From: Urechis unicinctus
Taxonomy: Eukaryota; Annelida; Polychaeta; Xenopneusta; Urechidae
NCBI GenBank assembly: GCA_034190875.2
Contig: CM067350.1
Location: forward strand, 25,803,456-25,867,455
Direction of reading: 5' to 3'
DNA: 64,000 nucleotides
This document shows positions 1 through 64,000 of the stretch, in pieces. The notes beneath the pieces were generated by a model that searched no databases, was not told where the DNA came from, and saw only the letters and a program-made list of their open reading frames with translations. Position 1 is the stretch's first letter, and each line of letters starts with the position of its first letter. The translations under genes were made by a program, and so were the position numbers.

Positions 1-1047
1 CCTCGATTTTTCGACGACATTAGACGCCTGGGAAAACCGTGGGTTGGATGGCATCATATGTCAATAGAGGTACAAAATGGTGTAAAATTTGTAACAATCC
101 GACCATTATTAGCGGAGTTATTCGAGATACTAGTTTTTCACTTTTTCGTTGACAACTATCTTATTTTTGGTCATGGTCAAAACAAAACTTATCGGTTCTG
201 CGCATCATTGCCGCCTATCGATTGAAGAATAAAGAAATTAAAAAAATTGTAGTATTGTCAACCAATTTTTATTAGCAACGGTTATGTAGGTCCGTATCCA
301 AGAGGGTGACGGGTGAATCGGACAATACCCCACACTCAGCCTCAGTATTTTCGCTCATATGCCAAATTTATCCTTTAATCATGGTCAGAATGGCAGTGTA
401 TGCTAGAAGATCTGCTTAGCTCATTTCAGATAATCCCTACATTAATTCCTAGTAACGGGTCTGAAGTTTACAATTACATTACACTTTCAGAATTTTAAGG
501 TGTTTTAATATCAAATTATTATGCCCGTATATATTAAGCAGTGAATGCGATTGGCCAAGATTACTAGGCGAATACAATTTCGCGATTTTAACAATAGTCT
601 CATGGTAAGTTAAGAATTGAGTTAGCCGCGGACGGTGGTAATATAAATTTATACCGGCAGCGTGCACAGCTAGAATTGGGTGGGCTTCCATAAAACTGTT
701 TTCCGGGTTCATGATAGATTGATTTTGGCAAAACGAAATTAATAATATATTAATAAGTTTCGCAGCGTGCCATAGTTGCCGCGTAAATGTCGTAATAATC
801 GGACATTGGACTGGTCCGTATTGCTGCTTGCCGGCTTTACGCAAAGCGAGCTGGCAGCAGCGGTGACCTTTGTGAAACTATCAACCTTAAACATCCATTC
901 AGAAGCCAAACAACATTAAGCAATAAAAAATCCGTATCAACCTATAATTAACAAAATTACAATGGATTTATCAACCATGTTGAGTGTTTAGCTGTTGTTG
1001 GCACCTGTAATACTTATTATCCATATATGACAATGTATGCTAGTGTG

Positions 1048-1119
1048 CTAGGCCGCGTGGCGTAGCGTCCATGTTTTAGACTTCCATGCCAGAGGCCGGT
1101 GTTCAAATCCAGTACACGG
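1048..1119 (+). pseudogene. tRNA(Trp)-like Pol III cassette, copy 1
   Basis: A-box-like TGGCGTAGCG at 1058-1067, B-box-like GGTGTTCAAATCC at 1098-1110, and T8 about ten bases after the end (about 1127-1134). The order and wording (GGCC-CGTGGCG...GACT-CCA...GTGTTCAAATC) resemble tRNA(Trp). The T-stem does not pair well, so this is tRNA-derived and not a working tRNA. Confidence 0.6.
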
Positions 1120-2107
1120 ACATAATTTTTTTTCCCAATTTTCGTGCCACAACAATTATTTCATCTAATTTCAATAGAACACGATTCGTGCTGTCGATGA
1201 CAACAGCTGAGCAGATTTTTATGATTATAGAACTGATATTTACGATTTTATTAGCAATCGAAAATTTGACGAAAATTGACTGAGTGAAATTTGTTTTTTC
1301 AACTCAACGCGCTTTGAAAACGACGAATATTTTGATAGCGTATGTCAATTATCAAAGTTTAGTAACTGTGTCAGCTTTTAGATAATGGCAATTTTGTTAC
1401 GATCGGACGATAATTAGTGAATTTATTGCGAAATTAAAACGTTGAGAGATTTTGGTTACCAGAAATTTTCGACCTGCTACAATTTTTTTAACAATGCATT
1501 ATTTACAACTAAGTATATGTAGAAAAAGTTTACAATTACATTACACTTTCAGAATATCTAAACTGTTTAAAAATGGAACACTAAAGTATGGACATATTAT
1601 GTCATTTTTATATTGATGCTTTCTTGAACTTGTGTCATTTTTTCATGAAACGTCTTTTGATGCTTTACCATGACCGGAAGTGACGTCATCTGGAAACATT
1701 GCCATTTGATACCACTTTTTTTTTTACGCTTGGGATGGACGTCTTGGTATTGGAATGAGCTACACGATGCTGAGTTTGAACATGACCATTATTGAATTCG
1801 AGGTACAAACTTTTTATTACCATCGGACAAAACCTCTCGGTTCTGGGTATACCCCCTGACGTGAAGAAAAAAATTTTTATAGGCGCTCAAAATATTCATC
1901 GGCGAAACATATTTGAAACTTTTGCCATTTGGACCGATACCACTTTTTTTTCGACCTTAGGCGCTTGGGAAAACCATTGGTTGGATCGCCGTATATGTAT
2001 TTAGAAAAAGTTTGCAATTTGAATGAGCTACACGATGGTGTAAAGTTTGTAACGATCCGACCATTATTAACGGAGTTATTCGAGGTACTAGTTTTTCACT
2101 TATTCGA

Positions 2108-2138
2108 TGACCTTGACCTTAGTTTTAGGTCAAGGTCA
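2108..2138. promoter_or_regulatory. Inverted repeat of extended nuclear-receptor half-sites
   Basis: TGACCTTGACCT, seven bases, AGGTCAAGGTCA, perfect. The inner word TCAAGGTCA is the ERR/FTZ-F1-type extended half-site (known consensus). Perfect copies also lie at 12914-12944, 17105-17135, 18236-18266, 42023-42053, 45805-45835, 47259-47289, 58982-59012 and 60452-60482. Copies with one or two mismatches sit in most other M1 and M3 modules. Whether any protein binds is unknown. Confidence 0.6.
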
Positions 2139-2856
2139 AAACAAAACCTCTCGGTTCTGCGCTCCGTTAACCCCTAACGATTGGCGAAAAAAAAATTGGA
2201 AAATTTCCAAAATTGCGACCTGTATCGCGAAACAAAAAATTGTTAACAAACAAACACAAACACACACACTTACAAACCGGGCCGATCGCCATAACTTGGC
2301 GTTTCGATAACGCCAAGTTAACAAGATGCCCATGAAACCATGGGGGAACTTGGCCTTTTAAAAATGATAATTACCAAAAAAACCATAATTTATATACACC
2401 CAGGTATCACGAAAACCATTATGATTACAAAGTGATTCATGGGAAATGAAAAATCATAAGGCACAAATCATCATTACGTTATCATCGTTATGATGTCTAG
2501 TGGGAACAATCGATAGCCAAGAGTGATAAAAAAGTATTGACTAGCATGGTTTCGTTTGCTGTGTGTTGCATCGATATGCTAAATATTTGAGGGGACATAC
2601 ATTTTGACAGTCAATTGGACTGGTTCGTGTTGCAGCTTGCCGGCTTCACGTAAAGCGAGCTGGCAGCAGCGGCGACCTTTGTGAGACTATCAACCTTAAA
2701 CATTCATTCAGAAGCCAAATAACGTCAAGCAATAAAACATCCGTATCAATCAATAATGAACAAAATTACTATGGGTTTATCAATCATGTTGAGTGTTTAG
2801 CTGTTGTTGGCACCTATTATAGTTATGATATATATATGACAATACAAATCAGTGTG

Positions 2857-2930
2857 CTAGGTCGCGTGGCGTAGCGGCATAGTTTTGGACTTCCATGCCA
2901 GAGGCCGGTGTTCAAATCCCGTACACGGAC
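2857..2930 (+). pseudogene. tRNA(Trp)-like Pol III cassette, copy 2
   Basis: TGGCGTAGCGG and GGTGTTCAAATCC are both intact, with a T8 run just downstream. 5' part reads GGTCGCG. Confidence 0.6.
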
Positions 2931-3917
2931 ATAATTTTTTTTCCGAATTTTCGTGCCACAACAATTATTTCATCTCAATTCATGAGAACACGATTCGTGC
3001 TGTCGATGACAACAGCTGAGCAGTTTTTTATGACTATAGAACTGATATTTTCGATTTTATTAGCAATCGAAGATTTGACGAAAATTGAATGAGTGAAATT
3101 TGTTTTTTCAACTCAACGCGCTGTGAAATCGACGAATATTTTGATAGCATATGTCAACAATCAAAGTTTGGCAATTGTATCAGCTTTCAGAAAATGTTAA
3201 TTTTGTTACGATCGGACGATAATTAGTGAATTTATTGCGAAATCAATAAGTTGAGAGATTTTGGTTACCAGAAATTTTCGACCTGCTACAATATTTTTAA
3301 CAATGCATTATTTACAACTAAGTATATTTAGAAAAAGTTTACAATTACATTACACTTTCAGAATATCTAAACTGTTTAAAAATGGAACTCTAAAGTACGG
3401 ACGTATTGAGCATTGAACTTGTGTCATTTTTTTGAAAACTTTGATGCTTTCGTGACCGGAAGTGACGTCATCGACATTCATGATATTTTAGGATACGTCT
3501 TGGTATGTTGCTGAGAACATGTGAACCAAATTTTATTACCATCGGACATGTATTGACGGTTTTATAGGCGCTCAAAATATTCGGGAAACTTATATTGCCA
3601 TTTGGTCCGATACCACGTTTTTTCGACCTTAGACGCTTGGGAAAACCGTTGGTTGGATCGCCGTATGTAAAATTTAAAAAGTTTGCAATTTGAATGAGCT
3701 ACACGATGGTGTAAAGTTTTAAACAATCGGACCATTATTAACGGAGTTATTAGTGATACAAGTTTTTCACTTATTCGATGACCTTGACCTTAGTTTTTGG
3801 TCAAGGTCAAAACAAAACCTCTCGGTTCTGCGCATCATTCATGCCAAGCGATCGACGAAAAAAAAATTGAAAAATTTTAAAAATTGCGACCTGTATCGCG
3901 AAACAAAAATTGTTTAC

Positions 3918-3960
3918 AAACATACATACATACATACATACATACATACATACATACAAA
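3918..3960 (+). repeat. ACAT microsatellite upstream of a terminal hairpin
   Basis: Runs of (ACAT)n precede the hairpin here and near 15040, 54818, 56900 and 62456. (AC)n takes the same place near 7800 and 10425. Confidence 0.7.
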
Positions 3961-3984
3961 CATACAAACCGCACTGATCGCCAT

Positions 3985-4010
3985 AACTTGGCGAAAGCAT
4001 TCGCCAAGTT
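3985..4010. repeat. Terminal hairpin, covariant form (GAA/TTC)
   Basis: The arms AACTTGGCGAA/TTCGCCAAGTT replace GTT/AAC of the common form on both sides, keeping all pairs. Also at 15077-15102. Confidence 0.85.
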
Positions 4011-4304
4011 AACAAGAGGCCCATGGGTACATGGAGGAACTTGGCGAACTGCATCCAAACAATTGCAACAATTTCTGAATTGGGCCAAAATTGGCCAAAA
4101 TCGGCCAAAAATTATCTAAGTTATCATGCCTTTTATGTTGAAAATCATTATGATTGCAAAGTGATTCTTGGGAAATGAAACATCATAACGTACAAATCAT
4201 CATTACTTTATAATATATACAATAAGATGAATTAGTTGGCCGATTTTGAAATTTTCCTTATGCAGTTCGCCAAGTTCCCCCATGTCCCCTGGGCCTCTTG
4301 CTTG
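4011..4304. repeat. Foldback segment with ~42-bp imperfect terminal inverted repeats
   Basis: The left arm begins AACAAGAGGCCCATGGG and runs through GGAACTTGGCGAACTGCA (4011-4053). The right arm at 4261-4304 is its reverse complement with a few mismatches. The inner ~205 bases repeat GGCCAAAATTGGCC-like words. Similar segments lie at 21450-21753, 42233-42553, 44412-44702, 57708-57853, 59180-59328 and 60658-60976. Confidence 0.7.
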
Positions 4305-5646
4305 TGTAGCGCGAGAGGCGCTGCGATTTGACCTGATTCCCACAGCCAGCCGCCTCTCTCAAGCAGCGTGCTGGGGCGCTGTGGATTCCTTTGTTCTGCG
4401 CGACAGGGCGGCTGCAGTGAAGAGCAAGCAGAATTGACACCCACTGTACTTCAAACTTACTTTGTGAGAAAACTGTTGGGTATTTAGAGCTGAAAATTAT
4501 ACACATCGTTCAGAATTGAATGGGCTTCCTTCTCGAGCAAACCAATTCAAAATACGACCATTCGCGACGGAGAAACGACGCGATAACTTCAGATTTTAGT
4601 CGAATTTTAACTTTCACTCGTTCGTGACCGGAAATGACATCAGCGACATCCCCAAAAGAATCATCATTCGGTACACGCTCTCCATGGTAACATTTTACCC
4701 ACGTTTTGTGACCCTCGAACGAATATTGTCGATTTTACAAGTGAACGAAAAAAAATTGCCAATTTTAGCTGTTTTTTCCGAACTTTTTTACCGGCGATTC
4801 GTGAAAAAACTACGCATAATTCCTGCTGTTACACAGTGTACGAAATGTTACTCGAAAAGTAACCTTCAGATTCATGTTTAAATTTTCAAAATCGACCTAG
4901 TAGTATTAAACATATTGGGGTGTTAATGCATTTGGGAATCACTTTTTTAACTTTAAGCTCAGTTTTTGTGAGAAAACTATAAGACATAAACAATTAGATG
5001 AAGAAGTTTCAAGTTCGGAAGTGTATGGGCTACCTTCAGGTGCAAACATTTTTACGATACGACCATTAACAACGGAGTAATGACGCGATAAATTCGGATT
5101 GCACAGCTAAATAACGTTGTTTTGCTCGTAACCGGAAGTGACGTCATCGACATAAAAAAAACACTTATCTTCCGATAGCCAGTGCTTCTGTGAACATTCG
5201 ACCCAATTTTTATGACCATCCATCGAATATTGTTGAAGTTATAAGCGATGGAAAAATGTGGTAAAATACTACCACAAATTTTCGAGTGGGGCCTACGGGG
5301 CGAAATATGCATATTTTTTCATGATATTTGATATGGAAAGTTGGCAAATAAATCAGGCTACAAGGAACTGTAAACTTTTTAAAAATCACACCATAGGTTA
5401 AGATGATATGAAGGATTGAAAAATTCACAATGTGACCTTGACCTTAATATGAGGTCAAGGACAAAACAAAACCTCTCGGTTCTGCGCATCACTGACGCCT
5501 AACGATGGGTGAAGAAATAATTGGAAAATTTCAAAAACTGCGACCTGTATCGCGAAACAAAAAAAGTGTTACAAACAACGGGACATACATACAAACGTAC
5601 AAACCGGGGCGATCGCCATAACTTGGCGTTCCGAAAACGCCAAGTT
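4011..5646 (+). repeat. Satellite unit, 1.64 kb (class C: foldback plus M4 and M3 modules)
   Basis: The unit starts with a 0.29-kb foldback (4011-4304), then a GC-rich patch (about 4305-4440). Module M4 has CCGGAAATGACATCA near 4627, and module M3 has CCGGAAGTGACGTCA at 5132. A one-mismatch TGACCTTGACCT inverted repeat lies near 5432. The hairpin at 5620-5646 closes it. This class has no tRNA-like cassette. Confidence 0.7.
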
Positions 5647-6724
5647 AACAAGAGGCCCATGGGAGCCATGTGGGAACTTGGCGAACTGCATCCAAATAAT
5701 TGCAACATTTTCAGAACCGGGCCACAATTGACCAAAATCGGCCAAAAGTTACCTTAGTTATCATGGTTATCAAATTTTCGAGTGCGGGCTACGAGGCGAA
5801 ATGTGCACAAATTATCATGACAATTGATATGAACAATTGGCCAATAAATCATGCTACAAGGAACTATAAATCTTTTTAAAGTCGCACCATACGTTAGGGT
5901 GATATCAAGGATTGAGGCAAGGCTATCATGACCGGAAGTGACGTCATCGACATCCACAATATTTAAGGATACGTCTTAGTATGTCTCGGAGAACATGTAA
6001 ACCAATTTTTAGAACTATAGGACATTTATTGGTTGTTTTATACGCGTTCGAAATATTCATCAAACTATTGTTGCCATTTGGACTGATCCCTCGATTTTTC
6101 GACCTTAGACGCCTGGTAAAACCGTGGGTTGGATGGCATCATATGTCAGTAGAAAAAAGTTGGCAATTAGTTTGAGGTACACAATGGTGTAAATTTTGTA
6201 ACAATCCGACCATTATTAGCGGAGTTATTCGAGATACTAGTTTTTCACTTTTTCGTTGACAACTATCTTATTTTTGGTCAAGGTCAAAACAAAACTTATC
6301 GGTTCTGCGCATGATTGCCGCCTATCGATTGAAGAATAAAGAAATTAAAAAAATTGTAGTATTGTCAACCAATTTTTATTAGCAACGGTTATGTAGGTCC
6401 GTATCCAAGAGGGGTGACGGGTGAATCGGATAATACCCCACACTCAGCCTCAGTATTTTCGCTCATATGCCAAATTTATCCTTTAATCATGGTCAGAATG
6501 GCAGTGTATGCTAGAAGATCTGCTTTGCTCATTTCAGATAATCCCTACATTAATTCCTAGTAACGGGTCTGAAGTATGCAATTACATTACACTTTCAGAA
6601 TTTTAAGGTGTTTTAATATCAAATTATTATGCCCGTATATATTAAGCAGTGAATGCGATTGGCCAAGATTACTAGGCGAATACAATTTCGCGATATCAAA
6701 TATATGACAATACAGATCAGTGTG

Positions 6725-6799
6725 CTAGGCCGCGTGGCGTAGCGGCGCGGTTTTAGACTTCCATGCCAGAGGCCGGTGTTCAAATCCAGTACACGGACA
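6725..6799 (+). pseudogene. tRNA(Trp)-like Pol III cassette, copy 3
   Basis: Both boxes intact, T7 follows. Lies directly after the internal deletion of its unit. Confidence 0.6.
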
Positions 6800-7321
6800 T
6801 AATTTTTTTGCCGAATTTTCGTGCCACAACAATTATTTCATTTAATTTCAATAGAACACGATTCGTGCTGTCGATGACAACAGCTGAGCAGTTTTTTATG
6901 ACTATAGAACTGATATTTACGATTTTATTAGCAATCGAAAATTGGACGAAAATTGACTGAGTGAAATTTGTTTTTTCAACTCAACGCGCTTTGAAAACGA
7001 CGAATATTTTGATAGCATATGTCAAATCCAAAGTTTGGCAATTGTTTCAGCTTTCAGAAAATGTTAATTTGTTACGATCGGACGATAATTAGTGAATTTA
7101 TTGCGAAATAAATAAGTTGAGAGATTTTGGTTACCAGAAATTTTCGACCTGCTACAATTTTTTTAACAATGCATTATTTACAACTAAGTATATTTAGAAA
7201 AAGTTTACAATTACATTACACTTTCAGAATATCTAAACTGTTTAAAAATGGAACTCTAAAGTATGGACATATTGAGCATTGAACTTGTGTCATTTTTTTG
7301 AAAACTTTGATGCTTTCGTGA

Positions 7322-7336
7322 CCGGAAGTGACGTCA
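7322..7336 (+). promoter_or_regulatory. ETS-CRE composite motif CCGGAAGTGACGTCA (recurrent)
   Basis: An ETS core (CCGGAAGT) overlaps a full CRE (TGACGTCA). I count 26 exact copies by eye: for example 1674, 3456, 5132, 5932, 8164, 9948, 10790, 12590, 14571, 15388, 16781, 17935, 19718, 22755, 41700, 43874, 45503, 48380, 54353, 56433, 57222, 58678, 60150, 61992, and 51644-51658 on the minus strand. Function in the repeat is inference. Confidence 0.6.
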
Positions 7337-7878
7337 TCGACATTCATGATATTTTAGGATACGTCTTGGTATGTCGCTGAGAACATGTGAACCAAATTTT
7401 ATTACCATCGGACATGTATTGACGGTTTTATAGGCGCTCAAAATATTCATGAAACTTTTGTTGCCATTTGGACCGATACCACTTTTTTTCGACCTTAGAC
7501 GCTTGGGAAAACCATTGGTTGGATCGCCGTATATGTATTTAGAAAAAGTTTGCAATTTGAATGAGCTACACGATGGTGTAAACTTTGTAACGATCCGACC
7601 ATTATTAACGGAGTTATTCGAGGTACTAGTTTTTCACTTATTCGATGACCCTGACCTTAGTTTTGGGTCAAGGTCAAAACAAAACCTCTCGGTTCTGCGC
7701 CTAATTAACGCCTAGCAATGGGCGAAGAAAAAATTGGAAAATTTAAAAAATTGCGACCTGTATCGCGAAACAAAAAATTGTTAACAAACAAACCCACCCA
7801 CCACACACACACACACAAACACACAAACTTACAAACCGGGCCGATCGCCATAACTTGGCGTTATGATAACGCCAAGTT

Positions 7879-10504
7879 AACAAGAGGCCCATGGGAGCCA
7901 TGTGGGAACTTGGCGAACTGCATCCAAATAATTGCAACATTTTCAGAACCGGGCCACAATTGACCAAAATCGGCCAAAAGTTACCAAAGTTATCATGGTT
8001 ATCAAATTTTCGAGTGCGGGCTACGGGGCGAAATATGCACAATTTATCATGACAATTGATATGAACAATTGGCCAATAAATCATGCTACAAGGAACTATA
8101 AATCTTTTTAAAGTCGCACCATACATTAGGGTGATATCAAGGATTGAGGCAAGGTTATCATGACCGGAAGTGACGTCATCGACATCCACAATATTTAAGG
8201 ATACGTCTTAGTATGTCTCGGAGAACATGTAAACAATTTTTAGTACTATAGGACATTTATTGGTTGTTTTATACGCGTTCGAAATATTCATCAAACTATT
8301 GTTGCCATTTGGACTGATCCCTCGATTTTTCGACCTTAGACGCCTGGGAAAACCGTGGGTTGGATGGCATCATATGTCAATAGAGGTACACAATGGTGTA
8401 AAATTTGTAACAATCCGACCATTATTAGCGGAGTTATTCGAGATACTAGTTTTTCACTTTTTCGTTGACAACCATCTTATTTTTGGTCATGGTCAAAACA
8501 AAACTTATCGGTTCTGCGTATCATTGCCGCCTATCGATTGAAGAATAAAGAAATTAAAAAAATTGTAGTATTGTCAACCAATTTTTATTAGCAACGGTTA
8601 TGTAGGTCCGTATCCAAGAGGGTGACGGGTGAATCGGACAATACAATACCCCCCACTCAGCCTCAGTATTTTCGCTCATATGCCAAATTTATCCTTTAAT
8701 CATGGTCAGAATGGCAGTGTATGCTAGAAGATCTGCTTAGCTCATTTCAGATAATCCCTACATTAATTCCTAGTAACGGGTCTGAAGTTTACAATTACAT
8801 TACACTTTCAGAATTTTAAGGTGTTTTAATATCAAATTATTATGCCCGTATATATTAAGCAGTGAATGCGATTGGCCAAGATTACTAGGCGAATACAATT
8901 TCGCGATATTAACAATAGTCTCATGAAGTTAAGAATTGAGTTAGCCGCGGACGGTGATAATATAAATTTATACCGGCGGCGTGCACAGCTAGAATTGGGT
9001 GGGCGTAAAACTGTTTTCCGGGTTCATGATAGATTGACATTGGCAAAACGAAATTAATAATATATTAATAAGTTTCGCAGCGTGCCATAGTTGCCGCGTA
9101 AATGTCGTAATAATCGGACATTGGACTGGTCCGTATTGCTGCTTGCCGGCTTTACGCAAAGCGAGCTGGCAGCAGCGGTGACCTTTGTGAAACTATCAAC
9201 CTTTTCATTCAGAAGCCAAACAACATTAAGCAATAAAAAATTATCAACCTATAATTAAAAAATTTACAATCAATCATGTTGAGTGTTTAGCTGTTGTTGG
9301 CACCTGTAATACTTATCATTTATATATGACAATGCATGCTAGCGTGCTAGGCCGCGTGGCGTAGCGTCCATGTTTTAGACTTCCATGCCAGAGGCCGGTG
9401 TTTCAAATCCCGTACACGGACATAATTTTTTTTCCGAATTTTCGTGCCACAACAATTATTTCATCTAATTTCAATAGAACACGATTTGTGCTGTCGATGA
9501 CAACAGCTGAGCAGATTTTTATCATTATAGAACTGATATTTACGATTTTATTAGCAATCGAAAATTGGACGAAAATTGACTGAGTGAAATTTGTTTTTTC
9601 AACTCAACGCGCTTTGAAAACGACGAATATTTTGATAGCATATGTCAATTATCAAAGTTTAGTAATTGTGTCAGCTTTTAGAAAATGTTAATTTTGTTAC
9701 GATCGGACGATAATTAGTGAATTTATTGCGAAATAAAAACGTTGAGAGATTTTGGTTACCAGAAATTTTCGACCTGCTACAATTTTTTTAACAATGCATT
9801 ATTTACAACTAAGTATATTTAGAAAAAGTTTACAATTACATTACACTTTCAGAATATCTAAACTGTTTAAAAATGGAACTCTAAAGTATGGACATATTGA
9901 GCATTGAACTTGTGTCATTTTTTTTGAAAACTTTGATGCTTTCGTGACCGGAAGTGACGTCATCGACATTCATGATATATTTTAGGATACGTCTTGGTAT
10001 GTCGCTGAGAACATGTGAACCAAATTTTATTACCATCGGACATGTATTGACGGTTTTATAGGCGCTCAAAATATTCATGAAACTTTTGTTGCCATTTGGA
10101 CCGATACCACTTTTTTCGACCTTAGACGCTTGGGAAAACCATTGGTTGGATCGCCGTATATGTATTTAGAAAAAGTTTGCAATTTGAATGAGCTACACGA
10201 TGGTGTAAACTTTGTAACGATCCGACCATTATTAACGGAGTTATTCGAGGGTACTAGTTTTTCACTTATTCGATGACCTGACCTTAGTTTTGGGTCAAGG
10301 TCAAAACAAAACCTCTCGGTTCTGCGCCTAATTAACGCCTAGCAATGGGCGAAGAAAAAATTGGAAAATTTAAAAAATTGCGACCTGTATCGCGAAACAA
10401 AAAATTGTTAACAAACAAACCCACCCACACACACACACACACAAACACACAAACTTACAAACCGGGCCGATCGCCATAACTTGGCGTTATGATAACGCCA
10501 AGTT
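7879..10504 (+). repeat. Full-length satellite unit, 2.63 kb (class A)
   Basis: This is a canonical unit: start motif, M2 (motif at 8164), GTAGTATTGTCAACC segment, GCTGC hairpin region (about 9138), tRNA-like cassette (9347-9421), M1 (9948), AC-rich microsatellite (about 10420-10445) and hairpin at 10478-10504. The next unit begins on the next base. It is nearly identical to 10505-13484 over its first 2.1 kb, with a spacing of 2,626 bases. Confidence 0.8.
9347..9421 (+). pseudogene. tRNA(Trp)-like Pol III cassette, copy 4
   Basis: A-box-like word intact except for its last base (TGGCGTAGCGT). One extra T breaks the B-box spacing (GGTGTTTCAAATCC). T8 follows. Confidence 0.55.
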
Positions 10505-13484
10505 AACAAGAGGCCCATGGGAGCCATGTGGGAACTTGGCGAACTGCATCCAAATAATTGCAACATTTTCAGAACCGGGCCACAATTGACCAAAATCGGC
10601 CAAAAGTTACCAAAGTTATCATGGTTATCAAATTTTCGAGTGCGGGCTACGGGGCGAAATATGCACAATTTATCATGACAATTGATATGAACAATTGGCC
10701 AATAAATCATGCTACAAGGAACTATAAATCTTTTTAAAGTCGCACCATACATTAGGGTGATATCAAGGATTGAGGCAAGGTTATCATGACCGGAAGTGAC
10801 GTCATCGACATCCACAATATTTAAGGATACGTCTTAGTATGTCTCGGAGAACATGTAAAACAATTTTTAGTACTATAGGACATTTATTGGTTGTTTTATA
10901 CGCGTTCGAAATATTCATCAAACTATTGTTGCCATTTGGACTGATCCCTCGATTTTTCGACCTTAGACGCCTGGGAAAACCGTGGGTTGGATGGCATCAT
11001 ATGTCAATAGAGGTACACAATGGTGTAAAATTTGTAACAATCCGACCATTATTAGCGGAGTTATTCGAGATACTAGTTTTTCACTTTTTCGTTGACAACC
11101 ATCTTATTTTTGGTCATGGTCAAAAGAAAACTTATCGGTTCTGCGTATCATTGCCGCCTATCGATTGAAGAATAAAGAAATTAAAAAAATTGTAGTATTG
11201 TCAACCAATTTTTATTAGCAACGGTTATGTAGGTCCGTATCCAAGAGGTTGACGGGTGAATCGGACAATACCCCCAACTCAGCCTCAGTATTTTCGCTCA
11301 TATGCCAAATTTATCCTTTAATCATGGTCAGAATGGCAGTGTATGCTAGAAGATCTGCTTAGCTCATTTCAGATAATCCCTACATTAATTCCTAGTAACG
11401 GGTCTGAAGTTTACAATTACATTACACTTTCAGAATTTTAAGGTGTTTTAATATCAAATTATTATGCCCGTATATATTAAGCAGTGAATGCGATTGGCCA
11501 AGATTACTAGGCGAATACAATTTCGCGATATTAACAATAGTCTCATGGTAAGTTAAGAATTGAGTTAGCCGCGGACGGTGATAATATAAATTTATACCGG
11601 CGGCGTGCACAGCTAGAATTGGGTGGGCTTCCATAAAACTGTTTTCCGGGTTCATGATAGATTGACATTGGCAAAACGAAATTAATAATATATTAATAGT
11701 TTTTCGCAGCGTGCCATAGTTGCCGCGTAAATGTCGTAATAATCGGACATTGGACTGGTCCGTATTGCTGCTTGCCGGCTTTACGCAAAGCGAGCTGGCA
11801 GCAGCGGTGACCTTTGTGAAACTATCAACCTTAAACATTCATTCAGAAGCCAAACAACATTAAGCAATAAAAAATCCGTATCAACCTATAATTAACAAAA
11901 TTACAATGGATTTATCAATCATGTTGAGTGTTTAGCTGTTGTTGGCACCTGTAATACTTATCATTTATATATGACAATGCATGCTAGCGTGCTAGGCCGC
12001 GTGGCGTAGCGTCCATGTTTTAGACTTCCATGCCAGAGGCCGGTGTTCAAATCCCGTACACGGACATAATTTTTTTTCCGAATTTTCGTGCCACAACAAT
12101 TATTTCATCTAATTTCAATAGAACACGATTTGTGCTGTCGATGACAACAGCTGAGCAGATTTTTATCATTATAGAACTGATATTTACGATTTTATTAGCA
12201 ATCGAAAATTGGACGAAAATTGACTGAGTGAAATTTGTTTTTTCAACTCAACGCGCTTTGAAAACGACGAATATTTTGATAGCGTATGTCAATTATCAAA
12301 GTTTAGTAACTGTGTCAGCTTTTAGATAATGGCAATTTTGTTACGATCGGACGATAATTAGTGAATTTATTGCGAAATTAAAACGTTGAGAGATTTTGGT
12401 TACCAGAAATTTTCGACCTGCTACAATTTTTTTAACAATGCATTATTTACAACTAAGTATATGTAGAAAAAGTTTACAATTACATTACACTTTCAGAATA
12501 TCTAAACTGTTTAAAAATGGAACACTAAAGTATGGACATATTGAGCATTGAACTTGTGTCATTTTTTATAAACTTTGATGCTTTCTTGACCGGAAGTGAC
12601 GTCATCGACATTCATGATATTTTAGGATACGTCTTGGTATGTCGCTGAGAACATGTGAACCAAATTTTATTACCATCGGACATGTATTGACGGTTTTATA
12701 GGCGCTCAAAATATTCTGGAAACTTTTGTTGCCATTTGGACCGATACCACTTTTTTTCGACCTTAGACGCTTGGGAAAGCCATTGGTTGGATCGCCGTAT
12801 ATGTATTTAGAAAAAGTTTGCAATTGGAATGAGCTACACGATGGTGTAAAGTTTGTAACGATCCGACCATTATTAACGGAGTTATTCGAGGTACTAGATT
12901 TTCACTTATTCGATGACCTTGACCTTAGTTTCAGGTCAAGGTCACAACAAAACCTCTCGGTTCTGGGCATCATTACCCCCTAACGATGGGTGAAGAAAAA
13001 ATTGGAAAATTTCAAAAATTGCGACCTGTATCGCGGATCACAACAAATGATATCTGATCGGCGCTCAACATATTCATGAAACTTTTGTTGCCATTTGGAC
13101 CGATACCACTTTTTTTCGACCTTAGGCGCTCGGGAAAACCATTGGTTGGATCGCCGTATATATATTTAGAAAAAGTTTGCAATTTGAATGAGCTACACGA
13201 TGGTGTAAAGTTTTTAACGATCCGACCATTATTAACGGAGTTATTCGAGGTACTAGTTTTTCACTTATTCGATGACCCTGACCTTAGTTTTAGGTCAAGG
13301 TCAAAACAAAACCTCTCGGTTCTGCGCTCCGTTAACCCCTAACGATTGGCGAAAAAAAAATTGGAAAATTTCCAAAATTGCGACCTGTATCGCGAAACAA
13401 AAAATTGTTAACAAACAAACACAAACACACACACTTACAAACCGGGCCGATCGCCATAACTTGGCGTTTCGATAACGCCAAGTT
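10505..13484 (+). repeat. Satellite unit, 2.98 kb (class A with a duplicated M1 half)
   Basis: Same order as 7879-10504 (M2 motif at 10790, cassette at 11992-12065, M1 at 12590). About 470 bases of M1 are repeated at 13060-13480 after a junction reading GCGGATCACAACAAATGATA. One perfect TGACCTTGACCT inverted repeat lies at 12914-12944. The hairpin at 13458-13484 closes the unit, but an A-run and a different sequence follow instead of the usual start. Confidence 0.75.
11992..12065 (+). pseudogene. tRNA(Trp)-like Pol III cassette, copy 5
   Basis: Same as copy 4 but with the normal GGTGTTCAAATCC. T8 follows. Confidence 0.6.
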
Positions 13485-15102
13485 AAAAAAAAAAACACCG
13501 TAATACATATACACCCATGAATCATGAAAACCATTATGATTGCAAAGTGATTCATGGGAAATGAAAAATCATAAGGCACAAATCATCATTACGTTATTAT
13601 CGTTATGATATCTAGTGGGAACAATCGATAGCCAAGAGTGATAAAGAAGTATTGACTGGTATGGTTTCGTTTGCTGTGTGTTGCATCGATATGCTAAATT
13701 TTTGAGGGGACATACATTTTGACAGTCAATTGGACTGGTTCGTGTTGCAGCTTGCCGGCTTCACGCAAAGTGAGCTGGCAGCAGCGGCAACCTTTGTGAG
13801 ACTATCTACCTTAAACATTCATTCAGAAGCCAAACAAAGTTAAGCAATCAAAAATCCGTATCAATCAATAATGAACAAAATTACTATGGATTTATCAATC
13901 ATGTTGAGTGTTAAGCTGTTGTTGGCACCTGTAATACTTATTATGCATATATGACAATGAATGTTTGTGTGCTAGGCCGCGTGGCGTAGCGGCATTGTTT
14001 TAAACTTCCATGCCAGAGGCCGGTGTTCAAATCCCGTACTCGGACATAATTTTTTTCCCCAATTTTCGTGCCACACCAATTATTTTATCTAAATTCTATA
14101 GAACACGATTCGTGCTGTCGATGACAACAGCTGAGCAGTTTTTTATGATTATAGAACTGATATTTACGATTTTATTAGCAATCGAAAATTTGACGAAAAT
14201 TGACTGAGTGAAATTTGTTTTTTCAACTCAACGCGCTTTGAAACCGACGAATATTTTGATAGCATATGTCAACAATCAAAGTTTGGCAATTGTATCAGCT
14301 TTCAGAAAATGTTATTTTTTTTCCGATCGGAACGAAAATTAGTGAATTTATTGCGAAATAAATAAGTTTAGAGATTTTGGTTACCAGAAATTTTCGACCT
14401 GCTACAATTTTTTTAACAATGCATTATTTACAACTAAGTATATTTAGAAAAAGTTTACAATTACATTACACTTTCAGAATATTTAAACTGTTTAAAAATG
14501 GAACTCTAAAGTACGGACGTATTGAGCATTGAACTTGTGTCATTTTTTAAAAACTTTGATGCTTTCGTGACCGGAAGTGACGTCATCGACATTCATGATT
14601 TTTTAGGACACGTCTTGGTATGTTGCGGGGAACATGTGAACCAAATTTTATTACCATCGGACATGTATTGACGGTTTTATAGGCGCTCAAAATATTCATG
14701 AAACTTTTGTTGCCATTTGGACCGATACCACTTTTTTTCGACCTTAGGCGCTTGGGAAAACCGTTGGTTGGATCGCCGTATGTAAAATAAGAAAAAGTTT
14801 GCAATTTGAATGAGCTACACGATGGTGTAAACCTTTTTACGATCCGACCATTATTAACGGAGTTATTCGAGATACTAGTTTTTCACTTATTCGATGACCT
14901 TGACCTTAGTTTTGAGTCAAGGTCAAAACAAAACCTCTCGGTTCTGCGCATCATTCATGCCAAGCGATCGACGAAAAAAAAATTGAAAAATTTCAAAAAT
15001 TGCGACCTGTATCGCGAAACAAAAATTGTTTACAAACATACATACATACAAACATACAAACCGCACTGATCGCCATAACTTGGCGAAAGCATTCGCCAAG
15101 TT
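13485..15102 (+). repeat. Satellite unit, 1.62 kb (class B, atypical start)
   Basis: The usual start is replaced by an A-run and ACACCGTAATACATATACACC, also seen near 55365. The cassette at 13972-14046 and M1 (motif at 14571) follow. The hairpin at 15077-15102 has arms AACTTGGCGAA/TTCGCCAAGTT, as at 3985. Confidence 0.65.
13972..14046 (+). pseudogene. tRNA(Trp)-like Pol III cassette, copy 6
   Basis: Both boxes intact, T6 follows. Confidence 0.6.
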
Positions 15103-17415
15103 AACAAGAGGCCCATGGGAGCCATGTGGGAACTTGGCGAACTGCATCCAAATAATTGCAACATTTTCAGAACCGGGCCACAATTGACCAAAATCGGCCA
15201 AAAGTTACCTTAGTTATCATGGTTATCAAATTTTCGAGTGCGGGCTACGAGGCGAAATGTGCACAAATTATCATGACAATTGATATGAACAATTGGCCAA
15301 TAAATCATGCTACAAGGAACTATAAATCTTTTTAAAGTCGCACCATACGTTAGGGTGATATCAAGGATTGAGGCAAGGCTATCATGACCGGAAGTGACGT
15401 CATCGACATCCACAATATTTAAGGATACGTCTTAGTATGTCTCGGAGAACATGTAAACCAATTTTTAGAACTATAGGACATTTATTGGTTGTTTTATACG
15501 CGTTCGAAATATTCATCAAACTATTGTTGCCATTTGGACTGATCCCTCGATTTTTCGACCTTAGACGCCTGGTAAAACCGTGGGTTGGATGGCATCATAT
15601 GTCAGTAGAAAAAAGTTGGCAATTAGTTTGAGGTACACAATGGTGTAAATTTTGTAACAATCCGACCATTATTAGCGGAGTTATTCGAGATACTAGTTTT
15701 TCACTTTTTCGTTGACAACTATCTTATTTTTGGTCAAGGTCAAAACAAAACTTATCGGTTCTGCGCATGATTGCCGCCTATCGATTGAAGAATAAAGAAA
15801 TTAAAAAAATTGTAGTATTGTCAACCAATTTTTATTAGCAACGGTTATGTAGGTCCGTATCCAAGAGGGTGACGGGTGAATCGGATAATACCCCACACTC
15901 AGCCTCAGTATTTTCGCTCATATGCCAAATTTATCCTTTAATCATGGTCAGAATGGCAGTGTATGCTAGAAGATCTGCTTTGCTCATTTCAGATAATCCC
16001 TACATTAATTCCTAGTAACGGGTCTGAAGTATGCAATTACATTACACTTTCAGAATTTTAAGGTGTGTTTTTTAATATCAAATTATTATGCCCGTATATA
16101 TTAAGCAGTGAATGCGATTGGCCAAGATTACTAGGCGAATACAATTTCGCGATATTAAATATATGACAATACAGATCAGTGTGCTAGGCCGCGTGGCGTA
16201 GCGGCGCGGTTTTAGACTTCCATGCCAGAGGCCGGTGTTCAAATCCAGTACACGGACATAATTTTTTTGCCGAATTTTCGTGCCACAACAATTATTTCAT
16301 TTAATTTCAATAGAACACGATTCGTGCTGTCGATGACAACAGCTGAGCAGATTTTTATCATTATAGAACTGATATTTACGATTTTATTAGCAATCGAAAA
16401 TTGGACGAAAATTGACTGAGTGAAATTTGTTTTTTCAACTCAACGCGCTTTGAAAACGACGAATATTTTGATAGCATATGTCAAATCCAAAGTTTGGCAA
16501 TTGTTTCAGCTTTCAGAAAATGTTAATTTTGTTACGATCGGACGATAATTAGTGAATTTATTGCGAAATAAATAAGTTGAGAGATTTTGGTTACCAGAAA
16601 TTTTCGACCTGCTACAATTTTTTTAACAATGCATTATTTACAACTAAGTATATTTAGAAAAAGTTTACAATTACATTACACTTTCAGAATATCTAAACTG
16701 TTTAAAAATGGAACTCTAAAGTATGGACATATTGAGCATTGAACTTGTGTCATTTTTTGAAAACTTTGATGCTTTCGTGACCGGAAGTGACGTCATCGAC
16801 ATTCATGATATTTTAGGATACGTCTTGGTATGTCGCTGAGAACATGTGAACCAAATTTTATTACCATCGGACATGTATTGACGGTTTTATAGGCGCTCAA
16901 AATATTCTGGAAACTTTTGTTGCCATTTGGACCGATACCACTTTTTTCCGACCTTAGACGCTTGGGAAAACCATTGGTTGGATCGCCGTATATGTATTTA
17001 GAAAAAGTTTGCAATTAGAATGAGCTACACGATGGTGTAAAGTTTTTAACAATCCGACCATTATTAACGGAGTTATTCGAGTTACTAGATTTTCACTTAT
17101 TCGATGACCTTGACCTTAGTTTCAGGTCAAGGTCACAACAAAACCTCTCGGTTCTGGGCATCATTACCCCCTAACGATGGGTGAAGAAAAAATTGGAAAA
17201 TTTCCAAAATTGCGACCTGTATCGCGGATCACAACAAATGATATCTGATAAGCGCTCAACATATTCATGAAACTTTTGTTGCCATTTGGACCGATACCAC
17301 TTTTTTTCGACCTTAGACGCTTGGGAAAACCATTGGTTGGATCGCCGTATATGTATTTAGAAAAAGTTTGCAATTTGAATGAGCTACACGATGGTGTAAA
17401 GTTTGTAACGATCGG
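15103..17415 (+). repeat. Satellite unit (class A with deletion), 3' end lost
   Basis: A sister copy of 5647-7878 at an offset of 9,456-9,459 bases. It has the same private changes (GTAAAACCGTGGG, a GAAAAAAGTTGGC insertion) and the same internal deletion before the cassette at 16184-16259. M1 (16781) is followed by a partial second M1 (about 17240-17415), with a perfect inverted repeat at 17105-17135. It ends at a chimeric junction instead of a hairpin. Confidence 0.7.
16184..16259 (+). pseudogene. tRNA(Trp)-like Pol III cassette, copy 7
   Basis: Both boxes intact, T7 follows. Sister of copy 3. Confidence 0.6.
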
Positions 17416-18740
17416 ACTGAAACTATCAACCTTAAACATTCACCGGAAATGACATCAGCGACATCCCCAAAATAATCATCATTCGGTACACGCTCTCCAT
17501 GGTAACATTTTACCCACGTTTTGTGACCCTCGAACGAATATTGTCGATTTTACAAGAAAAAAAATTGCCAATTTTAGCTGTTTTCCGAACTTTTACCGGC
17601 GATTCGTGAGAAAACTACGCATAATTCCTGCTGTTACACAGTGTACGAAATGTTACTCGAAAAGTAACCTTCAGATTCATGTTTAAATTTTTAAAATCGA
17701 CCCAGTAGTATTTAACATATTGGGGTGTTAATGCATTTGGGGGGTCACTTTTTAACTTTAAGCTCAGTTTGTGAGAAAACTATAAGACATAAACAATAAG
17801 ATTAATAAGTTTCAAGTTTGGAAGTGTATGGGCTACCTTCAGGTGCAAACATTTTTACGATACGACCATTAACGACGGAGAAATAAAGCGATAAATTCGG
17901 ATTGCCCAGCTAAATAACGCTGTTTTGCTCGTAACCGGAAGTGACGTCATCGACATAAAAAAACCACTTATCTTCCGATAGCCAGTGCTTCTGTGAACAT
18001 TCGACCCAATTTTTATGACCATCCATCGAATATTGTTGAAGTTATAAGCGATGGAAAAATGTGGTAAAACACTACCACACATTTTCGAGTGGGGGCTACG
18101 GGGCGAAATATGCATATTTTTTCATGATATTTGACATGGAAAGTTGGCGAATAAATCAGACTACAAGGGACTGTAAAATTTTTAAAAATCGCACCGTAGG
18201 TTAAGATGATATCAAGGATTAAAAAATTCACAACGTGACCTTGACCTTAATATGAGGTCAAGGTCAAAACAAAACCTCTCGGTTCTGCGCATTATTAGTC
18301 ACAATCATTTTTTTAAAAAAAATCCGAGAAATTTTCAAAATTGCTTTATAAGCACTGAAAATATTCATGAAACTTTTGTTGCCATTTGGACCGATACCAC
18401 TTTTTTTTTTTCGACCTTAGACGCTTGGGAAAACCATTGGTTGGATCGCCGTGTATGTATTTAGAAAAAGTTTGCAATTTGAATGAGCTACACGATGGTG
18501 TAAAGTTTTTAAACAATCGGACCATTATTAACGGAGTTATTCGAGATACAAGTTTTTTCACTTATTCGATGACCTTGACCTTAGTTTTTGGTCAAGGTCA
18601 AAACACAAAACCTCTGGGTTCTGCGCATCATCGACGCCTAACGATTGGCGAAGAAAAAAATGGAAAATTTCAAAAATTGCGACCTGTATCGCGAAACAAA
18701 AAAAGTGTTACATACATCCAAACATCCAAACATCCAAACC
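17416..18740 (+). repeat. Rearranged satellite segment (M4, M3, partial M1)
   Basis: The segment begins with a ~25-base piece of the ACTATCAACCTTAAACATTC stretch, then enters module M4 (variant motif near 17443) and M3 (CCGGAAGTGACGTCA at 17935). A perfect inverted repeat lies at 18236-18266. A partial M1 follows (about 18355-18700). It ends at GAGATGCCCATGAGGACATG, a degenerate unit start, with no hairpin. Confidence 0.6.
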
Positions 18741-20340
18741 GAGATGCCCATGAGGACATGGGTGAACTTGGCTAACAGGGTCGGAAACTTTTGAAAATTT
18801 CAATATTGACCCAAAATTGACCAAGCTACTTAAGATTTATCGATAAACTATGATTCAGAGGCTGACACAAGGAAAAGCATATTTTCATATTTAATAGTAC
18901 CGCGGTCTGCCATACTTGCCGCGCCACGCGCCCCGTGCACCCCGCGCCGAAAGCAAATTCCTTTGTTCAGCGCGAGAGGCAGGCTGTAGTAAACAAGCCA
19001 GCGCCGAGCCATCAGAAATGACACCCACTGTACTTCAAACTTACTTTATGAGAGAACTGTCATATATTTTGAGCAGAAAATTTTACACCTGTGTTCAGAA
19101 TTGAATGGGCTTCCCTCGAGCGCAGACAAATTTACGATACGACCATTCACGTCGGACGAACGACGCTATAACTTCAGATTTGAGTACCGTTTTTGCTTTG
19201 ATTCGTTCGAAACCGGAAGTGACGCAACCGATATCAATAAATTTTGCGGATTAGATTCGCGCTGTTCATGTCAACATCTGATTTAATTTTTATCACCATT
19301 GAACTGATATTTACGATTTTATTAGCAATCGAAAATTTGACGAAAATTGACCGAGTGAAATTTGCTTTTTCAACTCAACGCGCTTTGAAAAGACAAATAT
19401 ATTGATTGCATATGTCAATTATGAAAGTTTGGTTATTCCATCACCTTTCAGAAAATGTAAATTTTGTTACGATCGGACCATAATTAATGAATCTATCGCG
19501 AAATTAAAAAGTTTAGAGATTTTTTGGCTACCAGAAATTTTCGACCTGCTACGATTTTTTTTATGATGCATTATTTACAACTAAGTATATTTAGAAAAAG
19601 TTTACAATTACATTACACTTTCAGAATATGTTGACTGTATTGATATTTAATTGTAAAGCATGGACATATTGAGCATTGAACTTGTGTCAGTTTTTATAAA
19701 CTTTGATGCTTTCGTGACCGGAAGTGACGTCACCGACATTCATGAAATCTATGGATCCGACTAAAGCTGTCATGGAGCACATGTGACCCAATATTTATCA
19801 TTATCGGACATGTATTGACGGTTTTTATAGGCGCTCAAAATATTCATGAAACTTATGTTGTCATTCTGACCGATACCACGATTTTTCGACCTGGGAAGCT
19901 TGGGAAAACCGTTGGTTGGATGGCCCCATATGAAATTAGAAAAAGTTTGCAATTAGAATGAGCTACACGATGATGTAAATTATGTAACAATCCGACCATT
20001 ATTAACGGAGTTATTCGAGATACTATTTTTCACTTATTCGATGACCCTGACCTAGTGTTTGGAAATGGTCAAGGTCAAAACAAAACTCTCGTTTCTGCGC
20101 ATTTTGTTTTTACCTGCGAAATAATGTATGAGAAAAAAATCGTCATAAATGTTAAAAATTGCGACCTGTATCGCGTGCGCAAAAAAATGTTACCGTCTTT
20201 GATCATAGTGGGAACTGTTAAATTCAGAATTCGTGCCATAACTCGGTCCTGCGATTTTTATTTAACTTTGTTTGATGGGTGTTGGGACATGATGATGTGA
20301 ACTTGTATATAGGTGTAACGCAATGTTTTTTTAAATTTTA
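18741..20340 (+). repeat. Satellite segment with M5 module, decaying into the second family
   Basis: A GC-rich patch (about 18905-19015) is followed by M5 with the variant CCGGAAGTGACGCAA near 19212, then the TGACGAAAATTGAC block and an M1 variant (exact CCGGAAGTGACGTCA at 19718). Similarity fades past about 20100. The closest relatives are 40925-42232 and 46120-47330. Confidence 0.55.
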
Positions 20341-21440
20341 AATTTGCGCTCAAATTAACCATTTCATTCCTGGTGATTTTATCGATAAACAATGATTAAG
20401 AGTGGTTTTTTTTATCAACGCAACAGGATAATCACTGTTGCATCATGCCACTCGTTCCTAAATTTTTCGTTGTGGTCATCAGTGAGTCACAATTTTGAAA
20501 CTTTTAAAATAGTGCAAAATTGTATTGTTCTTACCCATTAACTTTGTGCATGAGATCAATGTCTTATATTTATTTGGTATGTCCTTGCAAGTATGATAAT
20601 GATTATAGTGCTTTTTTTATCAATGGCATGGAGCAGTGTGATAATGATGGATGTTTTGTTCACACATATGGTGTGTTGTGAGAATATGGTACAGAGTTGA
20701 GGAAAATATCGATGTGACCTAGGGCGGATCTGTGGCGCATGTGCTTTTTGGCTAGTGAAGATCAGTGGATGTAAACTTGCAATATGGTCAATTATTTTGC
20801 CTCATGCCTGGTGCGAGCATTCCCAATTTTTACTCTGCGATGAAACAGCGGTCATATGAAAAAAATGAGTCTACTAGATTTTTTGTCGACTTCGTTAGCG
20901 TCGTGGCAAGTTGAACATCTGTTTACCGCCACCTATTTCTGGAAATGTAAGCTTGGATTTGATGTTTTTGGAAAATCTCGAACGAATTGTATGAACCGAA
21001 ACGATAGTAAGCTTTTCTTCAGAAACAGCGTAATAATGTATGAGAACAATAGTTCACATTTGAAATTTGTTTGTGGTCATTATTTAATTTGAATTGTTGT
21101 ACATGCGTTCATCACATGCACGTCTTTGATGGCCTCCATATGGATGTACTGTTCTCTTTAAAACAAAATTCAATCATCGATTATGGAAGAAGTTTTTTGA
21201 TAACGTTGGGTGTTTATAAACGTGGATCTGTTGTCATGCGGATTGTACGGGGTGTACATCGGGAAAACGCAATCCCACATTTTATGCATGTTTTCTATTT
21301 GCGCTAATAAACTGATAAACTTGTAATTTGGTCCCTATTTTGGGAAACGCATATCGCTACAACTAGTATCCTAAGTTTATTTAGCTCATGTGAGCCACCT
21401 GAACATATGAAGAACAAATTGGAAACTTATTCACACGTTC
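20341..21440 (+). repeat. Second tandem family (~590-bp unit), diverged copies
   Basis: The segment matches 23106-24060 and, with more divergence, 24060-26560. Shared words are ATATGGTACAGAGTTGAGGA, GGAAACGCATATCGCTACAA and ATTCACACGTTCATCAACTT. No convincing coding frame is seen, and the short open frames at 20856-21307 are not conserved between copies. Confidence 0.6.
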
Positions 21441-23105
21441 ATCAACTTTGGTACATGGGGAACTTGGCGAACTGCACCAAAATTTGCAACGATTTCTAAA
21501 TCGGGCCAAAATTGGCCAAAATCGGCCAAAAAAGTACCTAAGTTATCATGCCTCTTATGTGATGGATCATTTTGATTGCAAAGTCATTCATGGGAAATGA
21601 AAAATCATAACGTACAAATCATCATTACGTTATAATATATACAATAAGATGAATTAGATGGCCGATTTTAAAATTTTCCTTATGCAGTTCGCCAAGTTCC
21701 CCCATTTACCCATGGGCCTCAAAGTTCCCCCATGTATCTATGGGCCTCTTGTTTGTGTAGCACGAGAGGGAAATGAAAAATCATAAGGTATCTATTATTT
21801 ATCATCAATTATGATGTCTAATGGGAACCATCGAAAACCAAGGGTGATAAAGAAGTATTGACTGGCATGGTTTCGTTTGCTGTGTGTTGCATCGATTTGC
21901 AAATTTTTTTAGAGGACACATTTTTTACTGTGAATTGGACTGGTCCGTATTGCTGCTTGTTTTTTACGCAAAGCGATATACAGCAGCGGCGACCTTTGTG
22001 AAAATATCAACCTTAAACATTCATTCAGAAGCAAACAACATTAAGCAATAAAAAATCCGTATATACCTTATAATTAATAAAATTACTATGGATTTATCAA
22101 TCATGTTGAGTGTTTAGCTGTTGTATTCGCCTGTTATTACTTATGATATATATGACAATATGGATCAGTGTGTGCGAGGCCGCGTGGCGTAGCGGCACAG
22201 TTTTAGACTTCCATGCCAGAGGCCGGTGTTCAAATCCAGTACACGGACGGAAATGCCACAACAAATTTTTTTTCCGAATTTTCGTGCCACAACATTGAAC
22301 TGATATAGAACACGATTAGTGCTGTCGATTTTATTGAGCAATCGAAATATTTACGATTTTATTAGCAATCGAAAATTTGACGAAAATTGACTGAGTGAAA
22401 TTTGTTTTTTCAACTCAACGCGCTTTGAAAACGACGAATATTTTGATAGCATATGTCAAATCCAAAGTTTGGCAATTGTTTCAGCTTTCAGAAAATGTTA
22501 ATTTTGTTACGATCGGACGATAATTAGTGAATTTATTGCGAAATAAATAAGTTGAGAGATTTTGGTTACCAGAAATTTTCGACCTGCTACAATTTTTTTA
22601 ACAATGCATTATTTACAACTAAGTATATTTAGAAAAAGTTTACAATTACATTACACTTTCAGAATATTAAACTGTTTAAAAATGGAACTCTAAAGTATGG
22701 ACATATTGAGCATTGAACTTGTGTCATTTTTTATAAACTTTGATGCTTTCGTGACCGGAAGTGACGTCATCGACATTCATGAAATTATAGGATACGTCTT
22801 GGTATGTCGCTGAGAACATGTGACCCATAGTTTTTGGGTCAAGGTCAAAACAAAACCTCTCGGTTCTGCGCATCATCATTGACGCCTAAGCGCGATTGAA
22901 AAAAAAAATTGGAAAAATTTCAAAAATTGCGACCTGTATCGCGAAACAAAAAAACGTTTAACAAACAACAAACATCAAACTTACAAACCGGGGTGATCGA
23001 CAACCATAAAACATGGCGATCCGATAATGGCGTTATGACGCCAATTAACGAGATGCCCATGAGGACATGGGTGAACTTGGCGAACAGTGTCAGAAACTTT
23101 TTTAA
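21441..23105 (+). repeat. Degenerate satellite unit inserted in the second family
   Basis: The segment holds a 5'-truncated foldback (21450-21753, right end duplicated) and a GCTGC hairpin that has decayed on both arms near 21951. A disturbed tRNA-like cassette lies at 22174-22249. M1 has an exact motif at 22755 but lost about 0.4 kb between 22820 and 22828. The terminal hairpin (about 23010-23046) is eroded. Confidence 0.6.
22174..22249 (+). pseudogene. tRNA(Trp)-like Pol III cassette, copy 8 (degenerate surroundings)
   Basis: Both boxes intact, but a short duplication (GGAAATGCCACAACAAA) separates the end from the T-run. Confidence 0.5.
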
Positions 23106-24060
23106 TTTTTTAAATTGACCCCAAATTAACCATGTTATCCTGGATTTATCGATAAACAATGATTCAGAAGCTTACCAACGCAACAGGATGAACACTGGCA
23201 TCATTGAGTTCTTAATCTTCGTTGTGATCATCAGTGATCATCAGTGATCATATGAGAAACTTTTAAAATGTCCAAAATTTACCCAAACTTTACCAAGTTA
23301 CTATGCATTTATCGATGATCTTATATTTCATTCGATGTCCTTGCATATTTTATTAAATAGTACCGCGGCCTGCCATACATGCCACGCCCTGCGACCCGAG
23401 GGCGGATCTGTGGCGGCCTTTGTGCTAAGGGCTTAGTCTGGCTATTGACAGCAGTAATTGCCGGGTCCAAGGTGAATTCGGGATAACTCATGCCTGGTGC
23501 GAGCGCCACGCATTGCTACTCTGCGAGGCAAACAGCGGTCATTAAAAATGTGAGTGTCAATAGATTTACTGACACTCCGTTAGCGTCGTGGCAATTGAAC
23601 AGTTTCCGCCACCTATTTCTGGAACTACTAAGCTTGTAGGTTTGAGTGTTTGGAAATCTCGAACGAAAATATAACCGAAACGATAGTTAAGCTTTTTGTT
23701 TTTACCTGCGAAATAATGTATGAGAATTCAATCGTCATAACTGTTTAATTTGTGTTTTTTTTTATTTTGTTATTGTTGTGCGCGTTCGTCGTTACCGTCT
23801 TTGATCGAAGTTGGATGTGTTAAATTCAGAATTCGTGCCACTCGGTCCTGCGATTTTTATGGCCCTTTGTTTGTTGGGGTTGGGATGATGTGAGGGTGTA
23901 TATAGGGAAAACGCAATGTTTTTGTGAATTTCTATTTGCGCTCAAAGGTTTATTTCATTCCTGGTGCATTTTGGGAAACGCATATCGCTACAACTAGTCT
24001 GAATAATATACTGCTTTGGTGAGCCACCTGAACATGTCGAAGAACAATGTTGGAAAGTTA
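23106..24060 (+). repeat. Second tandem family, diverged copy
   Basis: The segment parallels 20341-21440: TCGATAAACAATGATT, CAACGCAACAGGAT, GTTAGCGTCGTGGCAA, CACCTATTTCTGGAA and the shared 3' words. It also contains TAGTACCGCGGCCTGCCATAC (23358-23378), a phrase otherwise found in the GC-rich patches of the first family. The two families have therefore exchanged sequence or share an origin. Confidence 0.55.
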
Positions 24061-26560
24061 TTCACACGTTCATCAACTTTGGTATGAGGTCCTCATCAAG
24101 TACACAACTTAAATTTTGCCTCTAAATATAGTGCTGTATTGTTCTTAATACAATATGTTTATAATCAAGGTCTTGGTTGTAGCAGTGATAATAATAATGG
24201 ATGATGATTTTTTTTATAAATCACATATGGTGTTGTGAGGATAATATGGTACAGAGTTGAGGAAAATATCCCCACCTACAGACATGCATGCTTTTTTTCT
24301 AAGTAGAAGATCAACTGGATGTAAACTTGCAATATGGTCATATTATTTGCCTCATTCATTAGATTCATTCCCAAGTTTTGTAAAACCATGAAACTTTTGA
24401 CATATGAAAGAAATTTATCTACTGGCATTTTGTCGAGTTCAATGAACATTATGTGGCAAGTTTACATCTGGTTACTATGTTTGATGGATTTGATATAATG
24501 TGTGCTTCGGATTTGATGCAATATTCCAGAACCATGCAGTCATGCAATTGTATGATTGTAGGGTTGATTTCCATTATACTCTTCAGAAACAGGGTAATTA
24601 GTGTGACAATAGTTCACTTTGAAATTTGTGAAGCACTCATTATATAATTTGAATGATGCTATGATACATGCCCTCATCACATGCACAATTCAACTTTGGC
24701 CTCCATATCTAGTACCGTATTTCTCTTGATACAGTATTCAATCAATCATTGTACCATTATGGAAGAAGTTTAGATGATAAAGTTCAGTGGTTTTAAACGG
24801 TAGATCTGTTGTCATGCGGATAATACGGTACTACATAGAGAAAGTGTCCCACATACAGATATGCATGCTTTTATATTAGTGTAAGAATTACTGAGTGTAA
24901 ACTTGTAATTTGGTCCCTAAATTTGTCAAATTCAATGGAATTATTCCTAAGTTTTATTTAGTCATGTGACATGATACATATGAAAGAAAATTTATTTACT
25001 GGCCTGTTGCTGAGTTTACAAACAACATGTGACAAGTTTATACTCAGTTACTAGTATGTTTGATGGATTTTATATAATGCGTGCTTCAGATTTGATACAA
25101 TATTCCAGAACCCATGCAGACATGCAATTGTATGATTAAAGAGTTCATGTCCACTATACTCTTCAGAATCAGAGTAATTATTGTGAAATAAGATCAATTT
25201 CACTTTGAAATTTGTGAAGCACTCATTATACAATTTGAATGTTGCTATGTTACATGCCCTCATCACATGCACGATTCAACTTTGGCCTCCATATCTAGTA
25301 CCGTATTCTCCTTGATACAGTATTCAATCGGTGTCTTTATTGTAGCATTATGGAAGAAGTTTAGATGATAAAGTTCAGTGGTTTTAAACGGTAGATCTGT
25401 TGTCATGCGGATAATACGGTGCTACATCGAGAAAATATCCCACATACAGATATGCATGCTTTTAAATTAGTGTAAGAAGTACTGAGTGTAAACTTATAAT
25501 ATGTTCACTAAATTTGTCAAATTCAATGGAATGATTCCAAAGTTTTATTAAGTCATGTAACATGATACATATGAAAGGAAATTTATTTACTGGCCTGTGG
25601 CTGAGTTTACAAACATCATGTGACAAGTGTATACTCAGTTACTAGTATGTTTGATGGATTTTATATAATGCGTGCTTCGGATTTGATACAATATTCCAGA
25701 ACCATGCAGTCATGCAATTGTATGATTAAAGAGTTCATGTCCACTATACTCTTCAGAATCAGAGTAATTATTGTGAAATAAGATCAATTTCACTTTGAAA
25801 TTTGTGAAGCACTCATTATATAATTTGAATGTTGCTATGTTACATGCCCTCATCACATGCACAATTCATATTTGGCCTCCATATCTAGTACCGTATTCTC
25901 CCTGAGGAATGGTGGATGGTTTAATTAAGTGGATTTAGTGTCACAAGGATAATACGGTACTAAGTGATGTAAAATGTCCCACCAGCAGATATGCATGCTA
26001 TTCTTTACAATGTGATCAATAGGGTGTAAACTTGCAATTTGGTCTCGATATTTGTCTCAATTTTGAAAACTGTTCCCAAATTTAAATTTACTATGACAAT
26101 GCAAAAGGAAATATATTTACTGGCCTGGTGAAATGATCAACTGACTATATGTTGCAAGTTTATGCCTTTAGCTTTCACCTGCTTGATGGATATAATGGGT
26201 GCTTTTAGTTTGTTGCACTATTCAATAATCATGCAGTAATGTATGATTCTAGAATTGATGTGCATTATAATTGTTGTCAGAATCAGGATAGTGACTCTGA
26301 AACTATGCCAATTCAATTTTGAAATATCTAAAGCACTCATTATATTTTCATTTACTATGTCACATGCCCTCATCGCATTCACAATTCAACCCTGCCCTCC
26401 AGATATGTGTACCATATTACCTCAATACACTGTATAATAGGGGTCTATATCAAAGTAGTATGGAAGCTGTTGAAATAAAATTGAATGGTGATATATCTAG
26501 CTAATGTCAAGGTGATAATATGGTAAACTCATCACATCTTACAACCCCACAGTAAATACT
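24061..26560 (+). repeat. Second tandem family, four consecutive copies of ~520-590 bp
   Basis: The landmark GGCCTCCATAT (or its variant) recurs at 24698, 25284, 25874 and 26394, giving periods of 586, 590 and 520. TTTATTTACTGGC recurs at about 24991, 25582 and 26113. The middle copies are the most alike and the outer ones decay. No open frame is conserved across the copies. Confidence 0.75.
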
Positions 26561-27171
26561 CCAATCCAACTTGCAATAAGGGTGTTTATTCAGATTATAT
26601 TATTGTTATGGGATGGGGCTCTTGAATTGCATATAGATAGTATGGTTCAAGTAAACCATGATCTTCTAACACATATTACCATTGCACTATGCCAGGTTGA
26701 CTTATTCTAATCTCTTCTAAGTATAAAGAGCATACACTGATACACTGCCTCAGGGTGGGAGTGGGGGGGTTTCAAGGAGTCGCGCAAATTTCACAGTTGT
26801 TATACAAAACCCATAGGCGAAACGTGAAACACGCCGCCCGCATATAAACGAAGGACCAGAGCGATCTGCAACGTGACATCATTGTTACACCGCAGTGCTT
26901 TCCTTTCACATCGCCCTTATGGCAATTATGACAGTTTGTACAAAGTTTACGTGGGGAAATAAAATCTTAGTCAAAGAATCTGCGTCGATATGATATTCTT
27001 CCCAATTGCAATTTGTGAGCTTCATTCCTGAGCCAACAGTGCAGACCAAAAGTTTATTTGATCGTGGGAAAAAGCGATACTGCGAAGCAGAATGATGCTT
27101 CAATTGACTGTGCACAATATATTGCCGGCCTTCTTGTTTTCATCATTCTTACTTACCTCGAACATTGTGTA
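26561..27171. other. Apparently single-copy AT-rich DNA, nothing recognised
   Basis: A short G-run (GGGGGGG near 26765) and no repeat shared with the rest of the window. A 69-codon open frame on the minus strand (26906-27115) matches nothing I know and is near chance length. Confidence 0.4.
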
Positions 27172-27176
27172 TCATT

Positions 27177-27315
27177 CAGGGATGTGATTTGTCCGCGGAT
27201 TTCCGCGGATCCGATGACTCCAGTTTTGCTTCGCTTCGCCCCCTTTTTAAGCGGCCCCCAAACCCCTCGTCGAAATAATTTCAGCCCTTCAGCTGCCAGG
27301 GCAATCACATCCCTG
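27177..27315. mobile_element. 139-bp MITE with 13-bp perfect terminal inverted repeats
   Basis: The ends are CAGGGATGTGATT (27177-27189) and AATCACATCCCTG (27303-27315), exact reverse complements. They are flanked on both sides by TCATT (27172-27176 and 27316-27320), a likely 5-bp target duplication. The interior is more GC-rich than its surroundings and holds the word CCGCGGA twice. The CAGGG start recalls hAT-type ends, but hAT makes 8-bp duplications, so the superfamily is left open. Confidence 0.75.
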
Positions 27316-27320
27316 TCATT

Positions 27321-28076
27321 TCATAGAATGGTTTTTTGAGGTTTATGGATTCAAGAATTTCAGATTTGGGTTTATCAACCTGTTATACACAATAAGATGG
27401 CTAATGATAAAAATGAACTTGTTAACACCCTTTTGTATGCCACTCATATGGTTTAATCATTGATGTTTTGAAAGGAAACCTTAACCCATTAACTGCTTTT
27501 AATGACTTGAAATTCATAAATGTTATGATTCAGAGATGCCACCAAGGTTAAAGAGGGGTCCAGCCCCATATTTGGAACGAGGTTACCTAGTATGTTGCTT
27601 AGCAACCGCTCTTTGAGAACCAACAGTTTTTTAAAGTTTTTTTAGACTTTTACTCATTGCATGGCGCTATAATCTCTGAAAATAGATCCACCACCATTGT
27701 TGTTGTTGGAAATAGCCTTCGCGTACATATTGGTGTCATTTTTGTGGAATGTTGTGATGGATATAAAACAAATCTTGGTTATGATGATTTTATCTATGGC
27801 CCATCCCTACTGACTTGGCTGATGGTATATGACACATCTTTTATTGAAATATTCGTGAACATAGGGGTTGAGGTGTGGCAGTGAGGTTTCCCTTGAGGGT
27901 CCGGGCAACACATTCGCTGTTAAGTGAGGAGGAATACTCCCAACTTTGATTTGTATTATAGGGTATGTTTTGGGGACAAGTTACTAAATAGCTTGTGGGT
28001 GTAGCCCACAACTTTAACTGTGTTAAAGATAGTTTTGTAGAAACAAGCTGATCCCTGATTGCCTTATATTGGGCTG
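27321..28076. other. Non-repetitive AT-rich DNA with an X-box-like site
   Basis: No gene recognised. At 27594-27606 GTTGCTTAGCAAC is a near-consensus RFX X-box palindrome. Short open frames here have no recognisable content. Confidence 0.35.
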
Positions 28077-28108
28077 GAACCTCTCTTTTATTGATAAAAG
28101 AGAGGTTC
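28077..28108. repeat. Perfect 32-base palindrome (15-bp arms, 2-base centre)
   Basis: The left arm GAACCTCTCTTTTAT and the right arm ATAAAAGAGAGGTTC flank TG. The arms are exactly complementary. No copy was noticed elsewhere in the window. It could be a transposon-end hairpin or an inverted duplication. Confidence 0.7.
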
Positions 28109-29180
28109 AAGTCTATGAGACTGATCACCTAGTGAGTCCTATAAACCCGGCATGCTTTCAATTGACCATTGGCACCATATAATACAGGAGTGTTGGTGTG
28201 CCGTTAAGCCCTATACTCACTCAATGGACCATTTTATACCAGTGTATAAAAGTAAATAGTGTCAATGGCAAAAGATATTTGAGCAGTGGTAACTCACCAA
28301 ACTCCTTAATTACTTTGATGTTTAAAAGCTGCATTAAATCTTCATATTTCTTTTTTCGATTCTATAATTTACAGCACAGAGACAAGGCAAGAGTATGGAC
28401 CCATTAGTAGGGTAGAATATGCGAGTGATTGGGGGGACCTGATTACATAGACTTGAATGAACAGAATTGAAATATAATACAATAGTGTTGCAAATATGTC
28501 AACTCTTTCCTCCTCTTGCAACTTGTTGATAACAATAAAAAGTAACTAATTAATATATCTTGATTGAAAGACAACTATGGTAGTTGGTATGAATGTAAAT
28601 TCTATTCATTGACAGAGAGTGATATTTCAATATTATACTTGTATTAAACAGTTGCTGATTAAAATTGCTTGGACAGTGTAATGTGCTATGGCTTGTATCG
28701 GTGTCTTTTAGACACTGGCTTTGAGGGCTGATAACTTGAAAACTAGTATTGCTCTTTTTGGAAAAAGATATGTAATTGTTTGATGTATTTTGTCCAGGTT
28801 GCCTTTACCATATATATATGCTCCATTATCATTGTAGCTACCACATATGTAATATTCAGTTACTCTTAATATCATAAAGAAAAATTTAGTTGAGATGATA
28901 AAAATACAGAATCATCATAACAACAATCATAAAATTTTGTATTCACTATCATTTGTATTAATTAACAAAATGTTTGATTAAGTTGATATCATTTCATATG
29001 ATGGAACTAGTCAACACGACAACCCAAATGGATGAATTTAGTGGTACCATGTGTATTTCATATGATGAAACTTTTGGAATTATTGATAACATGTGTTTCC
29101 TTATTGTGATATCATAATGCTTAACAAAGTGTATTGTTTTGTCTGTGTACCAGGTGGATGTTCCTTGCCCTTTACCAATC
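28109..29180. other. Non-repetitive AT-rich DNA, no gene seen
   Basis: No long open frame, no similarity to the two satellite families, and no tRNA-like boxes noticed. Confidence 0.35.
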
Positions 29181-29319
29181 AAGTCTAAGTGCCTCGACTT
29201 TGTGTGTTTGTGTTTCTGTGTGTTCCTGTGGACTCCTGCTGCTGGGATCTGGTGTTCCCTGTGACTGGGCTCACAGTTCCCTTCATTGGGAATTCATGTA
29301 CACTAAGTCGGGGGATAAG

Positions 29320-29890
29320 TGCCCGCAAACCACGAACTTTGTGTGCTTGGTTTTGAACCCCACATTGTTCAGGAACTTGTGCGTTTGGTTTACACCCCAC
29401 ATATTCCACAAATTCCCAAGCACAGGGGGAATGAGCACCTGTGCAGATTAGGAACGTGTGCGTTTGGTTTATGCCCCACATTTTCCATAATTCCCAAGCA
29501 CACAAATTCCATCAATATCTTGAAAAAAAGTGAATCTATTGAAAAGCAATTACGAACTTGTGTGTTTGTTTTATACCCCACATTTTTCAGGAACTTGTGC
29601 GTTTGGTTAATACCCCATCTTTCCATAACTTCTTGAAAAAAGTGAAGGGGGAATGAGCATCAAATATTGAAAAAGTCAATCTGTTGAAAAGCAAACCACG
29701 AACTTTGTGTGCTTGGTTTTGTAACCCCACATTGTTCCGGAACTTGTGCGTTTGGTTTTATACCCCACATTTTCCACAAATTCCCAAGCACAGGGGGAAT
29801 GAGCATCTGTGCATATCTTGAAAAGTCAATCTGTTGAAAAGCAATCCTTGAACTTTGTGTGCTTGGTTTTGAACCCCACATTGTTCACCT
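29320..29890. repeat. Minisatellite built on GAACTTGTGCGTTTGGTTT..ACCCCACAT
   Basis: The core CCCCACAT or a close variant occurs about eight times (for example 29370, 29395, 29474, 29574, 29613, 29726, 29763, 29873). It alternates with AATTCCCAAGCACAGGGGGA and GTCAATCTGTTGAAAAGCAA. The larger unit is roughly 170 bases. Open frames on both strands (about 105 codons) are made of these repeats and do not look like a gene. Confidence 0.6.
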
Positions 29891-30119
29891 GTGAATATCT
29901 TGAAAATTACATGTTATTTTTATTATATGAAGAGATTTAATAAATTATATTGCTTATTGCTTGCAAAAGTTAAAAGCATATTTAATTTCTATAGTCTACA
30001 ATATATTGATATTTATTTTTAAGAGCTTGTCTTCATTGCATTGGTTATAATTTATTGTGAACATATTAAAGTTTGCTTTGTAGCATACTAATCATTGCGT
30101 CAATGCATAGTAGTCTTGA
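29891..30119. other. AT-rich DNA upstream of the Helentron, no feature seen
   Basis: Low-complexity AT-rich sequence between the minisatellite and the TCATARCG cluster. The Helentron 5' end may lie here, but I cannot place it. Confidence 0.3.
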
Positions 30120-30124
30120 ACGGT

Positions 30125-30291
30125 TCATAACGCAATTTAGATCATAACGTGTGGTAGAAGCCATCGCATCAGTTTGATCATAGCGTTGAAATTAGTAAGT
30201 CATAACGTTCTTTTATGTGACCTGTTCTATTCATCATAGCGTCATTCGGGTATTAGTCAACGTATTTCACTGGCTACATTGGATCATAGCG
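30125..30291 (+). promoter_or_regulatory. Cluster of six TCATARCG motifs upstream of the Helentron ORF
   Basis: The 8-mer TCATA(A/G)CG occurs at 30125, 30142, 30178, 30200, 30234 and 30284, all in the same orientation, within 167 bases of otherwise AT-rich leader. Related pieces (GTCAACG, GCGTCA) lie between them. Iterated short sites upstream of a Rep gene could be binding sites for Rep, for the STPR-like domain or for a host factor. This is inference; no known factor is assigned. Confidence 0.45.
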
Positions 30292-30429
30292 CAATCTGCT
30301 TCGTTCCATGTTGACAACTGAGACAACGTATTCTTGTTGATTTGACTTCTTTAAATTGTAATTATTTATTGAAATATATCGTTGCTTTGGTCGTTCAATC
30401 TGCTCATTGTACAGAACTCATAAGATTAG

Positions 30430-30436
30430 TATAAGA
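30430..30436 (+). promoter_or_regulatory. Possible TATA box of the Helentron gene
   Basis: TATAAGA lies about 65 bases upstream of the ATG at 30497 and downstream of the TCATARCG cluster. Position and sequence fit a core promoter, but AT-rich DNA gives such matches by chance. Confidence 0.3.
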
Positions 30437-30496
30437 GGACAACTTTACACACATCCTTGATTATACAACTGTATACTGTTTATTAAAGACTGTGAT

Positions 30497-30800
30497 ATGG
30501 GTAAATGTGGTAAAAAGAGTGCAGACCAAAAGAGAAAGGAACAGAAACTAAAGAGACAAGCAATCAAACAAACCAATGAAGGAATAGCCAAAGTTCAACC
30601 ATGTAAAAATAGAAATAAATATATGAAATCTTATATGAACCAATTAAGAAGTGAGGAGACATTTGAACAGAAACAAACTAAACTTGAATCTGCGAGGAGT
30701 CATATGGCTAAACTGAGATCAAATGAATCTAATGAACAGACACAAACTAGGCTTAAATCTACAAGAAGTTATAAGGCTGAACGAAGGTCAAATGAATCGA
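30497..30800 (+). CDS. Helentron protein, piece 1: basic N-terminus and first STPR-like 23-residue repeats
   Basis: The ATG at 30497 opens the long coding region. The first 50 residues are very basic (MGKCGKKSADQKRKEQ...). Then come 23-residue repeats of the form LRSNESNEQTQTRLESxRSH. The period and the R/E pattern match the STPR (score-and-three amino acid peptide repeat) DNA-binding fold known from silkworm FMBP-1 and seen in Helitron-like proteins. The frame is lost near 30799: the expected repeat codons ...GAATCTAATGAACAG appear as GAATCGATGAACAG, one base short. The reading then runs into a stop at 30830-30832, while the same repeats continue in the next piece. Confidence 0.8.
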
Positions 30801-32812
30801 TGAACAGACACGAACTAGACTTGAATCTGTGAGAAGTCATATGTCTGAACTAAGGTCAAATGAATCTAATGAACAGACTAGACTTGAATCTATGAGAAGT
30901 GAATCTGAACTGAGGTCAATGAATCTGATGAACAGACCCAAACTAGACTTGAATCTAAGATCAAATGAATCTGAATCAAATGAACAGACACGAACCAGAC
31001 TTGAATCTGTGAGAAGTCATATGGCTGAACTGAGATCAAATGAATCTAATGAACAGACCCAAACTAGACTTGAATCTGCGAAGAGTCATAAATCAGAACT
31101 GAGATCAAATGAATCAAATAAACAGACACAAACCAGACTTGCATCTGTGAGAAATAGAATGGGTGAACTCAGGTCAAATGAATCTGCTGAAAAAAGACAA
31201 ACAAGACTCTCATCTATGAGATCAAGTGTGGCAAAAGTGAGATCAAGTGAAACTCCAGATAAAAGACTCGAACGATTAGAAACACAGAGAGAATCAATGC
31301 AAGTCAGGAGACGTGTTAAGAAACAGGTCATACCAACATGCCAAGCTGTTGTTGAGCAATATCATAGGACTGTAAAGGATACTTGTGACTATGTCTGCAT
31401 CTGTTGTCATAGACTGTTGTACAGGGGGGCAGTTGTGGAATTTAAGGAAAAAAAATATGAGAAAATACCTGAAGCTTTGTTGAAAAGCATACTGAATCAT
31501 CGAATTGTATCAGCTGGAAATAAAGAGTGGATTTGTGAAACCTGCCAAAGGACAATAAAGCGTGGAAAGATGCCAGCACAATCAAAAGCTAACAAACTTC
31601 ACTTGGTGACTCCTCCAGTTGAACTAAATGATCTCAACACATTGGAAGTTAGATTGATCTCAAAGAGAATTCCATTCATGAAAATGGTTGGTTTGCCTCG
31701 AGGTAGACAACATGCGATTCATGGACCAGCAGTTAATGTTCCATCAAAAGTCGATGATGTTTGTCAACAATTTCCTCGATTGCCTTCTGAAATGCAAATG
31801 ATTCCATTGAAACTAAAACGCAGACTGAAGTACAAGTCCCACTACATGTATGAGTATGTTAGACCCTCAAAAGTCATGGATGCTCTGAGGTGGCTTAAAG
31901 CAAACAATGCCTTGTATAGTGATATTCACATCAATGATTCCTGGTCAGAAGATTCTGTCAAAGATAATGCAGATTTGTGGCAAGCAATGACAGAGTCGCG
32001 TTCAGATGATAATGGAGGTCACGAGTCAAATCCCGCAAAACAAAACTCTGAGAAAATGGAATGTAATGAGGTGGATTCAAACCCAAGAGAGTTTACTGAT
32101 GTGACACAAGGCATTGAAAGAATGGAAAGTGATGAGATGGAACCAGAATTATCAGCTTCAAATGCTGTGATGCAAAACTCAAACAGAGTAACAAATGATG
32201 AGATTGAATCAGAATTGGTTGTCACACAAAACCCAGAAAAAATGGAAACTGATGAGGCAGAATTAGAGTTGGCTGAGTATAATGTTGAAGCACGGGACAG
32301 GGGAAGATTGGACAATGATTTGATGGAATCTGATTTGCCTAGGAAAGAAACTGATTGTGAAACACGAGTGTCCATTGAAGAAGACAAAACCAAAGCAGCT
32401 TTATCCAGCTGTCAATGGGTAGGAAGGCATGTTGTCAACACAACTTCTAAGCAAACTAGTTTTGCCCTTCATGATGTACCAAGAGATGGCAATTGCTTGT
32501 TTGCATCTGTCTGTTATCATTTAGATACAAAGAGAGTTTTCACAACAACACCAACATTACTGAGACAACAATTAGCCAAGTATATGTCCCACCATTCAGA
32601 GAATTACAAAGAATTTGTATGTGCAAGAATTGAGACAGACAATGTCATGAATGCAGACACAGAACAACCAAGAGAATTAGACAATGCCATTGCCAATGTG
32701 ACTGATCAAAGAGACAGACAAGAAATACAATGGGTGACATATCTAGATGATCTAGAAAGTGGAAATCAATGGGGAGAACATATATCATTACAAGCCATGG
32801 CAGATATGTTTT
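30800..32812 (+). CDS. Helentron protein, piece 2: STPR-like repeats, Cys-rich/DUF6570-like region, acidic repeats, OTU N-part
   Basis: Counting codons from 30829, residues 1-160 hold about seven more 23-residue repeats. One of these, at 30919-30957, has a one-base loss rescued by a larger deletion. Cysteines CxCC (residues 190-193) and CxxC (236-239) suggest a metal site. Residues about 339-365 (YMYEYVRPSKVMDALRWLK) match the DUF6570-type region found in Helitron proteins. Residues about 395-505 are an acidic stretch with some five imperfect copies of a KMExDEAELEL-like unit. From residue 540 an OTU protease begins, with D553-G-N-C556 (catalytic Asp/Cys) and WGEHISLQAMADMF. The frame breaks in the T5 run at 32809-32813: four T would keep it open. 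OTU may process the polyprotein or act on ubiquitin; its role in Helentrons is not settled. Confidence 0.85.
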
Positions 32813-33716
32813 TCTCTTCATGTTGAAATACATAGATCAGAGCCAGACGAAATCATAACGTTATGTTCAAGACACAAATGTGAGCACATATTTCATCTAG
32901 CACTTCAGGGACAACACCACTATGATGCCCTTGAACCAGTCACTGTACAAAACATTACCTTGAACACAGGTTCTACAATGCAAAGTGCAAATGTACAATG
33001 TGATGAGTCAGAGAAAGAAAAAGCAGAGACTGTTGAAGATGACAGTGCTTTTGAAGATACTGCAGGTGTCTGTGGACTACCTTATGAGACAAGCATGATC
33101 AATACAAACCCTGACATGACATGCAAAGTGATCAACGTTGCTCCTGCTGAGTCCGGGAAACCAATGCCTCTGCTTACTGATCCAAATTTTGAAGAGCTAG
33201 CTAATCCTGACAAATATCCTGATGGTTTGAATGCTCTGTCTACAGAACGCACGGTCAAGTTACTTCCTCGCAAGTACTTTAACCAAAGACTTTTGGATTG
33301 TGATGGAAGGTTTGCTAAATCAATTGAATATCTACTCAGTGCTCAATACGCAGTAGAGAATGCACAAGTCCAAAGCATCATCAACCACGTAGTGTTCCGT
33401 AGAGCACAAGGCACTATGCATGGAGGAAAACCACTGACAGTTGGTGATGTGAAAAAATTTGATACTATTGGAAATTTTATCAAAGTTGACCATGCTTATC
33501 AAATTTTGAAGAATGTGAGAGGATCACCTGCATACTTTCAATCTCTTTATTATGATGTTCTGGCAATGGTTAGACAACTTGGAATTCCTACTTGGTTTTT
33601 CACTGTTTCTGCAGCAGATATGCAATGGCCCGACTTGATACAGAGTATAGCCCGTCAATATGGAAAGAAATTGAGTGACGATGATGTGAAAAACTATCTT
33701 TTGAGGAAAGAAGCAT
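32813..33716 (+). CDS. Helentron protein, piece 3: OTU C-part and Helitron-like N domain
   Basis: The piece continues directly from the OTU domain (SLHVEIHRS...). It supplies the expected histidine in HHYDAL (32915-32932), so Asp, Cys and His of the OTU triad are all present once the frame change is allowed for. After a polar linker the Helitron-like N domain starts near LLPRKYFNQRLLDCDGRFA and ends around IPTWFFTVSAADMQWPDL (33583-33630), a hallmark of Helitron Rep proteins. The frame changes near 33711-33722, just before the conserved NPV-ARHF motif, and is consistent with loss of one base. Confidence 0.85.
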
Positions 33717-35290
33717 GTGGTTGCGAACAAACCCTGTCACAGCTGCACGCCATTTTCAGTATAGACTGGAGGTATTATTCAGAGATGTTCTCAAATCAAA
33801 AGCACACCCAATTGGAGAAATTGTTGAGTATGCTATCAGAATAGAGTTTCAAGCCCGTGGCTCACCTCATGCACACACCTTATTGTGGGTCAAAAATGCT
33901 CCCAAACTCGATGAAAACTCTGATGAAGAAATCTGTGAGTTTGTTGAAAAACATATCTCAGTGTCAAAGGCCCAAATAGAAAACACAGATTATGTATCTA
34001 AGCTACAAAGTCACAAACACTCTGCTTCATGTCGTAGAAAGGGGAAATGCAGATTTGATTATCCTAAACCACCAAGCCCACAAACACTCATCGCAAGAGA
34101 ATCACAAGATGCAGATAAAATCAAAGAAGCAGAAACTGTGCTTGAAAAGGTCTATAAAGTGATGAGTGATAAAGAAACACCAGCAGACATTTCTCTGGAT
34201 GAATTGCTAGGGAAAGCCAATGTAAACACTGATGACTACATCAAAGCATTGAAAGTGTCAGAAAAAGGAACACACATTGTGTTACAACGTCAACCATGCG
34301 ACACCAACACCTCTCCTTTTAATCCAACCATCTTGCAAGCATTCCTGGCCAATACAGATTTGCAGTTTATTGTGGATGCATATGCATGTATCATGTACAT
34401 TTGTTCCTATGTGACAAAGAGTGAAAATGGCATGGGTCAGTTGTTGAAACAAGCAGCTAATGAGTACAAAGACAGAGAAGTGAGGGAAATGTTGAGATAT
34501 GTTGCATCCACATTTCTAAACCACAGAGAATTGAGTGCACAAGAAGCAGCGTACAGAATCCTGTCAATGCCCATGAGACGACTGAGCCGAAGGGTTATTT
34601 TTGTAGACACAAATCCTAAGGCAGAACGTAGTGCAGTTTTGAAACCAAATTATCAGCTGGAAAACAAAGAGGATTGTGATGAAGATATCTTTCAAAAGAA
34701 CATTGTGATCAGATATGGTGCTAGACCATTGGAACTTGAACACATGTGTCTCGCTGAATTTGCTAGCACCTACACTGTTTCACTTGTTGAAAGAGAATCT
34801 GATCAGGACGATTCTGTACCAGTTGTACTTGATGAAAATGATGAGTCAATACCACAAGAAAGACCTGAACTGCCCAAACGCATTGTGCTTGCAAACGGAA
34901 TGGGTCAAATGCACAGACGTAAATGTCAGGCTGTTATACGATTCAAAAAGTACCGTTCAGCAGATGATTCAAGCAACTTCTACAGAAGCAAGTTGATGCT
35001 ATTTGTACCATGGCGAAATGAAGATCGAGACTTGCTAGGCACTTACGGCGACTTCCGCACACACTATATTGCTAGGAAAGATGAATGCATGGCAATAGAA
35101 AGGCAGTTCACACAAAACATGGAATTGATTGACGAAGCTATTCATGAACATGCAGTCAATGGTCCACCAGTTCACATGTGGTCAAACATAGCTCCCCAAA
35201 CAGAACAACAAGATTCTGAAGACCGTGCTGAAGGTTTTGAATTAACAAGAGACATAGAACAGGAAGATCTTGATGCTAATGCTCAGCTAA
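33717..35290 (+). CDS. Helentron protein, piece 4: HUH Rep nuclease with two tyrosines
   Basis: The piece begins WLRTNPVTAARHFQYRL, the conserved lead-in to the Rep core. The HUH metal motif is H-A-H in RGSPHAHTLLW (33868-33876). A Cys/His cluster (HKHSASCRRKGKCRFDYP) follows. The catalytic pair is Y-ICS-Y with a following lysine (tyrosine codons at 34396 and 34408, YICSYVTK), as expected for a two-tyrosine Helitron Rep that nicks and rejoins single strands. All catalytic residues are intact. The C-terminal part (MGQMHRRKCQAVIRFKKYR) matches the Rep-helicase linker. The frame changes near 35285-35295, consistent with one extra base in CTAATTG. Confidence 0.88.
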
Positions 35291-36628
35291 TTGAACGCCC
35301 AAGTGGCAAACCATCCAGACATTGTGTCTCGATATGAATCAGTTGTTGATAAAGAAAGAATTTCTCCTCCTGAATATAGAGAGATGGTGCGAAAATTGAA
35401 TACTAAGCAGAGGCAGATTGTATTCTATCATAGACAATGGTGTAAGAGAGCAGTCATATCAATGAAACAGGGCAAACGTGTTGAACCATACAGAGTATTT
35501 TTAAGTGGTCCAGGTGGGGTTGGTAAAAGTCATGTCATAAAGCTGATTTGTTCTGACACCAAGAGAATTCTACCACTGTCCAATCAGATGAAACCCACTG
35601 ATATGATGACTCTTGTAACAGCACCCACGGGCGTAGCTGCATTCAATGTAGGAGGCTTGACTATTCACTCTGCATTATTGCTGACAACTGGAAGATTTTG
35701 TTCTAATGAGTCACTCACATGTGAAAAACTGAATTCTCTCCGCATGAAAATGGAAAATTTGCACTTGATGGTCATTGATGAAGTTTCCATGGTTGGATCA
35801 GACATGCTATTAGCCATACACAAGAGACTAAATGAAATCAAAGGAGTGAAGGATGAAACCACGTTGTTTGGTAATGTGTGTATTCTAGCAGCGGGTGACC
35901 TATACCAACTTGCTCCAGTGAAACAAAGTCACATTTTTGACCCTGTTGGTAACCCAGTTGCAAGATTATATGGTTCACTGTGGAAGCAAGACTTTCAATT
36001 ACATGAACTTGATGAAATCATGCGACAGAAAGATGACTCATTCTTTGCAGATTTGCTCTGTAGATTGCGAACAGGGGAGTGTACTGAAAGTGACTTGAAA
36101 GTGCTTCAGTCCAAAGAGATCAGACATGGTGATGCAAATTACCCCAAAGACATCCTACATGTATTTGCCTTGAATCGTGATGTTGATTATTGGAATGCTG
36201 AGAGATTGAACGCTCTTGCTCCTAGACAAGAGGACCGTGTCATTATCAAAGCAGTTGATGATAAAGGGGACAGCACAGGGCTCATTGATTTGCAAAACAT
36301 TGGTGGATCCAAATCCCGTACAGAAACTGGAGGACTACACACAATACTAGAGCTTTGTATTGGTGCTAAAGTAATGGTTGTATACAATGTGGATACATCA
36401 GATGGTTTGGTCAATGGTGTCATAGGAACAGTCACTGCAGTTATCATGGATAACTCACATAAAGTGTTAGTTGTATTGGTTAGATTTGACAATGAGAATG
36501 TTGGCAAAAAAGCAATTGCTGCTAGCAAATGGAAACGCCAATATCCAGATTCAGTCCCCATTGTTCGACTTGAAGGTCACTACGAAAAAAACAAGCGAAA
36601 AGGTGCAAAAGTTGCTCGACGTCAATTT
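35291..36628 (+). CDS. Helentron protein, piece 5: Pif1-family SF1B helicase
   Basis: Walker A is GPGGVGKSH (35507-35533), Walker B is LMVIDEVSMV (Asp and Glu codons at 35777 and 35780), and motif III is GDLYQLAP. These are the Pif1/RecD-type signatures of the helicase fused to Rep in Helitrons, which unwinds the donor strand during rolling-circle transposition (family knowledge). The order and spacing look normal. The piece has no ATG at its junction with piece 4, so it is a continuation and not an independent gene. The frame is lost at the T5 run 36626-36630, right before helicase motif V: three T, or one more C after it, would restore it. Confidence 0.88.
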
Positions 36629-36629
36629 T

Positions 36630-37230
36630 TCCACTTACTCTGGCATGGGCAGTTACCATTCACAAATGTCAAGGTCTCACTGTTGAACAAATTGTTGTCA
36701 GCATGAAGGAAGCAGCACTATTTGGCAAAGGACAAGCTTATGTTGCATTCAGTCGAGTAAAGAAACTGTCAGGTCTTTATATCACCGATTTCAATGCCAA
36801 AGCTATCAAGACAAATCCAAAAATTGACGATGAAATGAAGGAAATGCAAACAAAGTGCATACCACAATTTGATTCACCAAGTCTTATTGCACTGAGTTAC
36901 CCAGAATGGTTGACAGTCGGCCATCTTAACATAAGACATTTCTTTGACAAACTAGTTGACCTGAAATGCCTGGAAGAAAAGAAAATTCTGTCCCAAACTG
37001 ATGTAATGTGTTTCACAGAAACATACCTCACTCCTCAGCATGACATAGATGATTTCCTGAAAGAGCATGATTACGTTTCTTTCCAAGAAAACATTCCATC
37101 CCAGACTGATCATAATGGCCAGCATGGCATCATGATATGCGCTTCAAAAAGACTGCAACCAATTGCACTAGATAAGATCAAAGTTGCTGGATTAGAGTCA
37201 TCTGTTGTTGCCTTAAATACTTCCAATCCC
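36630..37230 (+). CDS. Helentron protein, piece 6: helicase motifs V-VI and EEP endonuclease N-part
   Basis: Read from about 36631 in the new frame, the piece starts PLTLAWAVTIHKCQGLTVEQ, the expected SF1 motif V, and continues with motif VI in AYVAFSRVKKLSGLYI. After a short linker it enters an endonuclease/exonuclease/phosphatase domain: VGHLNIRHFFDKL carries the domain's first Asn, and MCFTETYLTP carries the metal-binding Glu. This domain resembles those of non-LTR retrotransposons and is diagnostic for Helentrons. The frame breaks in the C5 run at 37228-37232: four C keep it open. Confidence 0.87.
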
Positions 37231-37570
37231 CCGTATAGTTGTGGCTGCGGTGTACAGAAAACCTTCGCAATCTATGACCAGTTTCGTACAACAGATGGAA
37301 AAACTATTACTCCTTATGCCTTTGCAAGTGCCAACGTTTGTGCTTGGAGATTTCAATGATGACCTTCTGCAAGGTAACACTTCAATGTTAATTACTCTGA
37401 TGGATGGATATGGTTTCCAACAACATGTCAAAGTGCCTACAACTGACAATGGAACATTACTAGACCACATTTATTTCAACCGAGAAGCAGAAAGCCACAT
37501 TGATGTCCACGATGTGTATTATTCTGACCATGACTCAGTGTTTATCACCTCTAACGTGACGTCATATTAG
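37231..37570 (+). CDS. Helentron protein, piece 7: EEP endonuclease C-part and natural stop
   Basis: The piece continues VVAAVYRKPSQSMTSF and contains VLGDFNDDL (catalytic Asp/Asn pair), LLDHIYFN and YSDHDSVFI (the terminal SDH motif). All core EEP residues are therefore present. It ends at a TAG stop at 37568-37570. If the six frame changes are ignored, the whole protein would be roughly 2,350 residues, a plausible length for a Helentron Rep-helicase-endonuclease. Confidence 0.87.
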
Positions 37571-37630
37571 AACAAATGTTTTCAATGTAATTAATAAGAT
37601 TGAAATGAGATACAATTGCTATATATAATC

Positions 37631-37636
37631 AATAAA
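37631..37636 (+). terminator. Possible polyadenylation signal of the Helentron gene
   Basis: AATAAA lies about 60 bases after the stop codon at 37570, in AT-rich DNA. The position fits, but chance matches are common here. Confidence 0.35.
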
Positions 37637-37640
37637 ATGA

Positions 37641-38890
37641 TCAATGGTTAACGGATCAATAGGTTATTTAAGAGATTATATCTAATTAAGTTCAATCAAA
37701 TGTGGTCTAAGTATTGAATAACATCTTAATATAAGCAAATCATATTATTTATTTCAACAATTGTTAGCATCTAGTAAATTATTTCTATGCAAGAATTATT
37801 TACGTTATTTATGCAATAGGTATTGATTTTTTTTGTTTATAAGAGGAACCTATCATATAAATCATTGACATTGGTCATGATTGAGCCGTACCACACCCCA
37901 CTACGCAGATACACGAGTAAAATGAGCGAAAGTTATCACCAAAACATCTTCATAGAGACTATCACTAGAGAAAATTTAATGTTGTACAAATTATGATTGA
38001 TTGGTTAGTTAGTTATCCAAGTGATAATTGCATCTACAACCAAGATGATCTATGATATGTTTTATTATTTAGTAAATAACATTTATTCAATATAGATCAA
38101 CTTGAATTTATAACAACAATTGCTTGAATCTAATTTATAGGTCATTTACATCATAAGTATTTATGTTATATATGCTATAGCTATGAAAGTTTTATGTTAG
38201 CCTGATAACCAGACAAGATTCATTCCGATTGTAGGTCTAGTAAGACTAGGAAGCTATTATATGATTATGAATCGTTAACTATTCAATACATTCCACTTTC
38301 ATGTGAGCAATGGCTTTCATTTTATATAAATGATCGCTCTGACGTTTGCAACCTCAAAACGGAACCTGATACAGGCCATGGTCTACGAATACTACCCACT
38401 ACCACCAACCCGCGATAACAATGCCAATGGGCGATAATAAAGGATGACAAAAAACATCTTCAAAGAATACTCGGTGCCGTCAGTTGACATAATTATGACC
38501 AACAACCCATCATAAACAGCACAACTTAATATAACTGATGTTGCCTCATTAAGAATCCGTGAAGTGACATGCTGGTAACGAAATCGGAACTTAATCTTTG
38601 TTTATCGACTTTACGAGCGACTGGCCGGTTATTCACGGGATCGGGCCAACTCGTACCCAGACCAAGTCATACTCAAACCAACTAGTATCCTCTGCATCAG
38701 CACATTCAACTCCTTCTTCTTGCGAATATACATCTTGGTTGGTGTGAAAATGAATTATGTGATATCACAATGCATTATGCGATATTATAAAGTAGAAGAT
38801 ACCAACGAATGGATGGTGTCACAACCCAACTTGAAATCCGGTCAATTTTAAAATTGTCCTAAGTCCTGCCCCTTTAGGCTTTACCCACAG
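37641..38890. other. AT-rich DNA downstream of the Helentron, no gene seen
   Basis: May include the Helentron 3' end. A small hairpin CTAGT-AAG-ACTAG lies near 38238, too short to call a terminus. No satellite sequence is present. Confidence 0.35.
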
Positions 38891-39360
38891 AGGGAGGAAA
38901 GGGTTGGGGTGGTGTCACGCGAAAGCTGTATCAGTGAGTTAGGTAAGTCAATCAACGACTTTGTAGTAGTTAGGATTTTCTTTAATATTATAATTTCACA
39001 TTGATGGATAAAATGTGACATTCTTTTTTGCTGCAGAAAAAAAAATCAGCACAGGAAAAGAACTGGCGTGGACTGGGCCTGTTGAATAACAGATTGCCCC
39101 ATATTAGTCGCCACCTACGACAAGCCAGAACCCTTCATCTAGAACCTCAGCGGGAGATAAAGGGTAGGGTGGTGGTCACAGAAGCTGAGTCTGTGAGTAA
39201 GGTAAGTAGATCAATGACTGTGTAGTAGCATGGCTTTTCTTTAATATTATAATTTAACATTGATGAATAAAAAAAGGCATTCTGTTTTTTAGCTGTAGAA
39301 AATAAGATCAACATAGGAAAAGAGAAAATTACTTCATCAAGTGTTCCCTCATCCCTGAAT
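38891..39360 (+). repeat. Tandem duplication (~262 bp) with exon-like 55-codon block
   Basis: Two copies of an arrangement: GGGTGGTGTCAC-type sequence ending in a GTAAGT donor-like site (38943 and 39202), an AT-rich intron-like stretch (TTTAATATTATAATTT), then CTGCAG or CTGTAG as acceptor-like site (ending 39036 and 39298). The segment 39037-39201 is exactly 165 bases, open in one frame, and would encode 55 residues beginning KKKSAQEKNWRGLG. Product unknown. It could be duplicated exons of a host gene, or chance. Confidence 0.35.
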
Positions 39361-39700
39361 ACATCAGCTGCAAAGATATACTTCATGGTGTGAGGTGATC
39401 TATTGAGTAAACTAAATACAAAGTGAGCGCTCTGAAATGCTTACTTCTTTATTGTCCAATGTGAAGTTGGTAACTAAACATGCCCCTTGTCATACAAAAC
39501 GTGCTATTCAATACTAAAATACAGATATTTTGCCTGGACAGGAAAACAAATGAACGGACAAGATAGTTAAACATGTTAACGGATTGGACTGCTCCAGGAA
39601 GCACGACATGCCTCCTCTGTTGTAATCAACCCTCGAACCAATGAGAAGCAGTAAAACCACAGGAAAGCAATGCTAATGTTTCACATTATTATAAGTGTGA
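39361..39700. other. Non-repetitive DNA, nothing recognised
   Basis: No gene or repeat that I can support. Confidence 0.3.
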
Positions 39701-39715
39701 TGGAATTGACATAAA

Positions 39716-39875
39716 ATCTGAGTGCAGACAACGTTGTATTATAATCGTAGCACTGCCCTGAGACTTAATATCCGGAGGGAAATTGAGATCTGAGTGCAGG
39801 AAACACAACATTAAATTCATAGCCCTGCCCAGAGGCTTTAAATCCGGAGGGATATTGAGATCTGGGACAAGGCAA
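39716..39875. repeat. 72-bp minisatellite, about 2.3 copies
   Basis: ATCTGAGTGCAG recurs at 39716 and 39788, with a diverged third start at 39859. Each copy includes a GCCCTG..AGxCTTxAxATCCGGAGGGA stretch. Related words occur once near 38840-38890. Confidence 0.6.
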
Positions 39876-39889
39876 CAGTCAGAGTTCAT

Positions 39890-40500
39890 AAGAAATTTAT
39901 GACCATAGTATTACGCCTATATATTTGTTGATAGGTTGTTCTTTAGTTCATATGTCTATGCAAACTGATATATTATGAATAGTTTCTTGAACCATATGTA
40001 TTTCTTGTATCACCTAACTTAGTATATAGCTGGGATGATTGAAATAAATTTAGCTAATCAATAATGTGATTACATTGTTTTTCTACAAATATATCAGGGA
40101 TAATCTATTTATGATGTTCAACAACAACCTGCATACCCATGCATAACATTACCATGAAATAAACATGAGACCTGACATCATCTGTCAACAAGTTGTTGCG
40201 TTTCATTATCATATATTTCATGCACCACTATTATATTTAAGACAACGCAGTGCTAACAATGCAGTGATGAAAGATGATTGTGATGTTAATACATAGCTTT
40301 ACCATTAATAGCTTTGATTAATTGATTGAACAATTATCCTGGTGGAATTATTTTGTATATAGGCATTATTTACAAGTACATGCATCAAGAAGGTTGGCAA
40401 TTGTATTATACTGCAACAGTATGTTAACACTTAAAATCGATATCATCTAGGGAGATATTAGGAACTAAACTTATATCATAAATTTCACCATTGCATCGTC
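39890..40500. other. AT-rich DNA, nothing recognised
   Basis: No open frame or repeat of note. Confidence 0.3.
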
Positions 40501-40520
40501 AATTGTAGACTGTAAAGCAA

Positions 40521-40557
40521 ATTCCCGAATAGGGCTAATAAATTATCTTATCTTATA
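40521..40557 (+). mobile_element. Possible 3' tail of a non-LTR retrotransposon or SINE
   Basis: TTCCCGAATAGGG forms a small CCC-GGG hairpin, directly followed by CTAATAAATTATCTTATCTTAT. A hairpin then an AATAAA-like word and short tandem repeats is the usual 3' end of several invertebrate LINE and SINE families. No coding part is visible upstream, so this would be a short 5'-truncated copy. Confidence 0.35.
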
Positions 40558-40559
40558 TA

Positions 40560-40850
40560 CATGCTCTCGCTAAATCATTATGATGACAATCACTAAAACA
40601 CCGACAATATCATAGCGCTAGTATTGCTTTTCAATTTTCGAGCTACCACAAATCTTAATTTACGGGAAATCGATTGATTATTGTAGTAATACTGAGCATC
40701 AATATTTGATTATAATTCTGAAGAACTTCAAGTTATTAGGCAAGAAAGGTTTTACCTTTTGTTGGCATCTACTGTACTAATACTTCGATAAAACATTTAA
40801 CAATTTTGTGTTCGACCGCGTAGCAACAATTTTTTTTTCATCTGAACTTA
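40560..40850. other. AT-rich transition into the right satellite block
   Basis: No feature noticed before first-family sequence resumes around 40900-40925. Confidence 0.3.
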
Positions 40851-40899
40851 TGAGAAGGCGATCGGGAATTTACAGCTGCATGTAATTACTTACTTCGGT

Positions 40900-42232
40900 C
40901 CGAAATAAACGCGCTATCTTCAGATTTCAGTCCAGTTTTAACTTTGATTCGCCTTTGTTCAGCGCGACACGGAGGCTGTGATTGACAAGAGCCAGCAGAA
41001 GTGACACCCGCTGTACTTCAAGCTTACTTTGTGTGAAAACTGTTAGGTATTTAGATCATAAAATTTGAGTCTTATGTTCAGAATTAAATGGGCTTCCTTC
41101 GAGTGTAGACAAATTCAAGATACGACCATTCACGACGGACGAACGATGCTATAACTTCTGATTTCAGTCCCTTTTTAAGTTTGATTCGTTCAAAACCGGA
41201 AGTGACGCAACCGATATCAATAAATTTTGCGGATTAGATTCGCGCTGTTGATGTCAACATCTGATTTAATTTTTATCACCATTGAACTGATATTTACGAT
41301 TTTATTAGCAATCGAAAATTTTACGAAAATTGACTGAGTGAAATTTGTTTTTTCAACTCAATGCGCTTTGAAAAGGACAAATATATTGATTGCATATGTC
41401 AATTATGAAAGTTTGGTAATTCCATCAGCTTTCAGAAAATGTAAATTTTGTTACGATCGGACCATAATTAATGAATCTATTGCGAAATTAATAAGTTTAG
41501 AGATTTTGGCTACCAGAAATTTTCGACATGCTACGATTTTTTTTACGATGCATTATTTACAACTAAGTATATTTAGAAAAAGTTTACAATTACATTACAC
41601 TTTCAGAATATGTTGACTGTATTGATATTTAATTGTAAAGCATGGACATATTGAGCATTGAACTTGTGTCATTTTTTATAAACTTTGATGCTTTCGTGAC
41701 CGGAAGTGACGTCATCGACATTCATGAAATCTATGGATCCGACTTAAGCTGTCATGGAGCACATGTGACCCAATTTTTATCATTATCGGACATGTATTGA
41801 CGGTTTTATAGGCGCTCAAAATATTCATGAAACTTATGTTGTCATTCTGACCGATACCACGATTTTTCGACCTGGGGTGCTTGGGAAAACCGTTGGTTAG
41901 ATGGCCCCATATGTCATATGAAAAGTTTGCAATTAGAATGAGCTACACGATGATGTAAATTATGTAACGATCCGACCATTATTAACGGAGTTATTTGAGA
42001 TACTAGTTTTTCACTTATTCGATGACCTTGACCTTAGTTTTAGGTCAAGGTCAAAACAAAACCTCTCGGTTCTGCGCATTATTCACGCCTAGCGATTGAA
42101 GAAACAATCAATGAAAATATCAAAAATTGCGACCTGTATCGCGAAACAAAAAAATGTTAACTAACATCCAAACAAACATCCAAACATACATACCGGGCCG
42201 ATCGCCATAACTTGGCGTTATGACGCCAAGTT
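40900..42232 (+). repeat. Satellite segment with M5 and M1-variant modules, ending in a hairpin
   Basis: Enters the family mid-unit near CAGATTTCAGTCC. M5 (variant motif near 41197) and M1 variant (exact motif at 41700) are followed by a perfect inverted repeat at 42023-42053. The hairpin at 42209-42232 is the shortest of its kind here (arms AACTTGGCGT/ACGCCAAGTT, four-base loop). Confidence 0.65.
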
Positions 42233-42742
42233 AACAAGAGGCCCATGGGTACATGGGGGAACTTGGCGAACTTCATCCAAACAATTGCAACAATTTCTAA
42301 ATCGGGCCAAAATTGGCCAAAATCGGCCAAAAATTACCGAAGTTATCATGCCTCTTATGTTGAAAATCATTATGATTGCAAAGTGATTCATGGGAAATGA
42401 AAAATCATAACGTACAAATCATCATTACGTTATAATATATACAATAAGATGAATTAGATGGCCGATTTTAAACTTTTCCTTATGCAGTTCGCCAAGTTCC
42501 CCCATTTACCCATGGGCCTCAAAGTTCCCCCATGTATCTATGGGCCTCTTGTTTGTGTAGCACGAGAGGGAAATGAAAAATCATAAGGTACGTTATCATC
42601 GTTATGATGTCTAATGGGGAACCATCGATAACCAATGGTGATAAAGAAGTATTGACTGGCATGGTTTCGTTTGCTGTGTGTTGCATCGATATGCAAATTT
42701 TTTTTAGAGGAAATTCATTTTTACAGTGAATTGGACTGGTCC

Positions 42743-43037
42743 CCCGGGGGGGGGGGGGGGGGGCACTTGGCCTTATTCTGGATAGAGGTGTGCCGCGGGA
42801 CCTCGAAAAACCCGCACCCGTCGTACAAGGTCAAAATGGCCAAAAGCATACCCCGTCGTACAAGGTATTATGCGAATGTATAACCCCTCGTACAGATTGA
42901 AGCTCAAAAACATACCCGTCGTACAAGTATGAGGCCAAAAAAACCCGTCGTACAAGTCATGAGGCCGAAAAAACATACCCCGTCGCGCGGCACATATGTA
43001 CTACCTCTATACTATTAAGTGCGCCCCCCCCCCCCCG
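42743..43037. mobile_element. 295-bp insertion with G18/C13 ends and 10-bp target duplication
   Basis: GGACTGGTCC stands on both sides (42733-42742 and 43038-43047). Paralogous units (for example near 61155) carry it once, so this is a clean insertion. Eighteen G (42746-42763) open the element and thirteen C (43024-43036) close it. Further in, GCACTT, TATAGAGGT/GATAGAGGT and GTGCCGCG recur as imperfect inverted repeats. The core has about six spaced copies of CCCGTCGTACAAG, one diverged and one incomplete. No coding capacity. The family is unknown to me. Confidence 0.8.
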
Positions 43038-43274
43038 GGACTGGTCCGTATTGCTGCTTGCCGGCTTTACGCAAAGCGAGCTGACAGCAGCGGCGACTTT
43101 GTGAAACTATCAACCTTAAACATTCATTCAGAAGCCAAACAACATTAAGCAATAAAAAATCCGTATCAACCTATAATTAACAAAATTACTATGGATTTAT
43201 CAATCATGTTGAGTGTTTAGCTCTTATTGGCACCTGTTATAATTATGATATATATGACAATACAGATCAGCGTG

Positions 43275-43349
43275 CTAGGGTGCGTGGCGTAGCGACTCAG
43301 CTTTAGACTTCCATGCCAGAGGCCGGTGTTCAAATCCAGTACACGAACA
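43275..43349 (+). pseudogene. tRNA(Trp)-like Pol III cassette, copy 9
   Basis: TGGCGTAGCG then ACTCAG replaces GCATAG. B-box-like word intact, T8 follows. Confidence 0.55.
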
Positions 43350-44411
43350 TAATTTTTTTTCCGAATTTTCGTGCCACAACAATTATTTCATCTAATTTCA
43401 ATAGAACACGATTCGTGCTGTCGATGACAACAGCTGAGCAGTTTTTTATGACTATAGAACTGATATTTACGATTTTATTAGCAATCGAAAATTTGACGAA
43501 AATTGACTGAGTGAAATTTTTTTTTTTCAACTCAACGCGCTTTGAAACCGACGAATATTTTGATAGCATATGTCAACAATCAAAGTTTGGCAATTGTATC
43601 AGCTTTCAGAAAATGTTAATTTTATTACGATCGGACGATAATTAGTGAATTTATTGCGAAATAAATAAGTTGAGAGATTTTGGTTGCCGGAAATTTTCGA
43701 CCTGCTACAATTGTTTTAACAATGCATTATTTACAACTAAGTATATATAGAAAAAGTTTACAATTACATTACACTTTCAGAATATCTAAACTGTTTAAAA
43801 ATGGAACTCTAAAGTATGGACATATTGAGCATTGAACTTGTGTCATTTTTTGAAAAATTTGATGCTTTCGTGACCGGAAGTGACGTCATCGACATTCATG
43901 ATATTTTAGGATACGTCTTGGTATGTCGCTGAGAACATGTGAACCAAATTTTATTACCATCGGACATGTATTGACGGTTTTATAGGCGCTCAAAATATTC
44001 ATGAAACTTTTGTTGCCATTTGGACCGATACCACTTTTTTTCGACCTTAGACGCTTGGGAAAACCATTGGTTGGATCGCCGTATATGTATTTAGAAAAAG
44101 TTTGCAATTTGAATGAGCTACACGATGGTGTAAAGTTTGTAACGATCCGACCATTAATAACGGAGTTATTCGAGGTACTAGTTTTTCACTTATTCAATGA
44201 CCCTGACCTTAGTTTTGGGTCAAGGTCAAAAAAACCCCTCTCGGTTCTGCGCATTATTAACGCCTAACGATGGGTGAAGAAAAAATTGGAAAATTTCAAA
44301 AATTGCGACCTGTATCGCGAAACAAAAAAAATGTTAACAAACCAACAAACATCCCACAAACATACAAACCGGGGTGATCGCCATAACTTGGCGTTATGAT
44401 AACGCCAAGTT

Positions 44412-47400
44412 AAAAATAGGCCCATGGGGACATGGGGGAACTTGGCGAACTGTGATAGGAAAATTTCAGAATCGGGCCATAATTGGCCAAAATCGGCCAA
44501 AAATTATCTAACTTATCATGGATTATAATTTTTTGTGGACGAATGGGGAAACTTTCAATTTGTTCGAGTTAACAATTGAGATAGGCTTCCATAATATGGA
44601 TTTTAATCAAATATATACAATAAGATGAATTAGCTGGCCGATTTTGAAATTTTCCTGATGCAGTTCGCCAAGTTCCCCCATGTTCCCTTGGGCCTCTTGC
44701 TTGTGTAGCGCGAGAGGCACTGCGACTTGACCTGATTCTCGCTGCCAGCCGCGCCCAGCGCATTCCTTTGTTCTGCGCGACAAGGCGGCTGCAGCGAAGT
44801 GCCAGCAGAAATGACACCCAATGTACTTCAAACTTACTTTGTAAGAAAACTGTTGGGTATTAAGAGCAGAAAATTATACACTTTGTTCAGAATTGAATGG
44901 GCTTCCTTCTCGAGCAAACCAATTCAAAATACGACCATTCGCGACAGAGAAACGACGCGATAACTTCAGATTTTAGTCGATTTTTAACTTCCACTCGTTC
45001 GTGACCGGAAATGACATCAGCGACTTCCCCAAAAAAATCATCATTCGGTTGACGCTCCCCATGGTAACATTTTACCCACGTTTTGTGACCCTGGAACGAG
45101 TATTGTCGATTTTATAAGCGATCGAAAAAAAATTGCCAATTTTAGCTGTTTTTTTAACTTTTACCAGCGATTCGTGAGAAAACTACGCAAAATTCCTGCT
45201 GTTATAATGGGTACGAAATGTTACTCAAAAAGTAACCTTTAAATTCATGTTTAAATTTTCAAAATCGACCCAGTAGTATTCAACATATCGGGGTGTTAAT
45301 GCATTTTCGTGGGCGCTTTTTAACTTTAAGCTCAGTTTGTGAGAAAACTATAAGACATAAACAATTAGATGAATAAGTTTCAAGTTTGGAAGTGTCTGGG
45401 CTACCTTCAGGTGCAAACATTTTTACGATACGACCATTAACGACGGAGTAATGACGCAATAACTTTCGATTGCCCAGCTAAATAACGTTGTTTTGCTCGT
45501 AACCGGAAGTGACGTCATCGACATAAAAAAAAACACTTATCTTCCGATAGCCAGTGCTTCTGTGAACATTCGACCCAATTTTTATGACCATCCATCGAAT
45601 ATTGTTGAAGTTATAAGCGATGGAAAAATGTGGTAAAACTCTACCACAAATTTTCGAGTGGGGGCTACGGGGCGAAATATGCATATTTTTTCATGATATT
45701 TGATATGGAAAGTTGGCGAATAAATCAGGCTACAAGGAACTGTAAACTTTTTAAAAATCACACCATAGGTTAAGATGATATGAAGGATTGAAAAATTCAC
45801 AATGTGACCTTGACCTTAATATGAGGTCAAGGTCAAAACAAAACATCTCGGTTCTGCGCATTATTGACGTCTAACGATTTGTGAAAAAAAAATTGGAAAA
45901 TTTCAAAAATTGCGACCTGTATCGCGAAACAAAAAAAAGTTTACAAACAAACATCCAAACGTACGAGATGCCCATGAGAACATGGGTGAACTTGGCTAAC
46001 AGTGTCGGAAACTTTTGAAAATTTCAATATTGACTCAAAATTGACCATGTTACTCAAGATTTATTGATAAACTATGATTCAGAGGCTGACACAAGGAGAA
46101 GCATATTTTCATATTTGATAGTACCGCGGCCTCCCGTACTTGCCGCACCACGCGCATCCCGAGCCGAGAGCAGATTCCTTTGTTCAGCGCGAGAGGCAGG
46201 CTGTTGTAAACAAGCCAGCGCCGAGCCATCAGAAATGACACCCACTGTACTTCAAACTTACTTTATGAGAGAACTGTCATATATTTTGAGCAGAAAATTT
46301 TACACCTGTGTTCAGAAATTGAATGGGCTTCCCTCGAGCGCAGACAAATTCACGATACGACCATTCACGTCGGACGAACGACGCTATAACTTCAGATTTG
46401 AGTACCGTTTTTGCTTTGATTCGTTCGAAACCGGAAGTGACGCAACCGATATCAATAAATTTTGCGGATTAGATTCGCGCTGTTCATGTCAACATCTGAT
46501 TTAATTTTTATCACCATTGAACTGATATTTACGATTTTAGTAGCAATCGAAAATTTGACGAAAATTGACTGAGTGAAATTTGCTTTTTCAACTCAACGCG
46601 CTTTGAAAAGGACAAATATATTGATTTCATATGTCAATTATGAAAGTTTGGTAATTCCATCAGCTTTCAGAAAATATAAATTTTGTTACGATCGGACCAT
46701 AATTATTGAATCAATTGCGAAATTAAAAAGTTTAGAGAGTTTGGCTACCAGAAATTTTCGACCTGCTACGATTTTTTTTACAATGCATTATTTACAACTA
46801 AGTATATTTAGAAAAAGTTTACAATTACATTACACTTTCAGAATATGTTGACTGTAATGATATTTAATTGTAAAGCATGGACATATTGAGCATTGAACTT
46901 GTGTCATTTTTTATAAACTTTGATGCTTTCGTGACGGGAAGTGACGTCATCGACATTCATGAAATCTATGGATCCGATTTAAGCTGTCATGGAGCACATG
47001 TGACCCAATTTTTATCATTATCGGACATGTATTGACTGTTTTATAGACGCTCAAAATATTCATGAAACTTATGTTGTCATTCTGACCGATACCACGATTT
47101 TTCGACCTGGGGCGCTGGGGAAAACCGTTGGTTGGATGGCCCCATATGAAATTAGAAAAAGTTTGCAATTAGAATGAGCTACACGATGATGTAAATTTTG
47201 TAACGATCCGACCATTATTAACGGAGTTATTCGAGGTACTAGTTTTTCACTTATTCGATGACCTTGACCTTAGTTTCAGGTCAAGGTCAAAACAAAACCT
47301 CTCGGTTCTGAGCATCAATCACGCCTAACGATTGAAGAAGAAAAAATTGGAAAATTTTAAAAATTGCGACCTGTATCGCGAAACAAAAAAAATGTTAACT

Positions 47401-48935
47401 AACAAACATCCAAACATACGAGATGCCCATGAGGACATGGGTGAACTTGGCGAACAGTGTCAGAAAATTTCAATATTGACCCAAAATTTACCAAGTTACT
47501 CTAGATTTATCGATAAAACCATGATTCAGAGTCTGACACAAGGAAAAGCATATTTTTTATTTAATAGTACCGCGGCCTGCCGTATTTGCCGCGCCACGCG
47601 CCCCGCGCCCCCTAGCCTAGAGCAAATTCCTTTGTTCAGCGCGTGAGGCAGGCTGTTGTAAACAAGCCCGCGCCGAGCCATTAGAAATGACACCCACTGT
47701 ACTTCAAACTTATTTTATGAGAAAACTGTCGGTTATTTTGAGCAGAAAATTACACATCTAAGTTCAGAATTGAATGGGCTTTCTTCGAAAGAAAACAAAT
47801 TCAAAATACGACCATTTACGACAGAGAAACGACGCGATAACTTCAGATTTCAGTCGTATTTTAACTTTGATTTGTTCGTGACCGGAAATGACATCAGCGA
47901 CTTCCCCAAAAGAATCATCATTCGGTAGACGCTCTCCATGGTAACATTTTACCCACGTTTTGTGACCCTCGAACGAATATCGTCGATTTTACAAGTGATC
48001 GAAAACAAATTGCCAATTTTAGCTGTTTTCCGAACTTTTACCGGCGATTCGTGAGAACACTACGCATAATTCCTGCTGGTATATCGCGTACGAAATGTTA
48101 CTCGAAAAGTAACCTTCAAATTCATGTTTAAATTTTCAAAATCGACCCAGTAGTATTCAACATATTGGGGTGTTAATGCATTTGGGGGGTCACTTTTTAA
48201 CTTTAAGCTCAGTTTGTGAGAAAACTATAAGACATAAACAATTAGATGAATAAGTTTCAAGTTCGGAAGTGTATGGGCTACCTTCAGATGCAAACATTTT
48301 TACGATACGACCATTAACGACGGAGTAATGACGCGATAAATTCGGATTGCACAGCTAAATAACGTTGTTTTGCTCGTAACCGGAAGTGACGTCATCGATA
48401 CAAAAAAAATACTTATCTTCCGATAGCCAGTGCTTCTGTGAACATTCGACCCAATTTTTATGACCATCCATCGAATATTGTTGAAGTTATAAGCGATTGA
48501 AAAATGTGGTAAAATACTACCACAAATTTTCGAGTGGGGGCTACGGGGCGAAATATGCATATTTTGTCATGATATTTGATATGGAAAGTTGGCGAATAAA
48601 TCAGGCTACAAGGAACTGTACACTTTTTAAAAATCGCACCGTAGGTTAAGATGATATTAAGGATTGAAAAATTCACAACGTGACCTTGACCTTAATATGA
48701 GATCAAGGTCAAAAGAAAAAGTCTCGGTTCTGCGCATCATTGACGCCTAACGATTGGTGAAAAAAAAATTGGAAAATATCAAAAATTGCGACCTGTATCG
48801 CGAAACAAAAAATTGTTAACAAACAAACATCCAAACTTACAAACGCGACTGACCAACGTAACTTGGCGTTATGATTACGCCAAGTTAACAAACCGGGGTG
48901 ATCGCCATAACTTGGCGTTATGACAACGCCAAGTT
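44412..48935 (+). repeat. Compound satellite block, 4.5 kb (M4-M3, M5-M1, M4-M3), double terminal hairpin
   Basis: Foldback 44412-44702, GC-rich patch, M4 (45002) and M3 (45503), then a degenerate start (GAGATGCCCATGAG) at about 45965. M5 (46431) and M1 variant (GACGGGAAGTGACGTCA at 46934) follow. Another degenerate start lies at about 47420, then M4 (47880) and M3 (48380). Perfect inverted repeats lie at 45805-45835 and 47259-47289. Two hairpins end it, at 48860-48886 and 48909-48935, separated by AACAAACCGGGGTGATCGCC. Confidence 0.6.
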
Positions 48936-49635
48936 GATAATCCACTGCATTGACAAATATATCAAGATATGAAAAAAAGAGTAGATGGAAACGATGACAT
49001 TAGCGATATGAAAGGCAAAATGTAGCATTGAAATTGTATAACTGGAGCTTAGGCTCAGCGGGACGGGAGGGTGGTGACTTTTAGAAACTATTGATTGCAC
49101 GTTTACTGGTTGTAAACTGAACAGAAAAGGTAGAGTTCATATGACAGCAAAGGATCACATGACCTTTAAGGTGCTGGTGAATGGTTTAGCATGTTTGTCA
49201 AGAAAGATAGGGCAGGCTATTTGCCCTTAACAGAAAGGTTATTATGAAGGGCAACTACTGAGCAGTACAGTGGGTTGTGGTGAGACCTGAGAATGCTTTA
49301 CCACACACATCTTACCATCATATCTTATGGACCCTAGTGATTCCATAATAACAGGATGTTACTTGAACATAGATCTTTTTATCTAAGTTTTCTGTGACAG
49401 TAGACACTGCAAATTGATAAGTGACAATTGAGAATGAATCAAGTCTTGTCCAACAGAGCATATAAAAAAGAAGGTGGGGTCATGCATCCATACACATCTG
49501 CACAGTATCACAAATCATTTTCGCAATGTTGTAACAGAGTATATCACAAGATCACGTGAAGAACACATGCATCTAAATAAACATGGAGTGAGCCTTGCTG
49601 TGTAGACACTGTAAGCAGCTGACCACAGTCTATAT
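48936..49635. other. Unique 700-bp spacer between two arrays
   Basis: The sequence has no similarity to either satellite family. It starts immediately after a terminal hairpin and stops immediately before ACAAGAGGCCCATGGG. It therefore marks a true 3' unit end and a true 5' unit end facing non-repeat DNA. No gene seen. Confidence 0.65.
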
Positions 49636-51099
49636 ACAAGAGGCCCATGGGAGCCATGTGGGAACTTGGCGAACTGCATCCAAATAATTGCAACATTTTC
49701 AGAACCGGGCCACAATTGACCAAAATCGGCCAAAAGTTACCTAAGTTATCATGGTTATCAAATTTTCGAGTGCGGGCTGCGGGGCGAAATATGCACAATT
49801 TATCATGACAATTGATATGAACAATTGGCCAATAAATCATGCTACAAGGAACTATAAATCTTTTTAAAGTCGCACCATACGTTAGGGTGATATCAAGGAT
49901 TGAGGCAAGGTTATCATGACCGGAAGTGACATCATCGACATCCACAATATTTAAGGATACGTCTTAGTATGTCTCGGAGAACATGTAAACCAATTTTTAG
50001 TACTATAGGACATTTATTGGTTGTTTATATGCGTTCGAAATATTCATCAAACTATTGTTGCCATTTGGACTGATCGCTCGATTTTTCGACCTTAGACGCC
50101 TGGGAAAACCGTGGGTTGGATGGCATCATATGTCAATAGAGGTACACAATGGTGTAAAATTTGTAACAATCCGACCATTATTAGCGGAGTTATTCGAGAT
50201 ACTAGTTTTTCACTTTTTCGTTGACAACTATCTTATTTTTGGTCATGGTCAAAACAAAACGTATCGGTTCTGCGCAACATTGCCGCCTATCGATTGAAGA
50301 ATAAAGAAATTAATAAAATTGTAGTATTGTCAACCAATTTTTATTAGCAACGGTTATGTAGGTCCGTATCCAAGAGGGTGACGGGTGAATCGGACAATAC
50401 CCCCCACTCAGCCTCAGTATTTTCGCTCATATGCCAAATTTATCCTTTAATCTTGGTCAGAATGGCAGCGTATGCTAGAAGATCTGCTTAGCTCATTTCA
50501 GATAATCCCTACATTAATTCCTAGTAACGGGTCTGAAGTTTACAATTACATTACACTTTCAGAATTTTAAGGTGTTTTAATATCAAATTATTATGCCCGT
50601 ATATATTAAGCAGTGAATGCGATTGGCCAAGATTACTAGGCGAATACAATTTCGCGATATTAACAATAGTCTCATGGTAAGTTAAGAATTGAGTTAGCCG
50701 CGGACGGTGGTAATATAAATTTATACCGGCGGCGTGCACAGCTAGAATTGGGTGGGCTTCCATAAAACTGTTTTCCGGGTTCATGATAGATTGACATTGA
50801 TTTAGCTGGCAAAAAGAAATTAATAATATATTAATAAGTTTCGCGGCGTGCCATAGTTGCCGCGTAAATGTCGTAATAATCGGACATTGGACTGGTCCGT
50901 ATTGCTGCTTGACGGCTTAACGCAAAGCGAGCTGGCAGCAGCGGTGACCTTTGTGAAACTATCAACCTTAAACATTCATTCAGAAGCCAAACAACATTAA
51001 GCAATAAAAAATCCGTATCAACCTATAATTAACAAAATTACAATGGATTTATCAATCATGTTGAGTGTTTAGCTGTTGTTGGCACCTGTAATACTTATT

Positions 51100-51126
51100 A
51101 ACTTGGCGTTATCATAACGCCAAGTT
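51100..51126. repeat. Terminal hairpin, perfect form (13-bp arms, 1-base centre)
   Basis: The arms AACTTGGCGTTAT and ATAACGCCAAGTT are exact complements. The same form occurs at 7852-7878, 10478-10504 and 44385-44411. Forms with 10-11-bp arms are at 2293-2319, 5620-5646, 13458-13484, 48860-48886, 48909-48935, 54865-54891, 59153-59179, 60631-60657 and 62498-62524. It always marks the 3' end of a unit. Confidence 0.85.
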
Positions 51127-52182
51127 ATGGCGATCGGCCCGGTTTGTAAGTTTGTGTGTTTGTGGGTGTGTGGGTGTGTGTGTTTGTTTGTTTGTTAACA
51201 ATTTTTTGTTTCGCGATACAGGTCGCAATTTTGGAAATTTTTCAATTTTTTCTTCGCCAATCGTTAGGAGTCAATGATGCGCAGAACCCAGATGTTTTGT
51301 TTTGACCTTGACCCAAAACTAAGGTCAGGGTCATCGAATAAGTGAAAAACTAGTACCTCGAATAACTCCGTTAATAATGGTCCGATCGTTACAAAACTTT
51401 ACACCATCGTGTAGCTCATTCAAATTGCAAACTTTTTCTAAATACATATACGGCGATCCAACCAATGGTTTTCCCAAGCGTCTAAGGTCGAAAAAAAGTG
51501 GTATCGGTCCAAATGGCAACAAAAGTTTCATGAATATTTTGAGCGCCTATAAAACCGTCAATACATGTCCGATGGTAATAAAATTTGGTTCACATGTTCT
51601 CAGCAACATACCAAGGCGTATCCTAAAATATCATGAATGTCGATGACGTCACTTCCGGTCACGAAAGCATCAAAGTTTTCAAAAAATGACACAAGTTCAA
51701 TGCTCAATATGTCCATACTTTAGTGTTCCATTTTTAAAACAGTTTAGATATTCTGAAAGTGTAATGTAATTGTAAACTTTTTCTAAATATACTTAGTTGT
51801 AAATAATGCATTGTTAAAAAAATTGTAGCAGGTCGAAAATTTCTGGTAACCAAAATCTCTCAACGTTTTAATTTCGCAATAAATTCACTAATTATCGTCC
51901 GATCGTAACAAAATTACCATTATCTAAAAGCTGACACAGTTACTAAACTTTGATAATTGACATACGCTATCAAAATATTCGTCGTTTTCAAAGCGCGTTG
52001 AGTTGAATAAACAAATTTCACTCAGTCAATTTTCGTCCAATTTTCGATTGCTAATAAAATCGTAAATATCAGTTCTATAATCATAAAAATCTGCTCAGCT
52101 GTTGTCATTGACAGCACGAATCGTGTTCTATTGAAATTAGATGAAATAATTGTTGTGGCACGAAAATTGGGAAAAAAAATTA

Positions 52183-52258
52183 TGTCCGTGTACTGGATTT
52201 GAACACCGGCCTCTGGCATGGAAGTCTAAAACATTCCCGCTACGCCACGCGGCCTAGC
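52183..52258 (-). pseudogene. tRNA(Trp)-like Pol III cassette, copy 10 (in the inverted unit)
   Basis: Both boxes read on the minus strand, followed there by a T8 run (A8 on the plus strand near 52172). Confidence 0.6.
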
Positions 52259-53779
52259 ACACTAGCATACATTGTCATATATGAATAATAACTATTACAG
52301 GTGCCAACAAGAGCTAAACACTCAACATGATTGATAAATCCATTGTAATTTTGTTAATTATAGGTTGATACGGATTTTTTATTGCTTAATGTTGTTTGGC
52401 TTCTGAGTGAATGTTTAAGGTTGATAGTTTCACAAAGGTCACCGCTGCTGCCAGCTCGCTTTGCGTAAAGCCGGCAAGCAGCAATACGGACCAGTCCAAT
52501 GTCCGATTATTACGACATTTACGCGGCAACTATGGCACGCCGCGAAACTTATTAATATATTATTAATTTCTTTTTGCCAGCTAAATCAATGTCAATCTAT
52601 CATGAACCCGGAAAACAGTTTTATGGAAGCCCACCCAATTCTAGCTGTGCACGCCGCCGGTATAAATTTATATTACCACCGTCCGCGGCTAACTCAATTC
52701 TTAACTTACCATGAGACTATTGTTAATATCGCAAAATTGTATTCGCCTAGTAATCTTGGCCAATCGCATTCACTGCTTAATATAAACGGGCATAATAATT
52801 TGATATTAAAACACCTTAAAATTCTGAAAGTGTAATGTAATTGTAAACTTCAGACCCGTTACTAGGAATTAATGTAGGAATTATCTGAAATGAGCTAAGC
52901 AGATCTTCTAGCATACACTGCCATTCTGACCATGATTAAAGGATAAATTTGGCATATGAGCGAAAATACTGAGGCTGAGTGGGGGGTATTGTCCGATTCA
53001 CCCGTCACCCTCTTGGATACGGACCTACATAACCGTTGCTAATAAAAATTGGTTGACAATACTACAATTTTTTTAATTTCTTTATTCTTCAATCGATAGG
53101 CGGCAATGATACGCAGAACCGATAAGTTTTGTTTTGACCATGACCAAAAATAAGATAGTTGTCAACGAAAAAGTGAAAAACTAGTATCTCGAATAACTCC
53201 GCTAATAATGGTCGGATTGTTACAAATTTTACACCATTGTGTACCTCCATTGACATATGATGCCATCCAACCCACGGTTTTCCCAGGCGTCTAAGGTCGA
53301 AAAATCGAGGGATCAGTCCAAATGGCAACAATAGTTTGATGAATATTTCGAACGCGTATAAAACAACCAATAAATGTCCTATAGTACTAAAAATTGTTTT
53401 ACATGTTCTCCGAGACATACTAAGACGTATCCTTAAATATTGTGGATGTCGATGGTGTCACTTCCGGTCATGATAACCTTGCCTCAATCCTTGATATCAC
53501 CCTAACGTATGGTGCGACTTTAAAAAGATTTATAGTTCCTTGTAGCATGATTTATTGGCCAATTGTTCATATCAATTGTCATGATAAATTGTGCATATTT
53601 CGCCCCGTAGCCCGCACTCGAAAATTTGATAACCATGATAACTTTGGTAACTTTTGGCCGATTTTGGTCAATTGTGGCCCGGTTCTGAAAATGTTGCAAT
53701 TATTTGGATGCAGTTCGCCAAGTTCCCACATGGCTCCCATGGGCCTCTTGTTATTTATATATGACAATGCATACTAGTG

Positions 53780-53828
53780 TGCTAGGCCGCGTGGCGTAGC
53801 GGCATAGTCTTAGACTATGTACACGGAC
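53780..53828 (+). pseudogene. tRNA(Trp)-like Pol III cassette, copy 11, B-box deleted
   Basis: The A-box-like word TGGCGTAGCGG is kept. About 29 bases including the B-box are missing between TTAGACT and the ACACGGAC end. The T8 run remains. It lies about 28 bases past the inserted unit. Confidence 0.6.
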
Positions 53829-54891
53829 ATAATTTTTTTTCCCAATTTTCGTGCCACAACAATTATTTCATCTAATTTCAATAGAACACGATTCGTGCTG
53901 TCGATGACAACAGCTGAGCAGATTTTTATGATTATAGAACTGATATTTACGATTTTATTAGCAATCGAAAATTTGACGAAAATTGACTGAGTGAAATTTG
54001 TTTTTTCAACTCAACGCGCTTTGAAAACGACGAATATTTTGATAGCGTATGTCAATTATCAAAGTTTAGTAACTGTGTCAGCTTTTAGATAATGGTAATT
54101 TTGTTACGATCGGACGATAATTAGTGAATTTATTTCGAAATTAAAACGTTGAGAGATTTTGGTTACCAGAAATTTTCGACCTGCTACAATTTTTTTAACA
54201 ATGCATTATTTACAACTAAGTATATTTAGAAAAAGTTTACAATTACATTACACTTTCAGAATATCTAAACTGTTTAAAAATGGAACTCAAAAGTATGGAC
54301 ATATTGAGCATTGAACTTGTGTCATTTTTTGAAAACTTTGATGCTTTCGTGACCGGAAGTGACGTCATCGACATCCATGATATTTTAGGATACGTCTTGG
54401 TATGTTGCTGAGAACATGTGAACCAAATTTTATTACCATCGGACATGTATTGACGGTTTTATAGGCGCTCAAAATATTCATGAAACTTTTGTTGCCATTT
54501 GGACCGATACCACTTTTTTTCGACCTTAGGCGCTCGGGAAAACCATTGGTTGGATCGCCGTATATGTATTTAGAAAAAGTTTGCAATTTGAATGAGCTAC
54601 ACGATGGTGTAAAGTTTGTAACGATCCGACCATTATTTACGGAGTTATTCGAGGTACTAGTTTTTCACTTATTCAATGACCCTGACCTTAGTTTTGGGTC
54701 ACGGTCAAAACAAAACCTCTCGGTTCTGCGCATCATTGACGCCTAGCGATGGGTGAAGAAAAAATTGGAAAATTTCAAAAACTGCGACCTGTATCGCGAA
54801 ACAAAAAAAAGGTTAACAAACATACATACATACATACAAACATACAAACCGGGGTGATCGCCATAACTTGGCGTTATGACAACGCCAAGTT

Positions 54892-57800
54892 AATAAAAAC
54901 TCAATTTGACAATTGAGGAACTTGGCGGTGAGTTAAAACTGCATTACGATTCGATAATCACATTGAAAAGAAGTTTTACAACCGCTAATATGACAATTTG
55001 GAAATTGTCAATTTTTTAAAGATCGCAAATCGCAAATTTTAGCTGTTTTCCGATTCCACTATTTTTCGACCTTAGGCGCTTGGAAAAACAGTTGGTTGAA
55101 TGATCACATATTTCATTAAAAAAGTTTGCAATTGGAATAAGCTACAAAATGGTGTAAACTATGTAACGATCCGACCATTATTAACGGAGTTATACAAGAT
55201 ACTAGTTTTTCACTTATTTGATGACCTTGACCTTAATTTTTGTTCAAGGCCAAAACAAATTTCCCCGGTTCTGCGCATTAGTGCCGCCTTACGATTGAAG
55301 TAAAAAAAATTAAAAAATTTGCAGAATTGCTACCTGTATCGCGGATCACAAAAAAACCCCACCATAATACATATACACCCATGAATCATGAAAACCATTA
55401 TGATTGCAAAGTGATTCATGGGAAATGAAAAATCATAAGGCACAAATCACCATTACGTTATTATCGTTATGATGTCTAGTGGGAACAATCGATAGCCAAG
55501 AGTGATAAAGAAGTATTGACTGGTATGGTTTCGTTTGCTGTGTGTTGCATCGATATGCTAAATTTTTGAGGGGACATACATTTTGACAGTCAATTGGACT
55601 GGTTCGTGTTGCAGCTTGCCGGCTTCACGCAAAGTGAGCTGGCAGCAGCGGCGACCTTTGTGAGACTATCTACCTTAAACATTCATTCAGAAGCCAAACA
55701 AAGTTAAGCAATCAAAAATCCGTATCAATCAATAATGAACAAAATTACTATGGATTTATCAATCATGTTGAGTGTTTAGCTGTTGTTGGCACCTGTAATA
55801 CTTATTATCTATATATGACAATGCTATTAGTGTGCTAGGCCCCGTGGCGTAGCGGCATAGTTTTGGACTTCCATGCCAGAGGCCGGTGTTCAAATCCCGT
55901 ACACGGATATAATTTTTTTTCCCAATTTTCGTGCCACACCAATTATTTTATCTAAATTCTATAGAACACGATTCGTGCTGTCGATGACAACAGCTGAGCA
56001 GTTTTTTATGATTATAGAACTGATATTTACGATTTTATTAGCAATCGAAAATTTGACGAAAATTGACTGAGTGAAATTTGTTTTTTCAACTCAACGCGCT
56101 TTGAAACCGACGAATATTTTGATAGCGTATGTCAATTATCAAAGTTTAGTAACTGTGTCAGCTTTTAGATGATGGTAATTTTGTTACGATCGGACGATAA
56201 TTAGTGAATTTATTGCGAAATTAAAACGTTGAGAGATTTTGGATACCAGAAATTTTCGACCTGCTGCAATTTTTTTAACAATGCATTATTTACAACTAAG
56301 TATATTTAGAAAAAGTTTACAATTACATTACACTTTCAGAATATCTAAACTGTTTTTAAATGGAACTCTAAAGTACGGACATATTGAGCATTGAACTTGT
56401 GTCATTTTTTGAAAACTTTGATGCTTTCGTGACCGGAAGTGACGTCATCGACATTCATGATATTTTAGGATACGTCTTGGTATGTTGCTGAGAACATGTG
56501 AACCAAATTTTATTACCATCGGACATGTATTGACGGTTTTATAGGCGCTCAAAATATTCATGAAACTTTTGTTGCCATTTGGACCGATACCACTTTTTTT
56601 CGACCTCAGACGCTTGGGAAAATGTTGGTTGGATCGCCGTATGTAAAATTAGAAAAAGTTTGCAATTTGAATGAGCTACACGATGGTGTAAAGTTTTTAA
56701 AAATCCGACCATTATTAACGGAGTTATTTGAGATACTAGTTTTTCACTTATTCGATGACCTTGACCTTAGTTTTTGGTCAAGGTCAAAACAAAACCTCTC
56801 GGTTCTGCGCATTATTCATGCCAAGCGATCGACGAAAAAAAAATTGAAAAATTTCAAAAATTGCGACCTGTATCGCGAAACAAAAATTGTTTACAAACAT
56901 ACATACATACATACATACATATAACAATCAAAGTTTGGCAATTGTATCAGCTTTCAGAAAATGTTAATTTTGTTACGATCGGACGATAATTAGTGAATTT
57001 ATTGCGAAATAAATAAGTTGAGAGATTTTGGTTACCAGAAATATTCGACCTGCTACAATTTTTTTAACAATGCATTATTTACAACTAAGTATATTTAGAA
57101 AAAGTTTACAATTACATTACACTTTCAGAATATCTAAACTGTTTAAAAATGGAACTCTAAAGTACGGACGTATTGAGCATTGAACTTGTGTCATTTTTTT
57201 AAAACTTTGATGCTTTCGTGACCGGAAGTGACGTCACCGACATCCACGATATTTAAGGATACGTCTTAGTATACTGCGGATAACATATGAACCAATTTTT
57301 ATTACCATCGGACATGTATTGACGGTTTTATAAGCGTTCGAAATATTCATGAAATATTTGTTGACATTTGGACCGATACCACGATTTTTCGACCTTAGAC
57401 GCTTGGGAAAACCGTTGGTTGGATGGTTCAATATGTGATCAGAAAAAGTTTGCAATTTGAATGAGCTACACGATGATGTAAATTATGTAACGATCCGACC
57501 ATTATTAACGGAGTTAATCGAGGTACTAGTTTTTCACTTATTCGATGACCTTGACCTTAGTTTTGGGTCAAGGTCAAAACAAAACCTCTCGGTTCTGCGC
57601 ATCATTGATGCCTAGCGATTGAAAAAAAAATCAATTGAAAATATCACAAATTGCGACCTGTATCACGAAACAAAAAAAAGTTAACAAACATCCAAACATA
57701 CAAACACACAAGAGGCACATGGGTACATGTGGGAACTTGGCGAAATGAATATAATTAATTGGAAAAATTTAAGAATCGGGCCTTAATTGACCTAAATGAA

Positions 57801-59179
57801 ATTTTCCTGATGCAGTTGGTAAAGTGCCCCCATATTACCCTTGGGCCTCTTGGTAATGTAGCGCGAGAGGCGCTGCGATTTGACCTGATTCCCGCAGCCA
57901 GCCGCTTCTCTCGAGCCGCGCGCTGGGCGCTGTGGATTCCTTTGTTCTGCGCGACAGGGCGGCTGCAGTGAAGAGCCAGCAGAATTGATACCCACTGTAC
58001 TTCAAACTTACTTTGTGAGAAAACTGTTGGATATTTAGAGCTGAAAATTATACACTATGTTCAGAATTGAATGGGCTTCCTTCTCGAGCAAACCAATTCA
58101 CAATACGACCATTCGCGACAGAGAAACGACGCGATAACTTCAGATTTTAGTCGAATTTTAACTTTCACTCGTTCGTGACCGGAAATGACGTCAGCGACTT
58201 CCCTAAAAGAATTATAATTCGGTTGACGCTCTCCATGGTAACATTCGAACCAAGTTTTATGATCCTCGAACGAATATTGTCGATTTTATAAGCGATGAAA
58301 AAAAAAAAATTGCCAATTTTAGCTGTTTTCCGAACTTTTACCGGCGATTCGTGAGAAAACTACGCATAATTCCTGCTGTTACAATGCGTACGAAATGTTA
58401 CTCGAAAAGTAACCTTCAAATTCATGTTTAAATTTTCAAAATCGACCCAGTAGTATTAAACATATTGGGGTGTTAATGCATTTGGGGGTCACTTTTTAAC
58501 TTTAAGCTCAGTTTGTGAGAAAACTATAAGACATAAACAATTAGATGAATAAGTTTCAAGTTCGGAAGTGTATGGGCTACCTTTAGGTGCAAACATTTTA
58601 CGATACGACCATTAACGACGGAGTAATGACGCAATAACTTTCGATTGCCCAGCTAAAAAACGTTGTTTTGTTCGTAACCGGAAGTGACGTCATCGACCAA
58701 AAAAAAAAAACACTTATCTTCCGATAGCCAGTGCTTCTGTGATTATTCGACCCAATTTTTATGACCATCCATCGAATATTGCTGAAGTTATAAGCGATTG
58801 AATATTGTTGTTAAGCACTACCACAAATTTTCGAGTGGGGGCTACGGGGCGAAATATGCATATTTTTTCATGATATTTGACATGGAAAGTTGGCGAATAA
58901 ATCAGGCTACAAGGAACTATAAACTTTTTCAAAATCGCACCGTAGGTTAAGATGATATCAAGGATTGAAAACTTCACAACGTGACCTTGACCTTAATACG
59001 AGGTCAAGGTCAAAACAAAACATCTCGGTTCTGCGCATTATTGACCCCTAACGATTGGTGGAAAAAAAATTGGAAAATTTCAAAAATTGCGACCTGTATC
59101 GCGAAACAAAAAATTGTTTACAAACATAGCCACAAACGGGACTGACCAATATAACTTGGCGTTATGATTACGCCAAGTT
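54892..59179 (+). repeat. Compound satellite block, 4.3 kb
   Basis: Begins after a hairpin with a diverged start (TAATAAAAACTC...GGAACTTGGCGG). It holds part of an M1-like module (55030-55300) and the ACATATACACCC segment. The GCTGC region, the cassette at 55835-55908 and M1 (56433) follow. An ACAT microsatellite (about 56898-56920) breaks into a second copy of the AATCAAAGTTTGGC block (56922 onward). Then come an M1 variant (57222), a foldback (57708-57853), a GC-rich patch, M4, and M3 (58678) with a perfect inverted repeat at 58982-59012. The hairpin 59153-59179 closes it. Confidence 0.6.
55835..55908 (+). pseudogene. tRNA(Trp)-like Pol III cassette, copy 12
   Basis: GGCCCCGTGGCG start, both boxes present, T8 follows. 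Confidence 0.6.
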
Positions 59180-60657
59180 AACAAGAGGCCCATGGGAACA
59201 TGTGGGAACTTGGCGAACTGCATCTAATTAATTGGAGAGATTTTCAGAATTGGGCCTTAATTGACCAAAATGAAATTTTCCTGATGCAGTTGGTAAAGTT
59301 CCCCCATGTACCCTTGGGCCTCTAGGTGATGTAGCGCGGGAGGCGCTGCGATTTGACCTGATTCCCGCAGCCAGCCGCTTCTCTCAAGCCGCGCGCTGGG
59401 CCGCTCGGGATTCCTTTGTTCTGCGCGACAGGGCGGCTGCAGTGAAGAGCCAGCAGAATTGACACCCACTGTACTTCAAACTTACTTTGTGAGAAAACTG
59501 TGGGATATTTAGAGCTGAAAATTACACACTATGTTCAGAATTGAATGGGCTTCCTTCTCGAGCAAACCAATTCACAATACGACCATTCGCGACAGAGCAA
59601 CGACGCGATAACTTCAGATTTCAGTCGAATTATAACTTTGATTCGTTCGTGACCGGAAATGACGTCAGCGACTTCCCTAAAAGAATTATAATTCGGTTGA
59701 CGCTCTCCATGGTAACATTCGAACCAAGTTTTATGATCCTCGAACGAATATTGTCGATTTTACAAGCGATCGAAAAAAAATTGCCAATTTTAGCTGTTTT
59801 CCGAACTTTTACCGGCGATTCGTGAGAAAACTACGCATAATTCCTGCTGTTACAATGCGTACGAAATGTTACTCGAAAAGTAACCTTCAAATTCATGTTT
59901 AAATTTTCAAAATCGACCCAGTAGTATTAAACATATTGGGGTGTTAATGCATTTGGGGGTCACTTTTTAACTTTAAGCTCAGTTTGTGAGAAAACTATAA
60001 GACATAAACAATTAGATGAATAAGTTTCAAGTTTGGAAGTGTATGGGCTACCTTTAGGTGCAAACATTTTTACGATACGACCATTAACGACGGAGTAATG
60101 ACGCAATAACTTTCGATTGCCCAGCTAAATAACGTTGTTTTGCTCGTAACCGGAAGTGACGTCATCGACATAAAAAAAACACTTATCTTCTGATAGCCAG
60201 TGATTCTGTGAACATTCGACCCAATTTTCATGACCATCCATCGAATATTGTTGAAGTTATAAGCGATGGAAAAATGTTGTAAAACACTACCACAAATTTT
60301 CGAGTGGGGGCTACGGGGCGAAATATGCATATTTTTTCATGATATTTGATATGGAAAGTTGGCGAATAAATCAGGCTACAAGGAACTGTAAACTTTTTTA
60401 AAAATCGCACCGTAGGTTAAGATGATATTAAGGATTGAAAAATTCACAACGTGACCTTGACCTTAATATGAGGTCAAGGTCAAAACAAAACATCTCGGTT
60501 CTGCGCATCATTAACGCCTAACGATTGGTGAAGAAAAAATTGGACAATTTTAAAAATTGCGACCTGTATCGCGAAACAAAAAAAGTGTTACTTACATCCA
60601 AACAAACATACAAACCGGACCGATCGCCATAACTTGGCGTTTCGATAACGCCAAGTT
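59180..60657 (+). repeat. Satellite unit, 1.48 kb (class C, shortest complete unit)
   Basis: Foldback 59180-59328, GC-rich patch to about 59465, M4 (CCGGAAATGACGTCA near 59653), M3 (60150), perfect inverted repeat 60452-60482, hairpin 60631-60657. It is delimited by start motif and hairpin on both sides. Confidence 0.75.
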
Positions 60658-61393
60658 AACAAGAGGCCCATGGGTACATGGGGGAACTTGGCGAACTGCA
60701 TCCAAACAATTGCAACAATTTCTAAATCGGGCCAAAATTGGCCAAAATCTGCCAAAAATTACCTAAGTTATCATGCCTCTTATGTTGAAAATCATTATGA
60801 TTGCAGTGATTCATGGGAAATGAAAAATCATAACGTACAAATCATCATTACGTTATAATATATACAATAAGATGAATTAGATGGCCGATTTTAAAATTTT
60901 CTTTATGCAGTTCGCCAAGTTCCCCCATTTACCCATGGGCCTCAAAATTCCCCCATGTATCTATGGGCCTCTTGTTTGTGTAGCACGCGAGGGAAATGAA
61001 AAATCATAAGGTACGTTATCATCGTTATGATGTCTAATGGGAACCATCGATAACCAAGGATGATAAAGAAGTATTGACTGGCATGGTTTCGTTTGCTGTG
61101 TGTTGCATCGATATGCACATTTTTTTAGAGGACATTCATTTTTACAGTGAATTGGACTGGTCCGTATTGCTGCTTGCCGGCTTTACGCAAAGCGAGCTGG
61201 CAGCAGCGGTGACCTTTGTGAAACTATCAACCTTAAACATTCATTCAGAAGCCAAACAACATTAAGCAATAAAAAATCCGTATCAACCTATAATTAACAA
61301 AATTACTATGGATTTATCAATCATGTTGAGTGTTTAGCTGTTGTTGGCACCTGTTATATTTATGATATATATATGACAATACAGATCAGTGTG

Positions 61394-61469
61394 CTAGGCC
61401 GCTTGGCGTAGCGGTATAGTTTTAGACTTCCATGCCAGAGGCCGGTGTTGAAATCCAGTACACGGACAT
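61394..61469 (+). pseudogene. tRNA(Trp)-like Pol III cassette, copy 13
   Basis: B-box changed at a key base (GGTGTTGAAATCC) and GCTTGGCG in the 5' part, so likely weaker than its siblings. T8 follows. Confidence 0.55.
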
Positions 61470-62546
61470 AATTTTTTTTCCGAATTTTCGTGCCACAACA
61501 ATTATTTCATCTAATTTCAATAGAACACGATTCGTGCTGTCGATGACAACAGCTGAGCAGTTTTTTATGACTATAGAACTGATATTTACGATTTTATTAG
61601 CAATCGAAAATTTGACGAAAATTGACTGAGTGAAATTTGTTTTTTCAACTCAACGCGCTTTGAAAACGACGAATATTTTGATAGCATATGTCAAATCCAA
61701 AGTTTGGCAATTGTTTCAGCTTTCAGAAAATGTTAATTTTGTTACGATCGGACGATAATTAGTGAATTTATTGCGAAATAAATAAGTTGAGAGATTTGGG
61801 TTACCAGAAATTTTCGACCTGCTACAATTTTTTTAACAATGCATTATTTACAACTAAGTATATTTAGTAAAAGTTTACAATTACATTACACTTTCAGAAA
61901 TATCTAAACTGTTTAAAAATGGAACTCTAAAGTATGGACATATTGAGCATTGAACTTGTGTCATTTTTTGAAAACTTTGATGCTTTCGTGACCGGAAGTG
62001 ACGTCATCGACATTCATGATATTTTAGGATACGTCTTGGTATGTCGCTGAGAACATGTGAACTAAATTTTATTACCATCGGACATGTATTGACGGTTTTA
62101 TAGGCGCTCAAAATATTCATGAAACTTTTGTTGCCATTTGGACCGATACCACTTTTTTTCGACCTTAGACGCTTGGGAAAACCATTGGTTGGATCGCCGT
62201 ATATGTATTTAGAAAAAGTTTGCAATTTGAATGAGCTACACGATGGTGTAAAGTATGTAACGATCCGACCATTATTAACGGAGTTATTCGAGGTACTAGT
62301 TTTTCACTTATTCAATGACCCTGACCTTAGTTTTGGGTCAAGGTCAAAACAAATCATCTCGGTTCTGCGCATGATTGACGCCTAACGATTGGTGAAAAAA
62401 AAATCGGAAAATTTTAAAAATTGCGACCTGTATCGTGTAACAAAAAAAAGTTACAAACATACATACATACAAACACACAAACCGGGGTGATCGCCATAAC
62501 TTGGCGTTATGACAACGCCAAGTTAACAAACCGGGGTGATCGCCAT

Positions 62547-62567
62547 AACTTGGCTCTGAGCCAAGTT
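62547..62567. repeat. Terminal hairpin, covariant form (CTC/GAG)
   Basis: The arms AACTTGGCTC and GAGCCAAGTT flank a single T. Relative to the common form both arms changed, and pairing is intact. Confidence 0.85.
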
Positions 62568-64000
62568 AACAAGAGGCCCATGGGAGCCATGTGGGAACTT
62601 GGCGAACTGCATCCAAATAATTGCAACATTTTCAGAACCGGGCCACAATTGACCAAAATCGGCCAAAAGTTACCAAAGTTATCATGGTTATCAAATTTTC
62701 GAGTGCGGTCTACGGGGCGAAATATGCACAATTTATCATGACAATTGATATGAACAATTGGCCAATAAATCATGCTACAAGGAACTATAAATCTTTTTAA
62801 AGTCGCACCATACGTTAGGGTGATATCAAGGATTGAGGCAAGGTTATCATGACCGGAAGTGACATCATCGACATCCACAATATTTAAGGATACGTCTTAG
62901 TATGTCTCGGAGAACATGTAAACCAATTTTTAGTTCTATAGGACATTTATTGGTTGTTTTATACGCGTTCGAAATATTCATCAAACTATTGTTGCCATTT
63001 GGACTGATCCCTCGATTTTTCGACCTTAGACGCCTGGGAAAACCGTGGGTTGGATGGCATCATATGTCAATAGAGGTACACAATGGTGTAAAATTTGTAA
63101 CAATCCGACCATTATTAGCGGAGTTATTCGAGATACTAGTTTTTCACTTTTTCGTTGACAACTATCTTATTTTTGGTCATGGTCAAAACAAAACTTATCG
63201 GTTCTGCGTATCATTGCCGCCTATCGATTGAAGAATAAAGAAATTAAAAAAATTGTAGTATTGTCAACCAATTTTTATTAGCAACGGTTATGTAGGTCCG
63301 TATCCAAGAGGGTGACGGGTGAATCGGACAATACCCCACACTCAGCCTCAGTATTTTCGCTCATATGCCAAATTTATCCTTTAATCATGGTCAGAATGGC
63401 AGTGTATGCTAGAAGATCTGCTTAGCTCATTTCAGATAATCCCTACATTAATTCCTAGTAACGGGTCTGAAGTTTACAATTACATTACACTTTCAGAATT
63501 TTAAGGTGTTTTAATATCAAATTATTATGCCCGTATATATTAAGCAGTGAATGCGATTGGCCAAGATTACTAGGCGAATACAATTTCGCGATATTAACAA
63601 TAGTCTCATGGTAAGTTAAGAATTGAGTTAGCTGCGGACGGTGGTAATATAAATTTATACCGGCGGCGTGCACAGCTAGAATTGGGTGGGCTTCCATAAA
63701 ACTGTTTTCCGGGTTCATGATAGTATTAATAAGTTTCGCGGCGTGCCATAGTTGCCGCGTAAATGTCGTAATAATCGGACATTGGACTGGTCCGTATTGC
63801 TGCTTGCCGGCTTTACGCAAAGCGAGCTGGCAGCAGCGGTGACCTTTGTGAAACTATCAACCTTAAACATTCATTCAGAAGCCAAACAACATTAAGCAAT
63901 AAAAAAAACCGTATCAACCTATAATTAACAAAATTACTATGGATTTATCAATCATGTTGAGCGTTTAGCTGTTGTTGGCACCTGTAATACTTATTATTCA
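62568..64000 (+). repeat. Satellite unit, 3' part cut by the window (class A)
   Basis: Start motif, M2 (GTGACATCA variant near 62854), GTAGTATTGTCAACC segment, GCTGC region near 63800. The window ends just before the expected tRNA-like cassette. Confidence 0.75.

Follow-up and report, generated by a model that had tools for sequence, protein, structure and literature searches.

A probable HINE in reverse orientation within another unit of its own family in Urechis unicinctus

Helentrons and their non-autonomous partners, the HINEs, are described as carrying palindromic subterminal inverted repeats, a 3' palindrome and a microsatellite, and as inserting at TT or T-rich sites without modification of the target, with paralogous empty sites (PMC4067079, PMC7492417). 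HINEs as well as their nested and tandem forms have been described before, and elements of this kind are known from animals, including oysters; oyster elements have been found inserted within others, and plants possess rolling-circle arrays of truncated Helitrons (PMC12628747). For the FoHeli elements of Fusarium, circles with joined ends have been suggested, and reversal of the transposase gene has been proposed to begin with the insertion of one copy into another in opposite orientation (PMC5148889). A Rep gene in minus orientation is documented for Helentron-Da-40 (Thomas et al. 2014, PMC4067079), and further cases of antisense Rep are given in PMC5148889. In the portions of the open-access literature covered, no paper was found on the element family treated here or on an autonomous partner of bivalve HINEs.

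We analyzed a window of 64,000 nucleotides from U. unicinctus (CM067350.1, positions 25,803,456 to 25,867,455, forward strand; hereafter, the window), in which an earlier note had described a complete satellite unit inserted backwards into another unit. The anatomy of this segment, positions 51100-53752, fits HINEs, the non-autonomous partners of Helentrons. We assign a probability of about 0.88 to the reading that it is a HINE, that is, a rolling-circle transposon without an enzyme of its own that a Helentron mobilizes in trans. The insertion is precise, the ends are fixed, copies are dispersed beside unrelated DNA, and Helentron genes are present in a unit with matching ends.

With the HINEs and Helentrons of PMC4067079 the family shares subterminal repeats, 3' palindrome, microsatellite, TT target, lack of target modification and the presence of a candidate partner of the Rep-PIF1-endonuclease type in the genome. 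It differs from them in a shorter subterminal repeat (9-11 bp, as against the 12-15 bp published for the mite in that paper), in its long head-to-tail arrays and, compared with most Helentrons described there, in the antisense position of Rep at most assigned loci. Compared by description, Cg_HINE from the Pacific oyster (PMC7492417) likewise has a 5' subterminal repeat with a complementary inverted repeat and a microsatellite, a 3' subterminal repeat with a palindrome, TT sites without duplication and insertion into repeats; its tandem repeats, however, are internal to the element, whereas whole elements are in tandem here, and its autonomous partner was reported as unresolved, whereas a candidate with matching ends is available in our case. 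Helitron2-like FoHeli elements (PMC5148889) resemble the family in that their terminal inverted repeats are asymmetric, Helitron2 inserts before T or C, copies are nested within one another and the transposase genes of some subgroups are reversed; they are fungal, one tandem case is mentioned, and reverse self-insertion is a proposal (Fig. 8 of that paper), whereas here one is seen together with its empty site. Helraiser, a bat Helitron (PMC4778049), is likewise of the rolling-circle type and forms circles with precisely joined ends, like the array junctions reported below, but has canonical ends (5'-TC, CTAG-3'), unlike the element described here. In the window, one insertion of a rolling-circle transposon family of this 1.19-Gb genome can be seen clearly together with the corresponding empty site; it is a naturally occurring case of reverse self-insertion, accompanied by a candidate autonomous partner.

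The insert, its host unit and its empty site

The features of the insert and the interrupted unit are as follows.

51100..53752, plus strand: probable HINE-type element, 2,653 bp, complete, reversed within a minus-strand unit
49636..51099, minus strand: 3' part of the host unit, 98.5% identical to element positions 1187-2652
53753..54891, minus strand: 5' part of the host unit, element positions 1-1192
51100..51126, plus strand: 5' terminal hairpin including the 5' subterminal inverted repeat AACTTGGCG (from the sequence; motif genome-wide)
51143..51195, plus strand: GT-rich microsatellite-like stretch after the hairpin (by eye)
53716..53724, plus strand: 3' subterminal inverted repeat CGCCAAGTT (by eye; pattern counts)
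53736..53743, plus strand: 3' palindrome CCCATGGG (by eye; fold of the last 60 bases)

The extent of 2,653 bp from start motif to 3' end proved exact, as the hairpin AACTTGGCGTTATCATAACGCCAAGTT starts at position 51100 and CCCATGGGCCTCTTGTT finishes at position 53752. On the left, the flank (49636-51100) corresponds to element positions 2652..1187 on the minus strand with 98.5% identity, and the right flank (53748-54891) to positions 1192..1, also on the minus strand, in three pieces (88%, 97% and 94%); the few bases by which the matches overlap at each edge are due to chance. Since the flanks match complementary parts of the element on the same strand, they are the two parts of one minus-strand unit. 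A complete plus-strand element therefore sits within it, in agreement with the backward placement noted earlier, and judged from sequence the insertion event looks real.

The hairpin at the element start is perfect, and the first 40 bases fold as DNA with -14.3 kcal/mol. Beside the nine pairs fixed by our search pattern, the inner pair is complementary in all 100 listed copies (T-A in 88, A-T in 12) and the next pair in 82 of them, the other 18 having a short-loop form. Because the inner pair stays complementary while varying between T-A and A-T, the hairpin looks as if it were under selection. Subterminal inverted repeats of which the 5' one is palindromic, a trait by which HINEs are recognized, are present as AACTTGGCG and CGCCAAGTT, with a length of 9 bp in the insert and, by eye, up to 11 bp in some variants. 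HINEs are further recognized by a palindrome 8-35 bp from the 3' end, and in this copy CCCATGGG ends 9 bases before position 53752 and is followed by the terminal CTCTTGTT; other copies vary. A tRNA-like cassette, which had been suspected near the insertion, was not confirmed: ARAGORN with the bacterial code reported no tRNA in the window, and Rfam gave no match at E<=1 in 49600-57000. Close to their 5' end, some units contain tandem copies of a ~350-bp monomer that corresponds to element positions ~102-451 (13057-13434 together with 10505-13035 in the window; further at C8:45533975-45536084; 11 of 4449 candidates were scored in the underlying DNA search of the genome), resembling the internal satellite-like repeats of known HINEs.

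The joined flanks could be aligned over the junction with 21 homologous sites that are uninterrupted, taken from the window and retrieved loci and including the equivalent position within the insert itself. A stretch of 20 bases spanning the junction is free of gaps in 18 of these 21 sites and contains small indels in three, which bears out the view that removal of the segment restores an intact site as seen in paralogues. Neither duplication nor loss of bases was seen at the junction in this comparison, and the empty sites lend no support to the idea that the TTA shared by the edges is a 3-bp duplication. The left flank (..TTATT) and the element (..TTGTT) both end in TT, so the position of the cut is ambiguous by 2 bases. 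At the 19 sampled 5' ends with unmatched flanks (see below), T is invariably present at -2, whereas -1 is occupied by T (15 ends) or C (four ends); the TT or T-rich target without target-site duplication that characterizes HINEs is thus present here, though with C at -1 in 4/19. The region is repetitive, which could favor an assembly artefact as the source of the nested arrangement. Such an artefact would, however, require two errors placed exactly on both element ends while the host site was left complete; a false join of this kind seems unlikely, and we consider this explanation exceedingly improbable.

Dispersed copies and co-oriented arrays

A pattern consisting of the hairpin and the next bases, representing the 5' end, has 874 matches in the 1.19-Gb assembly (459 on the plus and 415 on the minus strand), and a 3'-end pattern has 558 (349 plus, 209 minus); the backwards control of the former and the control of the latter gave none. 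The orientation and hairpin counts given here rest on 100 listed 5' ends of the 874, that is, on part of the genome, and places of the 3' end on 100 listed of 558. Among the 100 listed 5' ends, 24 (12 plus, 12 minus) are isolated by the strict pattern, a definition that units with variant starts escape: two of the copies (L065 and L063) have further units after them, and L049 abuts one. In 19 of 20 isolated-looking 5' ends picked from the matches listed, the 200 bases upstream resemble neither the window nor those of the other ends; the remaining one, L049, adjoins the end of another unit. In a chosen sample of 35 3' ends, some taken deliberately from arrays, 20 are followed by sequence unlike the window, including one (L098) whose downstream flank begins with START-like AACTTGGCG, and 14 lead into another unit, 13 of them immediately and L089 past a short stutter. 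The last one (L095, C3:74911317-74911451) runs directly into sequence 93% like the window, which by eye resembles the interior of a unit; L095 may be a second case of nesting, here with both copies oriented alike.

Pairs of ends with unmatched flanks on both sides occur at C1:27118644-27120303 and C3:32748847-32751045. At C3:56515200-56521844 the outer flanks are unmatched as well, and two exact joints of END to START within it define three units, the first of which differs in hairpin type from the second and third; at all three loci the ends were paired as nearest on the same strand and the sequence was read at the ends. The search thus recovered, in the samples, other copies with the same clean ends beside unrelated DNA, and the proposal of a discrete mobile element with defined ends, rather than a mere product of unequal crossing over, stands. 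A family of satellite DNA only is excluded by the 24 isolated ends among the 100 listed (by the strict pattern) and by the unrelated flanks. The designation as a satellite unit is accurate for the array form but not as an identity, which is that of a probable HINE, a non-autonomous Helentron.

The repetitive array, together with the 96-98% identity of the insert to neighboring units over long stretches, could also suggest that a local inversion or template switch turned one unit around without any transposition. We reject local inversion, as nothing is missing from the host unit once the insert is removed and each breakpoint coincides with an end of the element; the site is moreover intact in 18 of 21 homologous sites, and elsewhere these ends adjoin unrelated DNA. 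Inversion or template switching is consequently very improbable, and transposition of a HINE is the reading that we follow.

The other 76 of the 100 listed 5' ends group into 12 clusters when gaps of at most 25 kb are allowed, and all 64 neighboring pairs in these clusters are co-oriented; six of the pairs are stutters of <100 bp, and when these are omitted the result is 58/58 in 11 clusters. The backward insert is best read as an independent jump, separate from array growth, since clustered copies are co-oriented whereas isolated copies occur in both orientations (12 plus, 12 minus). Neighbors have the same hairpin type in 25 of 64 pairs, compared with a mean of 15.6 after shuffling within clusters (p 0.0004); without stutters, the numbers are 22/58 and 15.5 (p 0.005), and 36/58 pairs differ. 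Because most neighbors differ in hairpin type, no single process explains the arrays, and a purely rolling-circle origin is rejected: sharing of hairpin types lies above chance, yet most neighbors differ. We argue that the arrays grow by a directional process, be it concatemers, end-to-end insertion or unequal exchange. The "satellite" arrays are built here of whole mobile elements, and the contrast between co-oriented arrays and isolated copies in both orientations renders the question of how Helentrons become satellites testable.

In part of the array C3:45257192-45302139 the spacing of end motifs is near-regular at ~4.16-4.17 kb, and in the array C1:59843463-59875189 end motifs alternate at 1.8-2.2 kb; the near-regular spacing in both arrays suggests higher-order repeats.

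Helentron genes and a candidate autonomous partner

The same array contains a much longer unit.

23047..42232, minus strand: 19.2-kb unit with matching ends, Helentron genes on the opposite strand
30829..37359, plus strand: broken Rep/helicase frames (Helitron_like_N, PIF1, OTU, DUF6570; Pfam)

The first 996 bases of this unit are 85% identical to element positions 1-1023, and at its terminus the subterminal repeat, palindrome and CATCTCGTT are arranged as in the element. A copy on C15 is 98.9% identical to this terminus along the final 455 bases, beyond which it passes into other DNA of the family. We regard the unit as a candidate for the autonomous type, now broken. Rep lies antisense to the element termini, the last frame (36703-37359) has no Pfam match, and an endonuclease was not detected in the broken Rep/helicase frames of the window. 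On C7 (L036), an unbroken frame of 2,340 amino acids comprises a Rep domain, PIF1 and a C-terminal Exo_endo_phos domain, and its Rep motif RGSPHAH (GSPHAH) carries the S given as Helentron-diagnostic in PMC4067079; this locus therefore combines the features by which Helentrons are defined, namely Rep with G-S-P before HxH, PIF1 and a C-terminal AP-type endonuclease. At the start of the Rep region in the window there is a 69-bp (23-amino acid) repeat array (30611-31265) that gives a match to STPRs in Pfam; the many alternative alignments obtained suggest that Rep loci differ in how many copies of the repeat they have.

The exact 3' end of the Rep unit in the window has 209 matches in the assembly, of which 100 were listed, on C1-C10, with coverage ending part-way through C10; Rep matches on C1-C10 were merged into 53 loci. 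Thirteen of these lie within 20 kb of a listed 3' end compared with ~0.3 expected for an even spread, a weak null because Rep loci and ends both lie in arrays; for the other 40 there is no listed copy of the exact 3' end within that distance. Eleven of the 13 are upstream and antisense and two upstream and in the same sense, and within 30 kb the figures are 14 upstream antisense, three same sense, one downstream and 35 without a listed end. We infer that the enzyme would be supplied by the Helentron family to which this Rep unit belongs.

Terminal hairpins and inverted repeats are common to Helentrons, canonical Helitrons and TIR transposons including MITEs, and lack of a duplication fits canonical Helitrons as well (PMC7492417), such that a derivative of one of the latter classes could be envisaged. 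The ends (AACTTGG... and ...CTCTTGTT) and the TT/TC target do not agree, however, with the 5'-TC and CTRR-3' termini and insertion between A and T of canonical Helitrons, TIR elements are recognized by terminal inverted repeats with a target-site duplication, which is absent here, the repeat at the 3' end is subterminal, and the Rep in this genome has the Helentron signature and the endonuclease. We therefore reject both assignments; together they are highly improbable, and a Helentron derivative is retained.

A possible route of insertion and array growth

For the HINE, the following course may be envisaged. The Rep-helicase of a related autonomous element would nick one end, and one strand would be peeled off as far as the opposite end, probably yielding a circle in which the ends are joined. 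The copy would then insert at a T-rich TT/TC site without duplication; in the case described here, the target would have been a unit of a head-to-tail array of the same family that was already in place, and the copy would have entered it in the opposite orientation. The joint between array units, TTGTT/AACTTGG, has the form of the precisely joined ends of circles as found for the bat Helitron (PMC4778049) and suggested for the Fusarium elements (PMC5148889).

The insertion at 51100-53752 can be read as a first step of the reversal path proposed in PMC5148889. A more tentative extension, which we consider possible but rather doubtful, is that nested insertions are later mobilized as composites, so that the orientation of Rep would flip by self-insertion, and that arrays may in addition grow by orientation-specific end-to-end insertion at TTGTT/AACTTGG. 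If so, the reverse self-insertion with its empty site and the units with antisense Rep would represent both ends of the proposed path, and end-to-end insertion at the joint would turn a rolling-circle transposon into a satellite.

Three stretches of ~300 bp in the window (42233-42553, 60658-60976 and 21461-21753) each lie between two outward-facing 3' ends, one a reverse-complement END and the other a plus-strand END with a partial duplication; they are possibly the fossil of an older reverse self-insertion that spread with a subfamily.
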